Source: Acidobacteriota bacterium
GTDB taxonomy: Bacteria; Acidobacteriota; Terriglobia; 20CM-2-55-15
Direction: 5' to 3'
Assembly (NCBI GenBank): GCA_003223875.1
Contig: QHWY01000172.1
Span: forward strand, 1 to 39,245
DNA: 39,245 nucleotides
The notes under the pieces were generated by a model. The model was not told where the DNA came from, did no database searches, and saw only the letters and a list, made by a program, of their open reading frames with translations. This document shows positions 1-39,245 of the stretch, piece by piece. Positions within the stretch are counted from its first letter, which is position 1. Every line of letters begins with the position of its first letter. The translations under genes were made by a program, and so were the position numbers.

Positions 1-538
1 TGTCCGCCTCCGCTTTCGCCAACGCGGTTTTCGTCTGCTCGACTTCTTGGCGCGTGGCAGCCTGTTTCGCATAGAGCCGCTCCAGCGAATCGCGCTCGCT
101 CCGCAGACGATCGATTTCGGCATTCGTTTTAGCCAAATCGCTGTCGAGCTGCGCAATTTCCTCCGCAGAACCGCCCGCAGCTGCAATTTTGCGTTCATTC
201 TCCGCAGCAACGAACTGTTCGCGCATGTGTGCCAACTCGGTCTTTACATCTTTGGCATCCAAGGTCATCAAAAGCTGGCCGCCGTTCACGGTTTGACCTT
301 CCTTCACGTTAACGCTTTCGATAAAGGTCGTGAGTTGAGCCTGAATGATATGCGGTGCAACGGGCTCGACTTTTCCGTTAGTGGTGATCCAGGAGCTGAG
401 ATTCTGGCGCAACGCGCGAGTTGCAGAAATGGATACGGGTCGATCCCGTCCTTCGCGCGCCGCAAGCACAAAAACCAGCACACCGAGACCCAGCAGGATA
501 AGCGCTAAAGTTGTGGATTTGCCTGAATTTCCCCTCAT
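1..538 (-). CDS. HlyD-family periplasmic adaptor of an efflux pump (N-terminal part, cut by window edge)
   Basis: Reading leftward from an ATG at 536-538, an open frame of 179 codons continues past base 1, so only the N-terminus is present. Residues about 8-27 form one hydrophobic anchor (TLALILLGLGVLVFVLA). A half-lipoyl/barrel-sandwich strand follows (TTNGKVEPVAPHIIQAQ, then VKEGQTVNGGQLLMTLDAKD). After it comes a Glu/Lys/Ala-rich coiled coil (EQFVAAENERKIAA through ERLYAKQAATRQEVEQ). This order is the signature of membrane-fusion adaptors of RND or ABC pumps, which bridge the inner-membrane transporter to an outer-membrane channel. The transporter partner must lie to the left, outside the window. 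It is divergent from the sigma-factor gene at 1021 and separated from it by about 480 bp, so it is probably not part of that cluster. Confidence 0.85.
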   Translation of the reverse strand, partial: MRGNSGKSTTLALILLGLGVLVFVLAAREGRDRPVSISATRALRQNLSSWITTNGKVEPVAPHIIQAQLTTFIESVNVKEGQTVNGGQLLMTLDAKDVKTELAHMREQFVAAENERKIAAAGGSAEEIAQLDSDLAKTNAEIDRLRSERDSLERLYAKQAATRQEVEQTKTALAKAEAD

Positions 539-1020
539 GAAGATCACGGTATTTTAGCACGCTAGTTTCTGGACCTTCGTCTTGTGCTTCTTGTGCCTTT
601 TTGTGGCTATTCCCTCTCCCGTTGGACGCGCGGAATTATTTTCCTGGTATTAAGGAGTTCCGAGTAATAAATCCCTGCACAATGATGTCAATCTCGCCAT
701 GGATTGGAATCACCAGCGTCTTGGACGACGTGTGTGCGAAACGTTCTTAAGCAAAGTCGATCATTACAAAGTATATCAGAACGGAAGTCACGAGACCGGC
801 GGACGTTTCAGAACCAATCATTAATATGGCATCTGAATACCACTTAGAAGTACACGTAATTGCCACAAGCCGCTGATTCCGGACTACACTTCCAGAACAG
901 TCCGAGAGTAAAGGCAAACCCCGGCACGCAGAAAATGCCGACGTGGCTCGATTCTCCGTCTGCTAAGGGCTAAAGGAATAGTGAACAGAGCGCCTGGTAC
1001 CTGGCGAAGGTCCTCAAAAA
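539..1020. other. non-coding divergent intergenic region
   Basis: This 482-bp stretch separates the leftward adaptor gene from the rightward sigma-factor gene. It holds one copy of a T-rich TTGTG/TTTTTGTGGC motif at about 581-606, listed separately. I found no credible coding frame and no convincing -35/-10 pair. Promoters for both flanking genes must lie here, but they cannot be placed by eye. Confidence 0.6.
581..606. repeat. dispersed TTGTG...TTTTTGTGGC element, copy 1
   Basis: The motif reads CTTGTGCTTC, TTGTGCC, TTTTTGTGGC. Related copies lie at 16013-16073 and 32288-32363, always between genes. This copy has a single arm. The other two have opposed arms that could fold into long hairpins. 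No coding role is apparent. Confidence 0.45.
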
Positions 1021-1599
1021 GTGAAAATTATGAACGAGATCGCGACTGAGATATCCGATCACGCGCTTGTAAGGGAGTGTCTGAATGACGATCAGCAAGC
1101 GTGGAGGCAGTTGCTCGACCGTTATAAGCGGTTGATCTACGCCTCGACGGCTCGTTTCGGATTTGACGCTCAAGACAGGCACGACGTATTTCAGGCAGTG
1201 TGCGTTCAGATCCTGAAAAATCTTCACTCGCTTCGCAATGTTTCAAGCCTCCGGCATTGGATACTGACGATTTCGCTCCGCCAATGTTATGCCTTGTTGA
1301 AACGCAAGCGAGCCGAACGGGGACAGGAACCGGACGAAACTGCTCGGGGAGTGGAGGACCATCGGCCCCATACGATACAGATTTATCTCGCCGCCGAGCG
1401 CGCTGAAAAGTTACGCGAGGCCATGGAGGAACTGCCCGACCGCTGCCGATTGCTGCTGGAGCTTCTTTTCTTTTCCGAGGAAAAGACTTCTTATTCCGAA
1501 TTGGGTGGGCGTCTCGGCCTCTCGAAAGACACCATTGGCAGTGTGCGCCTCCGGTGTCTGGATAAGCTCCGAAAAATATTGCAGGACAAAGGATTCTAA
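1021..1599 (+). CDS. ECF-type RNA polymerase sigma factor
   Basis: A 192-residue sigma-70-family protein. Region 2 spans about residues 14-92 (NDDQQAWRQLLDRYKRLIY, then DVFQAVCVQILKNL and RHWILTISLRQCYALLKRK), which binds core polymerase and the -10 element. Region 4 spans about 128-190 (EELPDRCRLLLELLFF, then YSELGGRLGLSKDTIGSVRLRCLDKLRKIL), the helix-turn-helix for the -35. Regions 1 and 3 are absent, as in ECF sigmas. The start is GTG at 1021 or ATG at 1030; neither has a strong Shine-Dalgarno sequence, so the start is uncertain. Its stop TAA is immediately followed by the ATG of the TPR-CHAT gene, implying translational coupling. Next after that gene comes a zinc-finger protein resembling anti-sigma factors. 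The likely targets are its own cluster, but no target promoter could be identified. Confidence 0.9.
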   Translation: MKIMNEIATEISDHALVRECLNDDQQAWRQLLDRYKRLIYASTARFGFDAQDRHDVFQAVCVQILKNLHSLRNVSSLRHWILTISLRQCYALLKRKRAERGQEPDETARGVEDHRPHTIQIYLAAERAEKLREAMEELPDRCRLLLELLFFSEEKTSYSELGGRLGLSKDTIGSVRLRCLDKLRKILQDKGF

Positions 1600-4326
1600 A
1601 TGGCCGCCGGGCAGGAAGCTCATGAAATTCGCCGATATGCAGAAGAAGTCGTACTTGCAGTGAGGTCTGATCCCGCCACAGCCGAGCAACTCCTTCTCAA
1701 GATCGACTCCCTTGTGGGACAAACGCACAATCCCGTATTCGAGGCGTTTAGCCAGCGAGCCAAAGGTCACCTTCTGCACGTTCGAGGGGACCTAACCGAA
1801 GCAGTTCGACGCTACCGTACGGCTTTGACGTTATTTGAACAATGCCAAGACAAGGTAGAGCGCGCCCGAACTGCATCGACTCTGGTGGGTGCCTTGGTTC
1901 CTTTAGGCGAGTACGAAGAAGCGTTGCGTCTGGCAGAGCAAGCGCGCCAGGTCTTTCAAGAAGCCAACCTGCACAACAGAGTCGCTCGGTTGGATGTCAA
2001 CGTTGGAAATCTCTACCATCGCCTGAACCGGCTAGAGGAAGCCTTACAAAGTTACGAGCGTGCGGCGGTTTTTCTAGAGAACTCCGACGATTACGAAGCA
2101 GCGGCGGGAGTGTTAATCAATCGCTCGGTGATTCTGATGCTGCTCTATCGGTTCAACGACGCGCTGGAAGGACTGAACCGGGCTCGCGCGTTCAGTGAAA
2201 AGCACGGACTTACCGTGTTTGCGATACAGAGCGACTACAATCGGGCATATCTGCTGTTCTTGATGGGGCAGGTCGCGCAGGCTTTGAAGCTGCTGGACTC
2301 TGTCGAAGAGGCCTTTGAAAACATCGGAGACAGAGTTCATGTTGCCCTGTGTCGTCTCGACCGCGCCGAAATTCTGCTGAAGCTGAACTTGCCCGAGTAC
2401 GCATGCGAGCTAGCGCGCTCTGCCGAAGATATTTTCCGAAATTGCGCGTTAAATGGAGACCGAGCACGAGCCTTTTTGCTCATTGGACGGGGTGTGTTGC
2501 AGTCGGGAGCGACATTGGAAGCTCTCGGTCACTATAAAGAGGCGAAACGATTGTTCCAGGTCCAGGGTAACGTCATCTGGGCGGCTGTGGCCGACCTTGA
2601 GATTGCGGCCGGGCTAATGGAGTCGCGCAAGTGGAGTGAAGCAGAAAGCCTCGCGGAAGAAGTCGGAGAACTTTTTCGAAGTCATCACCATTTGACGTTT
2701 TCCGCGTTGGCTGATGCATTGAGTGCTCGCTTATGTATTGAGCGCAAGAATCCGGACCGTGCTCTGTCGTTCTTGCGCCGGTGTGAAGAATCCCTAAGGC
2801 ACCAGCCACCGGCATGGCTCCGGTTTCATCTGGAGCATTTGAGAGGACGTGCGCTGCAGCAGCAAGGCCGCCCGGAGGATGCTCGCGAAAGATTTATCGC
2901 CGCAACGGAAGCTCTGGAGTTTCTGCTGACGCAGATATCCGTCGATCAGGCCATGGTCTGCTTCCTTGAAGATAAAGAAGAAGTTTATGAACGACTGGCC
3001 TGTGTATCGGAAGATGTTCGTCAGGCGTTCGAATCGGCTGACCGCGCCAGGACCCTGGCCTTATCCACCACCTGGAATGCGCATGACGCGCCCAAAGAGA
3101 CATCCGATAAAGTTCAGCACCTCCGGGAGACCCTTCGCTCCGACTACCTTCGCCTATTTCAGGTCGGTGAAAGACAGCCTTTATCTTTACTGGAGAAAAT
3201 TAAAGCGATCGAGTATCAGCTCGCACAGGAATTATTGGAGCGCGATTTTCGGCGAGCAGAACCGGCCAGATTTCAAGGCTATCCTAGAACCGTTGATTTG
3301 GCGGATGACGAGGTTCTCCTTGAATATTTCCTGAAGGAAAGCACCGTCTCGGTATTTATCCTCAGAAATGATGCACTGCAGTGGCTGAATCTTCCGATTT
3401 CGACTTCCGAGCTATGGCAAGAAGTGAACTTTACCCGGTACGGCTTGTTCAGGGCGACAGACCCACGACGCGAACCGGCGCTCCGTCACCACTTACGCCG
3501 GCTTTTCGACGCGCTCATCGGTCCTCTATTACCGTTGTTACGAAAGCGGGTCGTTATCGTTCCTCACCGATTTCTGCACCAGTTACCTTTCCACGCACTA
3601 CTGAGCCCGTCGGGTTATTTAGCCGATGAGTATGTTGTTTCGTATGCTCCGAGCGCAGCTTCTTACGAATCGCTCCGGGGCGACCGAGCAGTCTCTTCAT
3701 GTACTTCTTTGGCCGTCGGCATGGAAGCTTCGGATGCGCCCGGCATCCGTTCTGAACTTGCGGTTGTCGCCGATAAGCTTCCGAACTGCACCGTCTCCAT
3801 AAATCAGCGCCTCGAAAATTTCCGGCCTGTTCTGGAAAAGGCGGCGTTTGTTCATATTGCTTGCCACAGCGTTTTCAGAGCCGACAACCCCGCGTGTTCG
3901 CTGTTGAGTCTGGGATCCGACGTCTTGACTCCTATGGATATTCTCGAGGTACCGATTCAGGCGGACCTGGTCACTATCAGCGGTTGCTCGACGGCGCGCG
4001 TGTGCGTGCGGGGCAGCGAAATTCAGGGGTTTGTCCGGGCGTTCTCCATGTGGGGTGTTCGATCATTGATCGCAAGTTTGTGGGACGTCAGCGATGATGC
4101 AACATCAAAACTCATGCATAGCTTCTACGGAAGAATTCAGGATTCACCCGACCTCGCGGAAAACCTGCGTTCGGCGATGCTCGACCTTCGACGCGAATTC
4201 GAGCACCCGTACTACTGGAGCGGGTTCATATTGATTGGCAGACAAAAACTTGGAGCGAGTTGGTGTTGTTTTAAGAATAGCTTTCGAGAATCCAACTGCA
4301 CGGAACGCTCGAATGACAACACTTAA
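1600..4326 (+). CDS. TPR-CHAT caspase/separase-like protease
   Basis: A 908-residue protein. Residues about 40-430 are tandem TPR helices (for example SQRAKGHLLHVRGDLTEAVRRYRTAL and NVGNLYHRLNRLEEALQSYE), a protein-binding solenoid. The C-terminal CHAT domain (about 560-890) carries the expected dyad: His756 in HIACHS and Cys796 in ISGCSTAR. SLIASLWDVSDDATSKLM, a typical CHAT block, follows. The usual Gly after the catalytic His is Ser here. CHAT proteins are cysteine proteases switched on by partner binding through TPRs, as in TPR-CHAT of Craspase. The ATG abuts the sigma stop codon, with AAAGGA at 1588-1593 as Shine-Dalgarno. No signal peptide is seen, so it is probably cytoplasmic. The adjacent zinc-finger protein is an obvious candidate partner or substrate, which is inference. 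Confidence 0.9.
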   Translation: MAAGQEAHEIRRYAEEVVLAVRSDPATAEQLLLKIDSLVGQTHNPVFEAFSQRAKGHLLHVRGDLTEAVRRYRTALTLFEQCQDKVERARTASTLVGALVPLGEYEEALRLAEQARQVFQEANLHNRVARLDVNVGNLYHRLNRLEEALQSYERAAVFLENSDDYEAAAGVLINRSVILMLLYRFNDALEGLNRARAFSEKHGLTVFAIQSDYNRAYLLFLMGQVAQALKLLDSVEEAFENIGDRVHVALCRLDRAEILLKLNLPEYACELARSAEDIFRNCALNGDRARAFLLIGRGVLQSGATLEALGHYKEAKRLFQVQGNVIWAAVADLEIAAGLMESRKWSEAESLAEEVGELFRSHHHLTFSALADALSARLCIERKNPDRALSFLRRCEESLRHQPPAWLRFHLEHLRGRALQQQGRPEDARERFIAATEALEFLLTQISVDQAMVCFLEDKEEVYERLACVSEDVRQAFESADRARTLALSTTWNAHDAPKETSDKVQHLRETLRSDYLRLFQVGERQPLSLLEKIKAIEYQLAQELLERDFRRAEPARFQGYPRTVDLADDEVLLEYFLKESTVSVFILRNDALQWLNLPISTSELWQEVNFTRYGLFRATDPRREPALRHHLRRLFDALIGPLLPLLRKRVVIVPHRFLHQLPFHALLSPSGYLADEYVVSYAPSAASYESLRGDRAVSSCTSLAVGMEASDAPGIRSELAVVADKLPNCTVSINQRLENFRPVLEKAAFVHIACHSVFRADNPACSLLSLGSDVLTPMDILEVPIQADLVTISGCSTARVCVRGSEIQGFVRAFSMWGVRSLIASLWDVSDDATSKLMHSFYGRIQDSPDLAENLRSAMLDLRREFEHPYYWSGFILIGRQKLGASWCCFKNSFRESNCTERSNDNT

Positions 4327-4331
4327 ATAAC

Positions 4332-4937
4332 ATGGGCGCATGTGACCGTTTCGACAGTCTGATGTGGCTCTCGTATCTGAAGGGCCGGTTGAGTGCCGAT
4401 GCGACGGCCGAAATGGAATTACATTCCGCTTCATGCAATGAGTGTCGGGACCAACTGGATTTCTTCCGTAAAATCATCGGCATCATCGAACTGCATTCGA
4501 CGGCTCCACCCGAAAGCTGGACGAAGGAAGCAGGTGAAAAGTTCCGGCTGGCTGGATCCAATTGCGACCTTTCTCGTGTGTTTGGTGAGATGGTCTTTGA
4601 CAGTGACCTGCACGACGAGAAGCCAATCCGGTCGCGGACCATGGAAGCTCGTCATCTGATATTTGATTCACCGAAGGTTCAAGTCGATCTCGTCATGGAA
4701 TCTTCTGGCCGCCAGCTCAAATCGATAATCGGGCAACTGTTGGCGAAGCCAGGAGAGCACGCGGAACCTTTCGAGGAATCCGTACTGACGATCACGGTCG
4801 CATCTTGCACCTACACGGCAGTAGCTAATCGCTTCGGAGAATTCCTTTTCAAAATTGATGCAGAAATGACCGGCGAGCCGTTGGAGCTCCGCTACACATT
4901 CGAGGAGGAAACGTGCGTCATTCTCATTCCCGTTTGA
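4332..4937 (+). CDS. zinc-finger (zf-HC2-like) anti-sigma-type protein, soluble
   Basis: A 201-residue protein. Near the N-terminus ELHSASCNECRDQLDFFRK gives the His-x3-Cys-x2-Cys pattern of zf-HC2 anti-sigma domains. Unlike classical members it has no transmembrane helix. The C-terminal half is beta-rich (RHLIFDSPKVQVDLVMESS, then VLTITVASCTYTAVANRFG and LELRYTFEEETCVILIPV), resembling a small immunoglobulin-like or carboxypeptidase-regulatory fold. It begins 5 bp after the CHAT stop and overlaps the subtilisin start by 25 bp. The family and context suggest that it binds the ECF sigma factor at 1021. Being soluble, it may be relieved by CHAT cleavage rather than by membrane proteolysis. That is inference; the zinc-finger identification itself is moderately secure. 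Confidence 0.65.
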   Translation: MGACDRFDSLMWLSYLKGRLSADATAEMELHSASCNECRDQLDFFRKIIGIIELHSTAPPESWTKEAGEKFRLAGSNCDLSRVFGEMVFDSDLHDEKPIRSRTMEARHLIFDSPKVQVDLVMESSGRQLKSIIGQLLAKPGEHAEPFEESVLTITVASCTYTAVANRFGEFLFKIDAEMTGEPLELRYTFEEETCVILIPV

Positions 4938-6253
4938 GGACTCCAGTCATCATCTTTCTCTTGGTTTTGGCCTTGCTTATGCCGACTCTTGGCCCTGCGG
5001 AGCATTCCGCTCGCCAAGCAATCATTAAGGTGCGAAGTGAAGCTGCCGCCAAAGACATGGCCGATCAGTACGACATCAGTCTGGTTGACTCGATTCCGGA
5101 GCTGAGTCGGTATCTTGTGACAGGAGGGCCGGGCGATCTGGCGAAGTTACGTAAAGATGGCAGAGTACTTTCCACTGAAGATAACGCATTGGTGGAGATT
5201 AGTGAGACGGCCATGCTGAACGAGTCCACGGTTGCTTTGCTTGATCCTTCCACTGTGGCTCTACTGGACGGCCAAGGCAAGCTATGGGATTACCAGCATC
5301 CGGGCGACTCGTCGATGTTGCGACAACCCGCTCTGCAAAAAATTCAGTTCACGCCATGGAATGTCGTCTACGGCGATTCCGTCACCGTCGCCGTGATTGA
5401 TACCGGCGTGGATCCCCTTCATGAAATGCTTCTTGGGAGTACGCTGCCCGGCAAGAACTTTATCGATGAACGCCGGAACACAGACGAATTAATGGATCTG
5501 GATCCTCAAACGGCTGCGTTACTGTTGGAAGCGGGTGGCCGAACGACGCTGAACGGTACGGTGGTTTCTGTTCTGAATCCATCGACAGTAGCACTGCTCG
5601 ATTCTGCGTTGGCCAAACTCTTGAATGGCCGACCATCATTGTATTTCGGACATGGCACCATGGTTTCCAGCCTCATTCACGCTCTTGCGCCTAGCGCCCG
5701 CATTCTACCGCTCAAAGTCTTCGATATGTGGGGACGGGCAACCAGTTTCCGGATCGCAAAGGCGGTCGTATTCGCCGCTACCAACGGTGCACGCGTGCTC
5801 AACATGAGTTTCAGCCTGGACACTCAGTCTCCTTTGGTCCAGGACGCGCTGACGTACGCCAAGAACACGGTCTTAGTAGCCTCGATCGGGAACGACAATT
5901 CGAAAGTTGACAAGAATTATCCAGCTTCCTATGGCAAAGTGTTGGGAATTGCCGCAACAGACTTGAATGACCGAAAAACTGCGTTCTCCAACTACGGGCC
6001 GGTCGCCGATGTATCGGCCCCAGGCGAGGGGCTAATTTCGGCGTACCCCGGCGGGCTTTACGCGGTCTGGTCAGGTACATCTGCAGCGTCGGCATTGGTT
6101 TCAGGCGAGAGCGCACTGCTGCTGTCTCGTAAGGACTGGAAATCGGACGAACTCATTAAACGCCTTATCGATAGTGTCGATCCGCTTCACGACCGGTACG
6201 ATCTTGGCAAAGGACGTATTAATTTGAAATCCGCCCTCGACAAGATCAAATGA
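4913..6253 (+). CDS. secreted subtilisin-like (S8) serine protease
   Basis: A 446-residue protein starting at GTG 4913, preceded by AGGAGG at 4903-4908, which supports this start. Residues about 10-27 are a Sec signal (VIIFLLVLALLMPTLGPA). A short propeptide (about 35-95, AIIKVRSEAAAKDMADQYDI) resembles the I9 inhibitor. Catalytic residues are Asp163 (VAVIDTGVD), His247 (FGHGTMV) and Ser390 (SGTSAASA), with oxyanion Asn327 (ASIGNDN). Thus the triad is intact and the enzyme should be active outside the cytoplasm. Oddly, the motif STVALLD occurs three times, at about 105-119 and 222-230. The third copy sits in an extra stretch of about 50 residues between the catalytic Asp and His. By context it may trim the exported peptide encoded next, which is inference. 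Confidence 0.92.
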   Translation: MRHSHSRLRTPVIIFLLVLALLMPTLGPAEHSARQAIIKVRSEAAAKDMADQYDISLVDSIPELSRYLVTGGPGDLAKLRKDGRVLSTEDNALVEISETAMLNESTVALLDPSTVALLDGQGKLWDYQHPGDSSMLRQPALQKIQFTPWNVVYGDSVTVAVIDTGVDPLHEMLLGSTLPGKNFIDERRNTDELMDLDPQTAALLLEAGGRTTLNGTVVSVLNPSTVALLDSALAKLLNGRPSLYFGHGTMVSSLIHALAPSARILPLKVFDMWGRATSFRIAKAVVFAATNGARVLNMSFSLDTQSPLVQDALTYAKNTVLVASIGNDNSKVDKNYPASYGKVLGIAATDLNDRKTAFSNYGPVADVSAPGEGLISAYPGGLYAVWSGTSAASALVSGESALLLSRKDWKSDELIKRLIDSVDPLHDRYDLGKGRINLKSALDKIK

Positions 6254-6310
6254 AATTTCACATCCGCTGCACTTTCCTTCGAAAAGCTTCCACTACTTAG
6301 AAGAACAACT

Positions 6311-6346
6311 ATTCCCTTCCTTCCCAGGGAGGGGAATACTTTCCCC
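6311..6346 (+). promoter_or_regulatory. two mutually exclusive hairpins just upstream of the peptide gene Shine-Dalgarno
   Basis: Bases 6311-6320 can pair with 6328-6337 (10-bp stem including one G-U, 7-base loop). Bases 6331-6336 (GGGGAA) can pair with 6341-6346 (TTCCCC, loop TACT). The two stems share 6331-6336, so only one can form at a time. The Shine-Dalgarno begins at 6351. The layout resembles an attenuator or translational switch. There is no U-run, so it is not a simple terminator. Confidence 0.4.
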
Positions 6347-6350
6347 GCAG

Positions 6351-6360
6351 AAAGGAGGTG
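6351..6360 (+). promoter_or_regulatory. strong Shine-Dalgarno for the peptide gene
   Basis: AAAGGAGGTG is almost fully complementary to the 16S rRNA tail and lies 6 bases before ATG 6367. It fixes the start at 6367 rather than at the in-frame GTG 6358 that lies inside the ribosome-binding site, and it predicts high translation. Confidence 0.85.
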
Positions 6361-6366
6361 AAATCA

Positions 6367-6552
6367 ATGAGGCACCTGAATCTTGAATTGGAAAAACTAG
6401 AGCAGCGTATTGCGCCAGGTGGCGTTCCAACTCCCGGCAGCAAGAGCTCAAAGAGCGGCAAGAGCGATAAGACAGCTAAGAGCGCGAAGACCGCCAAGAG
6501 CGACAAGAGTGATAAGAGCGACAAGAGCCACGGCTCCAAGAGCAGCAAGTAA
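6367..6552 (+). CDS. small Lys/Ser-repeat peptide, candidate precursor of a processed or modified product
   Basis: The encoded peptide has 61 residues. Residues 1-19 (MRHLNLELEKLEQRIAPGG) look like a leader: amphipathic, acidic, ending in Gly-Gly. From memory, this head resembles the LExLExRxxP motif at the N-terminus of many planctomycete and acidobacterial exported proteins. After a PTPG linker, residues 26-53 are a strict triplet repeat Lys-(Ser/Thr)-X, with X Ser, Gly, Asp, Ala or His, and Lys at 26, 29, 32 and every third position to 53. Two more lysines sit at 58 and 61. The very strong Shine-Dalgarno, upstream switch-like hairpins and a downstream hairpin all suggest a highly expressed precursor. 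The next gene carries a PqqD-like peptide-recognition domain. The function is unknown; a precursor role is inference, but its reality as a gene is well supported. Confidence 0.8.
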   Translation: MRHLNLELEKLEQRIAPGGVPTPGSKSSKSGKSDKTAKSAKTAKSDKSDKSDKSHGSKSSK

Positions 6553-6586
6553 CATCGTCCGAGCAATTGGGACAGGAGACGCTCTT

Positions 6587-6637
6587 GGGCTCAGGCATCG
6601 GCACTAGCTTACGCGGACTCGGCCACAACCTGAGTCC
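6587..6637 (+). other. imperfect inverted repeat downstream of the peptide gene
   Basis: GGGCTCAGG at 6587-6595 and CCTGAGTCC at 6629-6637 can pair over 9 bp (one G-U) across a 33-base loop. It lies in the 166-bp gap between the peptide gene and the M50 fusion gene and may protect the 3' end of a short peptide transcript. Its function is not established. Confidence 0.3.
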
Positions 6638-6657
6638 ATGGTGCTCATTTGCCTTGG

Positions 6658-6685
6658 AAGGCCGCGATGCACATTCAGCGGCCTT
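6658..6685 (+). terminator. terminator-like hairpin after the peptide gene
   Basis: AAGGCCGC (6658-6665) and GCGGCCTT (6678-6685) form a perfect 8-bp stem with a 12-base loop, followed by CTTAAAC. The T-tract is poor, so it is probably a partial terminator. It would leave the peptide transcript more abundant than the downstream maturation genes, a common arrangement for precursor-peptide operons. Confidence 0.5.
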
Positions 6686-6718
6686 CTTAAACACTATAAC
6701 TGATGAGTCAACCAACAG

Positions 6719-9316
6719 ATGGGATCTTCGCTGCCAAAGCTTCGGAATGATCTGAGGATTAGCCGGCACGTGACGGCCGCGGGCACCTCTTTTGTCGTCA
6801 AAGAGCCTGCTTCAGGCAATTTCTTCCGGCTCGGCGAGGCTGAATATTTCATCGCGCAACATTTCGACGGCAAAACACCGCTGGAAACAGTGCGCCAGCG
6901 AGTGGAAGAAAAATTCGACGCTTCCCTTTCCAGTGAAACGTTACGGGCCTTTATCAATGAGCTGGACAAAAGGCACTTCTTCGAGGACGAGCGCGGTAAT
7001 AAGTCGAAAAAGCCTCGACGGAGGATCAGCGGCAATCTGCTCTTTCTGCGATTCAGAGCCTTCGATCCGACCCGACTGTTTGATCGTCTCGAGCCGCGCA
7101 TACGCTTCTTCTTCACGCCTCATTTCGTCATTCTTTCAGCCGTTTTCATTCTCTTCTCTGTCGGCGTCACGATTGCGCACTGGGATGAGTTCGTTACCGA
7201 TGTCTCGCGGCTATACCGGATAACAGCCGTTCCCATGTTCATGATGGTTGTCTTCGTTGTCGTTATTGCCCACGAATGTGCCCACGGTCTGACCTGCAGA
7301 TACTTCAAAGGCGAGGTTCATGAAATCGGTTTCCTGCTGATTTACTTTCAGCCTGCAATGTACTGCAACGTCAGCGACGCCTGGCTGTTTCCCGAGAAAT
7401 CCAAAAGAATGTGGGTCGGCGCTGCTGGACCTTATTTTGAATTATTTCTTTGGGCGCTGGCGGTGATGGCGTGGCGCATTACGGAATCGGATACATCCAT
7501 CAATGATGCAGCTCTGATTGTTGTGGCGACGTCCAGCGTGAAGACTTTCCTAAATCTGAATCCCCTCCTGAAATGGGATGGTTACTATCTGCTCAGCGAT
7601 TGGTTGGAAGTCCCTAACCTAAGAAGGCGGTCATTCAAGTACGTCGGTGATTTGCTCAGGAGGTTGGCGGGACTGCCCTCTCGAATTGCAGATGCAATCC
7701 CTCGACGCGAACGCTGGATTTATATGATCTACGGTGTCGTGGCGACCTTTGGCTCTTTTTCCATTCTGTTTTACGTCCTGGTGACCGCTGGAGGCCGACT
7801 CGTTGAAGGCCGGCAGCCGACGGTGGTCATGCTCTCGATGAGCCTGCTGTTCCTGAAGTTCAGGCGCCGCTTTCGCCGCCTGTTTGGAAAACGATCCGAT
7901 TCAGCAGATGACCTGGATGATGACTTCGACGACGAGAGCTCCGATGCCGGCTTCCGGGCAGACCACGTCGAGAACAGCTTCAGGGCTGAGACAGACAAAG
8001 GCGAACCTTCACGGTCTGATCCAACTCCGGTGAAGTCATCACGCCGCAACAAAGGTCGCAAACTGCGACCGCGCGCAATTTGGTCGATTATCGGCGTCGT
8101 CTCAGTTGCCGTTTTTCTGTTTGGCCATTCGGAGCTGCGGGTCAGTGGCCCTTTTAACATCCTGCCTGAAGAAAATGATGACGTCCGCGCCCCTGTGGAA
8201 GCCGTCGTCGACACCATTTATGTGGATGAAGGAGACGAAGTCCGAAAAGGAGATTTGATTGCCCAGCTTTCGGAAGTGGACCTCCGCGCCGAACTTCGCA
8301 AGACCGAAGCGGATCTGGCCGCCAAGCAAGCGCGTCTGAACATGCTCATTGTAGGAACGCGGCCCGAAGAAATCGAGTTGGCCCGAAAAGCGGTCGAGAC
8401 AAGTGCGACGAAAGCTCAGCAAGCCCTGGACCTATATAACCAGGCCAAACGCTCGCGAGAGGAACGGCTGGCACTCGCTGAGACGACAATCAAGAAAGGC
8501 GAGGAGCGGCTTCTATACGGCCAAAAGAGTTTGCAGATGCAGGAGGAGTTGATCAAGGAAGGTTTGGGCTCCATTCATCAGGTCGATGAAGCCGCCGAAC
8601 AGGTGGCCGTCCGCCGGAGGGAACTCGAGGAGGCGCGTGCCCTAAGACAAGTCATTCTTGCCGAAGATTTGGCCGAAATTCGAAAAGATGTAGCCATTAC
8701 CGAGAAAGAAGCTAAAGAAGCCGAAGCAAAACTTCAGATCCTCATGGCCGGAGCCCGGAAAGAAGAGATCGAAGCACTGCAGGCAGAGCTCACAAGTTCC
8801 GAAACACAACGCGCGTTTCTTCAGCAGCAACTCGAGGGTACACGCGTCCTTAGCCCGGCGACAGGAATTGTCGCGACGCCATCGCGGCTCCTTAAAGAGT
8901 TGAATCGGCAGCTCGTCAAAAAAGGAGACTTGATCGCGAAGGTTTATGCCCTCAACAAAGTCTCAGCACAGATCCTGATTTCAGAAAAAGAAATCGCCGG
9001 TATTGCCGTCGGTCAAAAGGTGGAGCTCCGAGCCCGAGCCTACCCTAGCGAGACGTTTGAGGGAATTGTTACTTCGATTGCGACCAGCGCACAGGGTACT
9101 TCCGGCAGCGAAGAAGCGCCGGCGACTACATCAGCTACCAGTGCCACTGGAAGCAAAACAATTGTTGTCACCACCGAAATCGAAAATCAGTCGTTACTTC
9201 TCAAGCCGGGAATGACAGGACAAGCCAAAATATTCTGCGGCAGACGGTCCGTGCGTGACCTGGCAACGCGACGCGCGGCCCAAACCCTGAAGGTCGATTT
9301 CTGGTCGTGGTGGTAA
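6719..9316 (+). CDS. PqqD-like domain / M50 site-2 protease / HlyD adaptor fusion
   Basis: An 865-residue, three-part membrane protein. Residues about 10-90 (FVVKEPASGNFFRLGEAEYF through RAFINELDKRHFFE) match the PqqD-like winged-helix fold used as a RiPP recognition element. Residues about 130-380 are a multi-pass M50 metalloprotease with HECAH at 185-189 (zinc ligands and catalytic Glu186) and the third ligand Asp287 in NPLLKWDG. A charged linker follows (about 395-455). A membrane segment (IWSIIGVVSVAVFLFG) comes next, then a HlyD-type adaptor (about 485-850) with lipoyl-like motif VRAPVEAVVDTIYVDEGDEV, long coiled coils and a second lipoyl half. Such fusions pair peptide recognition or cleavage with export. 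No ABC or RND transporter is encoded nearby. ATG 6719 is the only convincing start but has no good Shine-Dalgarno. Confidence 0.88.
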   Translation: MGSSLPKLRNDLRISRHVTAAGTSFVVKEPASGNFFRLGEAEYFIAQHFDGKTPLETVRQRVEEKFDASLSSETLRAFINELDKRHFFEDERGNKSKKPRRRISGNLLFLRFRAFDPTRLFDRLEPRIRFFFTPHFVILSAVFILFSVGVTIAHWDEFVTDVSRLYRITAVPMFMMVVFVVVIAHECAHGLTCRYFKGEVHEIGFLLIYFQPAMYCNVSDAWLFPEKSKRMWVGAAGPYFELFLWALAVMAWRITESDTSINDAALIVVATSSVKTFLNLNPLLKWDGYYLLSDWLEVPNLRRRSFKYVGDLLRRLAGLPSRIADAIPRRERWIYMIYGVVATFGSFSILFYVLVTAGGRLVEGRQPTVVMLSMSLLFLKFRRRFRRLFGKRSDSADDLDDDFDDESSDAGFRADHVENSFRAETDKGEPSRSDPTPVKSSRRNKGRKLRPRAIWSIIGVVSVAVFLFGHSELRVSGPFNILPEENDDVRAPVEAVVDTIYVDEGDEVRKGDLIAQLSEVDLRAELRKTEADLAAKQARLNMLIVGTRPEEIELARKAVETSATKAQQALDLYNQAKRSREERLALAETTIKKGEERLLYGQKSLQMQEELIKEGLGSIHQVDEAAEQVAVRRRELEEARALRQVILAEDLAEIRKDVAITEKEAKEAEAKLQILMAGARKEEIEALQAELTSSETQRAFLQQQLEGTRVLSPATGIVATPSRLLKELNRQLVKKGDLIAKVYALNKVSAQILISEKEIAGIAVGQKVELRARAYPSETFEGIVTSIATSAQGTSGSEEAPATTSATSATGSKTIVVTTEIENQSLLLKPGMTGQAKIFCGRRSVRDLATRRAAQTLKVDFWSWW

Positions 9317-9328
9317 AGGAGAGCAAAT

Positions 9329-10324
9329 ATGGTCACATCGGAAGTCGATCTGAAACCGGAATCAAAAATTGAACAAGCGGAATTCGCTGCTCCCGCGGAA
9401 TCCACAAGCGCCTGCCAAGCTGATGCGGATATCCCCTACGAGAAACTGTACCTGACTGGGCGGCCGACGCTGAAGGAATTCCTCCGGTTCGTGCGAAAGA
9501 ACGCTTTGAACCCGCCTAACGAGGGTATTCTCACCGATGAGTGGGAAAATGCCAAAACGGTGGCTCGATCGCTCGAAACGTTGGAGGCGGACGCCGTGGA
9601 CAATCCCCCTATCCACAAGCTCGGACCGCAACACGAACCGCTCCTGATCGAATTTTTAAAGGATCCCGTGGTCCAGCACAGTTTCAATACCGTTCCAACT
9701 GAAGTCGCCATCGTCGAACTGGATCGCATGATCGTTTATCAAAAACATATCGATCTGACGTTCGCGCGTCAGCTTGAAAGAAAATTGGGTCCCTCGCCGA
9801 CGGAAGAGCAAATCTTCCGCACCTGTCTGCCGTACGATCATCCGCATCCACCGGTGAAGTGGTCGCGAATGCGGCGGAACAGCTATGTTTTCATGTCGCC
9901 GTCCAATGATCTACGTTTCCTAGGTGCCAGGCCGTTGAACCCCGCCGACATAGTAACCTCCTCTCCAAACCTCGTAGGCATGGTTGGGCTTGCGGTCGGT
10001 TTTGGCTCGAATTTTATGAACGCGATCTATGCCGAAAACCGACTCATTCTCAACAATGGAAGCCATCGGGCATACACACTCCGCAAGATGGGAATCACGC
10101 ATGTACCTTGCATTATTCAACATCTCGGCTCATGGGATCAGCTCGACGTCATCGCGTCTACCGAGGTGGCTGAAAGTCCGGATTTCTTCCTGAAGAACGC
10201 CAGGCCGTCAATGTTGAAAGATTATTTCGATCCGAGACTCCACAAGGTGATTCCTGTCCATAAACGATTGCAGCAGATTACCGTGCGATTTGAAGTGGAA
10301 GAAAGCTCGGTGCCAGCGTTCTAA
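9329..10324 (+). CDS. ParB/sulfiredoxin-fold-like protein of unknown function
   Basis: A 331-residue soluble protein. AAAGGAG at 9315-9321 supports ATG 9329, which is 12 bp after the M50-HlyD stop, so the two are cotranscribed. The only recognisable motif is LILNNGSHRAYTLRKMGI followed by VPCII (about residues 241-263, His246-Arg247). It matches the G-x-HR signature of the ParB/sulfiredoxin superfamily, which includes ParB CTPases, sulfiredoxin and the free-serine kinase SerK. The N-terminal 190 residues (including YLTGRPTLKEFLRFV and YDHPHPPVKW) match nothing I recognise. It lacks the ParB helix-turn-helix region and is not near a parA. In this context a peptide-modifying phosphotransferase is conceivable, for example on the Ser-rich tail of the 61-residue peptide, but that is speculation. 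Confidence 0.55.
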   Translation: MVTSEVDLKPESKIEQAEFAAPAESTSACQADADIPYEKLYLTGRPTLKEFLRFVRKNALNPPNEGILTDEWENAKTVARSLETLEADAVDNPPIHKLGPQHEPLLIEFLKDPVVQHSFNTVPTEVAIVELDRMIVYQKHIDLTFARQLERKLGPSPTEEQIFRTCLPYDHPHPPVKWSRMRRNSYVFMSPSNDLRFLGARPLNPADIVTSSPNLVGMVGLAVGFGSNFMNAIYAENRLILNNGSHRAYTLRKMGITHVPCIIQHLGSWDQLDVIASTEVAESPDFFLKNARPSMLKDYFDPRLHKVIPVHKRLQQITVRFEVEESSVPAF

Positions 10325-10338
10325 GGGTGGTGCGCCTC

Positions 10339-11892
10339 ATGCCGCATGAAAGCGAGCGCAGACTTCGGATGTCCTTGTTTACCGTCCCTGATGTGTCGAT
10401 CGGACGTGCTCCACTCACGCCTCAAAACAGCCAATTTGACCAGAGGCGGTTGGATTATCTGGAAGGGATGACCCGCTATCTGAACAATCTCTTTCAGGAT
10501 TTAGAGAAACGTTACTCTCAAGAGGAAGCCCTTTCGCGTCTTCAAAAATCGATCGCACAGCTCCCTTATTCGGAATTGGTGGAAATCGATGTCAAGAGAA
10601 GACCTGCGGTGAAGGCGCTTGCCAGCGCACGCGACAGAATCGCATTTAATCAGGAGCGCCTGAAAATCTCTTTTCTGGACGGCCTTGGGCGTCGCGCGGA
10701 GAGTCCAACAATCACAGCCGGCACCTCCTCGCCTGATGTATGCCACATCATCTCGAAGCTGTCACAGGGCATTTCGGAAGACTCGCTCTCGCAGATTCTC
10801 AAAAAGTCTTCCGTCGGCCTCACGGCTGTGATCGACGGTCTGCGTCAGCTTCAATTCATAGAAGAGACCGACATCGCGCAGCCCGTCGTGCCCAAGGACT
10901 TATTAACCGGCAAAGACGATCGTCTCACCTGGCTCGGGCACGCCTGCGTCTTGTTCCAGACTTCCTCGACATCGATCTGCGTCGATCCATTTCTTCGACC
11001 ACACATACGATGGACCGAAAGAGACCTGCAGTCTTCCTTTTCAGACTCCTATGCGGACCGCCTGTTCTTCGAACCCTATGGCCCACAAGTACCTCAGTTG
11101 TCACCCGCCGAGTTGCCACACCTCGATGCCGTGTTTGTTACGCACCAGGATATCGATCATTTTAATCTGGGAGTTCTGATGATGCTGCCGGAGGACGTCC
11201 CCATTATTGTCCCTGGCTATCGCGGTCATCATATGTGGGAGGTCAATCTGCGAGCTGTAATCCACAAGGTCCTTGGCAAGCGCCGCAACGTGATTTGTCT
11301 CAAACATGGAGAGACGATCACGATCGGGGACGTTCATGCGACGGCGTTTCCATTCTTCTCCGAGATGCCCTCTTCGCTCAAAACATCTTGGAATTGCTAC
11401 ATATTCGAAACCAAAAGATCCGCCATCGCCTGTGCTGCCGATTCCGCCATCACGGACAGTTCTGTCGACTTCCTCGCAAACCGGTTGACCGGCGAACGGA
11501 AACCGTTCGTCTTGTGTGCTCGATTAATCCACTCGGGACAAAAACCCGCAGGCTATCGGGATGAAATCGACAGTGTATTCAACTTCACCCGGCTGTGGCC
11601 GTGGTACACGCCGATCTGGGATCTTTTTCAACCTGTAGAGGAGCTGGGTATTAGCGAGAACCGTTTTCGGACTCTGTGCCGGCGGACGAATTTGCGCTTC
11701 TACATGCCGTACGCTATGGGTACAGCTCCGTGGTACCGCATCAGCGATGTAAACGATCCATTACACGTACCTATGGCGAACCTCTCGTTGCGTGATTTGC
11801 AATCGCTGTCCCTCAAACTGGAGGAGCTTTCTGAAGGCTCCGTACTATTTCCCGGCAAATTCGCAAAACCTGTGCCTCTCGCGTCCGCCTGA
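10339..11892 (+). CDS. metallo-beta-lactamase-fold hydrolase (UlaG/PqqB-like) with N-terminal winged-helix-like domain
   Basis: The protein is 517 residues from ATG 10339. GTG 10327 and GTG 10330 are in frame, but the AAGGGTGG run at 10323-10330 sits well placed to serve ATG 10339. Residues about 130-180 (CHIISKLSQGISEDSLSQIL through VIDGLRQLQFIEE) have the spacing of a small winged helix, reminiscent of PqqD-like domains. The MBL fold follows: LTWLGHACVLF and ICVDPFL, the metal motif THQDIDHFN (His269, Asp271, Asp273, His274), VICLKHGETITIGDVHATAFP, and an Asp-containing IACAADSAIT strand. This resembles UlaG- and PqqB-type hydrolases. It is the last gene of the rightward cluster and starts just after the ParB-like gene. 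The substrate is unknown; PqqB-like action on a peptide is one possibility. Confidence 0.8.
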   Translation: MPHESERRLRMSLFTVPDVSIGRAPLTPQNSQFDQRRLDYLEGMTRYLNNLFQDLEKRYSQEEALSRLQKSIAQLPYSELVEIDVKRRPAVKALASARDRIAFNQERLKISFLDGLGRRAESPTITAGTSSPDVCHIISKLSQGISEDSLSQILKKSSVGLTAVIDGLRQLQFIEETDIAQPVVPKDLLTGKDDRLTWLGHACVLFQTSSTSICVDPFLRPHIRWTERDLQSSFSDSYADRLFFEPYGPQVPQLSPAELPHLDAVFVTHQDIDHFNLGVLMMLPEDVPIIVPGYRGHHMWEVNLRAVIHKVLGKRRNVICLKHGETITIGDVHATAFPFFSEMPSSLKTSWNCYIFETKRSAIACAADSAITDSSVDFLANRLTGERKPFVLCARLIHSGQKPAGYRDEIDSVFNFTRLWPWYTPIWDLFQPVEELGISENRFRTLCRRTNLRFYMPYAMGTAPWYRISDVNDPLHVPMANLSLRDLQSLSLKLEELSEGSVLFPGKFAKPVPLASA

Positions 11893-11917
11893 ACAATCAA
11901 AGTGTTAGCCTGTCTGA

Positions 11918-13207
11918 GTGAAGAAAGAGGACGCAGCCGAGACTCTGTCGATGAACGGGCGCGAAGTACGTGTGACCCACGCCGGCAAGCTTTATTTCTC
12001 CAGGCAAACGAAGCTCTCGAAACTCGATCTCGTCCGCTATTACATGGCTGTCGCTCCGGGCGCCCTGGCTGGAATTCGCGATCGGCCGCTGGTTCTGAAA
12101 CGGTTCGTCAATGGTGCGGAAGGCGAGGCGTTTTATCAGAAACGCGCGCCGGCACGGCGGCCCGAATGGCTGCGAACGGTCACGCTGTCATTTCCTTCTG
12201 GGCGCAAAGCGGAGGAGATCGTTGTGGATGATGCAGCAGGCCTCGTGTGGATCGTGAATCTGGGCTCGATCGAGCTGCATCCGCACGCGGTGCGCACTGC
12301 CGATCTTGAGCATCCTGACGAGTTGCGCGTCGATCTGGATCCGGGTCCGGGGGTCGGCTGGGACGACGTACGCCGTGTCGCTCTTGAAGTGAAATCGTTT
12401 CTCGATGAGATGGGACTGAGAAGCTGGCCGAAGACGAGCGGTTCGCGTGGAATGCACGTGAATGCGCGGATTGAACCGCGCTGGACGTTTGTCGAAGTGC
12501 GGCGCGCTGCACTTGCGCTTTCGCGTGCAATCGAGAGGCGGGTACCCTCCCTCGCCACCTCGAAATGGTGGAAGGAGGAGCGGCACGGCGTGTTTCTCGA
12601 CTACAACCAAAACGCGAAGGACCGTACGACGTGCTCCGCGTATTCCGTGCGGCCGCTGCCGGATGCGCGCGTATCGGCGCCGCTTCGCTGGGACGAAGTT
12701 CCCGACTGCGATCCGGCCGCCTTCACCGTGCTCACGGTTCCGAAGCGTTTCGCGAAATTGGGCGACCCGCACGCGGATATGGATGCTCAGCCAGGCTCCC
12801 TCGAAAAGCTGCTCGAGGTTGCGGCCGAAGACGAAGCGGCTGGTCTCGGCGATGCGCCATGGCCTCCCCACTTTCGCAAGATGGAAGGCGAATCACCGCG
12901 CGTAGCCCCATCGCGTGCGGCGAAGAAGCCGCGAAAGAAGATGCCGCTTCTGGTGATCGCCAACTCTCCCTCTAAAGAAGCTGCTCTTGCCGGGCTGGAC
13001 CGGTGGAAGAAGAAGCACTCGGAAGTGGCCAAGCTTCTTGCCGTGGACGATGTGCTGATCGACTCGATGCGAGGCCGGTCATCCACATGGACTCGTATCC
13101 GCTTGAACCTGCGTCACGTGCCGGAGGCTTTGCGCCCACCGCAGGAAACTCCGGATCCCGATGACGATCCCACCCGTGAATGGCGTAGTCGGAGAATGAG
13201 CACGTAA
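11918..13207 (+). CDS. LigD-type polymerase (archaeo-eukaryotic primase fold) for end joining
   Basis: A 429-residue stand-alone POL domain of the LigD family, an NTP-preferring gap-filling polymerase in bacterial non-homologous end joining. Catalytic metal ligands are Asp139 and Asp141 in RVDLDPGP, with a later Asp228 in FLDYNQNAKDRT. The nucleotide-binding motif SGSRGMHV has His180. Early motifs VTHAGKLYF and YYMAVAP are typical. The C-terminal 100 residues are a Lys-rich tail. In many bacteria this domain is fused to ligase and phosphoesterase; here the ligase is a separate, convergent gene 6 bp away. The start is GTG 11918 or ATG 11951; neither has a clear Shine-Dalgarno. No Ku gene is in the window. 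Confidence 0.88.
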   Translation: MKKEDAAETLSMNGREVRVTHAGKLYFSRQTKLSKLDLVRYYMAVAPGALAGIRDRPLVLKRFVNGAEGEAFYQKRAPARRPEWLRTVTLSFPSGRKAEEIVVDDAAGLVWIVNLGSIELHPHAVRTADLEHPDELRVDLDPGPGVGWDDVRRVALEVKSFLDEMGLRSWPKTSGSRGMHVNARIEPRWTFVEVRRAALALSRAIERRVPSLATSKWWKEERHGVFLDYNQNAKDRTTCSAYSVRPLPDARVSAPLRWDEVPDCDPAAFTVLTVPKRFAKLGDPHADMDAQPGSLEKLLEVAAEDEAAGLGDAPWPPHFRKMEGESPRVAPSRAAKKPRKKMPLLVIANSPSKEAALAGLDRWKKKHSEVAKLLAVDDVLIDSMRGRSSTWTRIRLNLRHVPEALRPPQETPDPDDDPTREWRSRRMST

Positions 13208-13213
13208 TCCGTT

Positions 13214-14302
13214 TTACCGGCCACTCGCAAAAATTACCGCCAGCTCCAGCGGAGGAACCACCTCGAGTTGGTCATACGTGCAGTCGCTCGGCTTCTTGTC
13301 CGGACGCCAACGGCGAAACTGCGCCAGGTGGCGAAATCGACGGCCCTGCATGTGTTCGTAAGCAACTTCGACAACCAGCTCGGGCCGCAGCGGCTCCCAG
13401 GAAAGATCCTTGCCCTGGCTCCAGCGGCTCTGGCCCCCGGGCATGCGATGCCCGGCTTCGGCGTCCGCCGGTTCGAGCTCGGCCCATCGTTTCCAGGGAT
13501 GATCGGCGAGGGCATCCCGCCGATACCGCGCGAGGTATTCGACGAGGTCACGGCGCACGCTGTCCTTAAAGCTCCCACAGACACCCACATGCTGCAGCGC
13601 GCCGGCATCGTCGTAAAGACCGAGCAGCAGCGAGCCGACAGCCACGCGCCCACCGTTCTTGTGCCATCGAAAACCGCCAACCACACAGTCGCAATCGCGC
13701 TCGTGCTTTACTTTGAGCATGACCCGCTTGTTGGATTCATAGGTTCCCGAAATCGCCTTGGCCACGACACCGTCGAGACCGGCGCCCTCAAAGCGGCGAA
13801 ACCAATCCGCCGCGACGTTGATTTCAGGCGTTGCAGGCGTCAAGCGGATCGGCGGAGCTGCGGTTGAAAGCAGCGATTCCAGCTTCAGACGGCGCTCCTG
13901 AAAGGCCATGCTGCGCAGATCCTGGTCGCCCTCCGAGAGCAGATCGAACAAAACGATCGATGCCGGAGTTTCCTGCGAAAGCAGCTTCACCCGCGAGGCG
14001 GCCGGATGAATGCGAAGCTGCAATGCTTCGAAATCCAGCACGCCATTTCTGGCGATGACGATTTCGCCGTCGGCAACTACGCGAGCCGGCAATTCTGATC
14101 GAAGCGGCTCCAGCAGTTCCGGGAAGTAGCGGTTCAGCGATTTTTCGTCGCGGCTCTGAATCAGGATCTCATCGCGGTCCTGAAAAACCAGCGCGCGGAA
14201 CCCATCCCATTTCGGCTCGAAGATCCAATTTCCAGCAGCGGGTAATTCTCCGACCCGTTTAGCAAGCATCGGCAGAATCGGCGGGTTTACGGGAAGATTC
14301 AC
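13214..14302 (-). CDS. ATP-dependent DNA ligase (LigD/LigC type)
   Basis: A 362-residue ligase. Motif I is EPKWDGFRAL with the adenylated Lys31. Downstream are VADGEIVI (motif III region), GLDGVVAK (motif IV) and MLKVK (motif V). A C-terminal OB-fold follows (residues about 235-355). The length and motifs fit the ligase domain of LigD or free-standing LigC, which seals nicks and breaks. It is convergent with the LigD-type polymerase (gap 13208-13213) and divergent from the 5'-3' exonuclease, with only 23 bp between the two starts. The three genes form a plausible repair module. The start ATG at 14300-14302 gives the expected N-terminus. Confidence 0.92.
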   Translation of the reverse strand: MNLPVNPPILPMLAKRVGELPAAGNWIFEPKWDGFRALVFQDRDEILIQSRDEKSLNRYFPELLEPLRSELPARVVADGEIVIARNGVLDFEALQLRIHPAASRVKLLSQETPASIVLFDLLSEGDQDLRSMAFQERRLKLESLLSTAAPPIRLTPATPEINVAADWFRRFEGAGLDGVVAKAISGTYESNKRVMLKVKHERDCDCVVGGFRWHKNGGRVAVGSLLLGLYDDAGALQHVGVCGSFKDSVRRDLVEYLARYRRDALADHPWKRWAELEPADAEAGHRMPGGQSRWSQGKDLSWEPLRPELVVEVAYEHMQGRRFRHLAQFRRWRPDKKPSDCTYDQLEVVPPLELAVIFASGR

Positions 14303-14312
14303 CCATCAATCT

Positions 14313-14318
14313 TATACT
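14313..14318 (+). promoter_or_regulatory. possible -10 element for a leaderless exonuclease mRNA
   Basis: TATACT lies 7 bases before ATG 14326 in the 23-bp gap between divergent genes. Initiation from it would start at or near the ATG. No clear -35 is visible, and there is no Shine-Dalgarno, which fits a leaderless transcript. Confidence 0.3.
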
Positions 14319-14325
14319 TGATCGA

Positions 14326-15120
14326 ATGGATGTTTACTTGATCGACGGCACATACGAACTGTTCCGCCATTTCTTTGCTGTGCCATCGGTCAAAGATCCA
14401 AACGGCCGGGAGATCGGGGCGGCTCGCGCTGTTGTGAATTCCGTCAGGCGAATGATCGATGAAGGCGCGACGTATATCGGCGTCGCTACCGATCGCGTAA
14501 TCGAATCATTCCGAAACGACCTATATGCGGGATACAAGACCGGCGAAGGAATTCCACCGGAACTCTATTCGCAGTTTCCGATTCTTGAGAGTGAGCTCGA
14601 GGCCATGGGAATCGTGGTCTGGCCGATGGTGGAGTTCGAAGCCGATGATGCTCTGGCATCGGCGGCTGTTAAGGCCGCACAAGACTCGAAGGTGAATCGT
14701 GTTGTGATCTGCACGCCCGACAAAGATTTGAGCCAATGTGTCTCGGGAACCCGCATCGTTCAACTCCTTCGCCGAACGCGGGTCATCATTGACGAGGCCG
14801 CGGTAGTCGCAAAATTCGGCGTCGGGCCCAAATCCATTCCCGACTATCTCGCTCTGGTCGGTGATAGCGCGGACGGCTTTCCCGGCATGCCGGGGTGGGG
14901 CAAGAAAGCGGCGGCCTCGATCTTGTCCGCATATCCGCACCTCGAAGACATACCCAAGGATTGGAAAGAGTGGCGTCCTTCCATCCGCAACGCTTCCTTG
15001 TTAGCGAGAGTGCTCTTCGAGGGCTGGGATCAGGCACTCCTGTTTCGGACACTCGCAACGTTGCGAACAGATGTTCCGGTATTCAACACCATCGATGATC
15101 TGCGCTGGACCCAGCGCTGA
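14326..15120 (+). CDS. 5'-3' exonuclease / flap-endonuclease-like protein
   Basis: A 264-residue protein equivalent to the N-terminal nuclease domain of DNA polymerase I, but encoded alone. Acidic metal-binding positions are visible in VYLIDGTYELFR, VEFEADDALA, CTPDKDLSQ and VGDSADGFPG. The last of these runs into the helix-hairpin-helix (PGMPGWGKKAAASIL) that binds DNA. It would remove 5' flaps or RNA primers and fits beside the ligase and polymerase. Its final bases abut, tail to tail, the stop codon of the deacetylase gene. The start ATG 14326 has no Shine-Dalgarno. Confidence 0.9.
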   Translation: MDVYLIDGTYELFRHFFAVPSVKDPNGREIGAARAVVNSVRRMIDEGATYIGVATDRVIESFRNDLYAGYKTGEGIPPELYSQFPILESELEAMGIVVWPMVEFEADDALASAAVKAAQDSKVNRVVICTPDKDLSQCVSGTRIVQLLRRTRVIIDEAAVVAKFGVGPKSIPDYLALVGDSADGFPGMPGWGKKAAASILSAYPHLEDIPKDWKEWRPSIRNASLLARVLFEGWDQALLFRTLATLRTDVPVFNTIDDLRWTQR

Positions 15121-15801
15121 TCAACCGATTTTTAGAAACTGCAGGCCTGAATCCTGCCAACGGGGGATCGAGTATTCCAGGGCCTGGAGCATATGCGATC
15201 GGTCGGCATTGGCCGCGTGATGATCGCCGTCGTGGAGAAGAACAATGTCGCCGTTTCTGGCTTTGCGCAGCCGGCGGCTCACGCGTGCTGCGGGCTGCGG
15301 CTTCCAGTCCCGCCCGGAAACGGACCACATGACGATTTTAGAAAGTCCCATCTCACGAACCGCTGAATGAAATTGCGGACCTCGAAAGCCGAATGGTGGC
15401 CGGACTATGGTGGTACCTTGGCCCGTGGCTGTGAATACAGCATCTTCACATCGGCTCAGTTCGTCCCTGATCTGCCGGCGTGTCAGGAAAAGCAGGCTGG
15501 GATGTCCGTACGTATGATTCCCAATCGCGTGGTTGGCTGCGCGAATCTCTTTAGCGAGTTGGGGATACTCTTTAACGTACTTACCAAGAACGAAGAATGT
15601 CGCGGGTACCCGATATTTTTCCAAAAGCGCGAGCAACTTTGACGTGACCCGAGGATTCGGTCCATCATCGAACGTAAGCGCGCAGGCATTGCCGGCGCTT
15701 GAAACCGTCGTCCCGAACAACTGCGATCGCGGGTGAAACGCGCCCCACGCCGGAACTCCTAGCGCAGCCACCGTTGGAACGATAATCTCCAATGGATTCA
15801 T
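15121..15801 (-). CDS. polysaccharide deacetylase (NodB-homology, CE4)
   Basis: The protein is 226 residues from ATG 15801, where MNPLEIIVPTVAALGVPAWG gives a plausible N-terminal membrane anchor or signal; an in-frame upstream start at 15831 is less likely. CE4 motifs are complete: TFDDGP (motif 1), HTYGHP (motif 2, zinc His ligands), RPPFGFRGP (motif 3), DWKP (motif 4) and IVLLHDG (motif 5). Such enzymes remove N-acetyl groups from peptidoglycan or other cell-envelope glycans. The gene follows the hopanoid operon on the same strand but is separated from it by about 325 bp with a hairpin element, so it is probably a separate unit. Confidence 0.88.
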   Translation of the reverse strand: MNPLEIIVPTVAALGVPAWGAFHPRSQLFGTTVSSAGNACALTFDDGPNPRVTSKLLALLEKYRVPATFFVLGKYVKEYPQLAKEIRAANHAIGNHTYGHPSLLFLTRRQIRDELSRCEDAVFTATGQGTTIVRPPFGFRGPQFHSAVREMGLSKIVMWSVSGRDWKPQPAARVSRRLRKARNGDIVLLHDGDHHAANADRSHMLQALEYSIPRWQDSGLQFLKIG

Positions 15802-16126
15802 CGCCAAGCATTCTAAGTGCGGACAGACCATCGTGCTAGCCCATTTGGGGCATGTGTCTTATGTTTGACTCATTCAAGGAATTTCCTGATAAATCCGGCT
15901 CAGCCAGAGTTCTCAAAGATTCACATCGGCCCACCATCAGCACTGGACCTCGACCGACGTTTGTTTTCTCGCTGAGTCCCGGGGGAAGGTCTACAAAAGG
16001 CACAAAACCAGCCCAAAAAGCACAAAGAACTCTTTTTTGTCCTTTTTTTTGGTCTTCATTGTGCTTTTTGTGTTCGTTCCGCTTTTGTTGGCGCAAAGCC
16101 GCTCGAATGGATTGATTGCGTGCATT
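15802..16126. other. intergenic region between hpnE and the deacetylase gene
   Basis: The only structure I can support in these 325 bp is the A/T-rich inverted repeat at 16013-16073. Short open frames on both strands show no recognisable features and are judged to be chance. Confidence 0.5.
16013..16073. repeat. long A/T-rich hairpin, dispersed TTTTTGTG element copy 2 (likely end of the hopanoid operon)
   Basis: Bases 16013-16030 and 16056-16073 are inverted copies matching at about 15 of 18 positions around a 25-base loop. The arms contain AAAAAGCACAA and TTGTGCTTTTT. It lies downstream of hpnE in the direction of transcription and ends in a T-run, so it could terminate the operon. It belongs to the same sequence family as 581-606 and 32288-32363. 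Confidence 0.5.
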
Positions 16127-17500
16127 CTAGGTGCGCACAAACCACCGTGCCAGTCCGTTTGGGTAAATGTCGGTACGAACCAGCGTGGCGGGCGATCCTT
16201 CCCTCGACAGAATCGCTTCCGCCGCCTGATATCCGCTGCGGACAGCGCTTTCCATTGTTGCGGGCCAGCCTGTATTCGTCCAATCGCCGGCAAGAAACAA
16301 ATTCGGGACTGCCGTTGTTTGCGAGGGCCGCCAGCGATCGCAACCCGGCGCCGGTGAAAACGTAGCGGCATTCTCACGAATCACGACCGCACGCAGCAAG
16401 GAGGCTTCTTTTGCCCCCGGTAACAGATCATTCAACTCATAGCGACAAATGTCGACAATCTCTTGCTGCGATCGGTTCGCGAGTTCGCGCGACGCGCTGA
16501 TCACGATTTGGACGTATCGATTCGTTCTATTGAAGATCCACTGAATCGTGTGATCGATCGACGTCAAAAACGGCTCTGCCATCACCGGGCGGTCAAACCA
16601 CATGTGGACACCCGTAATTGGCGACACCGAAAAATTCGCGAGGTTTGCGAACATCTCAGTCCGTCGGATCTCGTCTGGGACAAGCTTCGCTAAACGATCA
16701 AACGGCACAGCCAGAACGTAGTAGTTCCCACGAACTTCACCGCCTCCGTCCAAGCGAACGGCGTCCGCTTTGCCATTCGACAGACAAATCTCGCTTACCA
16801 AACAGCGCGTGCGCACTTCTCCGCCGTGTTTCTGAATGGGCTCGCAGCAGGAGGCATACAAATCGGCCAGTGGAACGGCGGGAACACCCATTCCGAAGCC
16901 GGCCGAATTGGAAAGGAACGCTTTCCAAAACACCAGAATGCCGTAACGCGCATCGGTGCGGTCGAGTTCCTCATTCAGCGCGCTGACGAGAACAACGCGC
17001 CAGAAATGATCGATCGCTCGAGGAGTTTGCCTTGCCTCACGCAGCCATTCGAGCATCGTCGTACCGTCTCTGATTGTGGGGCTTCCGCCACTCGCGAGTA
17101 TGCGAAACATGGCGCGCGCGATCGAAAATTTGTCCCGGACTGTCAGAAGCGGTAAAGCCGCGAACGATGGAGCCAGATGCAGGGGCGCCGGCAGCTTCGA
17201 GGGTCGGATCCGGCCGCGCCGCCCCTTTGAATCCGAAAAGATCAGTTCGTTGTAATAGTGAATCTTGTCGGCGACGCCGGCTCGTCGAAAGAAATCTTCT
17301 AAATTGGTGCAGCACCGTAGTGTCACGTGCTGGCAATTGTCGATGGATTCTCCGGATGGAAGGCGGTAGGACGTCGCGCGCCCGCCAAGCCGTGGATTCT
17401 TCTCCAGCAGAGATACGCGCATCCCGTGTTCGGCGAGCGCGAGCGAGGCGGCGAGTCCCGCAAGACCGCCGCCGACGACAACTACGTGTGGCGGAGGCAT
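16127..17500 (-). CDS. hpnE: squalene-producing FAD-dependent oxidoreductase HpnE
   Basis: The protein is 457 residues from ATG 17500. The frame is open 50 codons further upstream, but those codons overlap hpnD and lack homology. The N-terminus MPPPHVVVVGGGLAGLAAS is the FAD-binding GxGxxG Rossmann motif, followed by LLEKNPRLGGRATSY, typical of the amine-oxidase/phytoene-desaturase family. The C-terminal FAD motif is NLFLAGDWTNTGWPATMESAVRSG. HpnE reduces hydroxysqualene to squalene, the last step of the HpnC/D/E route. The gene overlaps the end of hpnD by 19 bp and is the last gene of the leftward hopanoid operon. Confidence 0.93.
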   Translation of the reverse strand: MPPPHVVVVGGGLAGLAASLALAEHGMRVSLLEKNPRLGGRATSYRLPSGESIDNCQHVTLRCCTNLEDFFRRAGVADKIHYYNELIFSDSKGRRGRIRPSKLPAPLHLAPSFAALPLLTVRDKFSIARAMFRILASGGSPTIRDGTTMLEWLREARQTPRAIDHFWRVVLVSALNEELDRTDARYGILVFWKAFLSNSAGFGMGVPAVPLADLYASCCEPIQKHGGEVRTRCLVSEICLSNGKADAVRLDGGGEVRGNYYVLAVPFDRLAKLVPDEIRRTEMFANLANFSVSPITGVHMWFDRPVMAEPFLTSIDHTIQWIFNRTNRYVQIVISASRELANRSQQEIVDICRYELNDLLPGAKEASLLRAVVIRENAATFSPAPGCDRWRPSQTTAVPNLFLAGDWTNTGWPATMESAVRSGYQAAEAILSREGSPATLVRTDIYPNGLARWFVRT

Positions 17501-18372
17501 AGTTCCGGTTTCCAAAGACCAGTGCCCGCGCGCAGCATGATCCAGGCTTTTTCCACGGGGGAGAGACCGGGATGCCGCTTGGCGAGAACGTCGTACCGGA
17601 TCGCCTCGATCTTTTCCAGGATACCGCTGTAAATCCGCATCAAAGTCCACAACGCAGCCTGGCTGTCGGTGTTGACAAGATTCAGCAGGGGCGCACCCTC
17701 CGCATAATATTGCCAGGCTCGGCTCGTTTCGAACCGCATGAGTTCAGTAAATGCAGGACTCGCGGCGTCACTCCCAAAATCCTCTGCCGTGCAACTGAAC
17801 CGCGCGAGATCCTCTTCCGGAAGATAGACGCGTCCCATCGAATAATCTTCCGGAACATCCCGAAGGATGTTTGTGAGTTGAAATGCGATGCCCAACTTTG
17901 GTGCGAACTCCAGGGCGGTTGAATCTTCAAAGCCGAAAACGTGCACACAACAAAGACCAACTGTGCCCGCGACGCAATAACAGTAGCGCTCGAGAAGTTT
18001 GAACGTGGGGTAGACTTTGACGGTAAGGTCCATCTCCGCGCCATCCATCAAATCATGAAAATAGGCAGCGGGAATTTTGAACTGCTTGACCGCGTGATGA
18101 AACGCAGGCAAGATGCGGCTGCCGTCATACTCGCCCTCGAGAGCCCGATCCAGCGCTACACGCCACGCTTTCAACCCTTCACTCTTGTCCTCGGTTGCCT
18201 TGTCGGAATCGGAAATGTCGTCGGCGTGACGCATGAAAGCATAGAGGGCGCAGAGCGCATCACGTTTCGCAGCAGGCAGCAGGGCGAACCCATAATAAAA
18301 ATTGCGGGCGGCCGCGCGAGCCAGGCGGCGGCAATGTTCGTACGACGCCGCCAGGTCTTTAACGTCGAGCAT
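17482..18372 (-). CDS. hpnD: presqualene diphosphate synthase HpnD
   Basis: The protein is 296 residues from ATG 18372, overlapping hpnC by 14 bp; an upstream in-frame start at 18399 is possible. It is a squalene/phytoene-synthase-family all-alpha enzyme with both Asp-rich Mg-diphosphate motifs: HADDISD and NILRDVPEDY. YCYCVAGTVGLCC is the conserved substrate-pocket block. It condenses two farnesyl diphosphates to presqualene diphosphate. It is distinguished from its neighbour HpnC by sequence class and operon order. Confidence 0.92.
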   Translation of the reverse strand: MLDVKDLAASYEHCRRLARAAARNFYYGFALLPAAKRDALCALYAFMRHADDISDSDKATEDKSEGLKAWRVALDRALEGEYDGSRILPAFHHAVKQFKIPAAYFHDLMDGAEMDLTVKVYPTFKLLERYCYCVAGTVGLCCVHVFGFEDSTALEFAPKLGIAFQLTNILRDVPEDYSMGRVYLPEEDLARFSCTAEDFGSDAASPAFTELMRFETSRAWQYYAEGAPLLNLVNTDSQAALWTLMRIYSGILEKIEAIRYDVLAKRHPGLSPVEKAWIMLRAGTGLWKPELCLRHT

Positions 18373-19273
18373 AAGTAAGCGCGTGTTCTCCAAGCGCACG
18401 GCCGATCAATTTAAGTTTTGTCGCGCCGGTGAGCGTAGGTCTATGTTCGAGAGTGTTGTAACCGATGGATTCGATCGCGTCAAGCACGGCCAATCCGCCC
18501 CGGCTGAACAATTCGATGTCGACCCGCAGATTCGGCGCGACCGATCGAGCGAGGGGGAGACCTCTTTCAAACAATTCGCGCGTTCGCTGAACGAGGATCC
18601 GCATTAGACCGGCAAACCGCCCATCGAAGCGCCGCCCGAAGAGGTCCGGTTCCGTCATGCCCTGCGCCGTGATCAAATCCGCGGGAATATAGATGCGATC
18701 CTTACCGAGGTCGCGCGAAACGTCTTGCCAAAAATTCGCGAGTTGAAGGGCCGTACATGTGAAATCCGATAGATTCTGTCGCTCACGATCTCTATACCTA
18801 CAGAGATAAAGAACCAGACGGCCCACTGGGTTTGCGGAATACCGGCAATAGTCCATAATGGTATCCCAGTTTGCATAGCGCCGGACGTTCTGGTCTTGCC
18901 GAAACGCAGTCAGGAGATCTGAAAACGGCTCGATCGGAATTTCAAACTGCTCGATCGTTCCGTGAAGCGCGATGAACACGGGATGCGCAGCCGCGCCGGA
19001 ATAACATCTGTCGAGTTCGGTACCCCACCAGTTCAACAACTCCATGGCGGCAGACCGATCTGGAATTTCATCGGCCAAATCGTCGGCCCACCGGCAGTAG
19101 GCGTAGATGTTGTAAAAGTGCTGCCGTAAGTGACGCGGTAGAAACACCGACCCTACGATGAAGTTTTCGTAATGGTGGGTTGCAAGCCAGCGCGTGTACT
19201 GCTCCGCTTGCTTGACGGAACTGCCGGAAGGCGGCAATTCTCGAGCAATTTCCAGGTCTAACGGCAACTGCAT
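18359..19273 (-). CDS. hpnC: hydroxysqualene synthase HpnC
   Basis: A 304-residue squalene/phytoene-synthase-family protein. The Asp-rich motifs are YCRWADDLADE and NFWQDVSRDLGKDRIYIP. HYENFIVGSVFLPRHLRQHFYNIYAYCR is written in the typical HpnC N-terminal order (HYENF, then FLP). It converts presqualene diphosphate to hydroxysqualene. It starts 1 bp after the stop of the upstream dehydrogenase and is translationally linked to hpnD. Confidence 0.93.
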   Translation of the reverse strand: MQLPLDLEIARELPPSGSSVKQAEQYTRWLATHHYENFIVGSVFLPRHLRQHFYNIYAYCRWADDLADEIPDRSAAMELLNWWGTELDRCYSGAAAHPVFIALHGTIEQFEIPIEPFSDLLTAFRQDQNVRRYANWDTIMDYCRYSANPVGRLVLYLCRYRDRERQNLSDFTCTALQLANFWQDVSRDLGKDRIYIPADLITAQGMTEPDLFGRRFDGRFAGLMRILVQRTRELFERGLPLARSVAPNLRVDIELFSRGGLAVLDAIESIGYNTLEHRPTLTGATKLKLIGRALGEHALTYARR

Positions 19274-19274
19274 G

Positions 19275-20333
19275 CTAAGGCATCACGGCTACTTTGAGCT
19301 GACCGTTCCGGTTTTTCATGTGCTGGAACAAATCGGGCAGCTCGGTTAGACGGATCTCGCCGGTTACGAAATCGCGGGCGCAAACTTCGCCGCGCGAGAT
19401 GGCGTCCAGAGCTTCGCGGATAAACCGGGGTGTGTGATGGAAGCTCGACTTGATAGTGATTTCCGAATAATGAAGTGCCGATGACTCGAATTCCACTTTC
19501 GTTCCCCGCGGGCATCCACCGAAAAGATTGACAGTCCCTCCGCAACGCACCATTTGGATGGCCCATTGCCAGGTGGTCGGAGTGCCTACGGCTTCAATAA
19601 CCGCGTCGGCGCCGAGTCGCCGATGCGTCAGTTGTCGGACGGCAGCAATAGCGTTTTCCGTCTTCGAGCAGTCGATTGCTGCAGCAGCGCCAACCTGCTC
19701 GGCAGCTTTCATTTGGCTGCTGCGCTTACCAACAGCGATGACACGAATCCCGCGGCCGGACAGAATCCGCATGAATTTTAGTCCAATCGGTCCGCAGCCG
19801 ATGACCACTACAGTGTCGCCGGCCTGCACGCCTGTTTCTTCAATACCTCGCAAAACGCAGGCGAGCGGCTCGACCAGGGCAGCGTCTACGAAAGAGAGAT
19901 GCCGCGGGATCTCCATGACATTCTCACGCAGGATGCGCCCCGGAATAAGGTTGTACTCGGCGTAAGCACCATTGTTGAAGACAAGGTCCTCGCACAGATT
20001 TGCCCGGTCCTTTAGGCAGAAAAAGCATTCGTTACACGGAGCGGAATTCGCGGCCACAACACGCATACCCGGCTGAAAACGGTGACGGACGGCCTCACCC
20101 GCTTCTTCGACAACACCGGCAAGCTCATGCCCGAATAAGGCCGGCGGCGTAATCATCCGGGCGTGGTAGCCTTGCTTCCATACCTTGAAATCCGTACCGC
20201 AGGTGAGCGCTACTTTGACGCGGACCAGAATATCCTCGGCACCAACGGCGGGAATAGCTACTTTTTCGATTTTTAGATCTTCGCGGCCGTACAATACGGC
20301 CGCCATCATGTGTCCGTTGCGCTCTCGATTCAC
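19275..20333 (-). CDS. zinc-dependent medium-chain dehydrogenase, second of a tandem pair in the hopanoid operon
   Basis: The protein is 352 residues from GTG 20333, which overlaps the preceding stop as GTGA; ATG 20309 is an alternative start. The catalytic zinc site is LTCGTD and FGHELAG. The structural zinc site is intact (PCNECFFCLKDRANLC, Cys-x2-Cys-x2-Cys-x7-Cys). The NAD(P)-binding Rossmann motif is VVVIGCGPIGLKFM. This is the sorbitol/threonine-dehydrogenase-like branch of the MDR superfamily. It sits between hpnG and hpnC, embedded in the operon by overlapping codons. The location suggests a reductive or oxidative step on the hopanoid side chain, such as ribosylhopane to bacteriohopanetetrol, which is inference. 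The substrate cannot be read from the sequence. Confidence 0.85.
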   Translation of the reverse strand: MNRERNGHMMAAVLYGREDLKIEKVAIPAVGAEDILVRVKVALTCGTDFKVWKQGYHARMITPPALFGHELAGVVEEAGEAVRHRFQPGMRVVAANSAPCNECFFCLKDRANLCEDLVFNNGAYAEYNLIPGRILRENVMEIPRHLSFVDAALVEPLACVLRGIEETGVQAGDTVVVIGCGPIGLKFMRILSGRGIRVIAVGKRSSQMKAAEQVGAAAAIDCSKTENAIAAVRQLTHRRLGADAVIEAVGTPTTWQWAIQMVRCGGTVNLFGGCPRGTKVEFESSALHYSEITIKSSFHHTPRFIREALDAISRGEVCARDFVTGEIRLTELPDLFQHMKNRNGQLKVAVMP

Positions 20334-21430
20334 GGCAAGATCACCAACTTGAGCGAATCCTCCGCAGGATGAGAAGCCAGCCGGAAAGCATCGCCGATAG
20401 CTTCGAGTGAAAAACGATGGGAAATCAATTCCCGGAATAAACCCCGATTTCTAAATACCAATTCAGCCGATCGCTCCTGCCAATCGATGGACGCACTATA
20501 GCTGCCTAAAATTTCCTTTTCTTCGATGCCGACAGCCGCTGCCGGAAACTCAATTTGCATGAGCGGATCGTTTTGAGCGAACAACAGTACCCGGCCTCCC
20601 GGCCGCGCAACGTTGAGCGCAAGTGGCACGGTTTTCGGATCCGCCGCAGCAATCAATACAGCATCCGCACCAATCCCACCGCGATAGCCCCGCGTCTCGG
20701 CGGCAACGTCAGCAGATTTAGGATCAAAACACATTACCGATCCAAAACGCACGCTCATTTGTTGGCGGAACGGAATCGGATCGCTGGCCAACACGGTCGC
20801 GCCGGTCTGGCGGGCGAGGAACGTCAACAACAATCCTATGGGACCCTGCCCGATCACGAATACGAGTTCATCACCGACGATGCGAGCTTTGTCGATCGCT
20901 TTCAAGCACGTGTTCACGGGCTCAATAAAGGTTGCTTCCTCAAACGAGACTTCCTCCGGAATCTGGACTATGCCGCGCTCTGCAATCCAGGGCATGACAC
21001 GTACGTACTGCGCGAAGCCGCCGCCGTTCGGATCGAATCCTGCGGTGAGGCCAACCTTTTTATACTGGGCGCATTGTGAATAGAGCTGACGATCACAATA
21101 GAAACAGCTCCCGCACGGTATATGATGAAAACTGCTGACGCGATCTCCCACCTTCCACCGGCGAACGCCGGACCCAACACTTACAATCGTTCCAGCGATT
21201 TCATGACCGAGGATTTGCGGCGGACGAACGAGCGCGTGCTGGACTTTTTTCACATCCGTTCCGCAAATGCCGCAAGCCGCCACACGCATGAGCACTTCGC
21301 CTTCGGAAATTTTTGGTACCGGAACGTTTTCCGGCTGTACCCGCCCCAAACCGCGATAAACACCGGCGCGCATGGTTTGATGGAGAGAACCGTCGACCAC
21401 AGAGTTGCGATCAATTTCGGTATAACTCAT
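20330..21430 (-). CDS. zinc-dependent medium-chain dehydrogenase, first of a tandem pair in the hopanoid operon
   Basis: The protein is 366 residues from ATG 21430, whose ATGA overlaps the hpnG stop. An 18-codon upstream extension inside hpnG is unlikely. The catalytic zinc ligands are in CGICGTDV and LGHEIAG, and the structural zinc set is IPCGSCFYCDRQLYSQC. The cofactor motif is VFVIGQGPIGLLLTFLARQ. It is clearly related to, but diverged from, the next gene, so the two may form a heteromer or act in sequence. The overlaps on both sides imply obligatory co-expression with hopanoid enzymes. The substrate is unknown; a sugar-like hopanoid side chain fits the family. Confidence 0.85.
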   Translation of the reverse strand: MSYTEIDRNSVVDGSLHQTMRAGVYRGLGRVQPENVPVPKISEGEVLMRVAACGICGTDVKKVQHALVRPPQILGHEIAGTIVSVGSGVRRWKVGDRVSSFHHIPCGSCFYCDRQLYSQCAQYKKVGLTAGFDPNGGGFAQYVRVMPWIAERGIVQIPEEVSFEEATFIEPVNTCLKAIDKARIVGDELVFVIGQGPIGLLLTFLARQTGATVLASDPIPFRQQMSVRFGSVMCFDPKSADVAAETRGYRGGIGADAVLIAAADPKTVPLALNVARPGGRVLLFAQNDPLMQIEFPAAAVGIEEKEILGSYSASIDWQERSAELVFRNRGLFRELISHRFSLEAIGDAFRLASHPAEDSLKLVILP

Positions 21431-22182
21431 CGGACCTCCACGCGCTCGGCATTCAACCGCAAGTCTGCTTGAGCGATGAGACATTTCAGGTACCTGTCTA
21501 GAAACTGCGCCAGGCTCCGCGCCGCTTTCGAAGTTTGAAATCCGAACCGCACGAGTCGGGGAAGATGAATCGGCGCCGACACGACTTGGGAAAGAGCGGG
21601 AAGCCAGTCAAATCGTCCGTCTTCCTTGATGGCTTGATTGAAGTCGAGCGGCAAATCCTGGTCTACACCATCGCAAATGGCGCGAACGGCAACTGCCCGC
21701 ACGCCATACCGTCGGGCTTCAGCTATCAGATGAAAGCTCTCCATTTCGACGGCATCCGCGATGGCGCCGAGTCGCAATTTGTCCGAAGCCGAAGTGACAA
21801 CAGCGTCAGCCGTTAGAAAGGAGTCGACCCTTGTGGCTCCGCACTGCAAGGCAAGTTCCAGGAGAGAATCGTCGCTCGTCATCACTCCATCTGGATTGTC
21901 GCGTTTAATCGTCGTCGCCACCACCACGGTTCCGACAGCGTGATTTCTTTTCAAACTTCCCGCCAAACCCGATACCACACACATGTCAGGCCGTTGTTCG
22001 AGCAATTTACGGAGGCTCGCAGTGCCGCGCGTTCCAATCCCACCGATCAGAACGTAAACCTCAGCTCCGCCGATTTTCGTCACATAAATCGGACGACTGC
22101 TTTCGCCAACGCGCTCGAAACTCTCTAAGCGCCGCCACGGTGCGAACTCCGCCCGAACGGCAAAAGACACGATTATCGTCAT
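21427..22182 (-). CDS. hpnG: hopanoid-associated nucleoside phosphorylase/nucleosidase HpnG
   Basis: A 251-residue protein of the MTA/SAH nucleosidase (purine nucleoside phosphorylase) superfamily. The N-terminus is short and lacks a signal. VLIGGIGTRGTASLRKLLE and CVVSGLAGSL are the ribose/phosphate loop and core strand. VEMESFHLIAEARRYGVRAVAVRAICD is the conserved ME-S block and active-site Asp. HpnG removes adenine from adenosylhopane to yield (phospho)ribosylhopane. The ATG overlaps the hpnA stop by 4 bp. The Shine-Dalgarno AGGAGG is supplied by the hairpin arm of the repeat element that extends hpnA. Confidence 0.9.
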   Translation of the reverse strand: MTIIVSFAVRAEFAPWRRLESFERVGESSRPIYVTKIGGAEVYVLIGGIGTRGTASLRKLLEQRPDMCVVSGLAGSLKRNHAVGTVVVATTIKRDNPDGVMTSDDSLLELALQCGATRVDSFLTADAVVTSASDKLRLGAIADAVEMESFHLIAEARRYGVRAVAVRAICDGVDQDLPLDFNQAIKEDGRFDWLPALSQVVSAPIHLPRLVRFGFQTSKAARSLAQFLDRYLKCLIAQADLRLNAERVEVR

Positions 22183-23357
22183 TCCCCTCCTCTCTGAGGA
22201 GGAGTGCCGCGAAGGTCAGTTCGGCCGAAACATTGCGCCGGTCTGTCTTTGATGCTTCGCCCTGTCGGGCTCGCGCTTCGCGCCACCCTGTCTTCGCCGC
22301 CAGCCTCTCGGCTGTCAGGCGCATCCTCCCCTCCTCTGCGAGGAGGGGAATAATTCGTTACGTACCCGTTACTGATATACCAATGAACCGCGCGTTCGAT
22401 GGCCGCCTCCACGCCGGTAGGTCTGAAACCCAACTCGCGCACCGCTCGTGACGCATCCACGAACATTTTGTGCTTTGCCATCCGGACACCTTCCAGAGGA
22501 ATCCGCGGTTCACGGCCCGTGATCGAGCAGAAGAAATGTTCCGTGTACCCTGCTGCGAGAGCTACAGCATAAGGCAGCCGCATCCGCGGAGCTGCGCGGC
22601 CGGCCTTTCGAGCCACCAGGACGAGGAAGTCTTTGAGAGTCATGTTGCGCTCGCCAAGAATGTAGCGTTCGCCGATCCGCCCGTGTTTTGCCGCGAGCCA
22701 ATGGCCTCCAGCAACATCATCGACGGCGACAAGGTTGAATCCGGTGTCGACGTACGCGGGCATCCGGCCGTTCAGAAAATCGACAATGATGCGGCCGGTT
22801 GGGGTCGGTTTCCAGTCACCGGCTCCCACCGGCGTCGTCGGATTTACGACGACCGCCGGAAAACCCTTTGCGACCGCCCCCATCACTTCCTCTTCCGCCA
22901 TGAATTTGGAACGCTTGTAGTGACCGATCATTTGATCCAAGCGGGCGGCGGTTCTCTCGTCCGGCAACCGCTCGCCGGCGGGAACAACAATGGTTGCGAC
23001 GCTCGACGTGTACACGAATCGCTCGACTCCAGCTTCCCGGCAGGCATCAATCAGGTTACGCGTTCCCACGACATTGTTTTCATAGATCTCATCCGGATTT
23101 TTCGCCCACAGGCGGTAATCCGCGGCAACGTGGAAAACCTGGCGCACACCAGCAAGAGCTTTCGCCAGTGACGACTTGTCCCGCAGATCACCGAAAACGC
23201 GGTCGACATTCAGACCCTCGATCGCTCGCAGCTGACTTGCCGGACGCACCAACACGCGAACGCGGTCGACTCGTTCAGCAAGTAGCCGCGTGACGTGCCG
23301 GCCGACAAAGCCGGTCGCTCCAGTAATGAGCGTTGTTATGGATTCGAGAGCTGCCAT
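22179..23357 (-). CDS. hpnA: hopanoid-associated NAD-dependent epimerase/dehydratase HpnA, with repeat-derived C-terminal extension
   Basis: A 392-residue extended short-chain dehydrogenase. TLITGATGFVGRHVTRLL is the NAD-binding glycine motif, and the catalytic set is YTSSVAT with YKRSKFMAE (Tyr-x3-Lys). The family averages about 330 residues; homologous sequence ends near residue 335 (AVHWYISNGYVTNY). The final ~57 residues (from SPPRRGGEDA to PPQRGGE) are encoded by the palindromic repeat at 22184-22348 and look like acquired intergenic sequence read in frame. HpnA's exact reaction is unsettled. Its start overlaps the end of hpnH by 22 bp. The enzyme core looks intact. Confidence 0.9.
   Translation of the reverse strand: MAALESITTLITGATGFVGRHVTRLLAERVDRVRVLVRPASQLRAIEGLNVDRVFGDLRDKSSLAKALAGVRQVFHVAADYRLWAKNPDEIYENNVVGTRNLIDACREAGVERFVYTSSVATIVVPAGERLPDERTAARLDQMIGHYKRSKFMAEEEVMGAVAKGFPAVVVNPTTPVGAGDWKPTPTGRIIVDFLNGRMPAYVDTGFNLVAVDDVAGGHWLAAKHGRIGERYILGERNMTLKDFLVLVARKAGRAAPRMRLPYAVALAAGYTEHFFCSITGREPRIPLEGVRMAKHKMFVDASRAVRELGFRPTGVEAAIERAVHWYISNGYVTNYSPPRRGGEDAPDSREAGGEDRVARSASPTGRSIKDRPAQCFGRTDLRGTPPQRGGE
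22184..22348. repeat. palindromic repeat element inserted at the 3' end of hpnA
   Basis: The element is bracketed by two G/C-rich hairpins: 22184-22204 (CCCCTCCTC ... GAGGAGGAG) and 22328-22348 (9-bp perfect stem, 3-base loop). Its interior contains CGCCCTGTCGGGCTCGCGCT at 22258-22277. That core recurs with one mismatch inside shc at 25631-25650. It encodes the anomalous Arg/Gly/Pro-rich tail of HpnA. Confidence 0.7.
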
Positions 23358-24343
23358 TTGAGCAATTTCCAGCTATCTCCAAATTTTCGATTGGCTCCCA
23401 AAACAGCGGACGGCTCATAGCCCGCATGCACCATGCAATCCTGGCAGCGCGGATCGCGGCCATAGCCGTATTTTTCCCAAGGAGTTTTTTCGATCAAATC
23501 CTTGAAGGTCGCGTGATGCGCGTCGGTCATGAGATAGCAGGGACCTTTCCACCCTCGAGGATTGAAGGTCGGATTTCCCCAGGCAGTGCACATCATGTCG
23601 CGCTCGCCTGAAAGGAATTCCAGATAGATAGGCGATGTCATCAGTTTGAACTCACTCAACAAGGTTCGAGCTTGCTGAAACTTTTGCCGTATCTCACTTC
23701 GTGGCATGAAGATTTCTTTCGTCTGTACCGCGACATAGGAATAAGCGGGCGAAATCATGAAACCGTCCACGCCAAGCGTTGTCAGGAATTCGAACAGCTC
23801 TCGAATTTCCCGGAGGTCGGTTTCCCGGAAAATCGTTGTATTGGTGCAAACGAGAAATCCGGCTTTTTTCGCGGCCTTGATCCCGTCGATGGCTTCTTTG
23901 AAGACGCCGTCACGCTCGACACAAAGGTCGTGAGTCTTTTCCAATCCGTCCAAATGCACATTGAAGAACAACCGCGATGTCGGCTGGAATTCGTGCAGCC
24001 GTTTCCGAATGAACATTCCGTTTGTGCACAAGTAAATGTGTTTCTTCCTGGCGATAATCTCGCGGACCAGGCGCCCCAGTTCCGGGTAAATAAACGGTTC
24101 TCCGCCGCAAATAGAGACGACGGGTGCGCCGCATTCGTGGAGGGCGTGGAGACATTGTTCAACAGTAAGTTTTTCGCGGATCGTGTCGGCGTACTCGCGA
24201 ATGCGTCCGCAACCGGTGCACGTCAAGTTACAGGCGTGCAGAGGTTCAAGCATCATCACAAGTGGAAATTTCTCAGCGCGGCGAATGCGCTTGCCGGCGA
24301 TGTATTTCGACATGCTGGCGGTCAGACTCAGCGGGAATCTCAC
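23336..24343 (-). CDS. hpnH: adenosylhopane synthase HpnH (radical SAM)
   Basis: A 335-residue radical SAM enzyme. HACNLTCTGCGRI supplies the CxxxCxxC cluster ligands (Cys38, Cys42, Cys45). ICGGEPFIYPEL is the GGE SAM-binding motif, and HIYLCTNGMFI is a typical beta-strand. The C-terminal region includes WKGPCYLMTDAHHATF and DPRCQDCMVHAGYEP, matching the HpnH-specific extension. It joins the 5'-deoxyadenosyl group to diploptene to give adenosylhopane. GTG 24343 overlaps the shc TGA and preserves the expected N-terminus; ATG 24313 is less likely. Confidence 0.94.
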   Translation of the reverse strand: MRFPLSLTASMSKYIAGKRIRRAEKFPLVMMLEPLHACNLTCTGCGRIREYADTIREKLTVEQCLHALHECGAPVVSICGGEPFIYPELGRLVREIIARKKHIYLCTNGMFIRKRLHEFQPTSRLFFNVHLDGLEKTHDLCVERDGVFKEAIDGIKAAKKAGFLVCTNTTIFRETDLREIRELFEFLTTLGVDGFMISPAYSYVAVQTKEIFMPRSEIRQKFQQARTLLSEFKLMTSPIYLEFLSGERDMMCTAWGNPTFNPRGWKGPCYLMTDAHHATFKDLIEKTPWEKYGYGRDPRCQDCMVHAGYEPSAVLGANRKFGDSWKLLKWQLSNP

Positions 24344-26316
24344 TTCAGCCTCCGATATCGAGCCAGTGCGAATAATGGAAAGTAGTGCCGGTATAGGTGA
24401 TATTTCAAATAAAACACTTTGGGAAAGCCCGTTCCCGTGAAGGGCTCCTCGTCCCAGGAACCCTCGAGGTTCTGATGTTCGAGAAGATATTGAACCGAGC
24501 GCTCGACAGCGGGGTCATCCGGGGGCAACATCGCTAGCAGTCCGAGCAAACCCCAAGCAGTTTGCGACGCGGTCGTTTGACCTTGCCCCATCAAATTTGG
24601 ATCGTCATACGAGGCAATGGACTCTCCGAAACCGCCGTCGTGCTTCTGGACCGACCGTAGCCAGTTGACGGCGCGTTTCATCGCACTATCAGCCTGCGTA
24701 TCGCGATTGGCACCAACGGCAGCCAACGCGCGCAGGACGCCGCAGGTGCCATAGATGTAGTTCACTCCCCAGCGTCCATACCACGAACCTGCTGGGTGCT
24801 GTTCCTTCAGGAGATACTCGACGGCCCGTCGAATGCGCGCCTCGGAAGCCGTCCAGCCAAATCGGCCAAGGCACTCGACAACACGAGCCGTCACGTCGGG
24901 TGATGAAGGATCCAGCATGGCGTTGTGATCGGCGAATGGGATGTGATTCAGGAATGCGCGATTGTTGTCGCGATCGAATGCTCCCCATCCGCCGTCCCTG
25001 TTCTGCATGCTCACCATCCAATCCATACCGACATTGATGGCTTCGGCAAGCCTGGCCTGATCCGGGTAGGAAATGTCCTGAAGCGCCATCAATACGAAGG
25101 CGGTGTCGTCCACATCCGGATAAAAATCATTCCGAAACTCAAAAGCCCAGCCTCCGCGCGAGGCGTCACGGTTTTTGATCTGCCAGTCGCCGCCACCGAG
25201 AATTTGATTTTCGAGAAGCCAACGGACGGTTTTTTGCAACGTGGGATCGGCGTGATCCGCATTCGCTTCCTTAAGCGCAAACAGCGCAATCGCGGTGTCC
25301 CACACGGGTGACAAGCAAGGCTGGAGCCTGATTGTCTCGGCGTCCTCGATCTCAAAGCGAGAGAATTCGTCAATTTGGCGCGCCGTCATCGGGTGGTTTG
25401 GCGAATATCCCAACGCGATTAAAGCAAAAATCGAGTTCATCATCGCGGGATAAATGGCGGCGAGACCTTCGGAGCGCTCGAAGTGATCCAACATCCAGCG
25501 GGTGGCCCGGGTTATGGCACGTTCGCGGCCGGGTTTCGGGGGCAGGCGGTCATAGATCTTCAACGCGCGATCGAGGAGCAGAAAAGCGGTTCGCCAATTG
25601 AGCCCCTCACCCCGACTTCTATTGAGGCTGCGCCCTGTCGGGCTTGCGCTCCACGTCCCAGGGGGAGAGGGTGAGAAGAGTTCGTCGATGCGCGCCTGCG
25701 GTGGGACGGGCCAGCGGGGTTTCAGACCGTAAAGAATGGTCAGGGGAATAACGATGGCTCGGGTCCACGATGACATCTCATAGATATTGACGGGAACCCA
25801 TCGAGGCAAGAACATCAACTCCGGCGGTATTGCCGGAACCATTTCCCACCCGATCAGACCGGCCAAGGCAAGGTAGAACCGCGTAAAAGAATTCGTTCGC
25901 TCCAGACCACCGAGTTGCCGTACACGCTGACGCGCGCGAAGCATATGTTGCGAGTCCGGCGGGTCGCCTGCCAATTTGAGCGCCAGATAGGCTTTTACGG
26001 TTGCATTGATCTCCGACGGACCGCCGATGTAAATATTCCAGCCGCCGTCTTCGAGCTGCCGTCGCCGGATGTACTCCGCAAGTTTCACGACGCGTTTCCG
26101 GTCGAAACGGCCCAGGACGTGAAGATAAAAGATGTAATCGGACTCGAGCGTCGTGTCCGCCTCGAGTTCACCGAGCCAGTACCCGTCCTGATGCTGAATT
26201 GATTTCAAAGAGGAGACCGCGCGGTCAATGGCGGCATCGAGCCGGTCTCTTGCGGACAAACTGGCCGGCTGAGGCAAATTTGCAGGTGCTGTTCCCAGTG
26301 CTAGGCTATTCCCCAT
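24340..26316 (-). CDS. shc: squalene-hopene cyclase, with an in-frame repeat insertion
   Basis: A 658-residue terpenoid cyclase. The catalytic DXDD motif is DVDDTAFV, with Asp401, Asp403 and Asp404. Several QW repeats are visible (QHQDGYWLGELEAD near the N-terminus; QNRDGGWGAFDRDNN; KHDGGFGESIASY; EHQNLEGSWDEEPFTG). It cyclises squalene to hopene and hopanol at the inner membrane. Residues about 212-236 (LFSPSPPGTWSASPTGRS through RSRGEGL) interrupt a region normally continuous in the family and are encoded by a repeat element at about 25604-25678. The insertion probably lies in a surface loop, since all catalytic motifs remain. The gene starts 6 bp after ispH and overlaps hpnH by 4 bp. Confidence 0.95.
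   Translation of the reverse strand: MGNSLALGTAPANLPQPASLSARDRLDAAIDRAVSSLKSIQHQDGYWLGELEADTTLESDYIFYLHVLGRFDRKRVVKLAEYIRRRQLEDGGWNIYIGGPSEINATVKAYLALKLAGDPPDSQHMLRARQRVRQLGGLERTNSFTRFYLALAGLIGWEMVPAIPPELMFLPRWVPVNIYEMSSWTRAIVIPLTILYGLKPRWPVPPQARIDELFSPSPPGTWSASPTGRSLNRSRGEGLNWRTAFLLLDRALKIYDRLPPKPGRERAITRATRWMLDHFERSEGLAAIYPAMMNSIFALIALGYSPNHPMTARQIDEFSRFEIEDAETIRLQPCLSPVWDTAIALFALKEANADHADPTLQKTVRWLLENQILGGGDWQIKNRDASRGGWAFEFRNDFYPDVDDTAFVLMALQDISYPDQARLAEAINVGMDWMVSMQNRDGGWGAFDRDNNRAFLNHIPFADHNAMLDPSSPDVTARVVECLGRFGWTASEARIRRAVEYLLKEQHPAGSWYGRWGVNYIYGTCGVLRALAAVGANRDTQADSAMKRAVNWLRSVQKHDGGFGESIASYDDPNLMGQGQTTASQTAWGLLGLLAMLPPDDPAVERSVQYLLEHQNLEGSWDEEPFTGTGFPKVFYLKYHLYRHYFPLFALARYRRLK
25604..25678. 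repeat. palindromic repeat element inserted in frame within shc
   Basis: The element is flanked by CCCTCACCCC on one side and AGAGGGTGAG on the other, which are inverted copies. The core CGCCCTGTCGGGCTTGCGCT at 25631-25650 matches the core in the hpnA element at 22258-22277 in 19 of 20 bases. Its length is a multiple of three (75 bases by these limits), so the cyclase frame is kept. Confidence 0.65.
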
Positions 26317-26322
26317 TGAAAA

Positions 26323-27288
26323 TTACGAGACCACTCTATCGAATTTTTCTAATGGAGCCGGAAGAGGAAAATGGACATCTTCTTCAATGATTTCTAATTC
26401 CTCGACCCGGCTGAAGCCGAATCGGCCTAATCTGTTGACAACCTCCTGCACCAGGATTTCGGGCGTGGATGCCCCCGCTGTTACGCCTACCGACAAAGAT
26501 CCATCCAACCACTCTTGGCGAATGTCATCCGCCGTTGATATAAGATACGCGGCCGCTCCAGCGCTGTGAGCCACTTCCACCAAACGATTCGAATTCGAGC
26601 TATTTGGGGAACCAACGACGAGAATAAGGTCCGCCTTGTAGGCTAGTATCTTGACTGCTGTCTGGCGGTTCTGCGTGGCGTAGCAGATGTCGGAACTGGA
26701 TGGAGAAATGATTTTTGGAAACCGCTGTTTCAGCCGATCCACGATCGCCTGCGTGTCATCCAGACTCAAGGTCGTTTGAGTCGCGTAGATCACGCGATCG
26801 GCCTGAACACCCTCGAGGGCATCGACGTCGTTCACGCTGGATACCAGATGGATGGCATTGGGAGCCTCTCCGTATGTTCCAATGACTTCGTCGTGGTTGC
26901 GATGCCCGATTAAGATGATCGAATAGTTTTCCCGTGCATACCGGATGACCTCAATGTGAACCTTCGTGACGAGGGGACACGTCGCGTCGATCACGCGCAA
27001 CTTCCGCGATTTCGCTTCATCCCAAACCTCAGGCGCTACTCCATGGGCGCTGAAGATCGTGATCGCGCCATCGGGAACCTCGCTCAGATTCTCAACGAAC
27101 ACGGCTCCTTGAGCCGCCAATTCATCTACGACAAACCGGTTATGAACGATCTCTTTACGCACGTACACAGGGCGCCCCAATTTTTCGAGCGCGAGTGCTA
27201 CGATGTCGATAGCGCGAATAACACCGGCGCAGAATCCGCGCGGCTTGGGCAAAAAAACCGTCTTTCCTGCAACTCCCATTCGGGACAT
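26323..27288 (-). CDS. ispH: 4-hydroxy-3-methylbut-2-enyl diphosphate reductase IspH
   Basis: The protein is 321 residues from ATG 27288, preceded by AAGAGG; a GTG at 27306 and an ATG at 27279 are alternatives. Three cysteines bind the [4Fe-4S] cluster: Cys20 in KPRGFCAGV, then the Cys in DATCPLVTKVH and the one in SDICYATQNRQ. Typical blocks HGVAPEVW, GHRNHDEVIGTYGE, GSPNSSNSNRLVEVA and GVTAGASTPEIL are all present. It makes IPP and DMAPP in the last step of the MEP pathway. Placement at the head of the hopanoid operon ties precursor supply to squalene synthesis. Confidence 0.96.
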   Translation of the reverse strand: MSRMGVAGKTVFLPKPRGFCAGVIRAIDIVALALEKLGRPVYVRKEIVHNRFVVDELAAQGAVFVENLSEVPDGAITIFSAHGVAPEVWDEAKSRKLRVIDATCPLVTKVHIEVIRYARENYSIILIGHRNHDEVIGTYGEAPNAIHLVSSVNDVDALEGVQADRVIYATQTTLSLDDTQAIVDRLKQRFPKIISPSSSDICYATQNRQTAVKILAYKADLILVVGSPNSSNSNRLVEVAHSAGAAAYLISTADDIRQEWLDGSLSVGVTAGASTPEILVQEVVNRLGRFGFSRVEELEIIEEDVHFPLPAPLEKFDRVVS

Positions 27289-27430
27289 TCGACCTCTTCG
27301 TTTCACAAATTCCGGACCGTAAATCCTAACATGACCATAGTGGTTCCTTGACCTTTGTTTTGCGTGGTTTGAAAGGAGCAGGTCTCAGACGCGCCCCTAA
27401 GCAGGCGGCTCATGGAGAATGTTTCGCAGC

Positions 27431-27436
27431 TATACT
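27431..27436 (+). promoter_or_regulatory. possible -10 element immediately before the HAD start
   Basis: TATACT ends one base before ATG 27438. With no Shine-Dalgarno and no clear -35, this would give a leaderless message starting near ATG 27444. The same hexamer sits at a similar distance from the exonuclease ATG at 14326. Confidence 0.25.
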
Positions 27437-27437
27437 C

Positions 27438-28142
27438 ATGCTAATGGCAATTGATCTGATCGCGTTCGATGCAGACGACACACTATGGCACAACGAAACG
27501 ATATTTGTGACAGCCCAACAGAAATTCAAGAAACTGCTCGCCAAATATCACACCGAAGAATGGATCGATCGTAAGCTCTACGAGACCGAAGCGCACAATC
27601 TCCAACATTTTGGATACGGCGTGAAGGGATTCACGCTTTCAATGATCGAGACGGCCATCGAATTATCCGAAGGCCGTATTAGCGGAGCGGAAATTCGGAC
27701 CGTTATGGAACTGGGCAAGGAGATGCTGAAGGCTCCGGTCGCGCTTTTGGATGGCGTCGAAGCATGCATCGATCAATTGCTGAAATCCTACCGGTTGATG
27801 GTTATTACCAAAGGCGATCTATTCGATCAGGAAGCAAAATTCGCGAAGTCAGGCCTGGGCGAACGGTTTTGGCGCATCGAGGTGGTTTCGGATAAGAATA
27901 AAAACACCTACGAGAGGATCCTAAAGCGATATGAGCTGGATCCCCGGCGGTTTTTAATGGTCGGCGATTCGCTCAAATCCGACATTCTGCCTGTAGTCGC
28001 CTTAGGCGCCCACGCCGTCCACATCCCGTATCAAACCACATGGATTCACGAACGTGTTACGCCGAGCGAATTGGAAGAAAAGCAGTATTTTCGGCTCGAA
28101 GACATCAGGCTTCTGCCGGAATTTCTGATGCAAATTGAATAA
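27438..28142 (+). CDS. HAD-superfamily hydrolase (phosphatase-like)
   Basis: About 234 residues from ATG 27438 or 233-residue form from ATG 27444. The frame is open to 27348, but that extension has no HAD homology. HAD motif I is AFDADDTLW (nucleophile and acid/base Asp), motif II is MVITKGD, motif III/IV are the Lys in VSDKNKNTYERIL and MVGDSLKSDI. The cap is alpha-helical (type C1). These enzymes usually hydrolyse small phosphorylated metabolites; the substrate cannot be assigned. TATACT at 27431-27436 lies just before the ATG and there is no Shine-Dalgarno. It is divergent from ispH and convergent with the radical SAM gene. Confidence 0.85.
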   Translation: MLMAIDLIAFDADDTLWHNETIFVTAQQKFKKLLAKYHTEEWIDRKLYETEAHNLQHFGYGVKGFTLSMIETAIELSEGRISGAEIRTVMELGKEMLKAPVALLDGVEACIDQLLKSYRLMVITKGDLFDQEAKFAKSGLGERFWRIEVVSDKNKNTYERILKRYELDPRRFLMVGDSLKSDILPVVALGAHAVHIPYQTTWIHERVTPSELEEKQYFRLEDIRLLPEFLMQIE

Positions 28143-28148
28143 TCCCGT

Positions 28149-29642
28149 TTAAAGATAAGCGCGCTCCACTTGGCGGATCGCCCGATACCGCTCGAATGCG
28201 CGGCGCTCGTCTTCCAGACCCAGCATCGACCTGATCGAGCTACCGCGGAAGGTATGTGCAAAAATGCGGCGGATATTGCGCAGCATGAACAGTCGATCGT
28301 GCAGCAGCGCGAAAGGAAAGTGGCGTGCTTTCATCCAGCGCTCGGCCTTCCATCTCATGAACTCGACTTCCTCGGCCGACATGTGTTCTGTCCGCACAAC
28401 GGCGGTCGTGCCGTCATATTCCTGAAGTGTCTCGTTGATGATCAGGCCCCGTTCGCGAAAGTCCTTTGTCATGGGGGTGCGTGGGTATGGGGTCGGATGC
28501 TGAATATAGGGCCAATCGATATAGTGCCGCGCAAATTCCAGATTAGCCTCGATCGACTCCCGCGTGTCGTCCGGGTTCCCTACGATCAAGCCGCCAACGA
28601 CATACATTTTGTTCTTGTGGAGGTAATCGATGGCCTTTATCGTGGCGTTACTTTTACGTCCATCCTCACGCTTTGTGTTCTTCGAAGTAGCGCGCAGAAA
28701 CGCCAAATCGTTTTCGAGAATATTTTCAATACCCAGGAAGATGTAGCGAAATCCGGCCCTGCGCATTATCGGAGCGAGGGTTTCGCCGTGATTCGCAATC
28801 GCCGACGTCATTGCTTGCACGATGTAATCTATCGAATTCAGCCCCGCATCGATGATTGCCTGGCATAGAGCCTCGAATCGCGAGACGTTCAGAGTGACGT
28901 TGTCATCGACAATAAAAATCGCGCGAGCGCCCTGCTCGCGGGCGTCGCGGATGTCCGCCAATACGCGGTCGAACGAGTACGTATGAAAATTTCGCCCACG
29001 CATTTCGATAATCGAGCAGAAGCTACAGTCAAATGTGCAGCCTCGCGAAGTTTCAACGACGTCCACCTGCTTTCCAAGCAGTGTGTAACCACACAGCACG
29101 CGCGCCTTCCGATTCGGCAATCGGATATCTCCACCTTCAAGACTGCTTACCTGCCGTTCCGGATTATGAAAAACTCTTCCGTCGCGGCGATACGACAACC
29201 CCGCGATGCCGTCGAACTCACCGTGATTTTCGATAGAGCGCAAGAGTTGACGGAAGGTTATTTCGCCTTCGCCACGCACAATGAAGTCCACGGATCTGTC
29301 GAAGGCGTTCATAAATGCTTCAGGCGCAAGGCTGGGATCGTAGCCGCCGGCAACGATCTGCGCAGCCGGATGCAATGTTCTGATCAGCGCGATGATCTTC
29401 TTCGCGGTCTGGCGTTGGAACGTCATCACCGATAAACCCACGACGTCGGGTTTCAGTTGATTGACGAGACGTTCGACTGTTTCTCGTACTTGCCGCTGCA
29501 CAAGAATTAAATCGGCGATCGCCACCTCGTGATGCGCATCCACATTCCCTGCAAGCGAACTCAGGGCACCGTTGGGCATGCGGACGACAACTTCCGGCAT
29601 GTGCTCGAAGGAATCCGGCATCGAAAGCAGGAGGATGTTCAA
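28149..29642 (-). CDS. B12-binding-domain radical SAM protein
   Basis: A 497-residue protein. The start is TTG 29642 with a clear Shine-Dalgarno GGAGG 6 bases upstream. Residues about 1-140 are a cobalamin-binding-like domain (LKPDVVGLSVMTF, IVAGGYDPSLAPEAF, VDFIVRGEGEITFRQLL). The radical SAM core begins with SRGCTFDCSFCSI (CxxxCxxC), followed by IFIVDDNVTLN and YIFLGIEN. The C-terminus (about 400-497) is helical. The family includes methyltransferases and other C-C bond enzymes, among them the hopanoid C-2 and C-3 methylases. I cannot match it specifically to HpnP or HpnR. It is convergent with the HAD gene and follows a glycan-type gene group on the same strand. Confidence 0.88.
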   Translation of the reverse strand: MNILLLSMPDSFEHMPEVVVRMPNGALSSLAGNVDAHHEVAIADLILVQRQVRETVERLVNQLKPDVVGLSVMTFQRQTAKKIIALIRTLHPAAQIVAGGYDPSLAPEAFMNAFDRSVDFIVRGEGEITFRQLLRSIENHGEFDGIAGLSYRRDGRVFHNPERQVSSLEGGDIRLPNRKARVLCGYTLLGKQVDVVETSRGCTFDCSFCSIIEMRGRNFHTYSFDRVLADIRDAREQGARAIFIVDDNVTLNVSRFEALCQAIIDAGLNSIDYIVQAMTSAIANHGETLAPIMRRAGFRYIFLGIENILENDLAFLRATSKNTKREDGRKSNATIKAIDYLHKNKMYVVGGLIVGNPDDTRESIEANLEFARHYIDWPYIQHPTPYPRTPMTKDFRERGLIINETLQEYDGTTAVVRTEHMSAEEVEFMRWKAERWMKARHFPFALLHDRLFMLRNIRRIFAHTFRGSSIRSMLGLEDERRAFERYRAIRQVERAYL

Positions 29643-29772
29643 TGTGTACCTCCGTTAGTTGATCGGCTCTACAGATTAGTGGGGACTGGCACCGAGCGCA
29701 AGAATCAAGAAAGACCGTGTGAATTCCGTTATACCGGGACTTTGAGATTCGTCGGTTACAAAACAGATCGAT

Positions 29773-29792
29773 CCCAGGCCTAACGCCCTGGG
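29773..29792 (-). terminator. possible terminator between the methyltransferase and radical SAM genes
   Basis: Read leftward, CCCAGG (29792-29787) and CCTGGG (29778-29773) form a 6-bp stem with an 8-base loop, followed within a few bases by CTGTTTTG. It is short and the T-run is imperfect, so it is weakly supported. Confidence 0.3.
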
Positions 29793-29818
29793 CTAGCTTC
29801 TGTTGCCGCTTCGGTGTT

Positions 29819-30565
29819 TTAATTCTTCCGCACGTAGCAGATCAGTGACAGGCCGAACGGCAATCGATGGCCGGATTTAAACCAGCGAGCCTCGCCAGAT
29901 AGAACCCCTCTAAATACACCGTCCAGCCAGCCCAATCCCTTCGGCAACCGTTTCACATCGCTTCCACCGCCGATGCCTGCGCGCTTCAGTAATCTCCGGG
30001 CAAGAATCACAGGAAACAAGAACCCATTCGCATAGCTGGTCCACTCGACCGCGAATCCGCATTGCTCCAGTTTTTTCTGAAGCTCGTCTCGTGTATAGCG
30101 ATAGCGCACCTGCAACTCGTCATCATGCGACGACCACAGCCACATAAACGCCGGTACACGTATGAAACAGTGACCGCCCCGTTTCAGCACACGAATCATT
30201 TCGCGGAACGCGTCGTCGTGCGCCTCAAGTGGCGTCTGGGTGACAACCTCGAATGAGAAAACGAGATCGAACGTTTCAGACTTAAACGGAATATCCGTTA
30301 TCGAAGCTCGAGTCACTTTCCCAAAGCCTCGCTTCCGCACATGCTCGAGCGCCGCATCGGCAATATCGAGCCCGTAGACATCATGTGAGTTCAGTTCGGT
30401 GTAGTAGCTTAGGTTGAAGCCGGTACCGCAACCCGCATCGAGAATCTTTAGATTTGGCTGCGCGAGCTCGCGCGCCGCAATCGTATCGGTGATCCGGCGC
30501 ATGGCTGGAAACCACCAAAACTTTTCTTCGAGCTGGTACAGCGACTCGAAATCTTCCGCGCGCAT
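29819..30565 (-). CDS. class I SAM-dependent methyltransferase
   Basis: A 248-residue protein. The N-terminal lead (FESLYQLEEKFWWFPAMRRI) is typical of glycan- and lipid-associated methyltransferases. Motif I is LKILDAGCGTGFNLSYY, followed by VYGLDIADAALEHV (acidic end of strand 2), FDLVFSFEVV (motif II) and MIRVLKRGGHCFIRVPA (motif III). The C-terminus (about 170-248) is an extra helical portion. The reaction is SAM-dependent methylation of an unknown acceptor. It follows the epimerase gene by 10 bp on the same strand, so they are probably cotranscribed with the glycosyltransferase. Confidence 0.85.
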   Translation of the reverse strand: MRAEDFESLYQLEEKFWWFPAMRRITDTIAARELAQPNLKILDAGCGTGFNLSYYTELNSHDVYGLDIADAALEHVRKRGFGKVTRASITDIPFKSETFDLVFSFEVVTQTPLEAHDDAFREMIRVLKRGGHCFIRVPAFMWLWSSHDDELQVRYRYTRDELQKKLEQCGFAVEWTSYANGFLFPVILARRLLKRAGIGGGSDVKRLPKGLGWLDGVFRGVLSGEARWFKSGHRLPFGLSLICYVRKN

Positions 30566-30575
30566 GCGTAGGAGA

Positions 30576-31559
30576 TTACCAGTAATGCGCGTGGGAGCGG
30601 CGGTAGTAGTCCACGGTTCGCGTCAATCCTTCTTCCAGTGTTATGCGCGGTGTCCAGCCGGTCGCTCGATTGAATTTCGCCGCGGATGTGTAGACGCTGC
30701 CGATATCGATGGCCTTCTTTTCTGAAGGAAAGGGAACGAGGCGGTAAGAACCGCGTCCGGTTATACGCAACAGCAGTTGAACAAACGATTCGAGAGTGAC
30801 GGGCCGCTCTCCGCCAAGATTAAAATAGTCTCCGCGAAGCCGCGAGTCCGTAGCTGCAATCAGAAGAGCGTCGGCGACGTCGTCAATGTAGTTGAAGCCG
30901 CGCAATTGCTGGCCGTCGCCAAATATCTGGATTTGTTCGCCGTCGATCGCCTGTTTGATAAACCAGCCGACGAAGCCCTGGCGCGAATGCTTCACGAGCT
31001 GCCGTGGTCCATAAGTGTTGACCAATCGAAGCGAGATCGCCGAAATCCCGTGAGCGCAGTCGTACACCATGTGGAACCATTCGCCGGCCATTTTGGTGAC
31101 GCCATTCACGTCGATCGGTTTAAGAGGCTGCGTCTCCACCAGCGGCAGGCTTTCCGGCCGCCCGTAGGATTGTCGGGTTCCCGCATAAACGACACGCGCC
31201 CCGCGGTTTTCGTGTCTGCACGCTTCGAGAAGGGAAAGCGGCGCGAGCGCGTTCATGTGCAGATCGGAAAATGGATCGTCCATCGACTCGATGTGGCTGA
31301 CGTGGCCGGCGAGATTGAAGACGTATTTCTTGCCCCGAACGAGCCGCCGCATCAACGTGAGATCGGCCACATCGCCTTCGACAATTTCGATGTCGTTGCG
31401 GATGGGTTCAACGTTGAAGTAGTTAGCCCCGCAGGTCGGATAGAGCGAATCAACGATGGTAACGGAGGCTCCGGCTTCGACAAGCCGTATGGCCAGATTA
31501 CTGCCGATGAAACCCAAGCCGCCGGTGATTAGGATTTTTTCGCCGCGAAACTCATCCAT
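30576..31559 (-). CDS. NAD-dependent sugar-nucleotide epimerase/dehydratase
   Basis: The protein is 327 residues from ATG 31559; the frame is open to 31595 but that lies inside the glycosyltransferase gene. It is an extended SDR with ILITGGLGFIGSNLAIRL (NAD-binding), VFNLAGHVSH, and a substrate stretch LPLVETQPLKPIDVNGVTKMAGEWFH. The usual Tyr-x3-Lys appears replaced by Val-Asn-Gly-Val-Thr-Lys, so the catalytic Tyr position is atypical. YGPRQL and GDGQQLRGFNYIDDVADALL are family motifs. It probably acts on a UDP- or GDP-sugar. It overlaps the glycosyltransferase by 31 bp. Confidence 0.85.
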   Translation of the reverse strand: MDEFRGEKILITGGLGFIGSNLAIRLVEAGASVTIVDSLYPTCGANYFNVEPIRNDIEIVEGDVADLTLMRRLVRGKKYVFNLAGHVSHIESMDDPFSDLHMNALAPLSLLEACRHENRGARVVYAGTRQSYGRPESLPLVETQPLKPIDVNGVTKMAGEWFHMVYDCAHGISAISLRLVNTYGPRQLVKHSRQGFVGWFIKQAIDGEQIQIFGDGQQLRGFNYIDDVADALLIAATDSRLRGDYFNLGGERPVTLESFVQLLLRITGRGSYRLVPFPSEKKAIDIGSVYTSAAKFNRATGWTPRITLEEGLTRTVDYYRRSHAHYW

Positions 31560-32272
31560 AAGTGCAATCTGCGCGAAATAACCAGCATCCACCAAACCTT
31601 CAACAGGCCGCGGAAGGTGTATACGAGATGTCGCAATCGGAAAAACTCACTCCGGCCGTGCATCCGAGGATAATGGCTGACCGGAATTTCGACCATTCGA
31701 AATCCTGCCAGCTCGAATTTCTTGGCCATTTCAACGCAGATGACACCGCTTCTGGACTCTAGTGAAATCGTATCGAAGACATAACGGCGGAACAGGCGGA
31801 AGTCGCAATCGACATCGCGAATCGAGAGGCGGAAGACGCAACGCATCGCGCGCCGGTAGACCGTGCCGATCCAAATCCGGTACCACACGTCGGCGCGCTT
31901 GACCTTATAGCCATTGACGAGATCGATGTTGGGCCGGAGCTCGGCCAGCAAATTGTGCATCTCACGCACATCGTATTGGCCGTCGCCGTCTGTATAAAAG
32001 ATCAGATCCTTCTTCGCGTTCTTGAAACCCGAAATCAGCGCTGCGCCGTAGCCCAGGTTTCGCTCGTGATGAATCACGCGCAGAAAGGGCAATTCGCCCG
32101 TAAGGCGATCCAGGATGCGGCCCGTCTCGTCCTTGCTGCCATCGTCGACCACAAGCACTTCGAAGTCATCCGTCACCTTGCGCATTTCCTTGGCGACAGT
32201 GCGCACGATGCCTTCGATAGTGTGTTGATCGTTATATGCCGGAAAGAACGCGGTCAGTGAAATCGTTTCCAC
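31529..32272 (-). CDS. family 2 glycosyltransferase (DPM1/GtrB-like)
   Basis: The protein is 247 residues from GTG 32272. An upstream in-frame TTG at 32305 would place the repeat arm in the coding sequence and is rejected. It has the GT-A fold: SLTAFFPAYNDQHTIEGIV, VLVVDDGSKDETG, HERNLGYGAALISGFKNA, and the DXD motif FYTDGDGQYDV. The later blocks DVDCDFRLFRR and IPVSHYPRMHGRSEFF match polyprenyl-phosphate mannosyl/glucosyltransferases. There is no C-terminal pair of transmembrane helices. Together with the next two genes it probably forms a glycolipid or envelope glycan unit. Confidence 0.87.
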   Translation of the reverse strand: METISLTAFFPAYNDQHTIEGIVRTVAKEMRKVTDDFEVLVVDDGSKDETGRILDRLTGELPFLRVIHHERNLGYGAALISGFKNAKKDLIFYTDGDGQYDVREMHNLLAELRPNIDLVNGYKVKRADVWYRIWIGTVYRRAMRCVFRLSIRDVDCDFRLFRRYVFDTISLESRSGVICVEMAKKFELAGFRMVEIPVSHYPRMHGRSEFFRLRHLVYTFRGLLKVWWMLVISRRLHLWMSFAAKKS

Positions 32273-32287
32273 TACTGGCGAATAATA

Positions 32288-32363
32288 GCCACAAAAAGGC
32301 AACAAAAATCACAAAATGTTTTCTTTTTCATTCTTTGTTGTGTGTCGTGTGCTTTTTCGTGGC
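32288..32363. repeat. long hairpin, dispersed TTTTTGTGGC element copy 3
   Basis: GCCACAAAAAGGCA (32288-32301) and TGCTTTTTCGTGGC (32350-32363) are inverted arms around a T-rich loop. It is related to copies at 581-606 and 16013-16073. It lies between the amidohydrolase 3' end and the glycosyltransferase 5' end, so it could terminate the amidohydrolase transcript. Confidence 0.45.
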
Positions 32364-32371
32364 CATTTCTC

Positions 32372-33403
32372 CTACGCTCTGAATTTTGGCAAGAACTTTA
32401 GAGCATTCTGATCGATGAGCTGAAGATCCTTTGTGTTGAACACACCGCATTCCTTGAGGCCCTTGACGTGTTCCGCTGCTGTCCGAAACGGATAGTCGGT
32501 ACCGAACACGATCTGGGAAACCGGAATAACCTTGTTGAGCGCCGACATTGCCGCAGGGTTGGCGACCTGCGCCGTATCGTAATAAAACTTCGACGCGGCA
32601 CCGGGGAACCCATCAGGGAATTTCGACGCATATTGTTGCGATCTCGCCATGCCGACAAACCGTTCGACCAAGAACGGCATGGTGCCGCCGCCATGCGAGA
32701 AGATCATGCGGATATTCGGATACCGCGCTGCAGCGCCGCCAAAAATCATCTGCGCGATTGCGCGCGTGGTATCGGTACCCCACTCAATAGCGCCATCGCC
32801 GATGTTGGGAATCAGGTTTCGGCAGCAGTTCGCTGTATTGGGGTGAGTGTAGACCACGGCATTGCGTCTGTTGAGTTCCTCGAAAACGGGATTGAATGCA
32901 GCGTCTCCGAGCCATTTATTACCGTAGCTGGTAAACAAACCCACGCCATCCGCCTTGAGCGTACCGAAGGCATAGTCGATTTCCTTCAGGCTCGCGTCGA
33001 TATTCGGCAGAGGCAGCGACGCGAATACACCGAATCGGCGGGGATGGTCCGCGGCCAGCCGCGTGGCATAGTCATTGCACTCACGGCAGAGCCGGACCGC
33101 AGTCGCGGGATCGCTAAACGGATCTCCCGCTGGTGCGATCGACGTCATACCGGTGGACATACCGCCCTGCTCGAGTTCCTCCATCGCCCGCGCCGGACTC
33201 CAGTTTGCGGAAGCGGCTCCCATCCGCTGCGCGCCCCATGCCTGCATCAAGGCCGGCGGGACAATATGATGATGGACATCAATGCGGACCGTTGCGGCAC
33301 TTTGCACTGGATAACGCGCGGGCATGGCGGGCATGATTGCTCGCGCTCCCACCGCAGCCACCGACGCCAGAAACTCTCGTCGCGAAATATCGGCATTGCT
33401 CAT
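32372..33403 (-). CDS. Tat-exported amidohydrolase (ACMSD/metal-dependent TIM-barrel family)
   Basis: A 343-residue protein. The N-terminus has a twin-arginine signal (SRREFL at 7-12, then ASVAAVGARA). The barrel starts with IDVHHHIVPPALM, in which the HxH pair would bind zinc. RFGVFASLPLPN, VVYTHPN, FSHGGGTMPFLVERF and VFGTDYPF supply the later His and Asp ligands. It is homologous to aminocarboxymuconate-semialdehyde decarboxylase and related hydrolases, and probably acts on a small aromatic or carboxylic substrate outside the cytoplasm. GGAGG lies 6 bases before the ATG. The substrate is not determinable. Confidence 0.87.
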   Translation of the reverse strand: MSNADISRREFLASVAAVGARAIMPAMPARYPVQSAATVRIDVHHHIVPPALMQAWGAQRMGAASANWSPARAMEELEQGGMSTGMTSIAPAGDPFSDPATAVRLCRECNDYATRLAADHPRRFGVFASLPLPNIDASLKEIDYAFGTLKADGVGLFTSYGNKWLGDAAFNPVFEELNRRNAVVYTHPNTANCCRNLIPNIGDGAIEWGTDTTRAIAQMIFGGAAARYPNIRMIFSHGGGTMPFLVERFVGMARSQQYASKFPDGFPGAASKFYYDTAQVANPAAMSALNKVIPVSQIVFGTDYPFRTAAEHVKGLKECGVFNTKDLQLIDQNALKFLPKFRA

Positions 33404-33439
33404 AAGGCCTCCAATTTTGAGGGTTCCGAGGTCCTTGAG

Positions 33440-33467
33440 CGTATTTCCATCTTCTCGCTACTGTCAA
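33440..33467 (-). promoter_or_regulatory. possible promoter of the amidohydrolase gene
   Basis: Read leftward, TTGACA (33467-33462) is a perfect -35, followed after 16 bases by AATACG (33445-33440), a weak -10. The ATG is at 33401-33403. Confidence 0.35.
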
Positions 33468-33562
33468 CATCGGCATCAGCTAGCGCGAAATTTTCACGCC
33501 TACCCTGTGGACGGGATGGAACCCGGCGATTCTAGTTTGTAAGTTTTGCGAAGGAGTATTAT

Positions 33563-33706
33563 ATGGACGGTGCCACGGTGCTTATCCTCGCACTAGCAGT
33601 CGGTTTCGTTCTTGTGGTTATGTTTTTCGTGCTCGAAGCCCGCAAGCACGCTGGGAAAACAGATAACACCGATTTAAGTAATCCCAGCATTTCACGTCGC
33701 CGGTAG
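33563..33706 (+). CDS. 47-residue single-pass membrane protein
   Basis: A short ORF with a good Shine-Dalgarno AAGGAG at 33551-33556 before ATG 33563. Residues about 4-24 are continuous hydrophobic (ATVLILALAVGFVLVVMFFV), followed by a basic/polar tail ending in ISRRR. The shape is a small inner-membrane protein with its C-terminus probably in the cytoplasm (positive-inside rule, Lys/Arg-rich tail). It lies 63 bp upstream of the histidine kinase gene in the same direction, so it may share its transcript. No family is recognised. Confidence 0.6.
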   Translation: MDGATVLILALAVGFVLVVMFFVLEARKHAGKTDNTDLSNPSISRRR

Positions 33707-33769
33707 CCGTCTCATTTCAGAGCGGAGTTCAAAGACGGCTCAACGGCATGCATTTGAGCGGAGTGCAAA

Positions 33770-35185
33770 ATGTCGACGCAGCCTCGAAGAGTTTCATCTG
33801 AGACTCCTGAACCCGATTTGCAGATCGCCTTCCCCCGGCAAAGACTGAAATTAACGGTGAATCAGAGCGGTCCGGTATTGCTCGCCGGCGGTTTTGGAAT
33901 CCTCGTGTTGCTGATTTTCATCACTGGCCTGGGAGTTGTGAGTCGTGCGACTCTGCTGTTCAACGAGGTTTCTACCATTAATACCAAGTTTCGGCGGCTC
34001 AGTCTGGATCTGGAACGGCTTCGCTCCGACATGTTTCTGGCAGGAACCTACGTCCGCGATCAGTTGTTCGATTCCGAATCCAGTCCGGTCGAGGACAGGC
34101 AAAACCAATTCCTAAACTCGCGCTCGACCGTGGAAGCCAGGCTCAATGAGATTTCAGAGAACGTGTCTCCGGAGCAACGTGCGGAGTTCGACCAACTGAG
34201 AACAGAAATCGAAGAATACTGGAAATTTGTGGAACCGGTTTTCGATCCGGACGCTGAAACTCGCAGCGTGCGAGCCGTCCGGCGGGCGTTGGCCTCAAGA
34301 CGCGACTCCGTCCTGGCTATTGCGACGGCTATCGGATCGATTAACGAAGACGCCGTGCAGCAGAGGAGGCGGGTGGTTGAAACAGCGCAAAACGACCTGA
34401 TCCAGTACACGCGGCGCATGACTCTGCTTTCATCCTTGCTGGGACTGATCGTGGCTGCGGCAGCGGGTTACGGCAATCATCTGCTTCAGAAGCAAGCGGA
34501 TCAGCAGCGGCTTAAGACGGAACGTGCGGAACGGGAACTGCGAAGTCTTTCTTCCCAGTTGGTTCACGCTCAGGAACACGAGCGGCGGACGATCTCCAGG
34601 GAATTGCACGATGAAGTTGGACAGACCTTAACCGGTCTGGGAATCGAACTCAGCAATCTCGAGCACCTCCGTGACGGTGCTGCAGCCGAATTTGTGTCCC
34701 ATGTGGCTGACGCGAAGCGTCTAACGGAAGAAACGCTTCGAACAGTCCGAAACATCGCCATGGGCCTTCGTCCTTCGATGCTGGATGACTCCGGGATTGC
34801 GCCTGCCGTGCGGTGGCAAGCACTCGAGCTGTCGCGCCGAACGGGCATTCCGGTGGAGCTACAAATTGAGGGTGATCTTGGCGGCTTGGGAGATGAAGGG
34901 CGAACCTGCCTTTACCGCGTCGTCCAGGAAGCGCTGACCAATTGTGCGCGCCACGCGGAAGCGAAGACGATTCAAATTACGATGCAGGCCCAAAAAGACA
35001 CTGTATGCCTGTCCATACGCGATGACGGTGTCGGATTCGATACCAGCCGTGCGAGGACCGGTTTGGGCCTTATCGGAATTGAAGAGCGCGTGAAAGAGCT
35101 TGGTGGATCGCTGGCCGTACAATCCTGGCCCAACCGCGGAACGCTACTTCGGGTGGAAATCCCGCTTGCTAACAGGAACAGCTAA
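33770..35185 (+). CDS. NarL-family sensor histidine kinase (HisKA_3)
   Basis: A 471-residue protein with a GGAG Shine-Dalgarno before ATG 33770. Two transmembrane segments (LLAGGFGILVLLIFITGLGVV at about 38-60 and LLSSLLGLIVAAAAGY at about 218-235) enclose a helical sensor region (about 61-215) with CHASE3-like features. The dimerisation motif ERRTISRELHDEVGQ has the phosphorylated His280. The ATPase domain has DDGVGFDT (G1) and GLGLIGIEERVKELGG (G2). The N-box is in VVQEALTNCARHA. It phosphorylates the response regulator directly downstream; the stimulus is unknown. The stop codon abuts the regulator start. Confidence 0.93.
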   Translation: MSTQPRRVSSETPEPDLQIAFPRQRLKLTVNQSGPVLLAGGFGILVLLIFITGLGVVSRATLLFNEVSTINTKFRRLSLDLERLRSDMFLAGTYVRDQLFDSESSPVEDRQNQFLNSRSTVEARLNEISENVSPEQRAEFDQLRTEIEEYWKFVEPVFDPDAETRSVRAVRRALASRRDSVLAIATAIGSINEDAVQQRRRVVETAQNDLIQYTRRMTLLSSLLGLIVAAAAGYGNHLLQKQADQQRLKTERAERELRSLSSQLVHAQEHERRTISRELHDEVGQTLTGLGIELSNLEHLRDGAAAEFVSHVADAKRLTEETLRTVRNIAMGLRPSMLDDSGIAPAVRWQALELSRRTGIPVELQIEGDLGGLGDEGRTCLYRVVQEALTNCARHAEAKTIQITMQAQKDTVCLSIRDDGVGFDTSRARTGLGLIGIEERVKELGGSLAVQSWPNRGTLLRVEIPLANRNS

Positions 35186-35836
35186 ATGAGCAAGACCCGA
35201 ATCCTCCTCGCCGACGATCACGACGTTGTGCGAAAAGGCCTGACGTTCTTGCTCGGACGAATCAAGCAAACGGAGGTCGTTGGAGAAGCGACGGACGGCC
35301 ATCAAGCTGTTGAACTTGCAGCACAGCTGGCCCCAACCGTTGTCATCATGGACGTCGGTATGCCTTTCCTCAACGGGATCGATGCTGCGGCGCAGATTTT
35401 GAAACGGCATCCGGAAACTTCTGTCATCCTGCTGAGCATGCACGCTGATGAAGACTATGTGATCAGAGGGCTCAATGCCGGAGTGAAAGCGTACATCCTC
35501 AAGGAATCTGTTGAACGCGATTTGCCCCTTGCCTTGGAGGCGGTCGGCAAGCAACGCCATTTTTTTAGTTTGGCGATTAGCGAAGTGCTGTTACAAGACT
35601 ACATCCGGCAGCTTAAGCATAAGCATGTCGAGGACTCTTATGAACTGCTTACTGACCGGGAAAAAGAGGTGTTGCAGTTGATCGCTGAAGGCAAGACGAA
35701 CAAGGATGTTGCCCGCCTGCTGAACCTCAGCCCTCAGACCGTTGAAACCCATCGTGCCAATCTCATGCAAAAACTTGACCTGCACAGCACCGCGGACATT
35801 ATTTTGTATGCGGTAAGAAAAAGGATTATTTCGTAG
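35186..35836 (+). CDS. NarL/FixJ-family response regulator
   Basis: A 216-residue protein. The receiver (about 1-125) has ILLADDHDVVRKG (acidic pocket), phosphorylated Asp56 in VVIMDVGMP, and KAYILKES (conserved Lys). The C-terminal LuxR-type helix-turn-helix (about 148-212) is LTDREKEVLQLIAEGKTN then VARLLNLSPQTVETHRANLM. It pairs with the kinase at 33770. It starts right after the kinase stop. The target promoters are unknown. Confidence 0.95.
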   Translation: MSKTRILLADDHDVVRKGLTFLLGRIKQTEVVGEATDGHQAVELAAQLAPTVVIMDVGMPFLNGIDAAAQILKRHPETSVILLSMHADEDYVIRGLNAGVKAYILKESVERDLPLALEAVGKQRHFFSLAISEVLLQDYIRQLKHKHVEDSYELLTDREKEVLQLIAEGKTNKDVARLLNLSPQTVETHRANLMQKLDLHSTADIILYAVRKRIIS

Positions 35837-35872
35837 CACCGTACGGCATAAAGCGGATCAGAAATTCTCACG

Positions 35873-36112
35873 ATGCTCGTTCTCGCGCCGATCGATCGCA
35901 ACGTGATTGACAGGGCAAAGAGTTCGTTTGCATTGAACGTCCGTGCGCTTGACGCAATCCATGTCGCGACCGCGGAAATCCTGGCTGCGGAAGCGGAAGG
36001 CGAACTACTCGAATTCTGGACTCACGACGATCGTCAGGACACCGCCGCGCTGTCGCGCGGGTTGACAGTACATGGAACCTCAGAGCGAGCGCAGGGCGAT
36101 AGCGGGCAGTAA
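35873..36112 (+). pseudogene. C-terminal remnant of a PIN-domain (VapC-like) toxin gene
   Basis: Only 79 codons remain. The block NVRALDAIHVATAEIL is the conserved D-A-I-H/L-A segment of the PIN-domain C-terminal half. The N-terminal half with the first catalytic Asp and Glu is missing, and an in-frame TAA at 35849-35851 precedes the fragment. No antitoxin gene is visible. It is best read as a decayed toxin-antitoxin remnant. Confidence 0.55.
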
Positions 36113-36180
36113 ATCATCAGCTCGATCGCCGATTTCAGAAGCGGGCCCACCCGTGCCAAACTGGGTTTCGACGATTCGAA

Positions 36181-36957
36181 GTCACGATGCGGCATATCGC
36201 AATCACGAACTTTTGCAGCTGGATCTTAATTATTTGCGGCCTCGAGACAATTATTTTCGTCGCGCACATAGTTAAGTTTAGCTCGGAAATAACCGTGTTG
36301 GCCTTGTAAACGATTAACTTCGCTTCGCAAGCGATTAAGTTCGACGTCGAAACGAACAACTTTGCGTCGGACATGATCAAATTTGAATTCGACATGATCA
36401 TTTCCGGCATCCAGATGGTTATTGTTACGCTTGAAATGATCATGTGCCTTCGCGTAGCAGTCTTTTGAAGGACGGAAATAATTATTTGCGTCACTGTAGC
36501 GGTCTTTTCGAAGACCATACAAGCCCAGCAATATCAACTGAGTACAGAGCCTTCCATTTGTAGCGGTCTTTTGCGCGATCGTAGCGGTATTTGTTGCCAT
36601 CGTAGCGGTCTTTTCCGGCAAGGAAGCGGTCTTGTTTGCGCGCGTAGCGGTCAAGTCTGGGACTCAAGCGATCTTGTTTATCTTCAAGATGATTATTTCC
36701 GGCTTCGCCATGATAATTTCCGGACCGAAGATGATCATTTCCGCTTCACAGATGATTAAGTCCGGAAGCGAAGCAATGATGTTTGAAAGCGACATGATTA
36801 CTTCCGCTCCGCAAATAACCGTCTCCGGACCGGAAATGATTACCTCCGGACTGGAAGCGATTAACTCGGGGCCGAAAACAATCCACTTGCTGACAGAGAA
36901 AATCATCGTTACAAGAGAACCGACTACTTCCGTTAGCGATACAGGTTGTTCATGATC
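36181..36957. repeat. degenerate array with an exact 21-bp period (about 37 units)
   Basis: Successive 21-bp units align without gaps from about 36202 to 36957, except a single extra base near 36519-36542. Two unit types occur. The outer ones carry ATGATTA-N-TTCCGG-like cores (for example units at about 36391 and 36702). The central ones carry GTAGCGGTCTTTT (about 36447-36640). Both strands have partial open frames in which each unit encodes seven residues (minus strand: PE-x-II-x-x heptads, or EKTATxx heptads), but they are interrupted by a stop at 36664-36666 and the one-base shift. The array ends about 125 bp before the promoter of the TonB receptor gene. Confidence 0.75.
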
Positions 36958-37081
36958 TTCGTTCGAGTCCCGACTCGGTTTCCGCAATGCAGCGCCTTGG
37001 GGCTCTCCGTGCGATTGGTGAGGCCGCTCTGACGTTGTGCAATTTTTGTGCAAGGCGATAATGGAGGGACTTAACTTTTTG
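36958..37081. other. spacer between the 21-bp array and the receptor promoter
   Basis: No gene or repeat unit is supported here. The sequence loses the 21-bp periodicity after about 36957. Confidence 0.5.
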
Positions 37082-37110
37082 TTGACACAATCACAGTCGA
37101 ACTTTATAAA
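37082..37110 (+). promoter_or_regulatory. near-consensus sigma-70 promoter of the TonB-dependent receptor gene
   Basis: TTGACA at 37082-37087 and TATAAA at 37105-37110 are separated by exactly 17 bases. Transcription would start near 37117 and leave a leader of about 110 nt before ATG 37229. Confidence 0.75.
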
Positions 37111-37228
37111 GCCAACGGCGTTAAGGTCAGCGTGTTGGGTTCGAGAGGAAGCACATTAGAACATTGAGAGGATGCGTAAGAGAATTATCTAGGGCAAGAT
37201 CAGACTGCGAAACAGAGAGGAGAAACTC

Positions 37229-39245
37229 ATGGGCGGAGTGTTGGGAAATCTTCGGAGGGGCCGTCGCGTTGCGGTGTTTGTCTTGGGGCTGGTCCTGTTC
37301 GTAGCGGCGGTTCCGGTTTTCGCGCAATTGCCGACCGGGACAATTCTGGGAACTGTGAAGGACGCTTCGGGCGCGTTGGTCCCCGGTGCGATGGTCACGG
37401 CCCAGAACGTGGAGACGGGCACATCGCGCTCGACATTGACCAATGAGACCGGCGCGTATCGTTTGCCCGCGCTGCCTGTGGGTCACTATGACCTCAGAGT
37501 TGAGCTGTCCGGGTTCAAGGCAACCACGCAGAGGGGACTGGTTCTCAGCGTTGGCGATGAAGCGGTCTTGAACTTTTCGCTCGAGGTAGGGACCACTTCG
37601 CAAGAGGTGGTGGTCAGCGGCGAAGCTCCGATCGTGAACACAACCACAGCCTCGCTCGGCGGCCTGGTGAATGAACAGAAACTCACGGAGCTGCCGCTGA
37701 ACGGCCGGAACTACCTGGATTTGACCCTGCTCCAGCCGGGCATCTCCCAAAACACCGTGGTGATCCAGCTTGGCGGCGGCGCAGGGGGGACTATCTATAG
37801 CAGCAACGGCGCGCCCATCATCTCAAACAATTTCCTGCTGGACGGAACGCCCACGCAGAACGTTCTCGGCTACAACGGCGCTTCGGCCGTGGGCACAACG
37901 CTGGGGCTGGATGGCATCCGCGAATACAAGGTCATCACGAACGCTTTCAGCGCCGAATACGGCATGAACATGGGCAGCCAAATGACGATTGTCAGCAAGG
38001 GCGGAAGCAATCAGTTTCACGGCGATGTGTTCGAATATCTGCGGAACCGTGTCCTTGATGCCAGGAACTTCTTCGATTACTCCTACGGGCAGTGCCTGGC
38101 GAGCAACCCCTCCAATGCATCCTCCTGCAGGCGAAGCCCACCGTATCAGCGGAATAATTTTGGCGGCGCTTTCGGAGGTCCGATCCAGAAAGACAAGACG
38201 TTTTTCTGGGGTGTATACGAAGGTTTGAGGCAGGTGAAGGGGAACCCTGTGATCGCCAAGGGGATTCCCGCTGCGTGCGTGGCCAACGGGACGCGCACTG
38301 TCGCCCAAGGCAATCCGAATGGCTCAAGCTACACCGTGACCCCCGCCGATTGCGGTGGACTGATCAGCAGTCCCATAACGGTGAACGCAGCCATACGGCC
38401 CCTGCTGGCGCTCTATGATCCCGCCGACACGAACTACACTCAACTCTCGCATCAATCGGTGAACTATGGGCAGATGCGCGTGGACCACAATTTTGGCAAG
38501 GGGGACAGCCTTTTCGCGCGCTACACGATTGAGGACTCCAACATCGTTCAGCCGGGGCCGGGTTTCGGCGCCAGCGTGTACGGTTTCAAGGAGTTTCAGA
38601 ACGCCTTGACCAGCCGCAGCCAGTTCATCACCCTTTCCGAGAACCACATCTTTTCGCCCACGCTTCTGAATACGGCGCGGATTTCCTTCAGCCGGACAAA
38701 CCCTGCAAGCGCTCCCGTTGTCAATCCATCTCAGACGGGGCAGCAAGTCGTTGGCCCGGATGTCTCCTTCGCCAATGGGCAGCCCATCGGTTTGATCGTC
38801 ATCGGGTCCAACGGCACCGGGAACCCGAACTTCACCACGATGGGGCCGGACTTCGCCGCTCCCAACTACCATTTGCAGAATTACTGGAGCGTGAGCGACG
38901 ACCTCTTCTACACGAGGGGAAAACACGCGTTGAAATTCGGCTTCCTGGGCAACCGCATTCAGTTGATTACCGGTGAGACAGTGTGGAACCGGGGCAGGGT
39001 GAATTTCGCCGGAGGACTTCCTGCCTTTCTACAGAATCAACCCTCGCAAGTGTTCGCGGCGATACCTGGCGGAGTGGAGCGCCGCCATTTCCGGTACGAA
39101 ACCTTCGGATTCTATGGGCAGGACGACTGGCGCGCGACTTCGCGGCTGACGCTCAATCTTGGCCTGCGGTACGAATTCAACACGACGGTGACGGAGTCCC
39201 AGGGCCTTCAGACTACTTTACGGAATCCCGGCGCTCAGGTTGACG
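37229..39245 (+). CDS. TonB-dependent receptor with carboxypeptidase-regulatory-like domain (C-terminus beyond window)
   Basis: An open frame of 672 codons runs from ATG 37229 past the right edge. AGAGGAG just upstream is the Shine-Dalgarno. Residues about 13-32 are a Sec signal (VAVFVLGLVLFVAAVPVFA). Residues about 36-115 are the Ig-like regulatory domain (GTILGTVKDASGALVPGAMV, then NETGAYRLPALPVGHYDLRV). The plug follows (LTELPLNGRNYLDLTLLQPG, NNFLLDGTPTQN, GIREYKVITNAFSAEYG). The barrel begins with GGSNQFHGDVFEYLRN and RNNFGGAFGGPI. This Oar-like type is expanded in Acidobacteriota and probably imports a large polymeric substrate or serves the envelope. The substrate is unknown. Confidence 0.93.
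   Translation, partial: MGGVLGNLRRGRRVAVFVLGLVLFVAAVPVFAQLPTGTILGTVKDASGALVPGAMVTAQNVETGTSRSTLTNETGAYRLPALPVGHYDLRVELSGFKATTQRGLVLSVGDEAVLNFSLEVGTTSQEVVVSGEAPIVNTTTASLGGLVNEQKLTELPLNGRNYLDLTLLQPGISQNTVVIQLGGGAGGTIYSSNGAPIISNNFLLDGTPTQNVLGYNGASAVGTTLGLDGIREYKVITNAFSAEYGMNMGSQMTIVSKGGSNQFHGDVFEYLRNRVLDARNFFDYSYGQCLASNPSNASSCRRSPPYQRNNFGGAFGGPIQKDKTFFWGVYEGLRQVKGNPVIAKGIPAACVANGTRTVAQGNPNGSSYTVTPADCGGLISSPITVNAAIRPLLALYDPADTNYTQLSHQSVNYGQMRVDHNFGKGDSLFARYTIEDSNIVQPGPGFGASVYGFKEFQNALTSRSQFITLSENHIFSPTLLNTARISFSRTNPASAPVVNPSQTGQQVVGPDVSFANGQPIGLIVIGSNGTGNPNFTTMGPDFAAPNYHLQNYWSVSDDLFYTRGKHALKFGFLGNRIQLITGETVWNRGRVNFAGGLPAFLQNQPSQVFAAIPGGVERRHFRYETFGFYGQDDWRATSRLTLNLGLRYEFNTTVTESQGLQTTLRNPGAQVD

Follow-up and report, generated by a model that had tools for sequence, protein, structure and literature searches.

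Three adjacent genes in the window, the 39,245-nucleotide stretch of acidobacterial DNA analysed here, encode a short peptide, a PqqD-like/M50/HlyD fusion protein and a protein, P7, that fits no known family. They form a rare conserved cassette that probably carries out leader-guided, RiPP-like maturation of the peptide. The window belongs to a draft genome of 6.58 Mb in 489 contigs. In the first-pass annotation of this DNA, eight genes at 1021-11892 were joined into one peptide maturation and export system under sigma/CHAT control. All eight open reading frames are present there on the plus strand. They represent two units: genes 1-4 are a common acidobacterial module, and genes 5-7 are the cassette. 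The features are as follows.

1021..1599, plus strand: ECF sigma factor (TIGR02937, 3e-22), first gene of the separate module
1600..4326, plus strand: TPR-CHAT protease-like protein (PF12770, 6e-50)
4332..4937, plus strand: zinc-finger (anti-sigma-like) protein (weak match to PF13490, E 0.018, below cut-off)
4913..6253, plus strand: secreted subtilisin (subtilase S8, 3e-34)
6351..6361, plus strand: Shine-Dalgarno sequence aaaggaggtga of the peptide gene, read from the sequence
6367..6552, plus strand: putative precursor peptide, 61 aa, with the leader MRHLNLELEKLEQRIAPGG followed by a Lys/Ser-rich repeat tail
6719..9316, plus strand: PqqD-like/M50/HlyD fusion, 865 aa (PF02163, PF13437; PF05402 sub-threshold)
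9329..10324, plus strand: P7, 331 aa, no known family, with the ParB-like motif NNGSHRAYTLRKMGITHVPC
10327..11892, plus strand: MBL-fold protein, 521 aa (PF12706, 1.5e-11), first metal motif THQDIDH

The domains named by the first-pass annotation were recovered with three qualifications: the PqqD-like match falls below threshold, that to the zinc finger is weak, and the protein of gene 7, which had been called ParB/Srx-like, has no family. The coupling of the upstream genes was as described, with the sigma and CHAT genes abutting at 1599/1600 and the zinc-finger gene overlapping the S8 gene (4937/4913). Two further groups of genes were seen in the open reading frames of the window. A LigD-like polymerase half and an ATP-dependent ligase half are encoded at 11918-14302 by separate convergent genes. 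At 15121-27306 on the minus strand there is a hopanoid-type cluster with squalene-hopene cyclase-like protein, squalene/phytoene synthases, HpnH-like radical SAM protein and IspH.

Leader peptide and fusion protein

The most likely start codon of the peptide is ATG 6367, preceded by aaaggaggtgaaatcaATG, a near-perfect ribosome site, which gives a product of 61 aa; this start was preferred to the upstream GTG at 6358. Strong Shine-Dalgarno-like stretches also precede most of the homologous peptides, 21 of which were collected from 16 cassettes. Their leader is kept and their tails are variable. One or two leader peptides, often two copies, lie just upstream of the fusion gene in 16 of the 17 cassettes in which its 5' region is readable, so the key check proposed for the original reading, the recurrence of the peptide beside the M50 fusion, gave a positive result. 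The sole exception is G403, where the fusion is frame-disrupted. The peptide consensus is M(K/R)xLxLxLxxLE(E/Q)RIAPGG (also written MKHLxLxLxKLExRIAPGG) with a Gly/Ser/His/Lys-rich tail. In the leader alignment LE, R and A are invariant, I is nearly so, and GG is common and not fixed. The tails consist of SHGSK repeats, GS runs or Gly-Ile-rich sequence with Cys and His, and end in K, G, H, C, S or D.

A degenerate DNA pattern of the leader occurred in nine of the 399 genomes of the class, namely the eight that carry a strong P7 ortholog (E < 1e-100), the window genome included, and one other (8/8 versus 1/391; Fisher P = 6e-16). The match in G355 was dismissed as chance, neither peptide nor fusion being found in that genome. 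Base changes between homologous leaders numbered 761, 384 and 1386 at codon positions 1, 2 and 3 (1386 of 2531 at the third), and codons with a single change gave 829 synonymous cases against 345; these counts were taken over related pairs and are not independent. The peptide is thus more than a chance reading frame, because its leader recurs beside the same two genes elsewhere with changes concentrated at third codon positions, and the leader is constrained at the protein level. Its constraint against the differing tails looks like the usual contrast of leader and core. As in RiPP pathways generally, a short precursor of this make-up is encoded beside its candidate maturation genes.

The fusion consists of a PqqD-like region (about 25-90), an M50 protease (about 130-360), a hydrophobic segment (about 453-475) and an HlyD part (about 480-865). 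Hydropathy fits a cytoplasmic N-terminus, a membrane-embedded M50 domain, the further segment at 453-475 and HlyD beyond it. The M50 motifs are HECAH at 185 and LKWDG; the catalytic residues are invariant across the orthologs and the domain architecture is conserved. The PqqD-like N-terminus reached PF05402 at E 0.0034, sub-threshold, and three of ten orthologs gave E < 0.01. Residues 16-364, a range including the PqqD-like region, matched the daptide_HExxH family (NF041824) with 207 bits and 3e-61 against a curated cut-off of 300. By this sequence match, the N-terminal half of the fusion and the daptide site-2 protease with its fused RRE are apparently homologous. The cassettes share no conserved transporter gene next to the fusion, which counts against a RiPP reading. 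The window genome has a second PqqD-like/M50/HlyD fusion (G000:C184:1084-3453, L051), 36% identical in the N-terminal half. It was rejected as a second cassette, since neither a leader peptide nor P7 accompanies it.

P7, variable enzymes and distribution

In every cassette whose contig extends far enough, a P7 ortholog comes after the fusion, and the identity of these orthologs across three phyla is mostly 57-65%. Searches of Pfam, NCBIfam and, by profile, the PDB gave no credible match for P7. An AlphaFold model from a 13-row alignment had a pLDDT of 38 with no fold recognised, which also weighs against the RiPP reading. The motif G-x-H-R-A...G...VP presumably resembles that of ParB-type proteins. 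The likeness to ParB/sulfiredoxin-like proteins lies in this motif, whereas neither P7 nor its remote relatives match a Pfam or NCBIfam family. Such relatives (15-20% identity; L012, L016, L022 and L030) stand alone in other genomes of the class and carry the motif GYHRA...G...P. G070 encodes a weaker P7 relative (40%), and this is the only P7 locus with no fusion just upstream. The fusion was not found in that genome, and its P7 was taken as a divergent relative and not as part of a cassette.

In seven cassettes P7 is followed by two further genes, C2 (HxD...H oxygenase-like) and C3 (FemAB/FemX-like). A Gemmatimonadetes cassette (G400) has C3 only, placed upstream, which brings C3 to eight relative cassettes. 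C2 is about 233 aa long, with H88-x-D90, H162 and R187 invariant in six sequences. It thus has the HxD...H(...R) pattern of 2OG-Fe(II) oxygenases, by motif only; Pfam gave no match, a PDB profile search no credible one, and an AlphaFold model from a 6-row alignment a pLDDT of 33. C2 was found in one of 126 class genomes, itself a cassette genome, and in six of the twelve cassette genomes searched, in each case next to P7. No genome lacking the cassette had it among these 126 and twelve. C3 belongs to the FemAB family (PF02388, 2e-36, 126 bits, cut-off 24). Its solved relatives are FemX and an aminoacyl-tRNA-dependent peptide synthase (PDB 3GKR, 1NE9, 9WQW). It shares its family with these transferases and differs in being encoded in a peptide cassette, though not in that of the window.

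The window genome has no C2, and the window cassette contains neither FemAB nor HxD...H genes. This counts against the RiPP reading; no tailoring enzyme is therefore universal unless P7 is one. Two bases after P7, in the position of the relatives' tailoring genes, lies the gene of the MBL-fold protein. Among solved structures, this protein is closest to CmlA-type diiron oxygenases (8A90, E 4e-10; 4JO0). The match to these beta-hydroxylases covers the MBL core only, and the N-terminal 175 residues are unmatched. Furthermore, the CmlA metal motif HxHxDH (THNHQDH) is replaced by THQDIDH, that is H-Q-D-I-D-H, in which the second His has become Asp. It is suggested that the MBL protein takes the place of the oxygenase-like C2 in the window. 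The PqqB-like role assigned to it earlier was not borne out, since no PqqB model of NCBIfam matched.

The trio of peptide, fusion and P7 recurs in metagenome-assembled genomes of Acidobacteriota, Verrucomicrobiota and Gemmatimonadota. Conservation of gene order, proposed as a check on the original reading, was thus confirmed for genes 5-7 and failed for genes 1-4 beside them and for the MBL protein. Besides the eight of 399 class genomes with strong P7, the cassette was found in two of 286 genomes in the class of a verrucomicrobial carrier, and strong P7 in two of 200 genomes from the phylum to which the gemmatimonad carrier belongs. The cassette is thinly and patchily distributed. Class members with the cassette carry names as Acidobacteria; all named cassette records are metagenome-assembled, and their phylum labels depend on binning. 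The P7 tree does not separate the three phyla cleanly, and its deep branches are poorly supported; horizontal transfer of the cassette is likely. A second type of cassette with a divergent P7 occurs in Verrucomicrobia (L107:10576-14711, L104:7684-11131, L110, L111), in which the tails are GS repeats or Gly/Ile-rich sequence and not SHGSK repeats.

The upstream module

Genes 1-4 recur elsewhere without any leader peptide and therefore represent a module of their own, abutting the cassette by chance. Relatives of the zinc-finger protein were found in 60 of 250 class genomes. In most of the best of these loci a TPR-CHAT gene lies on one side and, if enough sequence is available, a subtilase gene on the opposite side, which is the order in the window, and two of them have an ECF sigma relative beside the zinc-finger gene. 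The genomes of these best loci lack a leader-peptide match except for the window genome and G246, where the zinc-finger locus and the cassette are on different contigs. The catalytic motifs are present in the CHAT protein (HIACHS/SGCST) and in the subtilisin (DTG/GHGT/GTS) of the window.

The single system proposed at first, in which an ECF/CHAT switch would turn on the peptide genes, S8 and M50 would process the peptide and the MBL protein would be a PqqB-like maturation enzyme, is improbable. It is suggested by the shared strand, short gaps and adjacency of the genes in the window, and three Verrucomicrobia loci likewise have a subtilase gene close to the cassette (L058:13479-16293, L107:15308-18910, L067:7750-8508). 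However, those subtilases, about 60% identical to one another and two of them with Calx-beta-like repeats, are only 28-35% identical to the window S8 protein and are of another type. Relatives of the ECF, CHAT and zinc-finger genes adjoin none of the cassette relatives examined, the much commoner block of genes 1-4 recurs in the absence of a leader peptide, and the MBL protein is confined to the window, with no full-length ortholog in 299 class genomes. Of the RiPP-like pathway as first described, the peptide and the PqqD-like/M50/HlyD architecture stand, and the S8, sigma/CHAT and PqqB parts fall away. The module merely adjoins the cassette and is a neighbour outside the peptide pathway.

The subtilases of this module have a feature of their own. 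The window S8 protein carries STVALLD repeats at residues 105, 113 and 224. An octapeptide QSTxAhh(N/D) is present in 2-12 copies in all the subtilases compared from such modules, those of the window and of 12 other loci (L118, L119, L120, L121, L122, L125, L127, L129, L131, L133, L134, L135). Its variants include NQSTVALL, NQSTMAVV and QSTAAVLD. Its copies sit in the loop that separates the catalytic Asp from the His, and in some cases there are further ones ahead of the Asp. The octapeptide could possibly be a site for the CHAT protease, or else an inhibitory loop. A defence-system reading of the region was abandoned, as PADLOC gave a generic subtilase only.

Relation to known peptide systems and proposed maturation route

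Daptide precursors have a common leader motif, ELExMEAP, and lose their leader to an RRE-dependent intramembrane peptidase (PMC10036551). Judged by eye, this motif is similar in shape to the cassette leader LELEKLEQRIAP (ELEKLEQRIAP in the window). The daptide leader protease MpaP/DapP (NF041824) resembles the fusion in having an N-terminal RRE/PqqD-like domain and an M50 site-2 protease, and daptide clusters likewise encode several short precursors each. Unlike daptide clusters, the cassette has an HlyD adaptor fused behind M50 and no adjacent ABC transporter, and its peptides have repeat tails instead of branched aliphatic cores. The protease and the leader could place the cassette among the daptides, as a subclass making peptides with the daptide C-terminal amine. 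This is very hard to credit, being contradicted by gene content: Pfam and NCBIfam found no DapB/DapC decarboxylase pair, DapD aminotransferase or DapM methyltransferase in the window genes or the scanned neighbours of relatives. Nor do the peptides end in the invariant Thr of daptides.

Some tails contain His-x-Ser repeats reminiscent of the His-Xaa-Ser (HXS) systems, with a weak match to HxsA4 (20.6 bits, cut-off 55) that is probably compositional. The radical SAM proteins HxsB/HxsC were absent from the scanned cassette genes. The cassettes showed none of the enzymes usual in RiPP pathways, a further point against the RiPP reading. No paper on the combination of PqqD, M50, HlyD and RiPP was found in the literature searched, subscription papers lying outside the search. 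The letter string of the leader returned only unrelated titles, mostly on fungal taxonomy and one on palynology.

The tails are simple-sequence repeats that could serve unmodified, and this too counts against maturation. The LExRIAP segment might then serve as a signal for sorting or export that M50 cuts during secretion, the G/S/H/K/C-rich tail working outside the cell, for example as a metal-binding, adhesive or matrix peptide, and P7 and the other enzymes acting on the signal or on something else. Low-complexity tails that differ in kind behind a fixed signal would suit such a secreted peptide. The HlyD part implies transport, and FemAB-type enzymes are normally cell-wall enzymes, so that the target could be the envelope. 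On the other hand, the tight linkage of the peptide with P7 and with C2, which is restricted to cassette genomes, suits peptide modification, and NCBIfam scans of the peptides gave no N-terminal sorting-signal family. A secreted, unmodified peptide is rather unlikely.

Leader-guided maturation remains the preferred reading. It builds on the observed conservation of the peptide and the trio, on their domain make-up and on the catalytic motifs; leader binding, the cleavage site, any modification and export are predictions. The peptide would be made from its strong ribosome site, and the PqqD-like domain of the membrane fusion, on the cytoplasmic side, would bind its conserved N-terminal segment MRHLNLELEKLEQRIAP. 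The low-complexity C-terminal half would be the core, altered by P7 and the variable enzymes, which may be the FemAB-like transferase and the HxD...H oxygenase-like protein in many relatives and the MBL protein in the window. M50 would then cut off the leader near AP, and the HlyD part would convey the core through the periplasm to an exporter whose gene lies elsewhere. Both the binding of this segment and the cut near AP are predicted from the window leader and its daptide likeness.

A bolder proposal is a new RiPP class of soil Acidobacteriota, Verrucomicrobiota and Gemmatimonadota, defined by the LExRIAP leader, a single-chain RRE-protease-HlyD protein and P7 as founding enzyme of unknown family. 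FemAB would add aminoacyl-tRNA-derived residues to the Lys/Ser/His repeat core, and interchangeable oxygenases would hydroxylate it. This is conceivable and tentative. In any case the cassette is a candidate, open to testing, for a peptide class of uncultured soil phyla that has yet to be described. Leader recognition, cleavage and the export adaptor are predicted to be joined in one protein. P7, together with C2 in the relatives, belongs to no recognised family and may thus point to new enzyme chemistry. Because leader and P7 co-occur so sharply, a minimal three-gene reconstitution is feasible.
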